Source of the DNA: Symbiodinium natans | Taxonomy: Eukaryota; Sar; Dinophyceae; Suessiales; Symbiodiniaceae | Assembly (NCBI GenBank): GCA_905221605.1 | Contig: CAJNDS010001668.1 | Location: 1,042,276-1,106,275 of the forward strand | DNA: 64,000 bases | Direction of reading: 5' to 3' | Shown: in pieces, positions 1 through 64,000 of the stretch | Position numbering within the stretch: position 1 is the first letter of the stretch | Layout of the letters: the number at the start of each line of letters is the position of its first letter | The notes under the pieces: model-generated | What the model was told of the DNA's origin: nothing | Seen by the model: only the letters and a program-made list of their open reading frames with translations | Database searches by the model: none | Program-made: the position numbers and the translations under genes

Positions 1-257
1 ACAAGATGCCGACTTCATGTAGTGCCCACTTCTGGTCATTAACGAAGAGCCCCAACGCACGCCAGGGTGCAGCGCTGTCACAGAGGTGGAACAACCCTTT
101 TCCGAGAGAGAAGCGCTCCCCCTGCGCCCAGCAAAAGCCTCATCCCTTCGAACACCACGCCCCAGATCGCAGGTTCTAAGTCTGCAGAGGCACCCTGAAG
201 CGCAAACCCTAATCCCCTGCAAGCCTGGATCCGATAACTCTGAAGTCTGGAAGTCCC

Positions 258-313
258 TACACCCTAAACCCTAAACCCTAAACCCTAAACCCTAAACCCT
301 AAACCCTAAACCC
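258..313. repeat. CCCTAAA heptamer block
   Basis: About eight near-perfect CCCTAAA units on the + strand, directly upstream of the exon island at 352. The C-rich strand before an exon is the usual arrangement in this window. Confidence 0.9.
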
Positions 314-351
314 GACAGAGCCCCAAGTCACTCCCAAGCCCAGAAGCTCAG

Positions 352-438
352 GTGACCATGGATGAGGGCCTCGATGGGGAAATTGATGCCCAGGTGGGGG
401 CCCTCAATGGGACCAGCTGCAGCAACTTCATGCTCACA
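352..438 (+). CDS. Exon island, unknown protein
   Basis: 29 open codons beginning VTMDEGLDGEID after an AGCTCAG acceptor-like site and ending before CAG|GTGGGG. Third positions are mostly G/C. CCCTAAA repeats lie upstream and TTTAGGG-like repeats downstream, as expected for an internal exon. Acidic start and Cys-containing end; family not recognised. Confidence 0.5.
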
Positions 439-745
439 GGTGGGGGGAGGGGAGGGCAGGGGTTTCGGGTTTGGGGTTTAGGGCTTGGAGTTTAGGGTTA
501 AGGGCTTGGGGTTTAGGGTTTCGGGGTTTAGGGCCAGTTTAGGGCTTTGCAGATGAGGGTTTCATAACATTTGCGCAGCAACTGCATTCGTGCAGGAGGG
601 TACGGGCGCCAAAGAAGGGCGCCAAAGAAGTCGGCGGGGATTAGAGGGCTGTTCAAAGGGCTTTACGGGGTTTATAGGCTTTTTGCAGGGCTTTTGTGGC
701 GCCTTTATAGGGCTTTTGTTCTGGGGTCTTTAGGGTTGCCCGGCA

Positions 746-850
746 GGCAAGGTCCAGATGGTCCACTACCGGAACTGGGTGGTCGGCAAGGCAAAAGCTC
801 GCGGCGTGAAGGGCTGGGTCGCCAATGGCGGAGATAAAAGCTACGATGGC
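746..850 (+). CDS. Acylphosphatase-like domain exon (partial)
   Basis: The open frame reads GKVQ, then VHYRNW, then GVKGWVAN. This matches the acylphosphatase signature (G-x-VQGV-x-FR ... A-x-x-LG-x-x-GWV-x-N), including the catalytic Arg (in HYRN) and catalytic Asn (in VAN). Acylphosphatases are about 90-100 residues and hydrolyse carboxyl-phosphate bonds in the cytosol. Only the N-terminal half of such a fold is seen; the rest should lie in another exon. Third positions are almost all G/C. The 3' boundary is uncertain (the frame stays open to about 877), and the usual GVxFR is altered to MVHYR. The assignment rests on motif recognition from memory. Confidence 0.5.
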
Positions 851-1342
851 GCCTCGTGCGGCGAACTTTCTTCGGGGTGTTGTTGTGGAGAGTTTTATTT
901 ATGTTTGGGGGGGGTTGTCTGAGAGCTATTGGGGGGGGGCTTTTGGGAAGTGAAGTTTCGAGCTTTGCAGGGTTTAGGGCTTGGGACTGCCAAAGTGTTG
1001 CAAAAAGTCAGCTGATTTGCAAGAAAATGGTTGAGGCTTCATAGGGTGTAGTGCTTTAGGGCGTAGAAGCCCGGGACCATACCCACGACGTCTCAAACTC
1101 GCGATCTGCACCTGATCTCCACATCACACGGCTGCCTCTAGTCGACCCAGAGGCCAAGTTCTTCAAACTCCGAGCATCCCAAAAATCGCTAACACCCAAG
1201 CCCACAAAAGGGCCCAACAGCCCAAAACTCTGGACCGAACCCTAAACGCCCTACAGCCCCCAAACTTCTGCCCCAAACCCCAAACCCTTTACTCTCTATT
1301 GTGGCCCCAAAGCCCTATGGACCCTAAAAAACCCTATAAAAG

Positions 1343-1450
1343 GTCCAACTGCCGAAGCTGAGGATCCCATGCGCCCTGTTCCACGTGTGGGTGCGTCCTT
1401 GGCCACGTGGAGGGCGCCTCCGCGATTTCAATGTAGGAATTGCGCCCTGA
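1343..1450 (+). CDS. Exon island ending in a stop
   Basis: 35 codons from an AAAAG|GTC junction to TGA, beginning VQLPKLRIPCAL and ending RDFNVGIAP. Third positions favour G/C on the + strand over the antisense frame. CCCTAAA-type repeats precede it and G-rich repeats follow. It may be a terminal exon, possibly of the same transcript as the acylphosphatase-like island. Product unknown. Confidence 0.4.
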   Translation, partial: VQLPKLRIPCALFHVWVRPWPRGGRLRDFNVGIAP

Positions 1451-1599
1451 AGGGAGAGGGGGGTTAAGTGGGTTCATAAGACTGAGAGGGTTCATCGTTT
1501 TCTTTCGTTTACAAAGATTCAAGGGGGCAGGGTAAATACGGTTCGTCGGGCTGGGGATATACGGTTCGAAGGGTTGATAGGGTTTATAAGGTTTGGAGG

Positions 1600-1779
1600 A
1601 TGTGGCATGTTGAGGGCTCTTCTTGCAAGGCTGAGACAAGAAGAAGTAGGGAAGTTGGAGACTTGTTAATTGAGCATGTGGACGCAGAAGGGCTACAACA
1701 GGATGAGATTCAACTTCTTGCAGGGTTGGCCAGGTTGCCTTTGCGTCCCGAGTGGGCTAAGCTTACTTTGCAAGTGTAG
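1600..1779 (+). CDS. Small open frame or terminal exon
   Basis: Sixty codons from ATG to TAG. The C-terminal half (IEHVDAEGLQQDEIQLL, then RLPLRPEWAKL) looks like an amphipathic helical segment. The N-terminal part is less convincing, so the true exon may begin near 1660. Family not recognised. Confidence 0.4.
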   Translation: MWHVEGSSCKAETRRSREVGDLLIEHVDAEGLQQDEIQLLAGLARLPLRPEWAKLTLQV

Positions 1780-1904
1780 TTATGACGGCCACTAAGCGTC
1801 TTAAGCTACGAAATCGGGGAATCGTAGTCCCTGCTAAAGCCCAAGAGTCAGAAAAACCTTCGAGCCCCCAATGTGCCCATGCTGTAATCAAAACGACGGT
1901 TGCT

Positions 1905-2250
1905 CATACCCCTGCGGCCCTAAACCAAACCCCAAACCCTACTGTACCCCCTGAACCCGAAGCCTGAAACCCCTCCTGAGGCCCTCCGACCCTCTGCACC
2001 CTCAACCGACCTGAAACCCCCCGAACCAAACCCAAAACCCGAAAGCCGAAACCCTAAACCCGAAACCCTTAACCCTTAACCCTTAAACCCTAAACCCGAA
2101 AGCCGAAACCCTAAAGCCCAAACCCTAAACCCCTTAACCCTTAACCCTTAAACCCTAAACCCGAAAGCCGAAACCCTAAAGCCCAAACCCTAAACCCTTA
2201 ACCCTTAAACCCTAAACCCGAAAGCCGAAACCCTAAAGCCCAAACCCCTG
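1905..2250. repeat. Degenerate CCCTAAA/CCCGAAA block
   Basis: C-rich heptamer array with many variants (CCCTAAA, CCCGAAA, CCCTTAA). A higher-order unit of about 60 nt recurs about three times, marked by AAACCCGAAAGCCGAAACCC. It sits immediately upstream of the exon island at 2254. Confidence 0.8.
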
Positions 2251-2253
2251 AAG

Positions 2254-2337
2254 TGCAACCCCGAGGCTCTTCAGGAGCTGTGTCGGCTTTCTTGCGAGAG
2301 GTCTGCCGCGGCGGCCCACCACACTCCCACGCCGCCC
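2254..2337 (+). CDS. Exon island, unknown protein
   Basis: 28 open codons beginning CNPEALQELCRLSCERS, Cys-rich and helical-looking, ending before CCCAG|GATG. Mostly G/C third positions. C-strand repeats upstream, G-strand downstream. No family recognised. Confidence 0.45.
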
Positions 2338-2689
2338 AGGATGCAAAATGAATTGGTGGTTCAAGGCTTCGGGTTCAGTAAGGGTTCTTCATTTCCGGTC
2401 TTTTGGGGCATTAGGGTTGTGGTGTTCAGGGGCTTGGGCTCTGTGGTGGGAGGTTGTGGGGTTTTAGGGGGGGTAGGGTTTGCTCGGGTTCTAGCAGCTT
2501 TCAGAGAGGTGGGCTTTATCTTCTTCGATGCGTGAGCCGCGGGAGTTTTACCTGCTCAACCCGAAACCCCAAACCCCAAACCCCCAACCCCAAACCCCAA
2601 ACCCCAAACCCCAAACCCCAAACCCTAAACCCTCAACCCTAAACCCTAAACCCTAAACCCCTAAACCCTAAACCCTAAACCCTATCTCC

Positions 2690-2758
2690 AAGGTCGCCTC
2701 TTGCAAAGTCCACGAGGCGCCCTGCTTCCATTGCGGCTCCTTCTACAAGGAGTCTGGG
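2690..2758 (+). CDS. Exon island with CxxC motif
   Basis: 23 open codons reading KVASCKVHEAPCFHCGS and on. The C-x2-C plus a nearby Cys and His could bind zinc, but the segment is too short to assign a finger class. Near-perfect CCCTAAA upstream and TTTAGGG downstream. Confidence 0.5.
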
Positions 2759-2792
2759 TTAGTACTATGTTTCAATACTTTTTTGGGGTTTT

Positions 2793-2904
2793 AGAGTTTA
2801 GGGTTTAGGGTTTAGGGTTTGTTTAGGGTTTAGGGTTTAGGGTTTAGGGTTTAGGGTTTAGGGTTTAGGGTTTAGGGTTTAGGGTTTAGGGTTTAGGGTT
2901 TAGC
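2793..2904. repeat. TTTAGGG block
   Basis: About 15 TTTAGGG units in G-strand orientation, nearly perfect, directly downstream of the exon island at 2690-2758. Confidence 0.9.
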
Positions 2905-3348
2905 CCCCCGTTTGTTCCCTGTGGGTCCACTTCCTACTTTAGCTTTTCGAGTACTATACTTGAATACTTTTTTGGGGTTTTGGGGGTCCTACTATAGCTA
3001 CTTCTACCTAGAAAGTATATACGTTTTTTCAGGGTCTACTCCAAAGTAGGGGGAGTCTGGCTCTCTCAACCCCAAACTCGCAAGGAGGTTCAAGGTTCAG
3101 GGTTTAGGGTTTAGGGTTTTAGGGTTTGGGGTTTGGGGTTTAGGGCAAGGACACTCAGTAGCAGCCGTTAGTCCTGTTGGGGGGTTAGGCCGCGCATAAA
3201 TCCCGTTTGGCCCGGACATGAAGGGTATTCCGAAAAGACGTTGGGCAACATCCGAAACCCCCTAAAATGGAACCCCAAACCTTAAAACCTTTGCTTAACT
3301 CCCAAGAAGCCTGCAACCCGAAGACCGGGCCATGTGCTCCGAAGGAGT

Positions 3349-3504
3349 ACCCTAAACCCTAAACCCTAAACCCTAAACCCTAAACCCTAAACCCTAAACC
3401 CTAAACCCTAAACCCTAAACCCTAAACCCCTAAACCCTAAACCCTAAACCCCTAAACCCCTAAACCCCTAAACCTCTGAACCCTAAACCCTAAACCCTAA
3501 ACCC
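3349..3504. repeat. CCCTAAA block
   Basis: About 22 CCCTAAA units with occasional CCCCTAAA variants, directly upstream of the island at 3505. Confidence 0.9.
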
Positions 3505-3567
3505 AATTTGGAGGAGTACCGCTTCTGCCGGACCTGGACGGTGGAGCATTGCAAGAGCCGATGCTGA
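3505..3567 (+). CDS. Short exon island ending in a stop
   Basis: 20 codons to TGA, reading NLEEYRFCRTWTVEHCK and ending SRC. Third positions nearly all G/C. Three Cys and one His hint at metal binding. C-strand repeats upstream, G-strand downstream. Product unknown. Confidence 0.45.
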   Translation, partial: NLEEYRFCRTWTVEHCKSRC

Positions 3568-3896
3568 CGGATGCGCAGTTTACAGAGGATCAGGGTTCAG
3601 GGTTAAGGATCTATTCAGGTTCCCGGGATAATAAGGGTTGAGGGTTTTAGGCTTCGGAGTTCATAAGGGTTTAGGGCTTAAGGGTTTTACGTGTCAGGGT
3701 TTCCGGTCTTAGGAGGGCTTAGGAAAGGGGGGATGTGGTCCTGAAGTCCTACTAGCGTTTGGGTTTCGTGTCCAGTGCGTTCATTGATCCAGTCCGGCGA
3801 TGCCCGGAGATCAGCGAGAGAAAAAGAGGTCTGCGTGCGTGCGGTTCTTGGGGGTCCGTGCTTTATGTTCAGTCCGGGGTTCGGGGTCTTATCTTA

Positions 3897-3950
3897 GTAC
3901 ACTTTACACTTTTTGGGATACTATAACCCCCTATAGAACGGAAAGTGTAC
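3897..3950. repeat. Small inverted repeat
   Basis: GTACACTTT at 3898 recurs in reverse complement as AAAGTGTAC near 3941, around an AT-rich loop. It resembles a short hairpin or a decayed miniature inverted-repeat element. Confidence 0.4.
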
Positions 3951-4795
3951 ACTTTTGGGGGGCTTATGAACTCAGCAACTAAGTTATGCACAAAGGAGAA
4001 CAGTAGCAGGGTAACACTCGAAGTCCTTGGGGCGACCCAAGCAAACTGACCCCTCCTCTTCGGTGCCGAAATAGGAATTCTATTGCATCAGTCTAGGGGC
4101 CCATGATAGACCTAACCCTAAACCCTCAAAACCCTAAAACGCAAATTTTCAAGGCTGTGTCTTCATGATAGACGCAGATGTTCAAGGATGTGTCTTCGTT
4201 GGAGAGGTGAATTCTGGGGCCCGGATGTGTCGCGTTCCTTTACGGTAATCCTCGGCCGGAAAACGCCCCCAAGACACGTCTTGAACCCCTTGATATACTC
4301 GTAATGTGGCCCTTATATTCGCTTAGAAATCCTTAACGGCCCCTCAAAACCCAAGGGTACAACCTTAAATAGATTGCAGCAAGGTCCGTGGTGGAGCCAG
4401 ATGAATTGGGCGCACTTCATGTGTGGGCCGGGGACCCGGTTTGGGGTTCACAGGGTTTAGGGTTTTAGGGTTCAGGGTTTAGGGCTTAGGGTTTGGGATT
4501 TATATTTTTTGGGGTTTCAGGTTTTTTTCTCGGGCTTAGGGTTTGGAACCTCGCAGCTCGATCCGTGGGGGGACCTCATGAGCTTCTAGGTTGAGAGGTT
4601 GACATGAAAAACAACTCACCCCCTGCAACCCTCAAACCCTACGGCCCCTCCTAACGCCCTGCAACGCCTAATGCCTGAATCCAAAGCGCTCTTAAACCTT
4701 ACCCTACACCCCTTCATCCCTTCAACCCCTCAACCCTTACACCCTTGAACCCTTAAACCCTAAAACCCTTAAGCCCCAAACCCTTCTATTCCCCT

Positions 4796-4855
4796 GAGGC
4801 CCGGGACCCAGAGGGCAGCTGGAGGCGATCCTTCTCCCAGACCTACAGCATCAAG
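4796..4855 (+). CDS. Exon island with GT donor
   Basis: Twenty open codons reading EARDPEGSWRRSFSQTYSIK, ending ATCAAG|GTGCGC, a canonical donor. C-strand repeats precede it. Product unknown. Confidence 0.5.
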
Positions 4856-5401
4856 GTGCGCCCTTTTCTTCCCTGAGGGTCCACTTGTAATATTATGGTA
4901 TATGGGTACCCAAAATCCATACTAGATTCGGGTTTTTGGGTGCCTTATGCATCAAGGCGCCCCCATTTGCCTACTTGGATCTATAGGTGGGTCCAGGATT
5001 TCGGGGCTTGGGGTTTAGGATTATCGGTTTAAGAGGTTCTGGGTTTAGGGTTCAGAGTTTTGGGGTGTTGAGGGTTCGGGGTCGGAGGTAAACCGTAAAT
5101 CCGAAACGCAAGGGTTGGGGGGTTCAAGGAATTGAGGGAATTGAGGGTTGGCACGTTCAGGGTTGAGAGTCGAGAGTCGAGACTTCAATTTGGGTGGGAG
5201 CCTAAACCCTAAGCCCCAAGCCCTAACCCCAAACAAACACCTGAACTCCTCATCCTCAACGATTTGGGATGCGGATGCATGCCACAGGTGCGATCGCTCT
5301 GTTGGGAGCCCACCACGAGGCACTGCCACATGTCGGGCTTGAGGGGTGAGGAAGTTACGGTGAAGGGTTTTAGGGGTTCGCAGTTCAGGTGCGTGGGGAT
5401 T

Positions 5402-5637
5402 TTGGGGGGGGGGGGGGGGCGGGGGGGGGGGCGGGGGAGGGGGGGGGGGGGGGCGGGGGGGGGGGGGGCGGGGGGGGGTCGGGGGCGGGGGGGGGGGGGG
5501 GGTGGGGGGGCGGGGGGCGGGGGGGGGGGGGCGGGGGGGGGGCGGGGGGGGGGGGGGGGCGTAGGGGGCGGGGGGGGGGGCGGGGGGGGGGGGGCGGCGG
5601 GGGGGGGGCGGGGGGGGGGGGGCGGGGGGGGCGGGGG
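5402..5637. repeat. G-rich low-complexity block, (G)nC
   Basis: About 235 nt of almost uninterrupted G broken only by single C, T or A. It generates spurious poly-Gly and poly-Pro open frames on the two strands. It lies in the G-strand zone. Exact length is suspect, since sequencing and assembly are unreliable here. Confidence 0.9.
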
Positions 5638-5911
5638 TCAATGTTCTTAGCTTGAGGGCCGCCTTTTCTGTTCATGTGCCGCGTGGCATTCATTCTTGCG
5701 CACTCGACAACTTAAGTAACCTCAATGGAAGTCCACAAAATGTGTTAAAGGCTTCTTGCTTTGTAGCTTTGAGCAGCTTAGGCACCGTCAGAAGTCTCTC
5801 ATCAAAGAGTAGCATTGCGCGGCTGATCCCACAGGAATGCCTCTCACACGTGGACGTTAAGTACTGTGGGGTTATGTACTTTGGCATCCCTTAAAAGAAG
5901 GGGCGGTATCA

Positions 5912-6070
5912 ATGCAAAAAAAACCCTTCTTCGCCCACAACGGGTCAGCGCTTGTCAACTTTCCCGAGCAGCCCCGAAAGCACGACAAGTCAGCTGCACG
6001 GCTCTGCAGGCAAATTTTCGTCGGGCTGGAGGATGGCAAGATCGAGGCCCTACACATTACTTCAAACTAG
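5912..6070 (+). CDS. Terminal exon or small ORF, unknown
   Basis: ATG to TAG, 52 residues, beginning MQKKPFFAHNGSALVNF and ending GKIEALHITSN. It reads like the tail of a folded domain (RQIFVGLEDGKIEAL). Other frames are open here too; this one has the most protein-like composition. No family recognised. Confidence 0.45.
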   Translation: MQKKPFFAHNGSALVNFPEQPRKHDKSAARLCRQIFVGLEDGKIEALHITSN

Positions 6071-6290
6071 AAGGTTAGATTCTCCATACATCTGTTCTGA
6101 AACGTTTAAAACAGATGCCTACTTACATTGTGCGTCGGATTTGCCTCCAAGCCATGAACTCAAGACATTCCCCCAAGCCTTGCGTGTTTGTTGTGACGAG
6201 TGTTCGACTGGCATGGCTGAATGCGCAGCAAGCGTCTTTGCGCAGGGTTTTGGGGCCGTGGAGGCGAGGGGGGGGGGGGGGGGGGGGGGG

Positions 6291-7121
6291 CAGGTTGTCA
6301 AGCCAAAGACTGAACCCGAAAAACTTTTGGGCAGAAGAACCTCACATGTCCGGAGGTCTTCGCCCTGAAGCCTGGCGAGTCGAAACCCGAGGCCGATTTG
6401 TTTTTAGGGTTTCAGGTTTAGACGTTCAGGGTTTAGGTCAAAAGTTGTACGTATTCAGTAAGGATTAGGGTCGCTCCCCTCTTCTGAAGCCTCTTGCAAA
6501 TACCTTCTTATCGCGCCTCGAGCTCTGAGTATTCGGAGAATCATCTTGCTTGGCCTTGCCAGTATTGTGGTTCTTCTTATCTGCGCTTGGTTGGTGATAT
6601 ATGCCTAGGGCCTCGATAGTCGTCTACCGTTTGAGGGTAGTGCTGCATTAGCCACCACTTTTCAAGGGCGGGCGCAGATGCCCGAGATTGAGGTGTGAAG
6701 GAACCCAGAGACCCCTCAATTAGGGAATGCTGGTAGAAAGTCCTTAAACTGGCGTTGTCGGAAAATTTCTGAGTTTCAGGGAAAGAATGGGTAGGTAAGG
6801 AATGGTCCTTGACATAGAATAGGCGTCCGAATGCGGTTTTCCGCGAACTTTTCTTGCCATAAGCAGTACTAGATTCTTTGGGAGGTTCCGTCTAAACCCA
6901 CACTTGTCGCCTCCTCGGGCTATCTAAACCCGAAACTCTACATCACCAAAGCAACGCAGCCTGTACCTAAGACTCTCCCAAAAGTCTCAGCCGTAAAGAC
7001 GTAGAACTGCATCAGTGAGGTGAAAGATCGCATTCTCCCTCTTCTAGGGTGTCGTTCAGCTCACTTTAGGTGTCAAGGGTTGCAGACTAGTAGGTCCCCT
7101 GCAACGGTCACCTCAACTGTT
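6291..7121. other. No supported gene
   Basis: Mixed sequence with little heptamer content and no open frame that stands out from its antisense. A G-run of about 23 nt sits just before it (6268-6290). Confidence 0.5.
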
Positions 7122-7219
7122 GCCCTAAACCCTAAACCCTAAACCCTAAACCCTAAACCCTAAACCCTAAACCCCAAACCCTAAACCCCTAAACCCCTAA
7201 ACCCCTAAACCCCTAAACC
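7122..7219. repeat. CCCTAAA block
   Basis: About 14 CCCTAAA units, the last few CCCCTAAA, ending three bases before the coding island at 7222. Confidence 0.9.
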
Positions 7220-7221
7220 GC

Positions 7222-7290
7222 TTTGGTGAGGCCGTGGGTTCGGTGGAGCTCCATCACAAGAGCCCAGTCACGCACCTCAGCGCGTCACCA
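7222..7290 (+). CDS. Probable WD40-blade exon
   Basis: Open frame reading FGEAVGSVELHHKSPV then THLSAS. The H...PVTHLSAS pattern resembles the conserved WD40 outer-strand start (GH...V..l..s). C-strand repeats upstream and G-strand downstream. It would be the first of several WD40-like islands extending to about 14 kb. Confidence 0.4.
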
Positions 7291-7737
7291 AGGCCAGCTT
7301 TTCTGTGGGCACTGTCAGTTGATGCCTTTTAGGGCCTGGTGTATTTGGTTCCGGGAGGGTAGGGTTTAGGAAAGAACTTGAAGAACAACCTCCAGGTTGA
7401 TGGTCCCTCCAGGGTTTTCATGAGCCAAACCCGATCCTACTTTGTTGGTCATGGGTAGCAATAACCTGGAGTTGTACTTAACTTAAGAAGTCAAAAAAGG
7501 TTTAGGGTTGAGGAACTATGCCGCTTTACAAGTCCTACACCCGCGTGGCCCTACGATTGGGCTTCAGCACACAATTTGAGCACGCCCCAGGATCCAAAAT
7601 GTCTCAAAAAACTGCAACACCAAAACTCCCCAAAACCGTGCACGACCCAAAACCTCCAAAGCCACCATAAATCCTGAACCCTAAGCCCTAGACCCACCTA
7701 AACACTACACCCGGACATTTGAAGCCCTGCACTCGCG

Positions 7738-7818
7738 AAGAGGCGACTTCTGTCCGTCGGCTTCGACACCGCCATGCGCGTCATCGATGTGTCACGGGCC
7801 CCGGACCTGCCACTCTAA
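7738..7818 (+). CDS. Probable WD40-blade exon
   Basis: Reads KRRLLSVGFDTAMRVIDVSR with strong G/C third positions, then a stop at 7816. SVGFDTAMRVIDV fits the WD40 strand pattern (s.G.D..irvWdv, with Ile replacing Trp). The stop may lie past a donor I cannot place. Confidence 0.45.
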   Translation, partial: KRRLLSVGFDTAMRVIDVSRAPDLPL

Positions 7819-7944
7819 GGTCAAGCGTATGGGTTTAGGGTTCAGGGCTTAGGGCTTAGGGTTTAAGGTTTCGATCTGAAACGCGGCAGTCCTTAAGGTG
7901 TATGATGATGCTTGCGAGTTGGTCTTGAACCATTCTGAACGGAG

Positions 7945-8233
7945 TTGACAGTTGACATCTCTTCTGAGAACTCTGCAGACGGGGGGAAGAGAGCGAAGGC
8001 GCCGACACGGAGCGAGGCACACCAAGGTCTCGCAACCACAGACGACGACAAGCGCGGCCAGGACGGTGACAAGCCCGACAAGGGCGGCGGTGGTTTCGGA
8101 ACAGGCCCGCCGCCACCGACGCGCCGAGCCAGAGAAGCACTTGCGTGGGCCCGTGGACTTTATCAGAGGGATAGTCCAAGAGCCTTTACAGGCATACATG
8201 CGGCGCAGACTCCCCCATAGTTCTACGCTCTAA
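7945..8233 (+). CDS. Coding-like island, frame ambiguous
   Basis: Two + frames stay open. One is acidic and Gly-rich (DDDKRGQDGDKPDKGGGG); the other is basic and ends RGPVDFIRGIVQEPLQAYM. The end of the second looks more like folded protein. No ATG begins either frame. G-strand repeats follow. Product unknown. Confidence 0.3.
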
Positions 8234-8571
8234 ATACCCAGACTAGGCAAAATGCAGACCCAAATCTGCCTGAGCGACGGAGCGTTTACGGTTTATAGGG
8301 TTTTTATGAGCCCAGTCCTAATGCAACCTAGCATTAAGGGTCACAATAGCCTTGGTGTCGGGGGGTTCAAAGGCTTGAGGGAGGGGAAGCAGGATTTCGT
8401 GCTTCGGGCGATTTTTGCCTGCAAGGGGCTTCGAGGCTAACGGGGCAACAGGGGAGATTCCGAGTTCGGGGCCTAGCCTTTTTGGGTGCAAAGGCTGTGA
8501 TTAGGGGGTTTAGGGCTCCAGGTATCTCGAAGCTCTTAGCTCAGAGGTTGGATTTGAAGCTCGGCAGTCCT

Positions 8572-8797
8572 CCTAAACCCTAAACCCTAAACCCTAAACC
8601 CTAAACCCTAAACCCTAAACCCTAAACCCTAAACCCTAAACCCTAAACCCTAAACCCTAAACCCTAAACCCTAAACCCTAAACCCTAAACCCTAAACCCT
8701 AAACCCTAAACCCTAAACCCTAAACCCTAAACCCTAAACCCTAAACCCTAAACCCTAAACCCTAAACCCTAAACCCTAAACCCTAAACCCTAAACCT
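8572..8797. repeat. Long perfect CCCTAAA array
   Basis: About 32 consecutive CCCTAAA units with essentially no variants, one of the two longest pure arrays here. It is interstitial: unique sequence continues on both sides. Confidence 0.95.
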
Positions 8798-9102
8798 TTC
8801 CGGAAGGAAAAGACACACCAGCCGCAGGGTGTGCGTCGGGGCTCAAAGCCCTCTCCTTCAGGGGGGGAGCCCCTACACCCGGGCCCTAAGCACTAAACTC
8901 TAAACCCTACTGCAAGCCCTACAGCCTTCTAAACCCCTAGATGCCCTAAACCCTGAACCCTACTGCACGCCCTGTATCCTTGCAAGCCCTCCTAAGCCCT
9001 CAACCCTTGAGCCCTACACCCTAACCCCTACTGTAAGCACTAGCTAACTCCTAGAAGCCCTAAACCCTTAAGCCCTAACCCTAACCCCTACTGTAGCCAC
9101 CA

Positions 9103-9186
9103 GCGCGTCTGAGGCGCACCAGGGACCTCCGATGTGGCGGCCGGCTGCAGAAGCGCCTCCGAGGCGCTTTCCAGGGAGAAACGTAG
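9103..9186 (+). CDS. Short exon island ending in a stop
   Basis: 27 basic codons (RRTRDLRCGGRLQKRLRG) ending TAG, with higher third-position GC than the alternative frame. C-strand repeats upstream and G-strand downstream. Function unknown. Confidence 0.35.
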   Translation, partial: ARLRRTRDLRCGGRLQKRLRGAFQGET

Positions 9187-9444
9187 AGATTTGTCACAAC
9201 TGTGTTGGGGGTTTTTAGGGGTTTGGGGATTTAGGGGTCTTTGAGACTGGGGGTTTGGGGTCTTGGGGTCTTGGGGTAATGTAGCTATAGCTAGGAACAG
9301 GGTTTGCGGGTGGGTGTAGGGCTTAGGGATGTGCTTGGAGGTTGGGGGTGTTTATAGGGCTAGGGTCCATGGCTTTTGGGCATAGGGGTTCCGAGTAGCT
9401 GCAAAACCCTAAACCCTAAACCTTAAACCCGCTGTAGATATAGC

Positions 9445-9510
9445 TGGATAGCCTTGAATGGGACGCCTATCACCAAAGTTGCAACTTCCCATGAACTGTC
9501 GCGGTCCGGT
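9445..9510 (+). CDS. Exon island, possibly WD40
   Basis: 22 open codons reading WIALNGTPITKVATSHELS. The PITKVATS pattern could be a WD40 strand. Third-position GC is only moderate. CCCTAAA-like repeats precede it and TTTAGGG-like repeats follow. Confidence 0.3.
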
Positions 9511-9770
9511 TTAGGGATTAGTTGATTGCTCTACGGGTTTGGGGCTTTGCTTTTGGGGTTTTAGGGGTAACGAGATGAGGGTGACATCAACTAGGCTGCA
9601 GAGACCCGAAACCCTAGGGTTTTAGAATTAAGTTTTGCAGTCCCAGGTTCTGGGTATTGGATATATCGGGTGGGTCTAGGGTTTGGGATTTAGTGCTTGA
9701 CGCTTCAGGCCCAGGGTTTGAGAAAATCCCTGATGTCTTGCGTTTCTGCACAAAGAGAACAAAGAGAGGT

Positions 9771-9824
9771 GACATGGATTATCTCACCAGCTGCTTCCTT
9801 GATGAGGATAACGCCACGGTCTGA
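9771..9824 (+). CDS. Possible short exon
   Basis: DMDYLTSCFLDEDNATV followed by TGA. Short, with G-strand repeats on both sides; listed only because the composition is protein-like. Confidence 0.2.
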   Translation, partial: DMDYLTSCFLDEDNATV

Positions 9825-10253
9825 GATATAGCCGTTGGGGTGGGGCGTTTAGCGTTTAGGTAGCTGTTTGAGAATGTGGCTGGGGAGAAGTCGGAAGGAT
9901 GTACCAGAACCTTTCAGGCCAAGGTCAGGATACCAGGGTCCCTCAATGCAAAAGGAAGGCCTTGCAAACCTTTTGGGGTCGAGCATCATGTTTGGTGTCC
10001 GAAACGCCAGGCGCTAACACCCGTCCTAATTCCAACACCTTAAAACCCGAAAACCTAACTCTGCCGCGATACGTAGAGGCAGAGCTAATGCCAGAGTTTA
10101 GGGGGTTGTGAGTGTGTAGGTTTGCACCGAGAGGCTCATGGGCAGTTACAGGTCGGGATGTGAGTGCCCCGAGCAGAACCGTAGTTTGCGACAGCGTGAT
10201 CCGGTAGCGTAAGCCCAAAGCCCAAAACGCTAAACCCCTTTAAAACCTTTCAG

Positions 10254-10319
10254 GATCGTGCCTTCATCTGTACTTCGGGAGGCGACCCGCCCTCAGTGCA
10301 GCGTGCCTTGCTTGGGGGG
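10254..10319 (+). CDS. Possible WD40-blade exon
   Basis: Begins after a CTTTCAG acceptor-like site. One frame reads RAFICTSGGDPPSVQRA, where the TSGGD turn is WD40-like. All three frames are open, so the frame is uncertain. Confidence 0.25.
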
Positions 10320-10697
10320 AGGCCATCGAAGCTCCACAACCATAATGTGGGCCTATCTGTAATGGCCCCCAAATAGTTCGTGGTGGCAAAAATGGGCCTT
10401 ACTTCTTTGGGAGGGAGGAGGGCCGGCCTTCACCCTAAACTTTCCCTTTGTGCATACGCAAGAACTCTGTTGGTATCATCGTTGCTTCATGAAGAGATGC
10501 TACCAGCAACAAGAGGCTTCTTTTACATTGCTCGATGCCCGTCTCCTCGATACTCTGGCCAAAACGAAGCCCTCAACCCGCACTCTGAAACAGATCCGCT
10601 GCATTTCAACCCTAAAGACTAAATCCTATACAACCCTGGACCACCGCCCAAGGATCTCTTCGTTTTAGACATCTCCCACAACCCGCCGAATTTTTTA

Positions 10698-10790
10698 CAC
10701 ACCGCCGCGGTCTCAGTGCAGGGTCCCAGGCTTGTGGATTTCGGGCGTGGAGCCTCCACACAAAAGTTCGCGGCTGGCTCACCCTGCTGA
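10698..10790 (+). CDS. Exon island ending in a stop
   Basis: 30 codons reading HTAAVSVQGPRLVDFGRG to TGA, with mostly G/C third positions. It may belong to the same WD40-like gene. C-strand repeats upstream and G-strand downstream. Confidence 0.35.
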   Translation, partial: HTAAVSVQGPRLVDFGRGASTQKFAAGSPC

Positions 10791-11071
10791 GGATAGGGCT
10801 TAGGGGTTACTGCGGAATTTCATTTGAGAGTGGGTTTACAATGTCTACTAGGACCCATCTTACTGGACCCTGAAGCTCAAACTCACGTCGCTCGCCGGGG
10901 GACTGCTGTTCTTGCTAAACACTTCCGCTTCTGCTTCTGCTCTCATGATACGGATGTAGCTGATGTTACAGCCTTTTCCTGCTCTATGTACACCAGAAAT
11001 CGAGTGCCGAGGAAGCAAGAAACTTTAAGATCAACCCTATAAAGCCCGAGTCCTACGTGTCCTAGATCCTA

Positions 11072-11143
11072 CTTGAGCTCGTGGCTCTGGAGGTGGATCT
11101 GGCTTCCAAGCCTGCTTCCGACATCGCCTTCACTCAGGCGCCA
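11072..11143 (+). CDS. Exon island, WD40-gene region
   Basis: 24 open codons reading LELVALEVDLASKPASDIAF with good third-position GC. Strand-rich composition fits a propeller blade, but there is no diagnostic motif. Confidence 0.35.
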
Positions 11144-11418
11144 CCGAAAAAAACATCAAACCCTATACACCCTACACTCTAAACCCTAAACTAAAAGACA
11201 GATACTACAATAAAGACACCCCCCCCCCCGTAAGGGGCACCCAACCCCAGTCCGTAAAAATAAGCCGAAAAACTGCAGAAGGAACGCCAACCCCTAAAAC
11301 TTAGTTGTGGGCCCTCTTCCGGTGGACGGACAGGGATTGGCCCCCCTTTGCGCCCCTTAAGCCCCCTAAAGCCCCTTAAACCTCCCAAAATCTTATCAAC
11401 GCACCAGAGGAGCATATC

Positions 11419-11476
11419 CTTGTGGCCCACGCCGATTGCATCTCTGCGCTCGCGCTCACCGGCCGCGGAGAGGCGA
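11419..11476 (+). CDS. WD40-blade exon
   Basis: Reads LVAHADCISALALTGRGEA. L-x-x-H-x-D-x-I-S-x-L-A-L is a good match to the start of a WD40 repeat (l.gH.d.V.sla). It ends GCGAG|GTGATT, a plausible donor, with G-strand repeats after it. Confidence 0.55.
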
Positions 11477-11888
11477 GGTGATTTTAAGGCTTAGGTGTTA
11501 AGTCTTTGGGCTTGAGGTGCTTGGGAGAATTCCGACCTAAACCCCACGGGCTTTGAGGTTCAAAGTTCGGGCTAGGTCTGGCGCGCAGGCCTGAAACTCA
11601 AGGGTCGGGTTTTCTGCGCAGTTAAAGTTTGTATGTCTTGGCCGAAATAAAACCGCTGCTGCCATGATGATGGCACGGAGGCGGCCTCACTTAACCCTTC
11701 AAAACCGCACACCCAAATCCTTAGGATTTCATCTGGGTCTGCAAACTGAGCACCTAAACCTGAAACCCTGAATCCCAAACACCTGCACCCTAAACCCTCC
11801 TAAACCCTAAACATCTAACCATCCTAAACCCCGACAACCCTTAACCCCAAACCCTAGATGACCCAAACGTCTTAAAACCCCAACAACT

Positions 11889-11976
11889 GCAGAGGAGAGC
11901 CGCATCAACCGCATGGGCAGCTACCGAGCCAAGCACCTCCCCGAGCCGGAGGCCTCCGGTGGGAAGGATTTCGAAG
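11889..11976 (+). CDS. Exon island with telomere-repeat donor
   Basis: Open codons reading AEESRINRMGSYRAKHLPEP and ending ...DFE plus one base at GAAG|GTTTAGGG, so the donor GT is the first dinucleotide of a heptamer unit. C-strand repeats upstream. Lies inside the WD40-like gene but is not itself a recognisable blade. Confidence 0.55.
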
Positions 11977-12100
11977 GTTTAGGGTTTCAGGGTTTCAGTG
12001 TTTTGGGGTTTCAGGGGTTTAGGGCTTCAGGGGTTTAGGCTGGTTTGGGCATTTTATCAGGGATAGTGGAACCCAACCGAAACCGCACGAGTGGGCACAG

Positions 12101-12163
12101 GTCACCTTGCTCTCTGTGGCGGCAGCGCCGGAGCGCGATCTTCTCTTCGGAGGCCTGCGGGGG
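12101..12163 (+). CDS. WD40-blade exon
   Basis: After GGCACAG the frame reads VTLLSVAAAPERDLLFGGLRG. This fits the inner strands of a WD40 blade (vt.lavap....l.sGg.dg). Third positions strongly G/C. The frame is also open upstream to about 12089. Confidence 0.5.
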
Positions 12164-12469
12164 TGTGCATTTGGTTGGGGTTTGCGGGGCTTGGGGCCTG
12201 TTGGGGCGTTGCGGCTCAGGGTTTGGAGTTTAGGGTCATGCTTTCAGTGCTTGTGGACTTTAGGCTCGTTGAGGCCTTCGGGGTAGGGTTTGGAGAAAGT
12301 TGCATGGTTTCATGTGTGGTGGGCCGCACCCAGGCACCTGTCCAGACTCTCGGATTTTTAGGCGAAGGCCTCCGGGCCGTATTTGGCATCTGGGTTGCTT
12401 GCTCAGGACGGGTGGTCACGCCAGGGCCCATGGCTTATAGGGCTTAGGACGGGTGGTAGTCGCGCCACA

Positions 12470-12529
12470 AACGCTCGCGAAGGTTTCTCCGACGGCTCCG
12501 TGGCTGTCTGGTCCATGCGCGAGACCGAG
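12470..12529 (+). CDS. WD40-blade exon (DGSVAVW)
   Basis: Reads NAREGFSDGSVAVWSMRE. S-D-G-S-V-A-V-W is the classic WD40 repeat ending, with the Asp and the Trp of the WD dipeptide position. This is the strongest single motif for a propeller protein in this region. Third positions strongly G/C. Confidence 0.65.
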
Positions 12530-12882
12530 GCTGGACCCAACCCCTCAACCACTCGAAAAAGCCATCTGAAGCCATCGAAACCCCTAAGAAGCCCTGAACC
12601 CCTAGACCCCTGAGCCCCTCCCCTAAATTTAAATTCAACATGGCAAAACCCCTAAACATGAAAAGAGGGACGTCTGGCGGGTTGTTCCAGGATAGAGTCT
12701 CTCGGATCTGGGAGCATTCTTCATAAGAGATCCTGTACGCACCTCCAGGGCTCAACGCCAACATCATGGGGTGCTTCGGGGACAGGGGTCCAAGGGGTGT
12801 CGGTAACCCACAATTCACAGGTTCCCAAATATTCCCTCAAGCTGCGCCATGTACCGTAAACTCTAAACCCTGTAATTTGCAG

Positions 12883-12993
12883 GCCGTCGTAGTTCTCCAA
12901 GCTCACCAGTGCGACGTCACCAGTTTGGCCCGGGGCGCCAGAGAGGGCTACGGCACGGCTTCCGGCTTTTGCGCAGGGACTTGGGTCTGCGAG
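12883..12993 (+). CDS. WD40-blade exon
   Basis: A clean acceptor (TAATTTGCAG) is followed by AVVVLQAHQCDVTSLA and later GYGTASGF. L-x-x-H-x-x-x-V-T-S-L-A followed by T-A-S-G is a typical WD40 repeat start and strand b. The 3' boundary is uncertain. Confidence 0.6.
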
Positions 12994-13239
12994 GGGAGGA
13001 GGCTGCAAACACATCGCACCTTTGATGAACCTCAACATCTAACCCCACAAGCCCCCCAAACCCCCGAAACCTCAACCCCCTATTCCCCCTATTCCCCAAG
13101 CCCCTTGAGCCCCAAACCCCTTGAGCCCCGACCCTGATTCCCTAAACTCTGAACCTCGAACCATGAACCCTAAACCCTCTACCCTCTACCCTAAACCCTA
13201 AACCCCAAACCCTAAACCCCCAAAGAATCGCCCCCCGGG

Positions 13240-13310
13240 CACAAGGTTTGGATCGAGGAGCCGCCCTGGGGGCCGGTGCTCTACACGGGCGGCGGGGATG
13301 GCAAGGCGGG
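13240..13310 (+). CDS. WD40-blade exon with telomere-repeat donor
   Basis: Reads HKVWIEEPPWGPVLYTGG then GDGKAG. L-Y-T-G-G-G-D-G-K is the WD40 sGG.Dg.v turn. It ends GGCGGG|GTTTAGGG, so the donor is inside the repeat. CCCTAAA-type repeats run up to the exon. Confidence 0.6.
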
Positions 13311-14112
13311 GTTTAGGGTTTAGGGTTTAGGGTTTAGGGTTTAGGGCTTATATGCTTTACAAGGTTTATAGGGGTTAGAAGGTTCATACTGTTTGTAGGA
13401 TATGTAGGGTATATCGCTTATATAAGGTTGTACAAGGTTTAGAAGGTTTATTCAGGTTTGTAAGGTTTGTCGGGTTTTGAGGGTCTATGAGGTTTGTGGG
13501 GCTTATAAGGTTTACAAGGCTCAAAGGGTTTATAAGGTTTATGGCACTCCGACCCGGAAACGGATTTGGCGGCTTTAACAGTTTTGGGTTTCCATTTTTG
13601 CAGGGCCATAGCCCTCAGCGATAGTCCCAAGCCTTGAACTGTTTGTCAAGTACAGCTGTAGGGTCTGAGCATCGTTCAGGGCTTCAGCTTCTCTGCAGGG
13701 CCCCAAAAGGAAAGAAGGGTTAGAAGCAACGTAGGCTTTGCTGTTCCCATGCGATGTCTGGCACCACGAACTGGGGTGCTAAGCCCTAAGCCCCAAAAAA
13801 ACCTTGCAGGCTCAAGTGCCTGACGCGAAAAAACATCGAAAGAGCTTGTCCCCCCATGAAAAGCCTCTAAAGGCCTCCAAAATTCAACCCTCCCCTCCTT
13901 CAAAGTCCTTAATCCCCTTGAACACGCGACCAAAAGACCCCAAACTCCCTGAACCCTAGATTCCTTAAGCCCCCTTAACCTCCCGAAAATCCTGTATAAA
14001 CCCACTAAGCCCCCAAATCCAAAAAGTCCTAAAGCTCCTAAAGCCCAAAACTACGAAGCTTCCCTGAACCTCCCTATGCCCTAGACCTCCCTAAACCCTT
14101 TGCCCTGTGTGG

Positions 14113-14163
14113 AAGGTCACTAGCTGGAACCTGAACCTGAATCAAGAGGCTGCCTGGCTTGCG
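14113..14163 (+). CDS. Exon island with GTAAAG donor
   Basis: Reads KVTSWNLNLNQEAAWLA and ends GCG|GTAAAG, a canonical donor. VTSWNL could be another WD40 strand. C-strand repeats upstream. Confidence 0.45.
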
Positions 14164-14683
14164 GTAAAGAAAGGGCAAGGGTTGAGGGCTAATAGGGTTT
14201 CGGGGTGGTTTGAGGTTGGTGTCTCTTGTTGGGAGGGGGTCCTATGATTAACGGGCGGGCCTCGAGTTTTTTCAAGATCTGGGATGGGGCCCTGTTAACA
14301 GCCATCCCTCTGATTTAGATCGACCCGCTCCCCCTCAAGGCTTTATGTTGCGTGTTCTGGGTTGTAGAGTGTGGGGTGCGCAGCTAGTTCAGGGTTGAAA
14401 GCGGAGCCCCAAAGCGTTCTCCTAGGAAGATCCTGAAACCCCTCCCAACCTCAAGCCCGGCGCCCGTCAGGATTTTTCCTTGTGGGCGCCGATGAGCAGC
14501 CCTGGCACCTTTTTTTGCACCTTCTGGGCACCTTCACTCCAACAGTTCAATACTGTCGACCCTTCAGTATCACATGAATCAGGGAATATTCCCCGAGCTC
14601 TAGAGCTTAGTATCAGGATTCCCGGTACCATTTAAGGACTATGAAGGGACACCAAGTTCAAGGGATCTTGCAGTCTCCGCGTG

Positions 14684-14684
<1 letters not shown>

Positions 14685-14716
<32 letters not shown>
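14685..14716. repeat. Poly-G run
   Basis: About 32 consecutive G, then a second short G run after AA. Length unreliable. Confidence 0.9.
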
Positions 14717-14717
<1 letters not shown>

Positions 14718-14764
14718 AGGGGGGGGGAAGGTTAGGGCAAGTATAACAAGCTGAAAGCTTAATT

Positions 14765-15690
14765 GAGCCACTCAAACACACCTTTTTGAGCTGTGTATGA
14801 CCTAAACCCCGTTCTCCAGCTCTCTACCACCCTAACCCAAAAAAGATGTTTTTGGCCGCTTGAGCTGGTCAGGATGCAGGGTCTAGGGGTCTTTCGGGTC
14901 CAGGTCTCGCTCTTGGTCACAGGAACGGTCGAGCTCACCAGCTTCAACGAGCCGAGGGACTCCACAGATGATGCAACAATTCACCCTGAACCGCAACCTC
15001 ACCCTTCACCCCTGGTCCCAACATCTCAACCCCTAACTCCTTACAAGCCTAATCCCTAGAAACCCCCCAAGCCCCCGTAGTGTGTTCCCCAACAGACAAA
15101 AGACAAAGAAACCTAACTAAGCCCGAAACACACTCTCAACCGATGCCAGGCGGTAGAATGCCGGCACTGTCCACACCTGCACCTCTCAGCTTCGGGCAGG
15201 CCCGCTGGAGGGTTCATGGGTTTTGGGCTTAGGGCTTAGTTAGCGCTTAGGCTTAGGGTTTAGAGTTTAGGGTTTCGGGTTAAGGGGCTAGTGTACGGTT
15301 TGTTCGGGTGAAACGTGCTGAGTGCAGGTTCATGCATAGTTAGTAAGGCTGTAAGTCCCCAACTAATGTCAAAACGAGTCTCTAAAGGAACCGGCGCCAG
15401 GGATGTTAGGGTTTGAAAGAGGTTTGGGGTGTTTTGCGGAGCGTCCCTTAGATGCTTGAAGGCTCTGAGCCCTTTTCCTTCTCTTTCTGGGGTTCGGTTT
15501 CCTGTTGAACCCATTGCACAAGAAAAGCTCTACGTTAGACATCCGGCTGTGAGGGAATCTTGCTCCCCAGCAGGCTCCATCCACGACCATGGATAACGAG
15601 GCCTGGTGCAAGTTTCTTTCATTCTTTGCAGAAAATTCAGGAACATAGGCAATGTTGATGGCCATTTGTTCTTGGCAGGAAGCCTAAAAC
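14765..15690. other. No supported gene
   Basis: Open frames exist on both strands but none is clearly better than its antisense. A short C-strand zone near 15000-15060 and a G-strand zone near 15210-15300 suggest an exon around 15160-15215 that I cannot frame. Confidence 0.4.
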
Positions 15691-15882
15691 CTAAGCCCCG
15701 ATGAAACCCATCATGGACGACGTGTTACTTTGCTCGAAAAAGTCATCCCTCTAAGCCCTAAACTCCCTAAGCCCCTATAGACTCTTAAACCCTAAACTCC
15801 CCCCCCCCCCCCAAAAAAAAAAAAACTGCCCAAAATCCTTGCACCCGATATAAGCCCCTCGAAGCCGAAAGCCCTTCCGTAG

Positions 15883-15936
15883 GCGCTGAGCGCGTTCGAT
15901 CCCAGCTTCGGCACGGGGCCAGTCCTTCAAGGAGGC
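15883..15936 (+). CDS. Possible exon island
   Basis: After CCGTAG the frame reads ALSAFDPSFGTGPVLQGG. C-strand repeats and a C-run precede it and G-strand repeats follow, which fits the exon polarity pattern. Product unknown. Confidence 0.35.
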
Positions 15937-16682
15937 CTTTTAAAGGTTGAGGGCTGCGGGTTCAGCACCTGGTGTTGCGGGTTGCAGGGTTTAAGGTCTT
16001 CAAATGTTTGGAACCTAGGTGTTAGGATTCAGTGTTGAGGGTTGTAGGGTTTGAGGTTTTCAAATGTTTGGAACCAGGTTTAAGACGATCCAGGGTTGCG
16101 GGCTTGGGGTTGGGATCTATGGTTTGAGGCTTGTGAGGGTGTAGGGACTAGGATCCAGTTTTTCGGGTCCGGGCTTATAGGGCTTAGGGTTTGTGATGTA
16201 GGGTTTCAGCTTCAGGGCTCAGGGTTTAGGATCTAGGGTTGGGCTTAGGGTTTACGGCCTGATTGGAGGTTCATGGGCAGTTCTGTCTGCGCATATAAGA
16301 GTAGCTAGAGAATGCAAAGAGACCTTGACTTGGGGGGGGGGGGGGGGAACATCCACATAACCTACTTCTTACTTTGTGATCCTGCAAGTAGGGTTTATCC
16401 GGAACGTGATGCGGTCTGGTATTGAAGGGATCTTGAACTGCCCCGCCCTTACCCAAAAAAATTGTCCAAAGAGCCCTCAGTGAAGCCTTGCCTGGGTCTT
16501 ATGTTTTAGGTGGTGGTATACTTTGGGTGGGTGGGCTTTGATTTGGGGGTTTGGATTTTCGGGTCCTCAAGTCAAGGTTTAGGGCCAAGAGTTTCTGATC
16601 TTGGGGTTTGGATTGTGGGGTTTCCCCCCCCCCCCAACAAAAACAAAAGGAAAAACTAAGAACGCACACAAGATTGAAAAGC

Positions 16683-16769
16683 AAGTCGTCTGTACGGTTC
16701 ACAAGCTTCTGTCGGCGAGGCTACTCGGACCCATTTGCCTTGGAGCCGGGCCGGCGCGTGAACCCACAG
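16683..16769 (+). CDS. Exon island with GT donor
   Basis: Reads KSSVRFTSFCRRGYSDPF to NPQ and ends CCACAG|GTGTGC. G-strand repeats follow. It lies 200 nt before the first nuclease ORF but no joining frame is evident. Product unknown. Confidence 0.4.
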
Positions 16770-16995
16770 GTGTGCGAGTTCAGTAGGGTTCAGGGTTTGA
16801 TGGGTTCAAGGTTTGAGTTCTATATGGTTGAAAGTTTAGGGGAGGCGGGGGAGACCAGGCCGAGCCAACAAGGATCAGAGAGGCAGAGAGAGGAGGCAGG
16901 ATTCCATTGGGGCAGCCCTCACCTCGGAGCTCTTGCAGTCTAGAGGCAGATCCCTACGTGTAGATATAGACGCCGGAGCCGTGGATGGCCACAGG

Positions 16996-18633
16996 ATGCT
17001 GAGTTTGGCAAGCTTGTTCGCCGATGCAAAGAGCTGCAGGGGCTTTGTTCCGAAGGTCCGGCACGTCGGACGACCTCGGAGCTTGGGGCATCAAGGAGCA
17101 CCTACATCTCGAGCACCTGCATCTCGATCCTGGCTGGCTGCCGTTGCAGGTGGCGTGGTGAGTTTCCGGAGCCTTTCGGCCCGCAAGTGCAAGCCTGTTG
17201 CGAAGGGCCAGTGGCATTCGCACTCGACGGGCCCCGACGAAACGAACTTGCAGCGCGACGGCCGCGAGGGGGAGGTCCTCCACTCCTCAGCTCCGCGAGT
17301 GGGCCGCAGGAAGAAGCAGAAAAAAGAAGCGGTCAAGAGGGCTGCGCTCCAGAGGCTGAGGGACCATGCGGCCAGCAAGGGTGGGAAATGCATTTCAGAG
17401 ACGTACATGAACTGCATGTCGAAGGTCCGGTGGGAGTGCAAATTGGGGCACAGGTGGATGGCCACGCCGAACAGTGTGCTGAACGGCGGAAGCTGGTGTC
17501 CTCGCTGCAGCATCAACAAGAGGAGCCTCGGCTTGCACCAACTCCAAGAGCACGCGAGGAAAAGAGGCGGCAGGTGCTTGTCCGACGAGTACCGGAACGC
17601 TCATACCAAGGTTCGCTGTCAGTGCAAGCTGGGACACACCTGGGAGGCCACGGCGAACATGGTGTTGAACAAAGGGACCTGGTGCCCCGAGTGCGCTCGC
17701 GCAACAAAATCACGGTCAAAGCGAAGCTTGAGGGACTTGCAGGAGCATGCCGCCACCCGTAGAGGCAAATGCTTGGCTACTGAATATGTTGGCGTCATGG
17801 CGAAAGTTCCGTGGCAGTGCGAGAAAGGCCACACTTGGAGTGCGCGTGCAGACAGCGTGTTGAATATGAAGACCTGGTGCCCGGCCTGCGCGCAGAATGC
17901 ACCCCTGGGCTTGGAGCGACTGCGGAGCCACGCCGCCCGCCTTGGTGGAGAGTGCCTGGCCAAGGACTACGAGAACAACCGCATCAAGGTGCGATGGAAG
18001 TGCAGCTCTGGCCATGTATGGCGAGCAACTCCGAATAATGTCATCATCAAGGGCACCTGGTGCCCCGAGTGCCAGAAGATCGGCCTGGCACGTCTGCAGG
18101 CGCACGCCGCGTCGTTAGGCGGCAGGTGTCTGTCCATGAAGTATAGCAACCGTGAAGCGAAGGTTCTTTGGGAATGCCAGCTCGGCCACAGGTGGAAAGC
18201 CTGCGCCGCTAACATCCTTCATCAGCAGAGCTGGTGCCCTCAGTGCGCGGCCAGCACTTGGAAGACGGAAGCTGAAATCCGGAGCATTCTGGAAGCCATC
18301 TTCGCCCCTTCAATGTTCGAGTCGTCCTATCCCGCGTTTCTGGGAGGTCTGCAGTTGGATGGGTACTGCTCCGAGCTGTCCTTGGCTTTCGAGTACCAGG
18401 GGGAGCAGCACTATGATCCTGACAACTACTTCCATTTCGGCGACCCTTCAAGCTTTCAGAGTCAGCTGGAGAGGGATGAAAGGAAGCGCCAGCTTTGCGA
18501 AGGGGCCGGCGTGCGGCTGGTGCTGGTGCCGTGTTTTGCAAACGACAAGCGCCTTTTTGTGCTCACAGCTCTGCTTCAGTGGTTCTCCATGGCTCAGATC
18601 ACGGTCCCCATGTTGTCGCAAGCTGGCAGCTAG
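16996..18633 (+). CDS. Zinc-ribbon repeat / endonuclease-like protein, copy 1
   Basis: 545 residues in one uninterrupted frame. ATG 16996 is chosen because the matching ATG is conserved in all five copies and no in-frame ATG lies upstream. A basic N-terminal region of about 115 residues contains SWLAAVAGGVVSF, which might be a targeting or membrane-associated segment. Five repeats of about 60 residues follow (118-417), each of the form HA..GG.CL...Y.N...KV.W.C..GH.W......VL...WCP.C; the Cys, His and CP.C residues should bind zinc. Residues 420-545 form a restriction-endonuclease-like domain with helix KTEAEIRSILEAIF, Asp455 in LDGY and Glu466 in FEYQGEQHY, like the D...ExQ/K core of PD-(D/E)XK or Vsr-like nucleases. 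Similar architectures are known in bacteria and large DNA viruses. DNA binding and cleavage are inferred. Confidence 0.88.
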   Translation: MLSLASLFADAKSCRGFVPKVRHVGRPRSLGHQGAPTSRAPASRSWLAAVAGGVVSFRSLSARKCKPVAKGQWHSHSTGPDETNLQRDGREGEVLHSSAPRVGRRKKQKKEAVKRAALQRLRDHAASKGGKCISETYMNCMSKVRWECKLGHRWMATPNSVLNGGSWCPRCSINKRSLGLHQLQEHARKRGGRCLSDEYRNAHTKVRCQCKLGHTWEATANMVLNKGTWCPECARATKSRSKRSLRDLQEHAATRRGKCLATEYVGVMAKVPWQCEKGHTWSARADSVLNMKTWCPACAQNAPLGLERLRSHAARLGGECLAKDYENNRIKVRWKCSSGHVWRATPNNVIIKGTWCPECQKIGLARLQAHAASLGGRCLSMKYSNREAKVLWECQLGHRWKACAANILHQQSWCPQCAASTWKTEAEIRSILEAIFAPSMFESSYPAFLGGLQLDGYCSELSLAFEYQGEQHYDPDNYFHFGDPSSFQSQLERDERKRQLCEGAGVRLVLVPCFANDKRLFVLTALLQWFSMAQITVPMLSQAGS

Positions 18634-19406
18634 TTGTTTGTCACTTCCACACCGCACACAGAGGGCCGCGTCAGTGGTTGCCTTTGGGTGGGGCCAACAT
18701 AACTTGCAGCCTGGTTGCTCGTAAGCAATTCGATGCGAGAATTTGCAGCGATTGTCATGTATCTGCTGCAGACCGGCGCAGGTGGGCGAAAGTCGATCTA
18801 AACGCTGAACCTTAACCCCACCCTTCCATCCGTCCATCCGTCCCTGTCTTCGGGTTTCGTAGGGTTTTGTGGAGGATTTCAGAGGGAAGGGTCTTTAGGG
18901 TATCAAGGGTTTGGGGCTTCATGTTTGTTCGAGTTGGGTCTGAGGGAGCTTTGTGGATTCAACTTGCGGGTTCTGGTGGTCTGGGAGTTGATGGACATGG
19001 GGAGTGTTGAAGAATTGATGAGCCCCTTGAAGCCCCAGAAACGTTCCTTTTTTGGCAGCTAAGTCGGGCCTTGGGTTTGTGCTGAACCCCAAAGGCTTCC
19101 TACAGGAATCTATGCATCCTCAACACCCGGGAAATAGCCCTCTTCTCCTGGGGCCACCTAGGAGGTAGCCGTATGGGGTTCAAATGGTGCAGCCAGACAG
19201 GGGTCAAGCATTTTAGGTTCTCTGAAACATGAACATCAGTTGAGTGCTTCTTTTTGAGAAGGTTTGGGTGTAGGGCTTCCCCCCCCTGGAGACATTCCTC
19301 TTGTTTTGCAATGGCTACCTGTAACCGTAGGCCTCCGAGCATGAACCCTTAAGGTCGACCCTAAAAAGCCTAGTCCCCAAAACGCCGAACCTGTTTAGGG
19401 TTTCTT
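18634..19406. other. Conserved 3' flank of nuclease copy 1, no gene seen
   Basis: Begins with a block conserved after copies 2 and 3 (GCAATTCGATGCGAGAATTT, then CTGCTGCAGACC, CGCAGGTGGGC and AAGTCGAT), a likely 3' UTR. It then passes into G-strand and finally C-strand repeat before the island at 19407. Confidence 0.5.
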
Positions 19407-19481
19407 CAACCCTTGCGCAAGGCGCTGAAGAAGGAAGGCGACTCTGACTCCGACAACGATCTGGTGGATGCGTTTCACTGA
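19407..19481 (+). CDS. Unit-gene island alpha, unit 1
   Basis: 24 codons then TGA: QPLRKALKKEG followed by DSDSDNDLVDAFH. Repeated in all four units with mainly synonymous or conservative changes, so it is very probably coding. An acidic Ser/Asp tail ending in a stop suggests the C-terminus of a protein. Family unknown. Confidence 0.6.
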   Translation, partial: QPLRKALKKEGDSDSDNDLVDAFH

Positions 19482-19695
19482 GGGCGCCGAGCCTAAACCC
19501 CCTCAGATGGCCCGGCGCGCAACCCTTCCAGTCTCTATAGACCCAACATCCGAGAACGCCAGCAAAAGCCCATACAATTCGGCAGAAAGGCCTAAAGCCT
19601 GCAACGAATTCATGCTGGGCCCCCGATAAAACCCGAGAGCCCACAGCACTAAGCCCTGAACCCCAAAACCTATAGGGCAAGGGAGTCAGGGGTAG

Positions 19696-19794
19696 AATCG
19701 GCAGAAGTGGCACCCCGGCGGGCTGTGTGGCCAAAAGTTTGACGAGCGCTTCCTGGCCGGGACCATATGCCAGCCTGAGACCGAAATTGTCTAA
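19696..19794 (+). CDS. Unit-gene island beta, unit 1
   Basis: 32 codons and a stop, reading NRQKWHPGGLCGQKFDERF then LAGTIC. Units 3 and 4 keep KCDERxLGR in the same frame, indicating selection on protein. The first part may be intron, the exon starting after GGCAG at about 19705. Small Cys-containing segment, family unknown. Confidence 0.55.
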   Translation, partial: NRQKWHPGGLCGQKFDERFLAGTICQPETEIV

Positions 19795-20130
19795 GCCCTC
19801 CTGCGGGGTGTTTAGGGTCAGGACGATGCGGTAAGAGAGAGGCGATCGGACCAGACAGGCGTGCTCCGTTAGCAAGACAGGGGGCCGAACAGAGACAGCT
19901 GAGTCACGGGCTCACGTCACACGCTGAGGACCACCAACACTTCCTCTAGGACCTACATTGACATGTCAATGTATGCACGCAGGGGCCTTGTGGAGCTTAG
20001 AGTGGAGGCATCTCAGGGCCTCCAACATCCAAATCCCTTCCCAAACCCAACCAAAAGCCGAGGTTTTTGTTTGGTGCTACAAATTGCACAAACAGGGCAC
20101 CGTAGACCGTAGACCTCTCACGGCTTGCAG

Positions 20131-20172
20131 CCATGAACTCGCCACGCGCATCGTGGAGGCCAACCCCGAGTT
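20131..20172 (+). CDS. Unit-gene island gamma, unit 1
   Basis: After CTTGCAG the frame reads HELATRIVEANPE and then meets G-strand repeat. Conserved in all units (HELATRMVADSHGG in unit 4). Short helical segment of the unrecognised unit gene. Confidence 0.5.
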
Positions 20173-20747
20173 AGGGTCAAGGGTTGAGGGTGAAGCGGCC
20201 AGAGTTCAGAGTCTAGGGTTCACGGGACGAGTATAAACTGACACCACCCGTAGTTTGTACAGTTCCAAATCATCAAAGCAAGACATAGGCGTCACATCCG
20301 TGGAGCCCCAAGCTGAAGGGGTTCAGAATCCTCTTAGGGGTGTTAAGGTTTCAGGATGTTTCAGACTTCTGGGCAGCTACACTGCTTCGGGAGTAAGATA
20401 CTCACATCCCCGAACCACTCCCAAACCCTCAAGACCCCTAAACCCCATGAACTGCAAAACCCCCCTAAACCTTATTGCTACTGGTTCCGGGGAAATGGGG
20501 CTTTAGGGTTCTCACCGTGAAATTCCACTTCGAAGCTTCAGCTGCGCAGTCCCAGAGACTTTCTGGACCTTTCAAGCCTCAAAGCAGGGTTTAGGGTTTT
20601 GACCTTGGGGTTTATTCGGCTCGTCAGCCCCACTTTCAAATATAGGCCCCAGAGGTTTGAACGTAATTTCTGGGTCTTAGAGTTTATGGGATCTAGGTGC
20701 AAACGGCCCGAAACCCTTCAGCCAAGCGGGAGCCAGCAAGGGTTTCT

Positions 20748-20770
20748 GAGAGAGAGAGAGAGAGAGAGAG
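20748..20770. repeat. (GA)n microsatellite in unit 2 leader
   Basis: Eleven GA units immediately before the conserved leader of nuclease copy 2. A related GA-rich tract precedes copy 5 at 63.2 kb, so it belongs to the duplicated segment. Confidence 0.85.
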
Positions 20771-20884
20771 TCTTAAACATGCTGGGAAACTTCGTTTGGC
20801 AAGCTGCAACATCCTGGCTTTGTTGTTCCCCCCGCCTTGTTGCTTCTGTACACGTAGGCGTCGGAGCCCGAGGATGGCCCTAGG

Positions 20885-22420
20885 ATGTTGAGTTTGGCCA
20901 GCTCTTTCGCCGATGAAAGAAGCTGCAGGGGCTTCGTTCCAAAGCTCTGGCACGTCGGAAGACCTCTGAGCCTCGGGCGTGAAGGAGCACCTGCGGCTCC
21001 ATCCTGGCTGGCTACCGTTGCAGGCGGTGTGGTGAGTTTCAGGAGCCTTTCGGCGAAGCTCAAGAATCAGAGCAAAGGAGTGGTCAAGAGGGCTGCGCTC
21101 CAAAGGCTCAGGGATCATGCGGCCAGCAAGGGCGGGAAATGCGTTTCAGAGGCGTACACGAACAGCAGCACGAAAGTCCAGTGGGAGTGCAAAATAGGGC
21201 ACAGGTGGATGGCCACACCAAGCAATGTGCTTCATCGCAGAAGCTGGTGTCCTCGCTGCGCCGCCAACAGGCGAAGCCTCAGCTTGCACCAACTCCAAGC
21301 GCACGCGAGGAAAAGAGGCGGCAGGTGCTTGGCCGACGAGTACAGGAACAATCGTACCAAGGTTCGCTGGCAGTGCAAGCTGGGACACACCTGGGAGGCA
21401 GAAGCCGGAGCGGTTCTGAACCAAGAGAGCTGGTGCCCCGAGTGCGCTCGCACAAGAAAATCATGGTCCAAGCGAACCATGACGGACTTGCAGGAGCATG
21501 CTGCTGCCCGTGGTGGCAAATGCTTGGCTACTGAATATGTTGGTGTGAGGGCGAAAGTTCCGTGGCAGTGCGAGAAAGGCCACACGTGGCATGCGAGGGC
21601 ATACAGCGTATTGAACCACAAGACCTGGTGCCCGATTTGCGCAAAGTGTGCCCCACTGGGCTTGGAGCGGCTGCGGAGCCACGCAGCGCGCCTCGGTGGA
21701 CAGTGCCTGGCCGAGGACTACAAGAATTCCCACACCAAGGTGCGATGGAAGTGCAGCTCTGGCCATGTATGGCGAGCCAAACCGACAGATGTCTTCCACA
21801 AGGGCAGCTGGTGCCCCGAGTGCCAGAAGATCGGCCTGGCACGCCTTCAGGCACACGCCGCGTCGTTGGGCGGGAGGTGTCTGTCCAAGAAGTATAGCAA
21901 CAGCACTGCGAAGGTTCTTTGGGAATGCCAGCTTGGCCACAGGTGGAAAGCCACTGCCCACAGCATCCTTCATCAGCGGACCTGGTGCCCTCAATGTGCG
22001 ACAAGCACTTGGAAGACGGAAGCTGAGGTTCGGTGCATTCTGGAAGCCATCTTCGCACCTGCAACTTTCGAGTCGTCCTTTCCAAAGTTTCTGGGAGGTC
22101 TGCAGCTGGACGGGTACTGCTCCGAGCTGTCCTTGGCTTTCGAGTATCAGGGGGAGCAGCACTACGATCCTGACAACTACTTCCATTTCGGAGACACATC
22201 CAGCTTTGATAGTCAGCTGGAGAGGGATGACAGGAAGCGCCAGCTTTGCGAAGAGGCGGGCGTGCGACTGGTGCTGGTGCCGTGTTTTGCCAACGACAAG
22301 CGCCTTTTCGTGCTCACGGCTCTGCTTCGGTGGTTCTCCATCGCTGAGATCACGTCTCGCATGCTTGTCACAAGCGAGCAGCTAACTGCTTCTGCCCTCC
22401 CCGCATCGCGAGGAGGTTAG
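20885..22420 (+). CDS. Zinc-ribbon repeat / endonuclease-like protein, copy 2
   Basis: 511 residues from ATG 20885. An in-frame TAG just upstream, near 20855, proves the start cannot extend through the leader here; the leader ATG at 20779 (MLGNFVWQAATSWL) is in another frame and stops at 20881. This copy lacks about 35 residues of the basic linker seen in copies 1, 3 and 4 (GRIETDLQRDGRDGEV region). Five zinc-ribbon repeats and the FEYQGEQHY nuclease core are intact. The C-terminus is longer and different (ends ALPASRGG), suggesting a shifted stop. Antisense frames of more than 200 codons inside it are by-products of GC-rich third positions. Confidence 0.87.
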   Translation: MLSLASSFADERSCRGFVPKLWHVGRPLSLGREGAPAAPSWLATVAGGVVSFRSLSAKLKNQSKGVVKRAALQRLRDHAASKGGKCVSEAYTNSSTKVQWECKIGHRWMATPSNVLHRRSWCPRCAANRRSLSLHQLQAHARKRGGRCLADEYRNNRTKVRWQCKLGHTWEAEAGAVLNQESWCPECARTRKSWSKRTMTDLQEHAAARGGKCLATEYVGVRAKVPWQCEKGHTWHARAYSVLNHKTWCPICAKCAPLGLERLRSHAARLGGQCLAEDYKNSHTKVRWKCSSGHVWRAKPTDVFHKGSWCPECQKIGLARLQAHAASLGGRCLSKKYSNSTAKVLWECQLGHRWKATAHSILHQRTWCPQCATSTWKTEAEVRCILEAIFAPATFESSFPKFLGGLQLDGYCSELSLAFEYQGEQHYDPDNYFHFGDTSSFDSQLERDDRKRQLCEEAGVRLVLVPCFANDKRLFVLTALLRWFSIAEITSRMLVTSEQLTASALPASRGG

Positions 22421-23252
22421 GCGACGGTTGCGGAGAGAGAGATGCCGAGGCTGTGTCAGTGGTTGACCACTGCTGGGCCAACACTTGTAGGCAATTCGAT
22501 GCGAGAATTTGCGGTGTCCTTCGACTGCTGCAGACCCGCGCAGGTGGGCGCAAGTCGATGTAAACACTCAACCTTCCTCCACCCATCCCTCTGTCCCTGT
22601 CTTTGGGCTTAGTAGGGATTTGTGGAGGATGCCCCGGAGCCCTGAGCCCCGAAAACCTTACACCCGGGACTGGAGGGATTCAAAGGGGTTTCCGCTAGGG
22701 TATATTAGGGGTTTGGGAAGTGGTTTTCGAGTCAAGCCCTGAGGAGCTTTGTGGATTCAGGAAGTTTTGGGTCCATTGAATCCGTTCACCCAGTGTTGCA
22801 CTTGTTCCTTGTGAGCCCCTTGAAGCCCAAAAGATGTTCCTAGCAGTTTCAGGTTGCTGGGGAATGGGGAACCCAAAGAAAAGAAGAGTCCCTAGAGGCC
22901 CAAGAGGCAGCCCCTAAACCCCTGAGCCCTCCCGAGGACATGAGCATTCGGTGAGCAGTTTTGTTCTGAAAAAGTTTGGTTTTAGGGGCCTGAGTTCTAT
23001 GATTTTGAGAGCTGAAGCTCGGAATCTCTAACACCAGTCCCTCCCGAACCTCAAAGGCTCCACAAACGCACAGCCGGCTCCAAGCTTGAAGCTCCATGGG
23101 CGTTGAAACTGTAGAAGGTTATGACCACTTGCCGCGCCCAGTTACAACTACCCCTGAGTTGTAGAGTGGCCTTGGCACGGCTATAGTCCCGAAACGCTAG
23201 ACCCTAAGCCCGGCCTTGGATCCCTTTCGCATATGGGTATATAGGAGTACTT
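22421..23252. other. 3' flank of nuclease copy 2, no gene seen
   Basis: Starts with the conserved CTGCTGCAGACC block, then GGGACTGGAGGGATTCAAAG (related to the flank of copy 3). The remainder is unit-specific mixed sequence without a convincing frame. Confidence 0.5.
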
Positions 23253-23342
23253 CAACCCTTGCGGGAGGCGCTGAAGAAAGAAGGCGACTCTGACTCCGAT
23301 AACGACCTGGTGGATGCGTTTCACCGAAAGCGCCGGGCCTAA
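23253..23342 (+). CDS. Unit-gene island alpha, unit 2
   Basis: Same island as at 19407, QPLREALKKEG then DSDSDNDLVDAFH. The stop is replaced by CGA, giving a five-residue extension (RKRRA) before TAA. Confidence 0.55.
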   Translation, partial: QPLREALKKEGDSDSDNDLVDAFHRKRRA

Positions 23343-23523
23343 CCTCTCAGAGAGCTAAACCTGAACATCCCAAAAACCTCCAAAACCCTGAACAATACTG
23401 ATTGGGCATAATAGCTAACAAGGCTTGCAACAAACTAAGCCCAAAAGCCGCATTCCCTACGGAAACACGAATAATTGCTCCCTGAACCCTAAACCTAGAT
23501 CAAGGGAATCGAGGGTAGAATTG

Positions 23524-23640
23524 GTAGAAGTGGCACCCCGGGCGGGCTGTTGTGGCGAAAAGTGTGATGCGCGCTTCCTGGGCAGGACTGTATGCCGGCT
23601 CTGGCCCGAAACGTTCGAAGCCCTCGTGCTAGGGGTTTGA
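23524..23640 (+). CDS. Unit-gene island beta, unit 2
   Basis: 38 codons to TGA. Two single-base insertions relative to unit 1 change the frame at its start, but EKCDARFLGRTVCRLWPE is recovered in frame. It shares the tail CRLWPxxFEALV with unit 3. Confidence 0.5.
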   Translation, partial: VEVAPRAGCCGEKCDARFLGRTVCRLWPETFEALVLGV

Positions 23641-24005
23641 GGGTTTAGGACAAGACGGCCTGTGCGAGGTAGTTGAGGCACCCGTGCTCCGTGAGCAAAA
23701 CGATAATAGGGCAAGGGAACGACGACCAGAAGGGGGGCCGAGCGGAGAGACTGCTTCGTCGTTCTGATTCCTCTCACCTGTGGTGCGCGGGCTCACGACA
23801 CAGGGATATTGCATCTCAAGCCTCCCCCAACACCCTCCAACATGAGCGTTAAGCTCTGGAAGTCATCCATATAGGGCCCCTACCCCCGCCCCCCCAACCC
23901 CGCCCGCAACCCCGAGCCCTTGCAGCCCTAGAAGCTGCAGCTTAGGCAAGGTTCAGGGCTCAGGGAAAATTTAAAGTTGTTGTTTGTCCTGTCCACCTCC
24001 CGCAG

Positions 24006-24059
24006 CCATGAGCTTGCCACTCCCATGGTGGCAGATTCCCACGGAGGCCCACCCGAGTT
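24006..24059 (+). CDS. Unit-gene island gamma, unit 2
   Basis: After CCGCAG the frame reads HELATPMVADSHGGPPE. Homologous to the islands at 20131, 27838 and 31871. Confidence 0.5.
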
Positions 24060-24611
24060 TTGGGTTTATAGGTTACTGGGATGAGTCTTGAACTAACAGC
24101 ACCCGTAGCATTAGAGCTGCGAATCGGAGCACCACCGAGGCATCACGGAGCCCCAGAAGCCGCGGCAGACTACAGCCCCAAGTGGTTCAGGATGCTTCAG
24201 GGGTTGAAGGTTTCAGGGTGCTTCAAGGGTTTGGGGATTTTCTTTTCTGCAGGAACCGGAGCTCAATCTGAATAGGTCTAGAAGGGCCCGAGCTGCAGCT
24301 GCACTGCTTCGGACTAAGACGCAGAAGATTCCGAACCACTCCCCAATCCTAGGAACCCCGAAGCCCCGAACTCCCAAACCTCATGAACCCCGGTTCGGGG
24401 GAAGTGGAGCTGTGGCGTTCTCGCCGGTGTAATTCCTGGAGTTCAGGTGCCAGGGGGTTTTTGAAGTTCGAAGTTTAGGGTTTGGAGAGGTCTATAGGAG
24501 TGGAGGGTCTAGGGACCTAAGCAGGCAACATTGTTTGGCAAGCTGCAACATCCTGGCTTGGGGCCCCTTACGTATGGACATAGCCCGTCGGAGCCCGCGG
24601 ATGGCCGTAGG

Positions 24612-26213
24612 ATGCTGAGTTTGGCCAGCGATGCAAGGGGCTGCAGGGGCTTTGTTCCGAGGCTCCGGCACGCCGGAAGACCTTTTAGCTTCGGTCGTGC
24701 TCCTTCACCTGCGGCTCGATCCTGGCTGGCTGCCGTTGCAGCTGGCGCCGTGAGTTTCAGGAGCCTTTCGGCCAAGCTCACCCGCAGATGCAAACCTGCT
24801 GCGTCGGTGGGCCGCATTGAGACGGACTTGCAGCGCGACGGCCGCGATGGGGAGGTCCTTCACTCCTCAGCTCTGCAAGTGACCCGGAGGAAGAAGCAGA
24901 GCAAAGGAGCAGTCGAGAGGGCTGCGCTCCAAAGGTTGAGGGACCATGCGGCCAGCAAGGGCGGGAAATGCATTTCCGAGGTGTACATGAACAACAGAAC
25001 GAAAGTCCGGTGGGAGTGCAAATTGGGGCACAGGTGGATGGCCAGGCCGAAAGATGTGCTGAATGGCGGAACCTGGTGTCCTCGCTGCGCCACCAACAAG
25101 AGCAGGCTCAGCTTGCATCAACTCCAAGCGCACGCGAGGAAAAGAGGTGGCAAGTGCTTGGCCGACGCGTACCGGAACAATCGGACCAAGGTTCGCTGGC
25201 AGTGCAAACTGGGACACACCTGGGAGGCCACATCGGACCAGGTTCTGAACCGAGGGAGCTGGTGCCCCGAGTGCGCACGCACAACGAGATCATGGTCCAA
25301 ACGCACCTTGAAGGACTTGCAGGAGCATGCCGCTGCCCGTGGAGGCAAATGCTTGGCTACTGAATATGTTGGTGTGAGGGCGAAAGTTCCGTGGCAGTGC
25401 GAGAAAGGCCACACTTGGAGCGCGAGTGCAAACAGCGTGTTGAACCTCAAGACCTGGTGCCCGGTCTGCGCAAAGCGTGCTCCACTGGGCTTGGAGCGAC
25501 TGCGGAGCCACGCGGCCCGCCTTGGTGGACAGTGCCTGGCCGAAGACTACAAGAATGCCCGCATCAAGGTGCGATGGAAGTGCAGCTCTGGCCATGTATG
25601 GCGAGCATCTCCTGACAGTGTCATCTACCATTGCGCTTGGTGCCCCGAGTGCCAGAAGATCGGCCTGGCACGTCTTCAGGCAAATGCCGCGTCGTTGGGT
25701 GGGAGGTGTCTGTCCAAGGAGTATAGCAACGCCCATGCGAACATTCTTTGGGAATGCCAACTTGGCCACAGGTGGAAGGCCAGCGCTAAGAGCATCCTCC
25801 ATCAGAAGAGCTGGTGCCCCCAATGTGCAGTCAGCGTTTGGAAGACGGAAGCGGAGATCCGGAGCGTTCTGGAAGCCATCTTCGCTCCTGCAAGGTTTGA
25901 GTCGTCCTTTCCAAAGTTTCTGGGAGGTCTGCAGCTGAACGGCTACTGCTCCGAGCTCTCCTTGGCTTTCGAGTACCAGGGGGAGCAGCACTACGATCCT
26001 GACAACTACTTCCATTTCGGCGACCCTTCAAGTTTTCACAGTCAGTTGGAGAGGGACGACAGGAAGCGCCAGCTTTGCGAAGAGGCCGGCGTGCGATTGG
26101 TGCTGGTGCCGTGTTTTGCCAACGACAAGCGCCTTTTCGTGCTTACGGCTCTGCTTCAGTGGTTCTCCATTTCTGAGATTTCGGCCCCCATGTTGTCGCA
26201 AGCTAGCAGCTAG
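24612..26213 (+). CDS. Zinc-ribbon repeat / endonuclease-like protein, copy 3
   Basis: 533 residues from ATG 24612, the position conserved in all copies; the frame is open upstream to 24531 but contains no ATG there. Same order as copy 1: basic N-terminus with RSWLAAVAAGAVSF, five zinc-ribbon repeats with all Cys/His ligands, and a nuclease-like domain. Its Asp is changed in context (LNGY instead of LDGY), so the presumed metal-binding Asp is replaced by Asn, while FEYQGEQHY is kept. If that Asp is catalytic, copy 3 may bind but not cut. The rest of the C-terminal domain is intact. Confidence 0.87.
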   Translation: MLSLASDARGCRGFVPRLRHAGRPFSFGRAPSPAARSWLAAVAAGAVSFRSLSAKLTRRCKPAASVGRIETDLQRDGRDGEVLHSSALQVTRRKKQSKGAVERAALQRLRDHAASKGGKCISEVYMNNRTKVRWECKLGHRWMARPKDVLNGGTWCPRCATNKSRLSLHQLQAHARKRGGKCLADAYRNNRTKVRWQCKLGHTWEATSDQVLNRGSWCPECARTTRSWSKRTLKDLQEHAAARGGKCLATEYVGVRAKVPWQCEKGHTWSASANSVLNLKTWCPVCAKRAPLGLERLRSHAARLGGQCLAEDYKNARIKVRWKCSSGHVWRASPDSVIYHCAWCPECQKIGLARLQANAASLGGRCLSKEYSNAHANILWECQLGHRWKASAKSILHQKSWCPQCAVSVWKTEAEIRSVLEAIFAPARFESSFPKFLGGLQLNGYCSELSLAFEYQGEQHYDPDNYFHFGDPSSFHSQLERDDRKRQLCEEAGVRLVLVPCFANDKRLFVLTALLQWFSISEISAPMLSQASS

Positions 26214-27132
26214 CTGCTTCTCGCTTCCGCATCTTGGGCAGTTTAGGCGACAGGGAGAGAGACGCAGTGGGAGGCCATCTTGCCAGGGCCAATAGAACTT
26301 GCAAGCAATTCAAAATTCGATGCGAGAATTTGCTGAGTCATTCGACTGCTGCAGACCTGCGCAGGTGGGCGCAAGTCGATCTAGAGCGCTTAGTTGGGTC
26401 TTGTGGTGGATGCCCCGGAGCCCTGAAGCCCTGAGCCCCGAAAACCTTACGCCTTACTCCTGGGACTGGAGGGGCGAGGAGGGCTTTGGACAGGCATTAG
26501 GGTCTTTGCAGGCTTGGGGTTTGGGAGCTGATGGGCGTCGAGAGGTTTGAGGGGTTTAGGGGCCGTTCCGGTCATTGGGTGGTGCGCTTGGTTTTTGTTC
26601 TCTCTTGAGACCCTCGGTTCCCAAAAGCCCTTGTTGTTCCTCTTTGCTAGGTTGCTGAGGGAAGCTTTTAGTTTTGGGCAGCGAAGTCGGGCCTGTGTTT
26701 GCGTTGAACCCTCAACCCTTGGACTAGTACTTCAGGTGCATTTCCCTAGGGGCTTGGGGCTCTACGGTTTTGAGAATGAAAGTTCCGAATCTTTAGCGCC
26801 AGGCTTCCCGGCCCTCAAAGACTCAAACGAACGACAGGTCGACCCAAGACTCGTCTACATAGACATCCCCCACCCCCTACCATTCGCTCGGTTTTTTCTG
26901 ACTGGTTACCTGCATCCCTGGACCTCCAAGATTGCAGGTTCATGTCCATTCAAGATTGTACCCGGCTATGACCACTGACAGGGATAGGTACCCGACATAT
27001 CAGCCCGGCCACAACTACTCATGAACCTTCGAGTGGACCCTGGCAAGCCTCTCTAGTCCCTAAACGCTGCAAGCCCTAAGCCCTACCCAGGTTCTGTTTG
27101 TTTATCGTAACTTGCGGACTTTCGAATTGCCG
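26214..27132. other. 3' flank of nuclease copy 3, no gene seen
   Basis: Contains the conserved CTGCTGCAGACC block near 26346, then GGGACTGGAGG. An open frame runs across 26547-26978 but has no homologue in the other units, so it is not called. Confidence 0.45.
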
Positions 27133-27207
27133 CAACCCTTGCGGGAGGCGCTGAAGAGGGAAGGCGACTCCGACTCCGACAGCGACCTGGTGGATGCGTT
27201 TCACTGA
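27133..27207 (+). CDS. Unit-gene island alpha, unit 3
   Basis: QPLREALKREG then DSDSDSDLVDAFH and TGA, same length and frame as unit 1. Confidence 0.6.
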   Translation, partial: QPLREALKREGDSDSDSDLVDAFH

Positions 27208-27382
27208 GGGCGCCGGGCCTAAACCCTCAGACAGCTGAACCCGCCCGTCTGTAGCGTTAAACGGCCCCCACGGCTGTAGTTGATAACGCTTGCAGCAATT
27301 TTAGCCCGAGAGCCGGCATTCCTACGAAAGCACAAAACCTGAACCCTAAACCTAGATCAAGGGATTCGAGGGTAGAGTCGGT

Positions 27383-27493
27383 AGATGGCAAACCGGCGGG
27401 CTGTGCGGCCAAAAGTGTGATGAGCGCTTCCTGGGCAGAGCTGCATGCCGGCTCTGGCCCGGAATTTTCGAAGCCCTCGTGGAACGGGTTTGA
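27383..27493 (+). CDS. Unit-gene island beta, unit 3
   Basis: 36 codons to TGA reading RWQTGGLCGQKCDERFLGR then CRLWPGIFEALVERV. This is the cleanest copy: the frame holds from the first residue, with three Cys. Confidence 0.55.
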   Translation, partial: RWQTGGLCGQKCDERFLGRAACRLWPGIFEALVERV

Positions 27494-27837
27494 GGGTTTA
27501 GGACAATGCGGAAAGAGAAGGGCAATTTAGGCACACGTGCTCCGTTAGCAAAACGATAAGGGGCCGAGCTGAGAGACAGCTGTGTCGTTCTGATTCATCT
27601 CACCCGTGGCACGCGGGCTCACGACACAGGGACACTGAGGACGACCAGCACTTCCTAGGACCTATATGTCAATGTATGCATGCAAGCGGCCCTGTAGAGC
27701 TTTCAGTGTAGGCCGCTCAGGGCCCCGGCCACAAAGCCCCTCCCAGAAGACAGGGCTCAGAAAACCTTACAGTTTTTGTTTAAAGCCGCAAATAGGGCAA
27801 AAATGGCACAGGAGGCCGTAGACCTCACAGCTTCCAG

Positions 27838-27892
27838 CCATGGACTCGCCACGCGCATGGTGGCAGATTCCCCTGGAGGCCAACCCCGAGTT
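27838..27892 (+). CDS. Unit-gene island gamma, unit 3
   Basis: After CTTCCAG the frame reads HGLATRMVADSPGG. It differs from unit 4 by few residues. Confidence 0.5.
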
Positions 27893-28584
27893 TAGGGTCA
27901 AGGGTTGAGGGTGAAGGGTTCAGAGTCTATAGGGTTCATGGAATGAGTACGAACTGACACCCCCCATAGCATTTACAGTCACGTTCCATGGAGCCCCAAG
28001 GCCGTGGCGGACTAAAGCCCTGAAGGGTTCAGGATGCTGCCGGGGCTGAAGCTTTCACAGGGTTTCGATGGTTTTTTGCTGCAGGAAAGGAGCTCTAGAG
28101 CTCAAAGTAGATTAAGTCCAGAAGGTCCCGAGCTCCAGCTGCGCTGCTTCGGAGCTGGATACTCAAAGCCCCAAGCAGCTCTCTAAACCCTAAACCCCTT
28201 AAACCCCAAACTACGCAGTGGCTTCTGGGTTCCCACCAAAAAAATCCGCTTCGAAGCTTCAGTTGCGCAGTCCTGGAGAACCCCATGAACCGTTCAAACC
28301 TCCGGGGCATGTCAGGGTTTGGGGATTGCACCTTCGGCTTTATTAGGCCCTTCAGTTCTAAACCCTAAACCTGGGGCCCAGAGGTTTGATATAGCTTTTG
28401 AACTTTGGAGTGTAGGGTTCAGGGAGTCCAGGTGTTACGGGGTTTAGCATTACGCTGAGACGGCAAGGGCCTGAGAGAGAGGCAGGATTAATCATTAAAC
28501 ATGCTGGGTAACTTTGTTTGTCAAGCTGCAACATCCTGGCTTTGGGAAATCACATTGGGGTCGGAGCCCGAGGATGGCCCCAGG

Positions 28585-30196
28585 ATGCTGCGCTTGGCCA
28601 GCTCTTTCGCCGATGAAACGAGCTGCAGGGGCTTTGTTCCGAAGCTCCGGCACGTCATCAGACCTCTGAAAACGGGGCATCAAGGAGCACCTGTGGCTCG
28701 ATCCTGGCTGGCCGCCGTTGCAGGAGGCGTGGTGAGTTTCAGGCGCCTTTCGGCGAAGCTCACCTGTAGATGCAAACCTGCTGTGTCGGTGGGCCGCATT
28801 GAGACGGACTTGCAGCGCGACGGCCGCGATGGGGAGGTCCTTCACTCCTCAGCTCTGCGAGTGGGCCGCAGGAACAAGCAGAAAAAAGAAGCGGTCAAGA
28901 GGGCTGCGCTCCAGAGGTTGAGGGACCATGCGGCCAGCAAGGGTGGGAAATGCATTTCAGAGACGTACATGAACTGCATGTCGAAGGTCCGGTGGGAGTG
29001 CAAATTGGGGCACAGGTGGATGGCTCAACCGCACAGCGTGCTTCATTGCGGAAGCTGGTGTCCTCGCTGCGCCATCAAGAAGCGAAGCCTCAGCTTGCAC
29101 CAGCTCCAAGAGCACGCGAGGAAAGAAGGTGGCAGGTGCTTGTCCGACGAGTACAGGAACACTCGTACCAGGGTTCGCTGGCAGTGCAAGCTGGGACACA
29201 CATGGGAGGCCGCAGCAAGAACGGTTCTGAACCAAGGGACCTGGTGCCCCGAGTGCGCTCGCACAACGAGATCACAGTCCAAGCGCAGCTTGAGGGACTT
29301 GCAGGAGCATGCCGCAGCCCGTGGTGGCAAATGCTTGGCTGCTGAATATGTTGGCGTGAAGGCGAAAGTTCCGTGGCAGTGCGAGAAAGGCCACACTTGG
29401 AGTGCGAGTGCAGACAGCGTGTTGAATATGAAGACCTGGTGCCCGATTTGCGCAAAGCGTACGCCACTGGGCTTGGAGCGACTGCGGAGCCACGCTGCCC
29501 GCCTTGGTGGACAGTGCCTGGCCGAGGACTACAAGAATGCCCACACCAAGGTGCGATGGAAGTGCAGCTCTGGCCATGTATGGCGAGCAACCGCGAATGA
29601 TGTCATCAATGGTGGCACCTGGTGCCCCGAGTGCCAGAAGATCGGCCTGGCACGTCTTCAGGCACACGCCGCGTCGTTGGGTGGGAGGTGTCTGTCCAAG
29701 AAGTATAGCAACCGCACTGCGAAGGTTCTTTGGGAATGCCAGCTTGGGCACAGGTGGAAAGCCAGCGCTTCTAGCATCCTTCATCAGAAGAGCTGGTGCC
29801 CTCAATGTGCGGCCAGCACTTGGAAGACGGAAGCCGAGATCCGGAGCATTCTGGAAGCCATCTTCGCTCCTTCAATGTTTGAGTCGTCCTATCCTAAGTT
29901 TCTCGAAGGGTTGCAGTTGGACGGCTACTGCTCCGAGTTGTCCTTGGCTTTCGAGTACCAGGGGGAGCAGCACTACGATCCTGACAACTACTTCCATTTC
30001 GGCGACCCTTCAAGCTTTCAGAGTCAGCAGGAGAGGGACGGCAGGAAGCGACAGCTTTTGCGAAGAGGCCGGCGTGCGATTGGTGCTGGTGCCATGTTTT
30101 GCCAACGACAAGCGCCTTTTCGTGCTCACAGCTCTGCTTCAGTGGTTCTCCATCGCTCAGATCACGGCCCCGATGTTGTCGCAAGCTAGCGGCTAA
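28585..30196 (+). pseudogene. Zinc-ribbon / endonuclease-like copy 4, frameshifted
   Basis: The frame is intact from ATG 28585 (or the in-frame leader ATG 28501, MLGNFVCQAATSWLW) through five zinc-ribbon repeats and FEYQGEQHY. At about 30053-30057 an extra T (CAGCTTTTGCG against CAGCTTTGCG in the other copies) shifts the frame: the original frame ends at 30189 with about 45 unrelated residues, while the conserved tail (GVRLVLVPCFANDKRLFVLT) continues in the next frame to 30196. The lost segment is the last strands and helix of the nuclease-like fold. This may be a recent inactivation or a homopolymer sequencing error; everything else looks functional. Confidence 0.8.
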
Positions 30197-30783
30197 CGGT
30201 TTCTCGCCTCCGCATTGTGACGGAACAAGTGGAGGGAGTTGCACAGACAGTGTCAGTGGTTGGTTCTCTCGTGCCAATAATTCGTAGCGTGGTTGCACGC
30301 AAGCAAGTCGATGTGATAAAATTCGCGGTGCCATGTTGCACTAGACTCACTAGACAGACCTTGCGCAGGCAAGCTGAAGGACTATCCGCATGGCCTTCAA
30401 ACGGCCACCGATTGAAACCCAGAGCCGTACACAGAGTTTTTTGATTGACTCGAAACATTCTGACCCTAAAAACTTGAGCCCACCTTCCGCCAATCCGTGA
30501 GCCTTGCCTAGAGCCTGAAAGTGGGAAGGGTTGCTACCAGGCTTTGAGGTTTTTTCTTGGGGTGTGTGGGGGTGGTTGTTGCTCGGAGTAACCTCGGCGA
30601 TTGGGCTCTGTACGGCCCCGACAAAGGTCCTGGCCACCTGCAGTGACAGTTACCCTACATGCATGAACCTCCAAGCAGAACCTAAACCCAGGACTTGCAA
30701 AACCCTTACCCACGTAACCCCTTCTGCACCCCTTACATGCCTTGTTATGACTACGCACGAACCTTCAAGAGTAATTAGCGAGT
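30197..30783. other. 3' flank of copy 4, no gene seen
   Basis: Diverges from the 3' flanks of the other copies soon after the stop. No convincing frame. Confidence 0.45.
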
Positions 30784-30855
30784 GCCCTGCGCGAGGCGCT
30801 GACGAAGGAAGGCGACTCTGACTCCGACAGCGATCTGGTAGCGGCGTTCCACTGA
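30784..30855 (+). CDS. Unit-gene island alpha, unit 4
   Basis: ALREALTKEG then DSDSDSDLVAAFH and TGA. The tail and stop are conserved; the upstream Gln-Pro is lost. Confidence 0.5.
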   Translation, partial: ALREALTKEGDSDSDSDLVAAFH

Positions 30856-31113
30856 GGTGCCGAGCCTGAACATTCAGATGAGCCCACAAACTTCATTCCC
30901 TCGCCCCCTCCACCGAAATTCTTGAACCGGCCTCGAACCAAAGCTTGAGGTCGGCACCAGCTGGAGAGCGCTGCCCCTTAATGTTTTAACTTTCCCTTTC
31001 GACACTCAAAACCCTCAAAAACTCAACTCCTAAGCGCTTGGCAGCAAGCCCTGAGAAGCCTCAAAGCCCATATTCCTACGAAAGCACCACAAAAGCCCCA
31101 AAACCAAGATGGG

Positions 31114-31206
31114 AAGTGGCACGTCGGCAAGCTGCGGGACCAAAAGTGTGATGAGCGTTCCCTGGGCAGGAGTGTAACGATGCCAGCTCTCGTGGTTGAG
31201 CCCAAA
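31114..31206 (+). CDS. Unit-gene island beta, unit 4 (decayed)
   Basis: The frame KWHVGKLRDQKCDERSLGR is still recognisable, but the GGLCG Cys is lost and the tail diverges. Possibly relict. Confidence 0.35.
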
Positions 31207-31870
31207 ACGTTCCAGGCCCCAAAGCCTTTAAAGACTCAGGGTTTGGGGCTCAAAATTCCCAAAGCCCTAAACCCTCATGTTCACTGCTCTTGGTGGTTCC
31301 GGGCTCAGGGTCGTTTAGGAGGTCAGCGCGGCCGTCAGCCCGCAAATCGATCGCAGGATTCAGGAGTTTCGGCTTCTGAACCCTGAGCCCAAAACCAGCG
31401 CAGAGTCGCAGCGTCATCGGGGTGCTCTTGGGCAAGACTTCTCACTCTGGGCCATATTCATTGGAAGGCTAGTTTGGGCTTCGGCACTTGACTGGACTGC
31501 CCTAAAGCCTAAACTCTATGAACCCGAAACCCTTAACCCAGCAGACTTGACCACAAGACTGCCTCACAGGGACAAGTGCTTCCTGGCCCCTGGCGCGTGG
31601 GCTCACGCGGGGACGTTCAGGGCGACCAGCACGGCCGATGGAACATGTCCACCTACGCAGAGCCTTTACACACAAGAGACAGCCTTGCACCAGCCACACT
31701 GAGCTTCAAGTACCCAAACCCAAAGACCCAAAACGCTAAAGCCCAAAAGCACAGAAGCGTCCGAGGGTGAGCTTTGAAAAGTAAGCCATGTAGGTGCCCC
31801 CAATTCGTTGGGGCCTTTTGGGGCTGAAGAAGACACAGTGGACCCCACGCAACTTTTCACCCACCTGCAG

Positions 31871-31915
31871 CCATGAACTCGCCACGCGCATGGTGGCAGA
31901 TTCCCATGGAGGCGG
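31871..31915 (+). CDS. Unit-gene island gamma, unit 4
   Basis: After CCTGCAG the frame reads HELATRMVADSHGG, followed by G-strand repeat. Confidence 0.5.
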
Positions 31916-32592
31916 GGTTGAGGGCTTCTTCAGGGCTTAGAAGGCTTTTGCGTTTCAGGGTTTTAGGTTTTTAGGCAGACAGGGTTTGAGGGTTTACGAG
32001 TCTCTGGGCTTATGGGTTGAGGGTATAGGGTATAGGGCTTAGAGTTTCAGCGTTTTAGGGTATGGGCTGACACCATTTTCGGTATTAGAGTTCGACATCA
32101 GACCACCACTAAGACATCGCAGTCTATGACCCCAAGTCGCCCAAAGCCTCGCAGGCTTCAGGATTCTTCGGGGTCAAGATGCTTTAGGGTCGATGGGGCC
32201 CTAGATTTTGCCAAACTAGCTGAGGGATAGAGCCGAGGAGCTGAGAGTAGCTCCACAAGCACCTGAGCTGCAGCTTTGGCATACGATTCGCAAAGCCCAA
32301 GCCATCCATCACCATGTCGGAGAGCCCAAAACCCTCAACCGCTATTGAACCCCAAAGCCCGAAACACTGAGCAACATGTTCATGATTTTGGGGGGGCATG
32401 GTGGGAACAGCTGCTTCACTAGAAAATCCCCCGCCTCTCTAGGTTTTATGGGCCCATATAAGGCCCTAGACCCCCAGCATCCCTGAAACCTAAACCCCTA
32501 AGTCCCTCAACCCCTAAACCCCGAAGCCCCCAATTTTCCTAAACCCCTCAACCTCAAGCCAAGCTCCGGTCTGCATGCTGATGCCTCATCAG

Positions 32593-32631
32593 GTGTGCGC
32601 AGATATCGAAACCAAGGCTGACCGACTTCTG
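32593..32631 (+). CDS. Mini-exon with telomere-repeat donor
   Basis: CATCAG|GTG acceptor-like start, VCADIETKADRLL, ending CTTCTG|GTTTAGGGG. The frame is also open upstream (CMLMPHQ). C-strand repeats precede it. Product unknown. Confidence 0.45.
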
Positions 32632-33126
32632 GTTTAGGGGTGAGGGTTAAAGGGTTTTAGGGTTCGGGGTTTGATTCCCTCTACTCAGTTACTAAGTGTA
32701 AGACTTAAGGACTTAGGGGCCTCAATTCCCTCTACTATAGGTACACGGGTTTTAGGGTTTAGGCTTTAGGGTTTAGGGCTCGTGGTGAACTTCCTGGTTC
32801 ATAAGCATTTGCCTGTGGTAGGGAAATCAGGGTAATACCCCGACATACTATAACCCTGAAACATAAGAAGCTCCCCCAAGGGTACTCCTAATCTCGGCAA
32901 CACCCAAACGATTCCCTGCCAGAGCATGGGCTCCATTTGCTTGGGAGTTCTGGCCGAGATAGATGGGCTTGCTGATGGAAATGCCTGGCTGTGCACGAAA
33001 CACGCTCAAAAGCATGAACGAACAAGGCCTCTGCTCATGCCCTAAACCCTGAGCGACACCAGGATGCCCTCACCCCGAGACCCATGTAATCCATTAAACC
33101 CCAGAAACCCCACAAAAACGAAGCCC

Positions 33127-33230
33127 ATGAAGCCCTCCGAGATGCTATTGGAGCAAGCCTCCCCGCCACAGTCGGCCGAAAGCGCGGCCACCGAGGAAGG
33201 CCCCGCCCGTGCGGCAAGCGGGCTCCATAT
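33127..33230 (+). CDS. Exon island, Ala/Ser/Glu-rich
   Basis: MKPSEMLLEQASPPQSAES and on to PARAASG, with clearly higher third-position GC than the competing basic frame. Low-complexity, probably disordered. C-strand repeats upstream. Confidence 0.4.
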
Positions 33231-33879
33231 TCCTTCCCTCTACTATCAAGTCGCACGCTCTTATCTCTTTTGTCCGGCTTAGGGTTTATAGGGTTCAGGG
33301 CAACAATAGGAGCCTACCTCTTGTGATTCCTAAACAAAGGGCGTCTTGCCATGAATTGAAGGGCTTTGGGCTCGCAAGCTGCTGCTTAGTAAGGGACATA
33401 GGGGAACTGGCAAGACAGGGTTCCTTCACAAGGAACTAAATAGGGTGCCTAGCACCTTACGCCCTGATCCCCAAGCTCTGAAACTTACATCCAGTAAGTT
33501 CAGGTCCCGAAGGCTTGTCGCCATCAGAGACTTCGGGTCGATGTAGTGTCATGTGGTGGAAGGCCCTGATTAAGGCTAGTACTAGGCAGGGAAGATGGGC
33601 CCCCTACCCCCCCCCCCCCCTCCCTTACATCCCCCCCCCTTCCCCGCGTCCTTATGATTCGTGAGTTAATCCACGACGTCCGTAAACGACTCTCTGAGAA
33701 TCCTGGGCTTCTGGCCTTGTGAGAATGAACCCTCAACCCCTAGCGAGTTTGGAGCTTAGGGATTTTGGAGTTTGGAGGTTTCTAGGTTGGGGTTCCGAGT
33801 TTGGGTTCAGACTTGGTTTTGGAGTTTAGAGGGCTTGGGGTCAAGGAGGTTGGTATGTAGAGACTTGCATTGGCCAGGC

Positions 33880-33941
33880 CTTTGTGCGGAAGGTCAGTGG
33901 CAGGAGTCGCTGAGATTGACGCAGGACCCGGCGGCGCAGGG
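33880..33941 (+). CDS. Exon island
   Basis: Reads LCAEGQWQESLRLTQDPAAQ and ends CAGG|GTTTAAC. G-strand repeats lie upstream, so the context is atypical. Product unknown. Confidence 0.35.
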
Positions 33942-34634
33942 TTTAACAAACCCTAAGGCCCCCGGAACCCCAACAACAGAATTTGGCCTAAGCCCCTAAA
34001 CCACAAACCCAAACCCCAAACCTTTAGGGAACTTGCGTTCTTAGCCACTTGACGTAGAACCTAATTTGCCGCACTTGGGCGCTGCTTGTAACGACCCATG
34101 AACCTTCAAGCTTGGAGGTCTAACCTTCGCAGAATCTACTTGGCAGGTTGTTTACAGCTTACCCGCCCACAACTCTGGGATTCCCGAAGCCACGCCAACC
34201 CTGCACCTGAGCCCCTGAACCCTTGAACTCTCAGCATTTAACGCAAGGGCCTGAAGGGGGGGAAAGAGCCGAGTCATCGGAGCAGACAGGATTCGCTGCG
34301 CATCACGAAGTCCAGCAGGCAAGGAATCTCTAGTTGTCGCGTAGGTAACTTTTAACCTTGCCGGGGGGGGGGGAGTTCGTATAATGCTTGTATGTACGAT
34401 CCAAACGTTTAGCCTGCCTAAGTCCGGGTTGGAAACCTAAACTTTGACAGTTCTGGGCGGGGGCGTTCTACATTGGGGTCCCTCCAAATATCAAGGGTGC
34501 ATGAAGTAGTACAACCCTCATACACCAAAGCCGAGACCTCAAGAACCAAAACGTGCCACACCTCCCCGCTTCTCGTTGAGGAATGAAAGCGCCCCTAAAC
34601 CCTTTCAAACCCTACAGCCCAAACACCCCTAAAC

Positions 34635-34675
34635 AACGATGCCAATGTGCAGGTCGAGTGCCAATCCGACTCCAC
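34635..34675 (+). CDS. Mini-exon
   Basis: NDANVQVECQSDS followed by CAC|GTGACC. High third-position GC; C-strand repeats upstream. Very short, so low confidence. Confidence 0.3.
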
Positions 34676-34848
34676 GTGACCGATTCACGCCCTTTGGCTC
34701 CCGGCAAGAGGTGTGGGAAGTGTAGGCTTTCAGGCTAGGGGCTGCTTTGGGTTTCGAGTCTCGAACATCTTGGCCGAAACTACCCCAAACTACCCGAAGC
34801 TACCCCAAGCTACCCCTGAACCCTTTAAAGCTTCAACTAAGGGGTATA

Positions 34849-34903
34849 AGGATGGACCCCTAGAAAGGACCCTTAATCTTATTCCCCTATGAGGGTCCCT
34901 CCT
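34849..34903. repeat. Small inverted repeat
   Basis: AAGGATGGACCC at the left is matched in reverse complement by GGGTCCCTCCTT at the right (one mismatch), a hairpin or decayed miniature element. Confidence 0.5.
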
Positions 34904-34986
34904 TTAGTCCACTGATTCAATGTGATCAGGGGGGTAACCCTAAACCCTAAAAAACCCTAAACCCTAAACCCTAAATCATTGCCCAG

Positions 34987-35055
34987 GCCTGTCTTGAACC
35001 AGTGGATCCCGCGCGCCTCGGATCAGGCGACCTCATCTGCTTCGTGGTTATAGAG
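34987..35055 (+). CDS. Mini-exon, textbook borders
   Basis: CCCTAAA repeats end in ATTGCCCAG, then 23 codons reading ACLEPVDPARLGSGDLICF and VVIE, then GAG|GTTTTAGGG. Both ends are phase 0, in frame with the next exon at 35336. Product unknown. Confidence 0.6.
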
Positions 35056-35335
35056 GTTTTAGGGTTTGTAGGCTTTTACAGGGCTTTATAGGGTTTACAA
35101 AGGTACTTAGGGTGTTTAGGCTTAGGGGGTACTTGTTCGTGCGGCTTCGGATTTGGGGGAGGGACGGGCAGGGGCAATCTGCAGGATGAACCCTAAACCC
35201 GAACCCCAAGTCCCACACCCTAAACTCTGCAAACCCTACACAGTGCATGAAATTTAATAATTAGGCTCCATGGTTTTCCATGTTCAGCTTCGACTGATTA
35301 AACCCTATACACCCTGAACTCTGAACCGCTCTCAG

Positions 35336-35397
35336 AAGAGGCGCGACTCCAGAACCTCGCGAAGCCGTCGGGGCAGCTTGGGCAGGACTAAGAGGCG
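35336..35397 (+). CDS. RS-rich mini-exon
   Basis: CCGCTCTCAG acceptor, then KRRDSRTSRSRRGS to GRTKR, ending GGCG|GTAAGC, a canonical donor. Phase 0 at its start, matching the exon at 34987. Arg/Ser content resembles the RS domain of SR splicing factors, but a second frame in the same DNA is also open, so this is tentative. Confidence 0.45.
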
Positions 35398-35814
35398 GTA
35401 AGCCAAGGAAACGCGGAACTCCCCATGAGTTCCTTTAAATGAAAAAGCAGGATTTGGGGCCTGGGGGTCCTGAGCCTAAAGCATCACGTTGCCTAGATCC
35501 TTCGAAAGATCAGGATTTAGGGGTTTAGGCTGTAGGGGTGGAAACCCGAAACTCCCCATGAGCTCCTCTGAAAAAAAATCGGATCTAGGGCTTTGGGGCC
35601 CTTAGTGAAAAATGAAGGATTTAGGGGTTTAGCGGCTTAGGCAGGGGTTGAGGGGTTTTAGGGGGTTTAGGGTCTGGGTTTAGCGTTTAGTGTTTAGGGG
35701 TCCACAAAGGTTCCCGCAGCACGGAGCGTGTTGGACCTTTAGGGTTAAGGTGCCAGTTTAGACAGACGTCGGCGTGAAGAGCACCGGTTGAATGTCATCC
35801 GAGAGCAAATGTGA

Positions 35815-36147
35815 GAAGCAGTCCGAGCAGATCTTTCTCGTCCTGACTTGAAACTCACGTGGGAACAATTCCTGACAGCTTTGACCCACATTGACGTCTC
35901 AGCTGAATGTTGTGGTCTGCTGTACGCGGCGATCCTGGCAGATTCTACGGAACAAGCCCGCTTTGTCTATGAACCGCATGCCTTTGCCTTTGGGATTGGC
36001 ATGACTGCTCGAGCATGGACCTTGCAGGATGTCTACCATGCCAGGAAACCTCGACGTGACCCGCAAGGGCTTAGCTGCTTTGCTGCTGGTATCAAAAACT
36101 CCGCAGCTCTCTATTGTCGGGATAAGGGTTCAGGCAATCCCTGTTAA
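35815..36147 (+). CDS. Open frame, unknown, possible mobile-element remnant
   Basis: 110 codons without ATG at the front, ending TAA. It reads DLKLTWEQFLTALTHIDVS, then LLYAAILADSTEQARF and ARAWTLQDVYHARKP. The composition is that of a folded protein, and it is the longest non-nuclease frame of that quality here. A preceding stop separates it from a related-looking upstream stretch (EHRLNVIREQM). Family not recognised. Confidence 0.45.
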   Translation, partial: EAVRADLSRPDLKLTWEQFLTALTHIDVSAECCGLLYAAILADSTEQARFVYEPHAFAFGIGMTARAWTLQDVYHARKPRRDPQGLSCFAAGIKNSAALYCRDKGSGNPC

Positions 36148-38101
36148 GCCGAAGTGACCAAAGAAGAAAGGGTCTGCTCTGTCTTCCCAAACAAACTTTT
36201 TAACTTTTCAGAGCAACAGAATCCCTAAGTAGTTCTTGGGGTTAGCCTTCAGCTCCCTAAGAAATCGGAAGAGTAAGCCAAGGCCCTCCACACCCTATAG
36301 CCCCAAAGACACCACATCCTAGACGGGCGTGTCCCGCGTGGCACAGCGCGCATCAAGGGATTCCTTTATATAATATACACCTTATCTAGTCCACAGGTGC
36401 CTAAGAAGCCCTTAAAGAACCCCTAAATAGGCCCTAAGGTCCCTTACTCCTTTTGTCCCTGGCGAGCAAGCATGAAAAAGAACACCCGAGGCAAAAGAAA
36501 GCAAAGCTGAGACTCGAGGACTTTGCAGAGTCTTACAGAAAGGGGGGGGGGGGGGGGGTTGGGGTTGGGGTTGGGGTTTAGGGTTAAGCGTTTAGGGTTT
36601 AGAGGTGGTACAAAGGAACTCCGATACCCCTTACTTCCTAGGCACTCCGATACCCCCTTAGTCAAAGAATCTTCCTCTAGGTATACTCACCCGCAAAACC
36701 CTAAACCGTGCAGGTTTAGGATTTAGGGTTAGAATGCGTCAAGTAGACCCAACGACCCCACCCCACCCCCCACCCCAAATACTTATCATCTGGCCAGTGT
36801 ATTCCCGGAGGCGTTCTTTCATTTTAAAGGGTCACCAAAGAAGTCCCCAAACCCACAGCAACTGAAATAGTCCCTCGGCCCTCCCGCTAAGCTAGAGGGA
36901 GGTAGGTACCTAGCCTTAGTTTACCTGAACAAGGCAGGGCTGGGAAATGAGCTACTGCCGAATGGGAAACTCCCACCACTACCTTAACCCTAGACAAACC
37001 CCTCCTAGAGCCTACACTCTAAACAGTGTCGCCCCCTTTTTTTTGCTGGAGGAGTCGATCTTCGACATCGGCACCGTGCATCCGCTGAGGCTCCATGCAT
37101 CTGATTTTGTCCACCAGTTCACGCGTCTACGGACAGGATGTTCGTTGTTTTCCACAGGATTTTGATTGATTAAAAGGACTCCTGTGGGTACGATATCGTG
37201 TTTGGCGCTTTGGGTGTGTGGAGCTCTGCAGGGTCGAGCCGTCAGGGGTGCGCGTGGCACCGCCCCTCCCCGACAATGTTCGTATCCAGATCTTGTAAGA
37301 ATGTTCGGGAAGTTGGCTTCTAGCATAGAATGCAAGAATGGAAAGATTCAATGGTGAGTGGGGGTAGTAGGGAGGTTGTAGTCGGGGAGAGGGGATGAGG
37401 GTGGTTGCTTTGGCTTGGCTGAGGATGGACAGGTTGCTGGGTAGCTCAGTGGCGTACTTGATGAATTATAAGATATTATAGGTCGGGTCTTTAGGGCTTC
37501 AAGTAGGTACCCCGAATTAGGTTATGGCCTGGTGAAACTCACGCATCCCTACCCATACAACCCCCGCTATATCTACCCATGAGCCTCCAAGCTTTGCAGT
37601 TTTTCGGTTTAGGTGAGCTTAAGCCCCCAAACCCACGATCCCAGATCCAAAAGGCTGGCAGGAAAAGCAGCTCTTAGTTCAGGTGTTTGTAGGCTACTGC
37701 AGCGATTACAGCCGGTCTCAGCTTTCCGAGGGTGGGCCGCACTGCAAGCCCTCGAACACGCTAGCCCCATGATCAACCCGGGGTAGGCTTTTCCAACGGA
37801 GCACCAATGTAAGGCCAACGTTGTACTAGCTACTATGCCCTAAACCCGGACCCTAAACTCCTCACAGAGGCACGAGTTCGCCAAGCGGCAAAGGCCCCAA
37901 ACCTTGAAGCCCCTCAATCCTCACTCCTGTTACATCTCCTCAAGCCCCCTTGAAGCCCTGGAGTCCCGCAAACCCTTGATTCCAGGTGTAATTTTAGGGT
38001 TTAGGATTTAGGGTTTAGGATTTAGGGTTTAGGGTTTAGGGCTTAGGGTTTAGGGTTTAGGCATTAGGTTATAGGGTTTGGGCTTTAGGGTTTTCGGTTT
38101 G
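36148..38101. other. No clearly supported gene
   Basis: Contains a G-run at 36542-36559 followed by GGGTT repeats, and a two-strand open region at 36950-37360 (+ strand FLLEESIFDIGTVHPLRLH; a 107-codon frame on the - strand). I could not decide the strand. G-strand heptamers fill 37990-38100. Confidence 0.4.
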
Positions 38102-38193
38102 GGCCGCTTCTTTGCAAAAGCCAGGAACCACGACAAGGATCGCCTTGTGGAGTTGGCCACACCGAAGCAGGAGCTTGGCATCCGATCCCCTCC
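38102..38193 (+). CDS. Exon island
   Basis: Reads GRFFAKARNHDKDRLVEL then TPKQELGIRSPP, and reaches CCC|GTTTAACC (donor-like) or a stop at 38198. Strong G/C third positions. Charged helical segment, product unknown. Confidence 0.5.
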
Positions 38194-39016
38194 CGTTTAA
38201 CCTCCAAGGGTTTAGGGTTTAGGGTTTAGGGTTCAGAGTTTAGGGTTCAGGGTTAGGGTTCAGAGCTTAGGGTTTAGGGTAGGGCCAATAATTTGCAATC
38301 ATACTAGGTTACTTAGTAGCTCTTTTCATGGCACTGGCACCTGCTTTCTGAGAATATACTGTTGCAGTATACATACAGGTGTATACTGTTTTTCGTGTTT
38401 CGGGAGGGATGGGGGAGGGGTACTTCACGGTCTTGGGGAGGTTGAGGGTTTGGAGATGGAGGCTTTGTCGTCTTCGGGGAAGTTGCGTTTGGGCTCTTGA
38501 GGGTTTGCTTCTTTGGGGGGGCTTTGGGAGGTTGAAAGTTTGGGGTGGAGGAACCCACAAGCGCGTATCCTAAACCCTCAACCCCAACCAAACCCCAGAC
38601 CAAAGCTCCTCAAGACACAAGCCCTCAACCCTGCCGCAGGGTGCTGTAGGATGTGGGAGAGAAGTAGAGCCACGGCACAGGAGCGAAAGCCAGACCCGCC
38701 CCCTGCCCGGCTCTGAGCCTTCCTGAGGAGAATCCATGAACTCTTCCATCTTGTTTAGGGGTTAAGGGTTGAAGGTTCAGGTGTTTAGGGTTGCGCGTGT
38801 TTAGGATTCAGGATTCAGGAGGGGGGAGGGGGGGGGGGTAGACCGGGTGCGGGATACGCAGGGTTATACTCTAGGCATTGTGCACCTTTGAGGAGCTCTT
38901 TTCAAAGACCCTTTAGGAGAAATGGGGAGGGGTACAGCCAAACCTTGAACATCGACTTCCCAAACCCACGAGCACAGCGTGGATGCAACCTGGAAGGGTT
39001 TCCGGCCGACTCCCAG

Positions 39017-39142
39017 CTTGAGGTCAAGGCGCTCATTGCGAAAGCGACGCCCGACATGTCTGCCTGCACAGAAGCAGTAGTCGGTCACGCCATCAGCAAC
39101 CTGGAAGACTTGCTTGTTGAAAGCGAAGATTATGAGCAATGA
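39017..39142 (+). CDS. Terminal exon, helical protein
   Basis: GACTCCCAG acceptor, then 41 codons LEVKALIAKATPDMSACTE to NLEDLLVESEDYEQ and TGA. Acidic C-terminus. Good coding composition; family unknown. Confidence 0.5.
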   Translation, partial: LEVKALIAKATPDMSACTEAVVGHAISNLEDLLVESEDYEQ

Positions 39143-39279
39143 CAAGGTCCTGACACTCTTCGAGACTGGTGGTTGCTGACGAAAAGGGCTTGTCCTCCAG
39201 GTCTGACAAGTTGTCGCGCGGCGTTATGCCAAGCGGGCAGAAGAGCTCAGCCAGGGGGCAAGTCCGGACACTCTTTCAG

Positions 39280-40000
39280 ATCTCCACTCTAAACCCTAAA
39301 CCCTGAACCCGAAGCCCCTGACCCTGAAAGGAATTTAGGGGCTAGGGGCCCGTGCAAGCCCAGAACTGGTTTAGGGTTTAGGGGGCTTTTCCCTCAACTC
39401 TGGCAGGATCCAAACCCTCTAAGCCTTTTGAACCCCAAGCCCATATAGTAAGCCCTTCGACCCTGGATCCTGAAACCATTGAACCCCCTGTTAAGCTTTA
39501 AACCTGAACCCTTCATCGTCTCGCCCTGAAAGCCTGAAAACACCTTCAACGTTTCAGCCCTAAACCCTGCAAGGCTAAAGCCAATAAATTGCGGCCCCCT
39601 AAATTCTCAGACGCTAAGCCCTCAAACTGAACCCCCCTACACCCTAAACCCCACACCTTAAGCCTTGAGGAGTCCTGAAGCCCTAACCCCTCAATCCCCT
39701 CAACTCTAGATCCCCTGCATTCACCCTTGCGTCAAGCCCTCGTAGACCTCAGATTTGAAGCCCTTAAATTTCCAAAACCCTAAGACCCTTTTTGCCTTAG
39801 ACCCTCAAACCCCATAAGCCCTTCAAACCCTAAATCCCCTTCAACCCAACCAAGCCACTAAACAAGCAAACCCTTTAGACCCTTAATCCCGCAAACCCTA
39901 AACCCTACATCCTAAATCCCCCTGAAACCCCTAAATCCCCCCTAAGCCCTAAACCCGAAACCCGAAACCCTAAACCCTAAACCCCCTTACGTCCCTTCAG
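39280..40000. repeat. Degenerate C-strand heptamer region
   Basis: About 700 nt dominated by CCCTAAA variants, becoming purer toward 39980, immediately upstream of the exon at 40001. No gene seen. Confidence 0.75.
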
Positions 40001-40078
40001 CGCCCTTGCCAGCTCGTCTCCCCCCGGCGCCGACTGAACTTGGATCGGCTCTCCACGCTGGCGGAGCCTCAGGCGCGG
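40001..40078 (+). CDS. Mini-exon joined in frame to next
   Basis: GTCCCTTCAG acceptor, 26 codons (RPCQLVSPRRRLNLDRLST then LAEPQAR), ending GCGCGG|GTTTAGGG. Phase 0 at both ends and in frame with the exon at 40310. Product unknown. Confidence 0.6.
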
Positions 40079-40309
40079 GTTTAGGGTTTAGGGTTTAGGG
40101 TTTAGGGTTTAGGGTTTTTTGGGTTTTTTTGGGGTTTTTGGGGTTTAGGGTTTAGGGTTTAGGGGGTGTTAGATGTTCAAGAGGCTTAAGGCTTTAAGAA
40201 TTTTGAGGCCATACAGATCGCAGGTTTGGATCTTGGGGGGTCTGCGGCTTCGGGCCCTAAACCCTGAGCCCTAAACCCTAAAGCATGCCCCAGGCTCTTG
40301 TTTATTCAG
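40079..40309 (+). other. Intron with complementary telomere-like ends
   Basis: 231 nt. It starts GTTTAGGGTTTAGGG (about six G-strand units, then GGGTTTTTT variants) and its 3' part carries CCCTAAACCCTGAGCC and CCCTAAACCCTAAAG before TTTATTCAG. The 5' G-strand tract can pair with the 3' C-strand tract. Flanking exons are both phase 0. Confidence 0.6.
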
Positions 40310-40393
40310 ATCTGGGATCGAGCTGCTGTGTTGCCCCCTGAGATCCGCCGTCGACCCGACAAGTCGTCTTCGCTCCTGGCCAGGCGCCGCTAA
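40310..40393 (+). CDS. Terminal exon
   Basis: TTTATTCAG acceptor, 27 codons IWDRAAVLPPEIRRRPDKS then SLLARRR, TAA. Very strong G/C third positions. Arg-rich C-terminus; family not recognised. Confidence 0.6.
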   Translation: MWDRAAVLPPEIRRRPDKSSSLLARRR

Positions 40394-41248
40394 AGCCGCC
40401 AATTCCTCTAAACATGGGACACATGGGGTTCAGGATTTAAAGCTTGAGGCTCAGGGTTTACAGCTTAGGGTAGCAGAAGACCGGTTCAAGGGTTTAGGGT
40501 TTAAGAGAATTTGCGCTTAGGGTTTGAGTTTAAGGAATTGCACACTTGGCCCTCCAAACGACAGGAGGGTGGGGAAGGGGCTCAGGGTTGAGGGGCCAGA
40601 TTCCCTGGTTAAGGCCCATGAAGACACAAAAGGGACCCATCTATGCTTAGGCTACTCTTGGACGGACATCCAAAAAGATGGAACCGGGACGTCCGCTGCT
40701 TCGGTGCTGGAGTGTGAGTAGGTCGCCTGTAAGCCCTTTTCAAACCCTAAGGTACCCCCCCCGGCCAACAAACAATAGCAGCTGGTCGGATTCTAGGGCC
40801 TCCGTTTCCTGGCAAGGCCGAATGTGGCAGCGTTCAAAGTGTGACGCGCCTTGCGACCATGCAGGACGGGAGCCTCCTGGAATCGGGAGGGGTTTGAAGA
40901 AGATACTATAGCGGTGGGAGAAATATCTATAGTATTCCCTTCCTGTCCCTAGACAAGTATACGAAAATTACACCCAAGCCCTATTTTATTCAGGCCCCTA
41001 TTACGAGGGTTCAAAGTCTATCTTTACAGAGGTTAGGGCTTTAGATTGTAGGTGGGGGTGATTTGGGGGTGATTTGAGGGTGATGTTTGTCCTTGCCAAG
41101 CTGTTGCTTCCGGTTTGGCTTTTGGCTCTCTGCACCCCCTACACGCCGAAGTCCGCCGGAGCTTCCAAGCACTGAATTCAAATTTACACCCCCAGTTGCC
41201 ACTATGAGTGTGCCCAATGCAGCACACACACCCACCCACCCGCCACAC

Positions 41249-41272
41249 GCACACACACACACACACACACAC
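41249..41272. repeat. (AC)n microsatellite
   Basis: Twelve AC dinucleotides. No gene association evident. Confidence 0.9.
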
Positions 41273-41912
41273 AGAGACAGATCCTATAAGCGCCAAATGC
41301 TAAGTCCTAGATGTTGAAGTTTTGTGTCCAGGGTGAGGGTTTAGCCTTGAAAACTATTCCCCGCTTCCACAGGGTTAGTTAATCAGGATCCTTTCCGGGG
41401 ATTCGGGGGAGCCATCTAGAGCCAAACACCCCGAAGATACGCTAAACACGACATGGTATTCTGGTGCTTCGGGGGCCTTAAGCGGTTCAGCCTCACAACC
41501 CTGAAATTCCAGCTTCCAGCGTAGCCCTTATTCCTTTTTGGGTTCAGATTCCTTGTAAGCCCCTTGAAACCAAAAAGAGCACCCTTGTATTCCTAGGTCC
41601 TGTTACTCTCGGGTCTAACAGCTGACTGAAGCACTAGAAGCGTGTCTAAGCCCTGATGATGCAGATAGGTAGCGGAAGCCCGTCAAGCCCTTAGGGTTTA
41701 GGGTTTAGGGTTTCGGGTTGAACCTTAGCAACGCCCCCCCCCCCCCCCCCAACCCTAGAATCCCTGAAGCCCTAACTCCCTAAACCCTAAGGCCCTACAA
41801 CCCCTAAGGCCCGGAATTCTTAAGCCCTAAAAGGCCCTACAAGCCATGAATTCTTAAAACCAAAAAGGCCCTAAACTCCAAACACCTTTCTCCCGCCTAA
41901 GAGCCCTGCCAG

Positions 41913-41981
41913 GAGAAGGGGCGTCACTTCGATCCGACCGTCTGAGAGAGCTTCCAAGCAAGGGCCCACAAGCTGTTAGCG
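41913..41981 (+). CDS. Mini-exon with telomere-repeat donor
   Basis: CCTGCCAG acceptor, only one frame open throughout (EGASLRSDRLRELPSKGPQ), ending TTAGCG|GTTTAGGG. C-strand before, about ten G-strand units after. Product unknown. Confidence 0.5.
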
Positions 41982-42952
41982 GTTTAGGGTTTAGGGTATA
42001 GGGTTTAGGGTTTAGGGTTTAGGGTTTAGGGTTTCGGGTTTAGGGTTTAGGGTTTAGGGTGTTAACGGTGAAGGCTTTAGGCCGTTTTCGGGGGCTTCAG
42101 GGCGTTTAGGGGCGGTGAGGGGCTTAGAAGGAGCGTTTTGCATTAGTTTGTATGGATTTGGTGAGTGTACTATCTGGGCGTGTGTTTTGGGATATCAGTC
42201 ATACGAAGAATCAACCTAATTCATACGGGCCTTCACATTCAAACAGGGTTTAGGGTGTAGGGTTCGAGGCTTTAGCTGCTCAGGGTCTTATGCGAGGGTT
42301 TAGGGTTTAGGGTTTAGGGTGAGCTTTTTCGAGTTGTTGGTCCGGACTGTTGGCTTAGCTGGGCGTTGGGAAACTAGGCAACCTGTAAAAGTCCCTTCAA
42401 GGAAACTTTTCGGTTCCGAGTTTCCGCCGCCCCCTTTTCTACACTACCGGTGTGTTTGAGTCAGGAGATTTTAGGCTTTGGGGTTTCAGGTCTTAACCCG
42501 GAACCCTACATCCGCTTCCGATTGCACTGCGCCTCCAAATGTCCTGTGAACCCCTTCAAACGCTACACAAGAAACTCAGGCTTCGAGGCCTGGAGGTAAG
42601 AAGAGACAGACATGAGAACAGCAGTCCACCCTCTTGGTAGGCAACACTCGTAGCAAGCGAAAATAGCTTGAAACACCGCAACTCGATCCTGCAGTCCTCC
42701 TGAGTTTGGGGCATTTGCTTGGCTCGGTCCCTCTCTCCGACATTGCAAGCAAAAAAGCGTTCGCCGAGGCTCCAGGGAGCGTTCTGTGAATGTTGGGCTC
42801 AGGATGGGGTATTTGCACGCATGTAGGGCTCAGAGCCTCGACAGTTAAGCTTCTCTTTTTGAAAGGGGGTTGGGCGGCCGGGGGCGGGGCGGCCGGGGGG
42901 TCCAGCTCGGCTTGTCCGCGTAAGCAGGATAGAACCCCAAACCAACCCCTAG

Positions 42953-43027
42953 AAGATGTTGCCTTCCAGGCGGCATGCTGTTGCCATGCGTTGAGAGTGT
43001 TCAAACTCGAGTTTACCAAGCTTCAAG
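42953..43027 (+). CDS. Possible exon with GTATAC donor
   Basis: Reads DVAFQAACCCHALRVFKLEF then TKLQ, ending CAAG|GTATAC. A 147-codon antisense frame covers the same DNA, so strand is not certain. Confidence 0.3.
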
Positions 43028-43913
43028 GTATACACACGCTGACTTCGGCGAAAACTCTAAGTCTAAACCCTGAAGACCATAAACCCTAAACACTAAACCC
43101 TGAGCCCTTACCGTAGTCCTGGGGCGGGGGGGGGAGGAGGGTGGCCGTGGGGACCGGACATCGAAGGAAGCGACCTGGAGCCGAAAGGCCTTTTGTGACT
43201 TTTCAATGTCCGATGGGTGCCTTCTTTGGGGGGCGAAGGGCGTTTCGGTTTGGAACCTTTTGGAGGCCCTAAGCCCCGAAGCTCACAGGGTTTGGGGTTT
43301 AGGGCGCTAGCGTTTTGGGGATCCCGGCGTGCTTTCTTGCCCAGTGACTTGCCGCCGGTGCCTTCGCCAAGGTTTATGTGTTTTGGAGAGGGTTTAGGGA
43401 CCAAAGTCCCTCATTCCCTAAAGCCCCGAACGCCTTAAGCCCTACGATACAGTGAGAAGTTAGTTCAGGGCTCAGGTACTCCGCGGTTCAGAGCTTCAGT
43501 CGGCTGGCCCCTTGTTGTCGGGTCTTTGTTTGCCTAAGGGCTTCGATGATAGAGGGAAGAGAGGGGTGCCTGTTTATGGGGGGTTTACGGTTTACTGGAC
43601 AGAGGTGGAGAGTTTTTCTTCCTAAGCCTTAAATCCTAAACCCTAAACCCTACACCCTAAACCCTAAATGATTTAATGGCTTTAAGGGTCGGGCTTATGC
43701 TCTTCAAGTGGCTTCAGGGGTTAAAAGGCTTTGTTTCAACATGTCAGATGGCAGGAATCCCTAAACCTACAAACCCTTTAAATCCCCTACATCCCCTGTA
43801 TAGCCTACAAACCCTACAAACCCTCTATGAGCCCCAAACTCACAAACTATAAGCCCTGTAAAGCCTACAAACCCTGTAAAACCCTCTATAAACCCCAAAC
43901 TCACGAAGAGCAG

Positions 43914-43971
43914 CCGGCGCCAGAAGCACCAAAAGAGCCCATTGGACGGAGCAACTCGCGGATTTCGGCAG
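43914..43971 (+). CDS. Mini-exon
   Basis: GAGCAG acceptor, PAPEAPKEPIGRSNSRISA, GCAG|GTCGGT donor. C-strand repeats upstream. Pro/Ala/Glu-rich linker-like segment. Confidence 0.45.
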
Positions 43972-44180
43972 GTCGGTGGGGGGCACTCGGAGGCCCCGAA
44001 GCCCCCACGAATCCTGCAAAAGCCCTGTTCGAGACTCCCTTGAAAATATCAGGACCCCCCTAAAACCCACCAAAGCCCTAAACCCTGTAACCCGGTCTGT
44101 GACCCTAAACCCTGTAGCCCTAAACCCTAAACCCTAAACCCCTGTAGCCCTAAACCCTAAACCCTGTAACCCCAAGCCCT

Positions 44181-44287
44181 GACGCTCCGCTGCTGGGAAG
44201 CCTGAACCCGCAGCTGTCGCACAGCGCCTCGCCCAAGGCGAGGCGCCCAACCTGTCCCGGAAGGGTCGCCCAGAAAGCGTGGCCAGG
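44181..44287 (+). CDS. Exon island, boundaries unclear
   Basis: The frame with the best third-position GC reads DAPLLGSLNPQLSHSASPK then ARRPTCPGRVAQKAWPG. C-strand repeats upstream and TTTAGGG downstream. Confidence 0.4.
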
Positions 44288-44930
44288 GATTTAGGGGTTT
44301 AGGGTTTAGGGGTTAGAGGGTTTTGGGTTTTTGGGAAAAGGGTTTATAGTGTAGGGTTTTGGTTTTAGGGTTTACTGTTCGGGAGTTGGGGTTGAGAGGG
44401 CTTCGGGTTAAGGATTGGGGTTAGGCATTTCCGGGTTTTGTAGGATTGATAGGGTTTAGGGTTCAGGGCTGAGGGTTGAGAACTTTAGTTTTTGGGAGAA
44501 GGGTGAAAAGGGTGTAGGGTGTTTGGGTTTAGCGTTTTTGGGTTTAGGGTTGAGGGTTTCAGGGATTCTGGGTTTAGGGATTTGGTGTGTTTTTTTTTGG
44601 CTCTGATGCCTTATCCCCCTCAGACCCTTCATCCCCCGAGCATCTTCGGTGCCTGCAAATCCAAAGCCATCCCCCAACCCCCTCCCCTGAGCCCCTCTTC
44701 ATTCTTGAACCCGTAAAGCCAGAACCCTGAAACCCTCTATATATTGACCCTGAAGCCCCTAAAGCCCTTTAAACACACGCACAGGGTTCTGTGAAGGAAG
44801 GACGGGTTTTTGGCTGCGGGTCGCATCTTGAGCTCCCTCCCCTGTGATTACTGGGCTACTGGAGAACCTTGGAGAACCCTAAACCCTGAACCTGAGACCT
44901 TAAACCTTAAAAAAACTTAACCCTAAACCC

Positions 44931-45166
<236 letters not shown>

Positions 45167-45446
45167 CAACCCTCAACCCTAAACCCCAAACCCTAAATTT
45201 TGCTGCAGCCGCTCCACTGAAGATGGGGGGGAGGGGAGCCTAGACCAGACTTTCCTTCTCCCGATAGCGGAGGGCGATCTTCGCTTTAGGGATTTCCTGT
45301 CTTAGGGCTTAGGGATTTCAGGGTTTGCTTTAGGGTCTCTAGGGCCAGCACTTGGGGCTTTGGGGAGCGTTTCTGACATTTAGGGTTTCAGGGGCTTGGG
45401 TTCGAAACTCTGTCCCCCCCCTCAACCGCTGAACGAAGTGCCGGCA

Positions 45447-45507
45447 ATGGCCCGCACCATGCTGCGCGGCGTGCTGTTGGCTGCCGCCGGGTGCCGAGTG
45501 CTCCAGG
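45447..45507 (+). CDS. Possible first exon, signal-like N-terminus
   Basis: ATG then MARTMLRGVLLAAAGCRVLQ, ending CAGG|GTTTTGG. A basic start and a hydrophobic stretch resemble a signal or transit peptide. Nearly all third positions G/C. The frame is open upstream, so the ATG may be internal. Confidence 0.45.
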
Positions 45508-45691
45508 GTTTTGGATGTGGGGCTGAGTGCTCTTTTGGACAAATTGCCGGAGGTGTTGGTCACAGTGAACAGGATTTATGGTTTGAGGCTCTGGGGCTTA
45601 GGGACTTCGGGTTCAGGATCTTGTCACAGCGAAATCAAGTGCCAAGGTGGTTTCGGGGTGCGAGATTGGTTCCGGGTTGAGAACCTGACAG

Positions 45692-45902
45692 CGGAATGCC
45701 TCGGAGCTTGGTGCGGAGGCACACTGGAGCGGCCCGGACTCCGGGGACCATGCCTGGGCTGGCTTCGGAGTGCTACAAGACCTCTGGGTTCTCGCGCAGC
45801 AGGGCTTTGAAGCAGAAGGTGTTCAATCGGGCCGCGTTTCTGTACCCCGGCGCCGCCGGCAAACGATCCCAGGCGATTACGGCGCTGACCATGGTCACCT
45901 GA
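45692..45902 (+). CDS. Terminal exon, unknown
   Basis: AACCTGACAG acceptor, then a frame of about 70 codons ending TGA (RSLVRRHTGAARTPGTMPG, SRSRALKQKVFNRAAFLYP, SQAITALTMVT). All three frames are open; this one has by far the highest third-position GC. Basic protein tail, possibly of the same gene as 45447. Confidence 0.45.
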
Positions 45903-46168
45903 GTTGCGAGGGCGGCGCTGGATAGAGAGATCAGGGGGCTTACGGCCTCGGGTGTTTGGGGATTCGAGGTCAGGGACGGAGCAGTGGTAAACCTTACTAG
46001 TACTCCTTTGTTACATCATAAAACAACCCCCTTACACCTTCATACTTCGGCTCCTGGGCTCGTATGGCATCCTACTTCAAGCCTTGAAGCCTTCAAACCC
46101 CACGCCCAAACCCCAAACCCTAAGAAACCCTTAAACCTTATTGGACCCAGAGAAACACACAAGCCCAG

Positions 46169-46242
46169 ATTCTGGCGTCGGTTGCCGCACGGGGCGTGGA
46201 CTACGCGGCAGAGGCGGGCCACGATGGCTCCTCAAAAATAGT
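46169..46242 (+). CDS. Coding-like island, frame ambiguous
   Basis: After AAGCCCAG all three frames are open for over 20 codons (one reads ASVAARGVDYAAEAGHDG). C-strand repeats upstream. Low confidence. Confidence 0.25.
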
Positions 46243-46249
46243 TATGCTT

Positions 46250-47250
46250 TGCTGGGCTCATGCTCCCCAGGTTCACCCAGCCCCTCCAGCAGATAGATAG
46301 ACGAGAGAAATGGATAGGTACAAGAGCGGGTCCCCCTCGGTTGTTTACATGTTGAGGTGATTTATGTTGTTTGATTGTCAGCCTTGCAGCCGGATCTTTG
46401 GGCTTCGCGGTACGAGATTGTTAGCAGAGCCCAGCTGCCCACTAGGGTTCAAGAGACCACCTGCTACAAGCCAAAATGTTCAGGGTTGAAGGTTCTGGGG
46501 GCTCTGTGCTCGGAGGTGTGTGGGTAGTTCTACTTGGGGTTAAAGGTCGGGCAGCATGTTGGGCACCTAACAACCCCTGAAGCAAACACGAACCTGCAAG
46601 TAGGGTTTCGTATGAAGGGTCATTTGGGGCTTAGAGTTTAGAGCTACTTGCTTCCGGGATCTGGGCCCGAAGAGCCGAAGCCCCATGCCAAGCTCAACTG
46701 ACAAAACCTCCGTAGCAAATTCGAGGCGCCTGAAGGCTCGAAATGGCCAGTAGAGCCCTCCTTCCCTGGTTAGGGAGCAGCTTCCCTTACTCCGCTGTGA
46801 AGACACCGGCGCCCGTTTTGTTGATTCCTATGTCACCGTGCTACCAAGAAGTTGCCAAGAAGGACGCCTGAGCTCATGGATATCACATGACCCTGATCTC
46901 TTTCCCCTACTAATCCCTGAACCCCACGAAACCCTAATCCCTAAGCCCTGACTCACCTCAGGCTAAGGAAGCTGCAAAGGAGGCCCGGTGCAGCTCAATC
47001 TTATAAAACCCCAAACCCTAAGCCCTAAACGCTCACTTTTGGTTTAGGCTTACCTAGTGTAGGGTTTTTTCTGGGGTTCAGGGTTGTAATTTCCTCAACC
47101 CACAAAAAACCCAAACCCTAAATCCTAGGCTTGTATGGGGAAATGTGCGTTTACGATACTTCGGGACCCTGACTATGGCTGCAACTAAGTGGACCCCCCC
47201 CTGAAACTACTTTCGACAGCCTCATGAGCTGACCTGCGACACTTGGGGGA
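46250..47250. other. No supported gene
   Basis: Mixed unique sequence with few heptamers; open frames are short or matched by antisense frames. Confidence 0.4.
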
Positions 47251-47266
47251 CTAGTGCGCAATTTCG

Positions 47267-47627
47267 ATGTCTTCATGTTCAACGAGCGGGCACTCCTTGT
47301 ACATGTTCAGGCATTTGATCACATACTTCCAGCGGGAACGACCCGAGATCCGCAGCTACTTTGGTGGCTGCTGGCAACTAGTTATGAAGTGGGAACGCCT
47401 GGAGCCAGTGGAGCATCGCAATCCGCTGCCGATGGTTCTGCTGCAGGCCATGGCTAGCCCTGTCTCTGCCTTGGGACTGGCGGCATGTGGCCGGCATTCT
47501 GGTCCTGACTTTCTTTGGCATGGCTCGGCCTGGCGAAGTCCTTCGGGCGACACGAGCGGAGTTGCTGCTTCCCGGCGACCTGAGCCACGGAGATCGTTTA
47601 GCTGCAACGTGCGGGGATGGATTGTAG
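47267..47627 (+). pseudogene. Tyrosine-recombinase-like ORF fragment, frameshifted
   Basis: The first frame (47267 to about 47455) reads LITYFQRERPEIRSYFGG, CWQLVMKWERLEPVEHR and PLPMVLLQAM. The next frame continues (47457-47627) LALSLPWDWRHVAGILVL, then FFGMARPGEVLRATRAEL and LLPGDL. Together they match the helical segment and MxRPGEx(L/I)xATR region of tyrosine-recombinase/DIRS-like integrase ORFs that I recall as abundant in dinoflagellate genomes. The frame change and the lack of catalytic R-H-R-Y residues show it is a relict. The match is from memory, not a search. Confidence 0.55.
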
Positions 47628-47866
47628 TGGCCGGTAAGAAGAGTCAACCCCGAAACCCTACAGCCGTGTTTCCATGCTGCGACAGGCATCAAATTGGATA
47701 AAAGACCCATTAAGCCCCAAACTCCAGGATGTGAGGCTCCAGACGCAACGAAACCGTGCAGGGGCAGTGAACACCTTTACCCTAACTCAAACGTTTTATC
47801 CTTAAACCCTAAACCCTAAAGCCTAAACCCCTAAACCCCTAAACCCTAAACCCTAAACCCGAATAC

Positions 47867-47944
47867 GCGTACAAACCCAAGGCCCGCAAAGCGAAATCCC
47901 GAGACCTAATGCAACAAATGTGGTTGGATAGACCGATTTGGCAG
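47867..47944 (+). CDS. Possible mini-exon
   Basis: Reads AYKPKARKAKSRDLMQQMW then LDRPIWQ, ending GGCAG|GTTCAA. C-strand repeats lie on both sides, an exception to the usual polarity. Confidence 0.35.
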
Positions 47945-47963
47945 GTTCAAAGGCACCCTTGGC

Positions 47964-48156
47964 ACCCTAAACCCTAAACCCTAAACCCTAAACCCTAAAC
48001 CCTAAACCCTAAACCCTAAACCCTAAACCCTAAACCCTAAACCCTAAACCCTAAACCCTAACTCTAAACCCTAAACCCTAAACCCTAAACCCTAAACCCT
48101 AAACCCTAAACCCTAAACCCTAAACCCTAAACCCTAAACCCTAAACCCTAAACCCC
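47964..48156. repeat. Long CCCTAAA array
   Basis: About 27 CCCTAAA units with one CTAACTCTAA interruption near 48060. Interstitial. Confidence 0.95.
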
Positions 48157-48647
48157 AACCCCTTTGATTGAGGGTTGAGGGTTTGGGGGCGCTTCCGGGG
48201 CTTGGGGCCACAGATCAATTCAGCCTTGGTACTCAACCGAGTGGGTCGCATCCTAGGACTGCGAAAATACAGGAGCCCAAGGAATTGAAGGGGCGTTGAG
48301 GGCTCTTGGGATTCTGGGGATTCGTGAGGTTTAGGGTTTAGGGTTGAGGGTATGAACACCAAAGGTAGGAGTTCTATCTGCGAATTGCCCCATTGTATTT
48401 GCACAATGGCAGGAACCCTGAACTCGGAAGAATATAGTCCAAATCAACGAGGTACCCCTAATTTCGGATTGCCAATTGGGTTTGGGATTGAGGCTTCGGG
48501 CTTAGGGTGCTTACCTTTGTTTCGATGATTCCTCCGGGCTCGGGGGTTTGACGGTCTTGTGATTTTAGGGGTCAAAGGTTCTATAGAGTTCCCCTAAACC
48601 CTTAACCTTAAACCCTAAACCCTGAATCCGAAACCCCGGTGAGTTTA

Positions 48648-48737
48648 GCGAATATAACGTGCACCCTGTGAACCTGCACTCCAATACTCGCGAGGCATGG
48701 AAGCACGCAAAGGACCTCGCAAAGAGCTCCAAGGACG
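48648..48737 (+). CDS. Exon of Ala/Lys/Glu-rich helical protein
   Basis: Follows GAGTTTAG; reads EYNVHPVNLHSNTREAW, then KHAKDLAKSSKD, ending at GACG|GTCTAG. The Lys/Ala/Asp repeats resemble LEA-type or coiled-coil helices. First clear island of a gene extending to 58047. Confidence 0.5.
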
Positions 48738-49104
48738 GTCTAGAAGGCTTCAGGGAGTTGTTGGGTTTTAGGGTTCATGGTGTAGGGTTCCCCTAAACCC
48801 TAAACCCTAAACCCTAAACCCTAAACCCACCATAGAGTATTCTTTGATACCAGGACCTCAACAAGGGAACCCGAGTCTCGAAAAGCTCCCTTGGGGATAG
48901 AAGTTGCAGCGTGTTGTGGGTTCGAGCATTCAGCGTTCAGGAGCACTAGTGCATGTGGCGGCTGCTCCAGAGAGTGCTGTACGGGGGTTTATCAGTATAG
49001 CACTAACCACTAAGCCTTCACCCAAGCCCTAATCCTAAACTTGAGGGCTTATTGTCTTTTAAGTTGTTTCTCGAGTATGGCCCCTAGTATTGAAACCCTC
49101 AAAG

Positions 49105-49165
49105 TCAGAGGACACGCAGAAGATCGCGGAGGACGTGAAGGCCGGAGTGTACCAAGGGAAGGAAG
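49105..49165 (+). CDS. Exon of Ala/Lys/Glu-rich helical protein
   Basis: Reads SEDTQKIAEDVKAGVYQGKE, ending GGAAG|GTTCGC with one base over. That phase joins exactly to the exon at 49373. Confidence 0.55.
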
Positions 49166-49372
49166 GTTCGCCAATACGCCTCGGACCAATGGCTTGAAAG
49201 CATCGGGGGGCCTTGGGGCTGAAGAGTCCGCGCGTATGTACTCTATGTTGTGTTTCTTTTTTTTTTCAAAAGCCTCCAGCCGCAAGCCCCAAAGGCTTTT
49301 CAACCCTCTAAACCCTATACCCCTAAGCCCTACATAAACCCTCAAACCTAAGCCCTTTCCTCAAGCAACCAG

Positions 49373-49444
49373 CGCCCCAGGCGGCGGGCAAGGGTGCCAA
49401 GAAGGCCATGGAGAAAGCCAAGGCCCGAGAAGAGAGCCTCCCGA
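49373..49444 (+). CDS. Exon of Ala/Lys/Glu-rich helical protein
   Basis: AAGCAACCAG acceptor, two leading bases completing the codon from 49165, then PQAAGKGAKKAMEKAKA and REESLP, before GTAAAC. C-strand repeats upstream, G-strand downstream. Confidence 0.6.
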
Positions 49445-49488
49445 GTAAACTTGAAGCATAGACGCAAGGCTTAAGGGTTCAGGGTTTA

Positions 49489-49549
49489 GGGGTTTAGGGT
49501 TTAGGGTTTAGGGTTTAGGGTTTAGGGTTTAGGGTTTAGGGTTTAGGGA
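49489..49549. repeat. TTTAGGG block
   Basis: About eight G-strand units following the exon at 49373-49444. It is paired further on by a C-strand block (49608-49680) before the next exon. Confidence 0.9.
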
Positions 49550-49691
49550 GGGTGTCGCTGTGGTCTTGCTTTGGGGGACCTCAGGGCTCCGGACCCGGCA
49601 TCTTTAGAACCCTAAACCCTTAACCCTAAACCCTAAACCCTAAACCCTAAACCCTAAACCCTAAACCTAAACCCTGAACCCTTTATAACAG

Positions 49692-49768
49692 GAGATGGAC
49701 ACGAAGATGACGGAGCTCTACGAGGCTACGAAGGCCGCCACGGCCTCGGCGGCCAACGAGGCGCTGGG
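49692..49768 (+). CDS. Exon of Ala/Lys/Glu-rich helical protein
   Basis: TTATAACAG acceptor, then EMDTKMTELYEATKAATAS and AANEAL, ending CTGGG|GTTCAG. Third positions almost all G/C. It is a heptad-like helix with Met/Leu/Ala core positions. Confidence 0.65.
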
Positions 49769-50579
49769 GTTCAGGGGTTTTTTTTGGAGTTTAGGGTTTA
49801 GTAAGTTTAGGGTTTAGTAAGTTTAGGGTTTAGGGTTTAGGGTTTTGGGTTTTGGGCTCAGGGTTTAGGGTTTGGGGTTTTAGGGTTTGGGGTTCAGCTG
49901 TTCAGGGCCTTTGGGGAATAGAGGTGCACGGGGGTTGAGTCTGAGTCAGTGGTCCAGGGTTGCAGGCTTAGGGGTTGAGCGTTTGGGGGCTTAAGTTTAG
50001 AGTTTTCATTTTAGGGCTCAGAGTTGTTTTGGAAGGGAGGGTCCGGGGTTCGATGTTCTGACTTGGGGTTGGATGGAGGTTGGATTTTTCAGATCTGGAT
50101 TGAGGCTGGAGTCTGGTTTTAAGGTTCAACAGACTACAGAACTAGGTCTAGCTTGGGTCAATTTAGAAGGGATCCTAAAGCTGTGAATGAGTCTCAGGTG
50201 TACTTCATGCATGGTTGCACAGATCTCTAGACTCTAGCCATACAGTACGAAGCCATGAATATTCCGCGACTCTTCAGAACTCGAACGATGGCTTATCCGT
50301 CCTCATCCGCTCAAACCGAAGAAGCGCCATGAAAGCCCTGGACGGCCCACCCCCCCACCCCACACACAAAAAAAGCAACGGGATGACTTTAAGCCCTCAC
50401 AGAAAATGCCTAAACTCCAAAGACTGCTCCAAAAACAAGAATCCCTTTTTCGTGTCTTCCTTAGTCGGTATATTTCGGGTTTCGGGCTCAACTAGCATCC
50501 TCTTTGGTACATCCTTTTGCATGGCCAGCTCTCTACTTTGAAGTCCCTTGTGGCATAGGCGGCCCACATAATCATGCAG

Positions 50580-50697
50580 TAGATTCCGTAGAGCTGAGGG
50601 CAGCAAAAAAGGGAAACCGGAATATCGAGCCACAAGCCGACGCCCTGGATCAGGCAGCCATGACCTACTTCCAAGAGGCCAGATGGGGTTTGGTGTT
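50580..50697 (+). CDS. Exon of Ala/Lys/Glu-rich helical protein
   Basis: CATGCAG acceptor, reads DSVELRAAKKGNRNIEPQ then ADALDQAAMTYFQEARW, ending ATGG|GTTTGG-like sequence. G-strand follows. A 155-codon antisense frame overlaps but has poorer composition. Confidence 0.45.
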
Positions 50698-50699
50698 GG

Positions 50700-51280
50700 G
50701 GGTGTTACTTGCGGGTTCGGTTTGGGGGCCCAATACCCCTGTACTTCAGGGTTCTTCCTTAAGCACGTTTTCAGCGGTCCCATCATGATGTCCTTGTTCC
50801 TTTGTAACTTCCTAGGTATAAAGAACCAGCGTTCCATCAAGGGACCTACATTGAAACTATGCACTATAGCGTCTGCACAGGGTTGAAGGGCAGTTCTTCT
50901 GCTCTTGCTAAAGCTGGATCTCTTATATGGTCACTTCTCAAAATTATGGTCCCTTTTGGGGTTACTATTATCAGGCAGCCCCTGATATTTACGATGCCCA
51001 TAGCAGGACCGAATTTTTTGAGAAATCCTGGGTCATCCGAAAAGCGAAGCGGGTTTACTGTGGGAAGACGTGTCACTCCTCCGAGGGCTCCTTGCGGTTG
51101 CTTGGCTTGCTCGTGATGGTTCAGTGGTACCCTGTGGTTCTGGTTTCCCTTACAAAGTAGCCAACCCAGAAACAGGGGTCCAGGTTGTAACCTCTTCTTT
51201 GCCTTGGCTTCCAAGGCACCTCCGACGCAGGCCCGAACCCTGCGGCAAAAACCCGAAAACCTTGCAACCCTAAAACCCGC
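50700..51280. other. No clearly supported gene
   Basis: Starts in G-strand variants (GGGTTTGGTGTTGGGGG), then unique sequence with overlapping short frames on both strands; likely intron. Confidence 0.4.
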
Positions 51281-51290
51281 GGAGATTCAG

Positions 51291-51343
51291 GTGAAGGCTG
51301 CAGGGGCCAAGGCAGCTGCGGAGGCGGGAAGCCGGCTGCACTT
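51291..51343 (+). CDS. Exon of Ala/Lys/Glu-rich helical protein
   Basis: GAGATTCAG acceptor, VKAAGAKAAAEAGSRLHL, donor CTT|GTGATG. Same composition as the islands at 49692 and 52236. Confidence 0.5.
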
Positions 51344-51543
51344 GTGATGCACACCTACCTAATCACGCATCACCCAAGCACTCGGTGCTCTCACATGTCC
51401 ACGCATGTCTTCCTGCAGTTTTTCCCTCTCTCCCGAAACCCGAGAAGTTTCGTGTGTGAAGCTTACGCCCCGAAACCTTCAGTGGGGATTCTTTTGGCAA
51501 GCCGAAGCCCCCGTCCCTCCTTGCATGAGCTTTTGGACTGCAG

Positions 51544-51574
51544 GCTGCGATGCCCCGCAGCGAGGCGGAGGGCT
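51544..51574 (+). CDS. Mini-exon, Ala/Glu-rich
   Basis: GGACTGCAG acceptor, AAMPRSEAEG, then GCT|GTAGGG. Very short; supported mainly by context. Confidence 0.35.
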
Positions 51575-52235
51575 GTAGGGTTTCGGGCTTGACAAGCAAT
51601 CGGGCTTAGGGTTTGAAGTTTTTGGGGTAGTCAACCCCTTTAGATCCAGAGGATGACCTTCCCCGAAAGGAAGAGGTGGTAAGAAGACCCATACCCGAAA
51701 CCCTCGACCCCTTTTGGAGAGCTAGGATCTGTGCGGAGGCTTAGGGCACCCCCAGAAATCTGCTTGAGATTTGGGTTTTGTGTGCTTCTGCCTCCAACTC
51801 GTTGCCTTTACGGCTTGTGGGTTTAGAGGCAGGGCTTGAGTTTCGCGGTGTTTTTTGCGGAGTAGTCGTACGATGCAATCGAAGTGGGTCGAGGGTGTGA
51901 GGCTCTATAACAAGCCACGTAGCTTGGCATACGGCAGCAGACTGTTCTTTCAGTTTGTGCGCTTCAAAGCAAGGAACACGCTCTCAGCTTCCTTTTGCTG
52001 CGGGGTTCAAAGCATCTGCCTTCAAAGTTTCAAATGTCTTTTGCCCAACCCCTCCCCACGCAAACCCACCCCAGGGTGGGAGTGTCAAAAGCTCAAACGA
52101 TCTACATAGCTGCACATATAGGTATCCTTACACATCCCTAGTAACGTATGTCAAACCGCCGCCCATGAGAATAGACCCAATGACCTGCAAGCCCCAAACC
52201 CTAAACCCCGAAACCCCAAAGAGTGCCCCCCTCAG

Positions 52236-52280
52236 GCCGCCGAGGCGAAAGCTGCCGCCGAGGCAGCAGCCACGGCGGCC
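52236..52280 (+). CDS. Exon of Ala/Lys/Glu-rich helical protein
   Basis: CCCCTCAG acceptor, 15 codons AAEAKAAAEAAATAA, donor GGCC|GTTGGG. C-strand upstream and G-strand downstream. Confidence 0.55.
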
Positions 52281-52299
52281 GTTGGGAGCTTAAGGGACG

Positions 52300-53440
52300 T
52301 GGGGGTTGGGGGATTCAGGGTTTAGGGTTAAGGGTTTATTAAGGGTTAAGGGTTAAGGGTTTGGGTTTCGAGTGTGCACGGGGTGTAGCGGGGGGGGAGA
52401 GGGGGCCATGGGGGGCGGGGCTACTCAGGGTTGTGTGGAGTAGCCTCAACAATTAGACCCTGCACCTCTGGATCCAGGGTGTTTCCCCTTGTTGGGCAGT
52501 GAATAGAGGAGCTGGAGAGTTACCACCGGGTAGTACTAAGAGGGTGTTCTAAGGGGTCTCCGAGTAAAAGTACGAAAGCGGGTTACCTTGGAGGTCTGGT
52601 TTCCTGGCCGAACGACCCCAATATCAACATTCTGAAGGGGCTATTGTGCGTTTCGTGCGCTCATGAAAAATAATATTGTGCATACATTTCGCACGCAGAG
52701 AATGACGGAGCGCAGTAAAAAAAAAAAACTCATTTTGTGCTCATAATGCTGCACGCAATACTAATAATCCACGTTGTAATTAGCATTTTATTGCTCGCTT
52801 GCTCTTCTTGCCAGTTCACATCCTTGGCTCGCGAAGGGGCTTAGGGATGTCTCATGGCGGAGTACCCGGGCTTGTTGTCCTGCTTGTCTCCCCAAACCCA
52901 AACCCCTAGCCTTAAACACCCCAATCTTAAACCCCAAACCCGCGGGCTCCTAAAACCCCGCAGCCCTCAAATCGGATTTTGCAAACACGAGAAGCACCAG
53001 ACGGCAAGGCAGAACCATATCGCACAGCCCGGATGAAGGCGCAGAGGGTGTTTCGCTGTACTTGTTTTTTGGATTTGGGCTGTCAGATCTCAATGTCCGG
53101 CACGGTCTTTGAACGTGGGGCTTGGCATGTGCCTTTTCAGGCCCGGCCGCAAGAAGCCACCCCACCCCACATAAAATCCCTAAATTTTGATAGGCACCCT
53201 ATCCGTGAATTCTGAACCCTACAAACTCCCTACATGCTACGTACTATCAAGCACTAGAACTACACTCCTGTCTGACCCCAAAACTTTGGGCTGTCTTCTT
53301 ATTTCCCTTTGTAGGGTTCGGGGTTTAGGGTCTTGGGCTTAGGGTTTAGGGTTTAGGGTCTAGGGCTCTTAAGAGAGCATCGCAGTCTGGACGTTTCAGA
53401 GGGTGGAAGAACGCCCCAGGGCGCCCGCAAGTGCCCAGCC
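52300..53440. other. Long intron-like region, no clear gene
   Basis: G-strand variants to about 52400, then an AT-richer stretch (52610-52810) with an A12 tract and GTGC-rich sequence unlike the surroundings, possibly an inserted element. An open frame at 52979-53215 lacks support. Confidence 0.45.
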
Positions 53441-53448
53441 ATGGCCAG

Positions 53449-53492
53449 GCCGAGCAGAGGGCGATGGAGTACCAAACCAAAGCCCAGGCGCC
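53449..53492 (+). CDS. Exon of Ala/Lys/Glu-rich helical protein
   Basis: CATGGCCAG acceptor, AEQRAMEYQTKAQA, donor GCC|GTGCG. Best third-position GC of the three frames. The exon may extend upstream to about 53368. Confidence 0.45.
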
Positions 53493-54021
53493 GTGCGTTG
53501 GGACGTCGATCTTGCTTTGTTGTGGGCCTAGGGCGCTTGAGGGAAGTAGTGGAAGCAAAGGGGGTCGAACTCACAGATCATCTCCACTACATGCAAAATA
53601 GAGCAGCTCAAGGTTGTTCTTCCGTTTTTTTGGTCTGGGCGCAGGGAAGCTCGGGGTGTAGGTTGCACCCAAAAGCTCGAAGACCCCGGAAGGAAGGTCT
53701 CTGAGCCTTTTTGCGGGGGTCCGTGAGTGGAGCTAGATGGAGGTTCTTACCACGCGGACCAGCATTTTGTTGACGTCTACATGCCATCTTTCTTGAATTC
53801 CAATATTCCGTAGTGAAGGGCTGTTGGGCTTTCAGGGTCCAGGATTGACGTTTGCGCGCGCTCGGGGCGGGCTTATGAAGTGCGAAGGCTGGTGGGTTGG
53901 GCTTGTGCTCTGACCTCGGCGATTTCAATGCTTGACCTCAGCCGTATGAGCAGCTTCTAGTAAACCCGTGTGGCAGGCCCCTAAGAAACCCCTGAAAGCC
54001 TTCTACACCTGAGCCCTAAAG

Positions 54022-54100
54022 CCTTCGCATACCTTGCCCTTTCCCACGGCGAGGCCATGTATGCCAAGGGCAACCAGATGCAGGCACCTGGGGCGACCAG
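54022..54100 (+). CDS. Exon with telomere-repeat donor
   Basis: CCTAAAG acceptor, FAYLALSHGEAMYAKGNQMQ then APGAT, ending GACCAG|GTTTGGGG and about 14 TTTAGGG units. Strong G/C third positions. Confidence 0.6.
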
Positions 54101-54199
54101 GTTTGGGGTTTAGGGTTTAGGGTTTAGGGTTTAGGGTTTAGGGTTTAGGGTTTAGGGTTTAGGGTTTAGGGTTTAGGGTTTAGGGTTTAGGGTTTAGGG
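54101..54199. repeat. TTTAGGG block
   Basis: About 14 G-strand units starting directly at the donor of the preceding exon. Confidence 0.95.
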
Positions 54200-54569
54200 G
54201 TACCCTTGCGCTCCTTGCTTTTGGGGTTAGGGTTCCTTTCAACCCACGTCTTCCCGATTTATTCCTGAGTAAACACCCAGCTTCACAGTCAGTCCCCCAG
54301 CCCCTACACTACCATTTGCTTAAGAACCCCTAAAGAAAAATGTGGATCCCTGTATTCCCCTTATCCCTTATGAGGCGGCTGAGGTCCAGCTCGAGCCCTG
54401 TCTAGGTTTTGAGGCTTCGGGAAGGCTGTAAAATGGGTGTTTCCCCCTTAAATACCCCAATCCTTGCCAAAAGGACTCAACCGTAAACCCTAAGCCTAAA
54501 CCCTCAACCCTAAACTCTATTCTCAGAAGCTCCTCCCCCCCCCCCCCCCCCCCCAATGCGGCTTCCAAG

Positions 54570-54609
54570 GTGGATGGTGCAGGGTTGGCCCCACATGCGG
54601 CAGGCGGAG
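54570..54609 (+). CDS. Mini-exon
   Basis: CTTCCAAG acceptor after a C-run of about 19 nt, then WMVQGWPHMRQAE, donor GAGG|GTGGGG. Strong G/C third positions. Confidence 0.4.
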
Positions 54610-55130
54610 GGTGGGGAGCTTGCGGATCTGGGCTTGAGGGTTTTGGGTGCACTCTCAGTGGCGGGTTTGGTACAAGTTGTAGGGTTCCGGGCTACCCTAA
54701 CCCTAAACCCTTTTAGGGCTTGGCATCTTCAAGCCCAAGCCCCAGGCAACTCCCCTCCTTCTAAGGCCCTTCATGCTAACCCCAGGAGGTCGCGATGTTA
54801 TTACGATTTCAGGACGATGCCCCTAACTTATGAGGGTTCCTAGTATTTGGGGGGTCAATCATAGGTAACCCTAAACCCGAAAAACCCGAAACCCTATACA
54901 CTAAACCATCTGGGAATCCTGAAACCTTCCAGGATATCAGAATCTGGGTCAGACCATTGAGGCTGACAAGCTCCTTGGCGGGCATCCCTAAGGCCTAAAC
55001 CCGAAACCCTAAGCCCAAAACCCCAAACCCCAAACCCCAAACCCTAAACCCTAAACCCCAAACCCCAAACCCCAAACCCTAAACCCCAAGCCCTGAACCC
55101 TAAACCCTAAACCCTAGCTCCTCCTTCCAG

Positions 55131-55247
55131 AAGCCTTTGGTTCCCAGATCCCCCTCAATAGCCGGCGAAGAGCGCAGCAGCAGCAGCAGCAGCAGCAAGA
55201 CTGGCGTTGTTCGGTTCACCTTTCTTGGGCTCAAGGCTTCCTTGTGG
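55131..55247 (+). CDS. Exon with Ser repeat and telomere-repeat donor
   Basis: CTCCTTCCAG acceptor, 39 codons in phase 0: KPLVPRSPSIAGEER, then seven AGC Ser codons, then KTGVVRFTFLGLKASLW, ending TTGTGG|GTTTAGGG. The AGC run is a coding microsatellite. C-strand upstream over about 130 nt. Confidence 0.6.
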
Positions 55248-55269
55248 GTTTAGGGTTTTGGCTTTAGGG

Positions 55270-55656
55270 TTAGGGTTTAGGGTTTACAGCCCTAAGACCA
55301 GCTAAACCCGCCCAAACCCTACTAAGCCCTAAAACCCAAAACCTGCAACTCGCTACACCCTTAAAGCTTCAACCCCCCTAAACCCCAGACCCGAAGCCCT
55401 AAACCCTCGAACCCTACAACCCCCAAAGCCCTAAACCCGAAGCCCTGAAACGCTAAGCCCTAAAGTCCTAAACCCTACGACCTACTGAAGCCCCAAAGGA
55501 AATCTCGGAGACCCCACCCTAAACCCCAAGCCCTAAACCCTAAATCCTAAGCCCTAAATCCTAAACCCCAAGCCCGAAACCGTAAATCCTAAACCCTAAA
55601 TCCTAAACCCTTAGCCCCAAACCCGAAACCCTAAAGCCCTAAACCCGAAACCTGAG
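55270..55656. repeat. Degenerate C-strand heptamer region
   Basis: About 380 nt of CCCTAAA/CCCGAAA/CCTAAGC variants between the exons at 55131 and 55657. Confidence 0.8.
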
Positions 55657-55720
55657 CTCCGAGGATCATGTCCAAGGCGCGCACGCTGGTGGAGCAGGGC
55701 CGGCGCCTCAGGGGAGCTTA
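55657..55720 (+). CDS. Exon, possible GC donor
   Basis: CCTGAG acceptor, PRIMSKARTLVEQGRRLRG, ending AGGGGA|GCTTAGG. If the donor is GC it is the heptamer GTTTAGG with one change; GC-AG introns are reported in dinoflagellates. Confidence 0.5.
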
Positions 55721-56003
55721 GGCGTTCAAAAAGTTAGGGTCTTTGGGGTTCAGGGGTTTTGGGGGTTTGGGGGGTTCTGGGGTTTGGGTGTTTGGAGATT
55801 TAGGGTTTGGGGGTTTGGGGCTTAGGGGTTTAGGGGTTAAGGGGTTTAGGGGTTTAAGGTCAAGGGGTTTAGAGGTTTAGTGGTTTAGGGCTTAGGGGTG
55901 CTTGTCTTGCATTTGTTGAGGGTGTCTTCGGGTTTTTTGGATCGTTCAGGGTCTGTTTTGCTCCCTGCACTGCTAAGTGGGCCCGATTATTTTTTTGTTG
56001 TTG

Positions 56004-56028
56004 GGGGGGGGGGGGGGGGGGGGGGGGT
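56004..56028. repeat. Poly-G run
   Basis: About 24 G; another run of about 19 lies at 56234. Lengths unreliable. Confidence 0.85.
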
Positions 56029-56291
56029 TGGCTCCCTTAGAAGCCCCTGGAAACCACAAGCCACAAGGGGCACCCTTGTTATTCCTGGGTTCCTCTTGGG
56101 TCCAGGCAAGGAGAACCATAGCTGCCCCAAAGATGCCCCCAACAAACCATTCTAGCCCCTCCGACGCCTGTACTCCTGCCATGATTGGCTTTGTTCTCTT
56201 CTCGTCGCAACTAGACCAGTGATGAGTTTATTTGGGGGGGGGGGGGGGGGGGGTATGTGTAGTATGTATGTATTTTCTTTTTTTAATGTGG

Positions 56292-56326
56292 GTATATACA
56301 TATATATATATATGTATATATACATA
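56292..56326. repeat. (TA)n / TATATACA microsatellite
   Basis: TA-rich tract with TATATACATATATATATA and its mirror, able to form a hairpin. Confidence 0.85.
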
Positions 56327-56969
56327 TTTGTTTATTTATTTACAATGAGACGTCAGCTTCAAGCGCCCTTCCTGAGTTCGAGAGGCCTGAAGTACAAGCG
56401 CCAAGCAAAGCTGATCTACGATGCTGCGCAGCAGATCAACGCGGCGCGCCCCGCGGGGGGACCCAACACTGCTGCTCGTGGGCTGATCATGGGTTCCCCT
56501 ACTACCCCCGCCACCCTCTATAGTACCCCCCAGGTTGCCCCCCATAATTAAGGCTATATAGGCATAAGGCTACAGAGGAAAAAGGGGGGGGAACCTGGGG
56601 AGTAGTCTAGCGGGGGTTAGTACGGGAACCCATGGGCTGAGAAGCTGTCAAGGGCTTCACCCCAGTCTTGGGATTCGGCATCTGGGGCGAGCTGTTGGGG
56701 TGTTCGCTCTTTTGTCCAGAAAGCACGCAAATACCTGTACAAGCAGACAACTCGCCCCGTCGACGAGAATGTACCCTGCGATCTCGTCCTTGTCAAAGCT
56801 GAGTTGTCCAATCGGTCTTTCACGCACGAAGTATTGGACACAACAACCACTCCTTCCCCTTCCTGACCAGTCTGGTTATGGTTATGAACATAGTCGTCTG
56901 TTGTCTGCTGCTCGGTTGTGCAAATGACCATTCCCTAAACCCTAAACTCCGACAACTCAAAATCCCCAG

Positions 56970-57054
56970 CTCCTGGCCCCTCCCAAGGCATATGCTGAGG
57001 CAGAACAGGCCGCGGCGGGTTTTGCTGAAGAGTCCAGGGCTGGAAGGAGGATTA
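56970..57054 (+). CDS. Exon of Ala/Lys/Glu-rich helical protein
   Basis: ATCCCCAG acceptor, LLAPPKAYAEAEQAAAGFA then EESRAG. The donor is not clear. C-strand before, G-strand after. Confidence 0.5.
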
Positions 57055-57789
57055 TAGGGGTTTAGGGTTGAGGGCTGCAACAGCCCCTAACAGCCATCCC
57101 TGAGCCCCCCCCCCCACCCAAAGTCTTCAAAAGGCAGCCTGAAAACACCAAACCCTAACGGCCATTTTCGCCAATTGCCATTATGTGGCTGCGTTTGGAA
57201 AAACCTGTACAGCAAACAGCCCTGGTGCCCGAAATCCCTGGAGCATAAAACCCTAAAATTCACAAACAGCCTGTCCCCTGCAAACCTGCAGGTCTAGCTC
57301 CTTCAAGCAACTACTAATTGCTTAAGAACCGAAAACATAAAAGGTATTCTTCCTTATTAGGCGTAATACAGGGATTGTTTTTGATTCTTTTGGGGTTCTT
57401 AAGCAAATAGTAGCCAAGCCAATCCTCGTAAAATGCCCAGCAGTTCCCTGATTCCTCCTTTCCTTCGAGTTCTTTCGGTCCCTTGTAAACCTAACTAAAC
57501 CCAATTGTCCAAAAAGGCTTCTGCTTTTCGACACTTTACTCTTCTGGCTTACTGAGAAGCCCTGAACCTTAAACCCTATAAACCCGATTTTCCTCCGAGT
57601 TTGCACCGGAACCTGGGAAACCCCGCTTGTGCAGCAGCAGTGCTCATAGGCCTTCGAGGGGCTTGGGGAACCTAAACTAAAGTTGAGGGTTCCAGTGGCT
57701 TTGCAGTGAACTTCAGAAAGTTGGAGCATGGTCTAAAGATGATGAGAGCTGGGATTCCCTTTAGTATACCTTTTGGGACAAGGATGTTC

Positions 57790-57808
57790 CAACTTCTGGA
57801 GTTTGCTT

Positions 57809-57839
<31 letters not shown>

Positions 57840-57958
57840 AAACCCTAAACCCTAAACCCTCACTCCTCAACCCTCTCAACCCTCAACCCTAAATCCTAAA
57901 CCCTCAACCCTAAAACCCCAGTACCCTCAACCCGCAGCCTTCAACCCTAAAACCCTCA
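57790..57958. repeat. Mixed CCCTCAA/CCCTAAA block
   Basis: C-strand array mixing CCCTCAA and CCCTAAA units, directly before the terminal exon at 57960. Confidence 0.85.
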
Positions 57959-57959
57959 G

Positions 57960-58047
57960 CGTGAGCTCCGGCGTTCAGGCGGCGCGGCTGCACGCCGCAG
58001 CCATGGCCACGCCGGCGGTTCTCCCCACCAACGCTCCTCCGCTCTGA
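57960..58047 (+). CDS. Terminal exon of Ala-rich protein
   Basis: ACCCTCAG acceptor, then VSSGVQAARLHAAAMATP and AVLPTNAPPL, TGA. Nearly all G/C third positions. Plausible 3' end of the gene whose islands start at 48648. Confidence 0.6.
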
Positions 58048-58059
58048 GGCAGCACGGGG

Positions 58060-58820
58060 TTCTAATGGGTTCAGGGTTCAAGGTTCAGGGTTTAGGGTTT
58101 CGGGTTTAGGGTTTAGGGTTAGGGTTTAGGGTTTCGGGCTTAGGGTTTAGTGTTCAGGGTTTAGGGTTTAGGGTCCAGGGTTTAGGGTCTAGGGTTTAGG
58201 GTTTAGGGTTAGGGCGGGGGGGGGGGGGGGGAATGTGGTTCTATGGATCCCGAATCCCGGTACACCCTGGCCCAGAGAAGCTTAGCATGTCAGAGGGCCC
58301 CCCAACCCACCTTGACAGCAGGGTGAGTATCTAGGCCTCGGAGACTGGTGAGAGACCTGCTCGGAAGCCCTTTGCCCACGACCAGCAAACTGGCCTTTGT
58401 ACTCCCCGACTATTGCCACAATATAAGCTCTTCAGGACCCCACGGCCCGAAATGGTGGCCCTAAACCCTAAACCCTAAACCCCTCAACCCTAAACCCTAA
58501 AGGCGGGATCGGTACGTGTGGGAGCTTGGGTGGCCCAAAAGCGCCAAACCATCCTCCTAGTCTGTGAGGCTACCATACCCACCATCGGAATTGTAGCCCA
58601 GATTCTCATTTAAGGGTAGGAAAACCCTTAGGCCTAAGCTCTAAACTCCGTATTCCGGAAGAGGCCGGAACACAGCACACCCCAAGCATCCCGGCAGAAA
58701 TCTGACGCGCAGTTCCCGTTGCAACACGAAGCCCTGCAGTTGGCCCATAAACCCTAAACCCTAAACCCCCAACCCCCTAACCCCTATAGACCCCTAAGCC
58801 CCAACCGAAGCCCGAAACCT
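58060..58820. other. Intergenic or intron region with heptamers
   Basis: G-strand TTTAGGG variants to 58210, a G-run at 58216-58231, then mixed sequence and short C-strand blocks (58462, 58748). No convincing frame. Confidence 0.5.
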
Positions 58821-58825
58821 GCCAG

Positions 58826-58885
58826 GCGAGTCCAAGCACGCACAAACTCGACGCAGAGGCCGCGAGCACCAAAACAGCAATCTGA
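58826..58885 (+). CDS. Short terminal exon candidate
   Basis: CTGCCAG acceptor, ASPSTHKLDAEAASTKTAI, TGA. C-strand repeats upstream. Composition similar to the Ala-rich gene. Confidence 0.4.
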   Translation, partial: ASPSTHKLDAEAASTKTAI

Positions 58886-59112
58886 GCTTCTGGGCTCGGC
58901 TTGAAGTTCAGCGAGCATCATCTAGGGGTCGGAAGAATTACTAGTAGCGTTCGCTTATGGCTCCTATATAGTAATACTACAAGAACCCCCAAAACCCAAA
59001 CCAAAAACCCATCAAGGCCCCTATGTTGAGCGGTTCGGGTGCGTTCAGAGGCCGAAAAGCATTCTCAAGCAGAGAAGAAACCACATGCAGCGCATGGTCA
59101 CTTCTCTAGGTT

Positions 59113-59373
59113 ATGGAGCCTCCTTTGGATCCTGTTGCAATACGGAGCCTCAACTTGACAGCTGACCAAAATCGGGACCACCATTCTGAAGAACTGCCCA
59201 TATTGAACCACCCGGCTGGGGGAACCAGCCTGTTCCCCCCCCGCCCCCCCCCCCCATATCTCGACCCCTCAGACCCCATTCCTACGCTTGGTCTCATGGG
59301 CAGTTACACCAGTGTCAGATGTGGGGAAAGTCTAGAGTCTAGTTGTATCTACTTATTAAGCTACTCTTTGTGA
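59113..59373 (+). CDS. Small ORF, unknown
   Basis: 86 codons from ATG to TGA. It begins MEPPLDPVAIRSLNLTADQ, then a Pro-rich stretch encoded by a C-run and PTLGLMGSYTSVRCGES. ATG-initiated and acidic/Pro-rich, but third-position GC is not high, so it may be chance. Confidence 0.3.
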   Translation: MEPPLDPVAIRSLNLTADQNRDHHSEELPILNHPAGGTSLFPPRPPPPYLDPSDPIPTLGLMGSYTSVRCGESLESSCIYLLSYSL

Positions 59374-59456
59374 CCCACCCACCCATGAACCTCCAAGCAC
59401 AACTATGAAGCCTGACAAGCTTAAGTCCTAACTCCCTGCGCCCCCACGTTTGAAAC

Positions 59457-59570
59457 TTGGGATGTTCCCCCTTACACTAATAACAGTCCCTATTAGGGAT
59501 TATCCTTCCCCCCCCAAAAAAAAAACAAAATTCGAGCAAGGACTGTTAGTATAAGGTGGGAACATCCCAA
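59457..59570. mobile_element. MITE-like inverted-repeat element, copy 1
   Basis: The left end TTGGGATGTTCCCCCTTACA and on to ACAGTCC is mirrored at the right by GGACTGTTAGTATAAGG and GGGAACATCCCAA. The arms are about 31 nt with few mismatches around a 50-nt centre with an A-run. No clear target-site duplication. The same end sequence recurs at 61836. Confidence 0.65.
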
Positions 59571-59635
59571 CGCCCGAACACCCTAAGCCACGAAACCGTG
59601 CCATGCACCCGCTCCAGCTATCTCGGCTCGTTTAG

Positions 59636-59688
59636 ATGGTGCCGCGCCTGCATAAGCGAAGAAGCTCAACAGACCTCACTTTGCTGGG
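59636..59688 (+). CDS. Mini-exon
   Basis: GCTCGTTTAG acceptor, MVPRLHKRRSSTDLTLL, ending TGGG|GTTTTAAC. Short basic segment. Confidence 0.35.
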
Positions 59689-59808
59689 GTTTTAACATAT
59701 CTGTGATGACAGAATTGATGATGCTATAGCATGCCAAATAGCAGGGGTTTAATCCAGTTATGCCCCGACAAAGCCCAGCCCCCCACCTTGCATCTGGCGC
59801 TTAGGCAG

Positions 59809-59856
59809 GAGATGGTGAAGATGGGGGACGACGGCCTTCCCCCAACAAGAACACAG
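59809..59856 (+). CDS. Mini-exon, possible GC donor
   Basis: TTAGGCAG acceptor, 16 codons EMVKMGDDGLPPTRTQ, ending ACACAG|GCAAAA. Confidence 0.4.
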
Positions 59857-60409
59857 GCAAAAAGAGCAACAAAACCCAATCCAAGCTGGCCTGAGCCGAG
59901 CCACACCTCAAAGACTAGTCCCGGCTTTAAGGCTTCAGAATTACAACCATGGGATCTGCCTAGGTACCCAAGAAGTAAACAGCTGCTACCGGGGTTTTAG
60001 GACGACTAGTTCCAAGCCGCGCTGTATAGTGCTCTCGCAGCAAGATGGCGTCGAACCGACAGCAGGTGTGAAATTGGGACCTACGGCGGAAGGGCTTGGC
60101 TTCAGGGCGGCAGTTTCTCAAGGGCTCCTCCAGGCCCCAGCTGGGCAGAGGTTTAGGCGGGCGCACAGTCGGAGTTGTGAAGCAAGGCCGCGCTCTATGC
60201 CCCTCACGCAAGAAATCCATAGCAACTCTGTCGCGCTCCCTGCCGTAGGCCTCCCGCTTGAACCAGCCCAAAACCCTGAACCCCCTCTGCCCCCCCGAAG
60301 AATTCTATCGGAAGCCTCTGCTTGAAGGCCCATGGGCTGTCATCTATCCTTATTCAACGTCCTTATAACTTGTCACTGCCCCGAAACCAACCCCCACTCA
60401 CGAGCGGGG

Positions 60410-60525
60410 AGTTTGCTGGCGAAGAATGCCTCCGGCATGTGGGTGGCCGATTGGCTTCTCACCGGCGTGATTGGTGCTGATCCTCCGCCAAGACCGCGCG
60501 AGCCGTGCGGCGGATGAAGCGCCAG
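60410..60525 (+). CDS. Exon island ending in a stop
   Basis: Frame reads SLLAKNASGMWVADWLLT, then GVIGADPPPRPREPCGG and TGA. Two antisense frames are also open. Product unknown. Confidence 0.3.
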
Positions 60526-61142
60526 CAACAACACATGCCGTGGCATCCCATTGGCCGCTGTTGCAAGAGGAAGTGCCGGCTGATGTTTCCAATCTCTAAA
60601 CACTAAACCCCTAAACCCCTAAAAAATCCTAAACATCCGCCCCCGCAGCCCCCTAAATGCAACTTTCTGTAGGTAAGAAACACTCAAAACCCCTATCCTT
60701 GAAGCCCCTGCACCCTAAAAACTCCCTATCAGCCTCATAATAAACACCGATGCTTAAGGTCTGTAAAGCCCTTTCGAAGCCCTTTCCCTCCTACAGGCCC
60801 TTCAACCCCCTAAACCCTCAACCTCCTCAGGGTAGCTACAAGGGCCCTGATCATGGCCCCCTGAACTTCGGAGCTCCAGCAGCTGCTTCATATGTAGAAC
60901 TCAAGGGCCCCTTTAAATCATTACACAGGACGACGGGACCGCAAAATCCTGAAGCCCCCGCGCCCCCCCGAACCCTAAACCCTAGGCCCTAAAACCCTAA
61001 AACCCTAAACCCTACCCCCGAAACCCCAAACCCCAAACCCCGACACCCCAAACCCCAAACCCTAAACCCTAAACCCCCGAACCCTAAACCCTAAACCCCC
61101 CAACCAAAGTCTTCCCAAGCCCCCGAAGCAGCCCCCGGGCAG

Positions 61143-61211
61143 CCTCCCAACCTCCGTGAGGCGATGGCCGCCGCGCTCTTCGAGTCGGTCGAGACTGATG
61201 TTAGCCGCTGG
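61143..61211 (+). CDS. Mini-exon, textbook borders
   Basis: CCCCGGGCAG acceptor, exactly 23 codons PPNLREAMAAALFESVETD and VSRW, ending CGCTGG|GTTTAGGG. C-strand upstream and about 14 perfect G-strand units downstream. Phase 0 at both ends. Confidence 0.65.
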
Positions 61212-61310
61212 GTTTAGGGTTTAGGGTTTAGGGTTTAGGGTTTAGGGTTTAGGGTTTAGGGTTTAGGGTTTAGGGTTTAGGGTTTAGGGTTTAGGGTTTA
61301 GGGTTTAGGG
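61212..61310. repeat. TTTAGGG block
   Basis: About 14 perfect units starting at the donor of the preceding exon, then degenerating to 61445. Confidence 0.95.
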
Positions 61311-61737
61311 TGGTTTAGGGTGATTTAGGGTTTAGGGTTTAGGGCTTCGGGTGGTTTAGGGTTTAGGGTTCAGGGTTTAGGGCTTCGGGTGGTTTAGGGT
61401 TTAGGGTCTAGGGTTTAGGGTTTAGGGTTCAGGGTTTAGGGTTTGGTGTGCAGGGTTAGCCCATGGGCCCTGGATTGGGGTTTGGGTTTTGAGGGTTTTG
61501 GGGTCTACGGTTTGAGGGTTTTGGGGGTTTTGGGTTCAGGGCACAGGCTTTGGGATTTGGGTTTAGGGGTTGTGGTAAATTCGAGATTTAGGAATTTGGC
61601 CTTGGGTTTTGGAGGGTTTAGGGCTTATACGGTTTTATCTGGGCATGAAAAACCCTTGGCAACCGTGGCATGACTAGTTTTGGGTGTTCCCTAGTTGGGC
61701 TTCCAGGAGTTCAGGCTTTAGGCTTTTGGGCTTACAG

Positions 61738-61836
61738 TTTTGGATGTTCCTCCACAGTCCTTAATCTGGATTACAATACCCCCCTACTATAATCCCTATT
61801 TATTAGGGATTGTTAGTCTAAGGGGGAACATCCCAA
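61738..61836. mobile_element. MITE-like inverted-repeat element, copy 2
   Basis: The right end ATTAGGGATTGTTAGTCTAA and GGGGGAACATCCCAAA is, in reverse complement, the left end of the element at 59457. The left end here (TTTGGATGTTCC) matches only about 12 nt, so this copy is partly decayed. Confidence 0.55.
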
Positions 61837-62158
61837 ACTATCAGCCCTAAAGCCTTAAACGCCTAGTTACCCAACAATAAAAGATGTAGCCCATAGTTAT
61901 AGTCTACTGGCTTTCAAGGTAGGGTTTAAGAGTTCATAGAGTTGGGTTTCAGATCGAGAGCACACCCGCAAGCCCGCAGCCAGGAACCCAACAATCTTAG
62001 GGTTTGTTGCGCGTCTATTTGGGACAGCCTGCCTATCTCTCTCATGCGCTTAGGGTTTAGGGGTTAGGGGTTTAGGGGTTAGGAGTTTAGGGTTTGAGTT
62101 TAGGGTTTAGGGTTTAGGGTGTAGAGTTTCCAGATTAGGATCACTTCCCCCGCCCCAG

Positions 62159-62229
62159 GCTCCCGAACGCTCCGAATGACGAACTTCCCCGCCGGCTGGA
62201 CGACTCTCTCCGAGGCAGCTGGCATGGCT
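62159..62229 (+). CDS. Exon island, frame ambiguous
   Basis: CGCCCCAG acceptor. Two frames are open with similar third-position GC (RMTNFPAGWTTLSEAAG; PNDELPRRLDDSLRGSW). G-strand lies upstream as well as downstream. Confidence 0.35.
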
Positions 62230-62472
62230 TTGGGGTGGGGAGCTTTGGGCTGAAGTGCTGTTGACCAAAGGGTTTGAGGTCTAGGGCTGCTTTGGCAGTG
62301 GAAGGATTAGGGTTTAGGACTCTAGAGCAGCCTTGATTCAGGCTACTGCGAGCTGGCCTTGAAGTAGGGTTTAAAGTTTAGGGTTTAGGGTTTGGGGCAG
62401 AATCCCTGCTGCATTCTTGCGGCCCGTGATTTTCTTGAAGTGGGTCCAGGCGGACAGCTACCGCTAGCGCAG

Positions 62473-62548
62473 AATGTCCCCAACACTCGCAGAAATAGCA
62501 AATGCGCTCGACGAGAAGGAGCGTGAATTTTCCTTGCTGCGTGGGCGC
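62473..62548 (+). CDS. Exon, coiled-coil-like
   Basis: CTAGCGCAG acceptor, MSPTLAEIANALDEKEREF then SLLRGR, before GTCAGC. Leu/Ala/Glu heptad character. G-strand repeats upstream, so it may be a first coding exon. Confidence 0.45.
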
Positions 62549-62559
62549 GTCAGCACATC

Positions 62560-63240
62560 CACCTGGAGACTTCCATGATGTGTTTCTTCCACGTAGCGAA
62601 GTGGTATGGGGTTTAGGCCTGGGGTCTCAGATTTCGGGTTGGGGTCTGATGCGGCTGATGTGGGAACCTCGTTTTCGCAGTAGTAACGGTTTGGGCCACA
62701 GAGTGGGTCCAGGCGAATGCCCACCAAATACTGACTCACATGACTCGCATCACCTCACCGGCGCAAACCATAAACAACATGCATCTCGGCAAGACATTAA
62801 ACAATCACGTCTCACGCAGCAAAAAAGACACCACGCACGGCCCCACCCCCCGCACACATGGCGACACCCGACGCAGCCCCCTTGCACGGCAAGGAAACGG
62901 CACTTCCCCACAATCTCCAGAACAACACGCGACTCATGCACTCCAGGACCCCATTCCAAATCCTTTAAAAACCCATGAAAACCAAAACCAAGCCGCAAAC
63001 TCCATGGAACGCTTTGGCCCTTTGTGTAAAAATCACGCAGTCCAGAGAGTTTTTGAACTTTTCAAGCCTCAAGGGGTTCAGGGTTTAGACATTGGGGGTT
63101 ACTGGGCCCTGAGCCCCAGACCTTAAACCTACAGGCCCAGAGGATTGAACCTGTTTTTTGGAGTTTATGGTTTAGGGTCTTGGAGTGAATAGGGCTCCGA
63201 ACCCTTCAGTGCTCGGCATTCGGGAGCCAGCAAGGGTTTT
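62560..63240. other. No supported gene; leader of nuclease copy 5
   Basis: A His/Thr-rich frame over 62740-63000 (CACACATGGCGACA-type sequence) is not convincing. From about 63130 the sequence becomes homologous to the leaders of units 2 and 4 (GGAGCCAGCAAGGGTTT near 63220). Confidence 0.5.
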
Positions 63241-63242
63241 TG

Positions 63243-63283
63243 ACAGAGACAGAGAGAGGGAGAGAGAGAGAGAGAGAGAGAAA
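63243..63283. repeat. (GA)n microsatellite in copy 5 leader
   Basis: GA-rich tract with about ten perfect GA at its end, then an A-run, just before ATG 63301. Homologous in position to 20748-20770. Confidence 0.85.
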
Positions 63284-63300
63284 AAAAAACGGAGTTAAAC

Positions 63301-64000
63301 ATGCTGGCTAACATCGTTCGGCAAGCTGCAACATCCTGGCTTTGGCATCCTGTTTGGAAGAGCCTTGAAGCTTGTTTGCACATAGACGTCGGAGCCGAGG
63401 ATGGCTGTAGGATGCTGAGTTTGGCCTGCTCTTTCCTCGATGAGAGAGGCACCAGGGGCTTTGTTCCAAAGCTCTGGCACGTCCGAAAACCTCTGAGCTT
63501 CGGCCATCAAGGCGCACCTGCGGCTCGATCCTGGCTGGCTGCGGTTGCAAGTGGCGTGGTGAGCTTCAGGGGCCTTTCGGCCAGGCTCAGTCGCCGTAGA
63601 TGCAAACCTGTTGCGCGAGGCCAGTGGCTTTCCCGCTCGGAGGTTCCGGATGAAACGGCATTGCACTGCGACGGTCGCGATGGGAGGGTTCTTCAGTCCA
63701 CAGCTCTGCAAGCAGCCCGGCGGAAAATGGAGAGCAAAGCAGCGGTCAAGAGGGCTGCGCTCGAAAGGTTGAAAGACCATGCGGCCAGCAAGGGCGGGAA
63801 ATGCATTTCAGAGGCGTACACGAACTGCATGACGAAAGTCCAGTGGGAGTGCAACTTGGGGCACACGTGGCAGGCCACGCCGCACAGTGTGCTGAATGGC
63901 CGCCGTTGGTGTCCTCAGTGTGCCATCAATAAGGGCAGGCTCAGCTTGGACCAGCTCCAAGCACACGCGAGGAAAAGAGGTGGCAGGTGCTTGTCCGACG
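63301..64000 (+). CDS. Zinc-ribbon repeat / endonuclease-like protein, copy 5 (cut by window)
   Basis: The frame is open to the right edge. Leader ATG 63301 (MLANIVRQAATSWLW) is in frame with the conserved internal ATG 63412 (MLSLACSFLDERG). The latter is the start supported by all copies; the former is usable only here and in copy 4. The N-terminal region RSWLAAVASGVVSF, the basic linker, one complete zinc ribbon (GKCISEAYTN to WCPQC) and the start of the second (GGRCLSD) are visible. It lies about 33 kb from the array, so either the array resumes to the right or this is a dispersed copy. The nuclease domain is not in the window. Confidence 0.85.
   Translation, partial: MLANIVRQAATSWLWHPVWKSLEACLHIDVGAEDGCRMLSLACSFLDERGTRGFVPKLWHVRKPLSFGHQGAPAARSWLAAVASGVVSFRGLSARLSRRRCKPVARGQWLSRSEVPDETALHCDGRDGRVLQSTALQAARRKMESKAAVKRAALERLKDHAASKGGKCISEAYTNCMTKVQWECNLGHTWQATPHSVLNGRRWCPQCAINKGRLSLDQLQAHARKRGGRCLSD

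Follow-up and report, generated by a model that had tools for sequence, protein, structure and literature searches.

The window analysed here is a 64-kb stretch of the Symbiodinium natans genome (C1668:1042276-1106275, in an assembly of 759,417,921 bases and 2543 contigs). Three of its genes, an acylphosphatase-like gene, part of a PX-WD40 gene and a gene for an alanine-rich protein, were modelled by spliced protein-to-DNA alignment, in which GT, GC or GA was allowed as donor and AG as acceptor, both imposed by the aligner. The proteins aligned were full-length dinoflagellate homologues, found via chimaeric queries of hand-spliced pieces, and several come from transcript assemblies, to judge by their names; the genes of the window have hits in Effrenium voratum, S. 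microadriaticum, Polarella glacialis and Durusdinium trenchii. The three genes contain 47 homology-defined introns (Table 1; a slash marks a splice border). The C-terminal 388 residues of P0121 align with 336 identities across 24 introns, and over the matched part the PX-WD40 relatives P0121 and P0122 (E. voratum) reach 67% and 58% identity. P0168 yields four introns over residues 155-256, with 78 identities, and the spliced acylphosphatase peptide matches Pfam PF00708 (E 4e-8) over 26-61, spanning a junction. The other relatives recovered were the acylphosphatase P0166, the 504-residue ion-channel model P0169 and P0171 of D. trenchii. The support is less firm for eight of the 47 introns, namely 849-1362, 1414-2265 and the six that the PX-WD40 gene contains from 14149 onwards which are not counted as firm. 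The acylphosphatase introns were taken from P0168, the other exons of P0166 being unused; the exons of the N-terminal third of P0121 and P0122, which matches weakly at 396-4201, and the P0169 exon 49906-49932 were excluded, and the introns of the P0171 gene stand outside the set. A home-made gene finder was too loose (18/34 donors and 21/34 acceptors recovered) and supports no conclusion. Rfam and tRNA scans of the 64-kb window gave no matches.

Table 1. Genes, exons, introns and heptamer tracts of the window (positions within the window; 'earlier border' refers to a donor proposed in a preliminary description of this DNA)
Feature	Position	Strand	Basis or remark
Acylphosphatase-like gene, 4 introns (2 firm)	352..2728	+	P0168
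PX-WD40 gene part, 24 introns (18 firm)	4384..19478	+	C-terminal 388 residues of P0121
Intron GAG/GCCTCC..CAG/GTC	11952..12100	+	earlier border 11977 lies 25 nt inside
Intron AAG/GCGGGGTTTAGGG..AAG/GTC	13306..14115	+	P0121 and P0122; earlier border 13311 lies 5 nt inside
Exon PVLNQWIPRASDQ, ending CAG/GCGACC	34987..35026	+	P0171, weak; earlier border 35056 lies 29 nt downstream of the donor
Exon (..RRRLNLDRLSTLAEPQ)	40013..40072	+	P0171 alignment, weak; 5' end 40013 set by the aligner, perhaps 40000
Putative intron, GC donor CAG/GCGCGG GTTTAGGG	40073..40309	+	donor from P0171 and consensus; 3' end as in the preliminary description
TTTAGGG tract, 5 exact copies, just within the intron 5' end	40080..40114	+	
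CCCTAAA tract, 3 exact copies, 27 nt ahead of the earlier acceptor	40255..40282	+	
Second exon of the preliminary description, open, in frame, ends TAA	40310..40393	+	without homologue; acceptor AG/A
Gene for 252-residue alanine-rich protein, 20 exons, 19 introns	45459..58044	+	P0170, 225/252 residues identical
Clearest intron, donor AAG/GCCCGA, acceptor CAG/GAG	49423..49691	+	spliced alignment
G tract of intron 49423-49691, 9 copies	49485-49548		
C tract of intron 49423-49691, 7 copies	49610-49665		
Intron CAG/GCACCTG..	54084..54569	+	P0170; earlier border 54101 lies 17 nt inside
Intron containing earlier border 55248 and a C..G island without homologous exon	54970..55663	+	spliced alignment

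Several further observations concern the gene content. The PX-domain part of the PX-WD40 protein has no convincing match upstream of 4384 and may be lost, diverged or located elsewhere. Four tandem single-exon zinc-finger ORFs of one family occupy 16840-30189, with a partial fifth at about 63385-63954; the first of them, which was scanned, matches PF14311 and CapR and sits within the last PX-WD40 intron (16770-19421), and the last PX-WD40 exon (..DSDSDNDLVD) is repeated at about 19422, 23268, 27148 and 30779. Heptamers are few between 19.5 and 31.5 kb (0.58 and 0.83 per kb). The best named match of a zinc-ribbon ORF in the window, at 71% identity, is to Symbiodinium natans. The gene at 34987-40072 contains LAKP/LVELA-type repeats and a sub-threshold THEG match (E 0.0021). 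Relatives of this gene and of the gene at 45459-58044 are united in the single model P0171, so that the neighbourhood may be conserved or the P0171 model a fusion. A long tandem run of CAACCCT, a heptamer close to the telomere repeat, lies at 44935-45165, and a coding-like open frame at 47255-47701, within intron 46983-48694, is perhaps a mobile element; it had no Pfam match at E 0.01.

Judged by these alignments, the introns appear to be of the ordinary dinoflagellate type, mostly AG/GC...AG/G. Their donors are GC in 40 cases, GT in five and GA in two; AG directly precedes the donor in 32/47, and 46/47 acceptors read AG/G. When 11 introns of an aceE-like gene described below are added, the 58 introns comprise 50 GC, six GT and two GA donors, the base after the acceptor being G in 56 and the acceptor AG/A in two. 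With GC penalised by 6, it still accounted for 17/19 donors with P0170, 18/23 with P0121 and 19/24 with P0122, and it remained dominant for all three proteins when GG was also allowed. Restricting the donors to GT lowered the alignment scores from 865 to 584, 1491.5 to 1104 and 1183 to 847, respectively (a cost of 281-388), with a loss of 34, 39 and 30 identities. The predicted introns thus agree with dinoflagellate spliceosomal introns in having a GC, GT or GA donor and an AG acceptor followed by G, and the homologous proteins suggest that they are removed from the mRNA. GC/GA-AG splice sites make up 25-74% in Symbiodiniaceae, according to the accessible text of PMC11453091.

The preliminary description had taken GTTTAGGG as the 5' splice site, with borders of this type at nine positions, a claim that the alignments contradict: none of the 47 homology-defined donors is GTTTAGGG. 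Donors resembling it were chosen solely under the GT-only setting (4439, 4455, 13318, 49492, 50720 and 54108), and the earlier borders are therefore a typical outcome of GT-only reading. Good homologues place AG/GC 25, 5 and 17 nt upstream of borders 11977, 13311 and 54101, respectively. At 13311, relatives read GGGDGK/VTSWNLN, and the window has AAG/GCGGGGTTTAGGG and then resumes with GTCACTAGCTGG. Reading 11977 as the donor misses exon 12101-12152. Border 55248 falls inside a homology-defined intron, and for 35056 and 40079 the weak homologue points to donors that are probably GC and lie upstream. Border 32632 has an AG/GC 15 nt upstream and is without a homologue; 41982 and 61212 have no AG/GC within 30 nt.

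At the locus that gave rise to this study, the tracts and their coordinates were confirmed by direct reading, and, as had been described, the segments 40001-40078 and 40310-40393 form one open frame when joined; it closes with TAA. The gene concerned is the least well supported of the window (about 50 identities over 100 residues with P0171), and the choice between GC and GT depends there on the penalty. The aligner picks GC at 40075, 4 nt upstream of 40079, with the exon ending at 40074. We prefer CAG/GC at 40073, 6 nt upstream, as the probable donor, since it fits the consensus and the conserved LAEPQ ends there. The putative second exon has a coding score of 2.5 over 27 codons.

What does hold is the polarity of the heptamers. 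The 150 nt flanking the splice sites within the introns consist to a considerable extent of intact or decayed heptamers, TTTAGGG after the donor and CCCTAAA before the acceptor, and this fixed order, part of the preliminary description, goes beyond chance. With up to one mismatch, TTTAGGG hits number 232 in the 5' halves and 71 in the 3' halves of the 47 introns, and CCCTAAA hits 85 and 359. Counted by intron, TTTAGGG-type heptamers favour the 5' half in 31 and the 3' half in five (p 1.3e-5), and CCCTAAA-type heptamers favour the 3' half in 35 and the 5' half in five (p 1.4e-6); both polarities are correct in 24 introns and both reversed in one. Without the eight less certain introns, the remaining 39 give 26 against 4 for the G strand and 28 against 4 for the C strand. 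When the outer 150 nt are compared, the 5' end has the higher GC skew in 41/47 introns. In a tract test by wrap-around alignment, which counted a tract when at most three of 60 dinucleotide shuffles aligned as well, 29 introns had a G tract at the 5' end and 32 had a C tract at the 3' end, as against wrong-way tracts in 11 and 10; at least one proper tract was present in 44/47 and at least one wrong tract in 20/47.

The same order is seen from the side of the exons, which tend to lie between an upstream C tract and a downstream G tract (C..G). Across the window, excluding intervals at 16-31.5 kb, a coding score of at least 5 was reached by 11/23 C..G gaps of 30-150 nt, against 0/9 G..C, 0/17 C..C and 1/17 G..G gaps. 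Within the three homology-defined genes, a whole exon is contained in 13/17 C..G intervals of 30-200 nt and in 2/28 others (Fisher 2.7e-6). For intervals up to 450 nt the figures are 15/19 and 10/38 (p 2e-4), and for tracts of at least two copies only, 8/10 and 2/8 (p 0.054). The order C-exon-G is identical on either strand and thus uninformative on gene direction. Some C..G islands in these genes are without a homologous exon (55112-55248, 48153-48329, 9421-9509 and 53185-53323); they could be decoys, lost exons or alternative exons.

The polarity extends outside the 64-kb window. An exon resembling AceE was found 0.5 Mb from the window on its contig, in one of the stretches sampled, and from an alignment of that region to E. 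coli AceE 11 of 60 introns were kept, namely those between well-matched exons. Their donors are GC in ten cases and GT in one, and their polarity is correct in eight against two for the G strand, in nine against one for the C strand and in 10/11 by skew, giving 39 against 7 and 44 against 6 for the combined 58 introns. A whole-genome search for the same polarity had been proposed; in a sample of 15 stretches, each from a different contig and together 149 kb long with 5 kb of N, the polarity was upheld for short intervals and not for longer ones. Among gaps of 30-150 nt, 16/30 C..G were coding-like, against 0/11 G..C, 3/10 C..C and 0/7 G..G (C..G against all others, 3/28, p 7e-4), whereas the coding scores of C..G and G..C gaps of 150-250 nt did not differ. 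Between tracts of at least two copies, C..G gaps have quartiles of 102-168 nt (n=43) and G..C gaps a median of 245 nt (n=40). An open-frame test on AGG..AGGC in the sampled stretches was not significant (C..G 9/35, others 4/38, p 0.13). The genome looks partitioned, some stretches having hundreds of heptamers per 10 kb and others hardly any: in four of the 15, more than 200 heptamers fell within 10 kb and no 300-nt segment was coding-like, and nine had at most 13, four of these with coding-like 300-nt segments. Among the matches to four heptamers listed from other collections (6 viral_contigs and at least 119 genome_contigs stretches), no contig was dinoflagellate-like, by heptamer spread alone.

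The tracts are interstitial telomeric sequences, that is, exact or near-exact repeats at internal sites, with up to 31 exact copies of TTTAGGG in the longest tracts of the window. GTTTAGGGTTTAGGG occurs 1,703,186 + 1,702,768 times in the 759 Mb, and the same pattern written backwards 155 + 170 times; many of these 3.4 million 15-mer telomere-type matches lie within contigs. The identity of TTTAGGG as the telomere repeat is carried over from other dinoflagellates (PMC11453091 and PMC11508785, in the text accessible). At the intron ends it outscored the others among 14 units tried, and TTTGGGG and similar units also scored. Masking heptamers with at most one mismatch covers 42% of the intron ends, at least halves the GC skew and abolishes the T/A skew, a smaller GC skew remaining. 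Under a third-order Markov model, fewer heptamers would be expected at the proper ends than are seen (61 observed against 27 +/- 4, and 73 against 43 +/- 6), and this is also true of the less numerous wrong-way copies (18 observed against 4, and 8 against 2).

How did this order arise? The account that we favour, and to which we would give nearly even chances, is that introns took in telomere-type repeats on a large scale, that these expanded there, and that splicing sorts them by orientation. Under this scheme, repeats would enter and expand within introns in great numbers, and splicing would tolerate or use one orientation. The C strand would suit the zone before the acceptor, since it contains no AG and offers CTAAA where a branch site is expected, about 20-39 nt before the acceptor. 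The G strand near the acceptor would create decoy acceptors (TTTAG/G); behind the donor it would be harmless, or even helpful as G-runs, which are splicing enhancers in vertebrates. The heptamers would not themselves be splice sites, nor would they have to pair, and the complementarity of the ends would be a by-product. TTTAGG is present in the last 60 nt of 2/58 introns, against the first 60 nt of 23/58. CTAAA is most frequent where its A falls 20-39 nt upstream of the acceptor (23 cases, the neighbouring bins having 4 and 19), whereas CTAAC and CTRAY show no peak; as most of the CTAAA signal stems from the heptamer itself, it is not independent proof of branch sites. The G-strand excess behind the donor is less well explained, the AG argument not covering it. 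The density of the G strand is 8.86/kb near the donor, 0.59/kb in mid-intron and 1.16/kb near the acceptor; being as rare in mid-intron as near the acceptor, it resembles enrichment behind the donor rather than removal. The wrong-way tracts, which are evidently tolerated, also count against sorting by splicing.

Alternatively, the polarity could have been set at birth, telomerase having extended both ends of intragenic breaks before these were rejoined, with no sorting by splicing. Each 3' end would gain TTTAGGG, leaving a TTTAGGG..CCCTAAA insert that is spliced out. We consider this unlikely, although it deserves to be taken seriously; this grading and that of sorting by splicing are judgements, not calculations. 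By reasoning, healing predicts exactly the polarity observed, and a telomere-capped insert would give the opposite. It is also consistent with tracts that hug the exons, with the scarcity of the G strand in mid-intron and with the heptamer specificity of the intron ends, and for the head-to-head stretches of mouse lemur and Xenopus it has been suggested that a second telomerase works on the opposite side of a break (PMC8537989, accessible text). On the other hand, in the two introns examined no G tract is directly followed by a C tract, 61 nt (49423-49691) and 90 nt (40073-40309) lying between them. In addition, the first exact G copy stands at least 6 nt behind the donor and the last exact C copy at least 10 nt ahead of the acceptor (58 introns), and several sampled stretches are almost free of heptamers. 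A bolder form of this idea strikes us as rather improbable, namely that a large part of the introns of the lineage go back to double-strand breaks of exons at AG/G, whose two ends telomerase extended before they were joined again. If true, telomere maintenance would have served as an intron factory and the repeat polarity would be its fossil.

It is more doubtful still that the introns are introners, i.e. DNA transposons whose terminal inverted repeats resemble telomeres by chance. Roy et al. 2023 (Curr Biol) reportedly describe dinoflagellate introners, as cited in PMC11453091 and PMC10666404. Such elements are on record in dinoflagellates, according to the accessible texts of PMC11453091, PMC11114475 and PMC7789003, and the preliminary description had drawn the comparison with introners bearing terminal inverted repeats. 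The first six intron bases after the G match the first exon bases 103 times, against 85 +/- 6.7 after permutation, a weak excess at +1..+6 with P 0.005 in one of three ranges tried. Yet exact border repeats of at least 4 nt occur in 2/47 introns, compared with 4.3% between different introns; AGG is common to both borders, equally so between different introns as expected of a splice consensus, and longer exact runs are not in excess. Introners have been defined by inverted repeats of 8-20 nt that lie no more than 30 nt from each intron end (PMC7789003, used in PMC10666404, as far as these texts are accessible), a feature that is not characteristic here: repeats of at least 8 nt are present in 4/47 introns against 2.0 expected, and of at least 10 nt in 2 against 0.3 expected from cross-pairing. 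Within 100 nt of the ends, 8-nt inverted repeats are found in 23/47, against 22.0 expected from unrelated introns. A single similar pair (49 nt, 82%, inverted) exists among 49 window introns, which do not appear to be copies of one element.

That complementary ends form a stem and bring the splice sites together, with GTTTAGGG as the donor, is very improbable. Beside the joining frames at 40001-40393, this model can claim that stems are able to form: against dinucleotide shuffles, 16/46 introns have ends more complementary than expected (z < -2), intron 49423-49691 being the extreme (z -9.7), while the mean z is only -1.3. What fails, apart from the donors and the far worse GT-only alignments, is specificity. 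The summed energy of the duplexes between own ends is -3181 over 46 introns, against -3173 +/- 103 for random matching, and 914 of 2000 permutations were equally strong or stronger. A C end pairs across the exon with the G start of the next intron at a mean of -73.5 kcal/mol (n=43), against -69.1 for own ends. Since own ends pair no better than others, nothing makes them choose their own intron, and the complementarity is generic. Least credible of all is the absence of any telomere biology, with heptamers arising by chance from sequence that is G/T-rich at the 5' end and C/A-rich at the 3' end or from an artefact of assembly: the GC skew left after masking and the scores of related units would suit it, and the rarity of the backward pattern genome-wide and the excess of proper-end heptamers over the Markov model argue against it.

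We found no description of telomere repeats at intron ends in the open PMC texts searched, in line with the preliminary description; this absence carries limited weight. If general, the pattern would link intron ends with the telomere repeat across a genome of 759 Mb, and a comparison of relatives could test a concrete hypothesis of how introns originate. The pattern also sets two traps for annotation. A gene finder restricted to GT places donors on GTTTAGGG, as seen under the GT-only setting, and definitions of introners by inverted repeats may count telomere tracts as transposon ends.

Among known systems, the non-canonical splice sites of dinoflagellates (PMC11453091) are alike in the predominance of GC donors and AG/G acceptors; telomere tracts at intron ends, present here, are not mentioned in the accessible text of that source. 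The introners of Amoebophrya (PMC7789003, accessible text) are likewise dinoflagellate introns with complementary ends, and a hairpin at the exon borders is drawn there too. They have inverted repeats of 8-20 nt and direct border repeats of 3-5 nt in mostly non-canonical introns, whereas here long degenerate telomere tracts lie some way inside GC-AG introns, their complementarity is not intron-specific and signs of target duplication are weak. Comparable, too, are Prorocentrum cordatum, with introns bearing 'simple inverted repeats at both ends' (PMC10666404), and the Effrenium introners (PMC11114475): these are free-living dinoflagellates with long introns and repeats near their ends. The word part 'telomer' is absent from the accessible text of both sources and the repeat is not named telomeric there. 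Possibly these cases are the present phenomenon as it looks when introns are filtered by inverted repeats, although only 4/47 introns pass the inverted-repeat part of that filter here. Finally, the interstitial telomeric sequences of vertebrates at repaired breaks (PMC8537989, PMC2246262, as far as accessible) are also short internal tracts, some of them head-to-head. They concern few loci, and the word 'intron' is absent from the accessible text of PMC8537989, whereas in S. natans such repeats number in the millions and keep a fixed order relative to exons.
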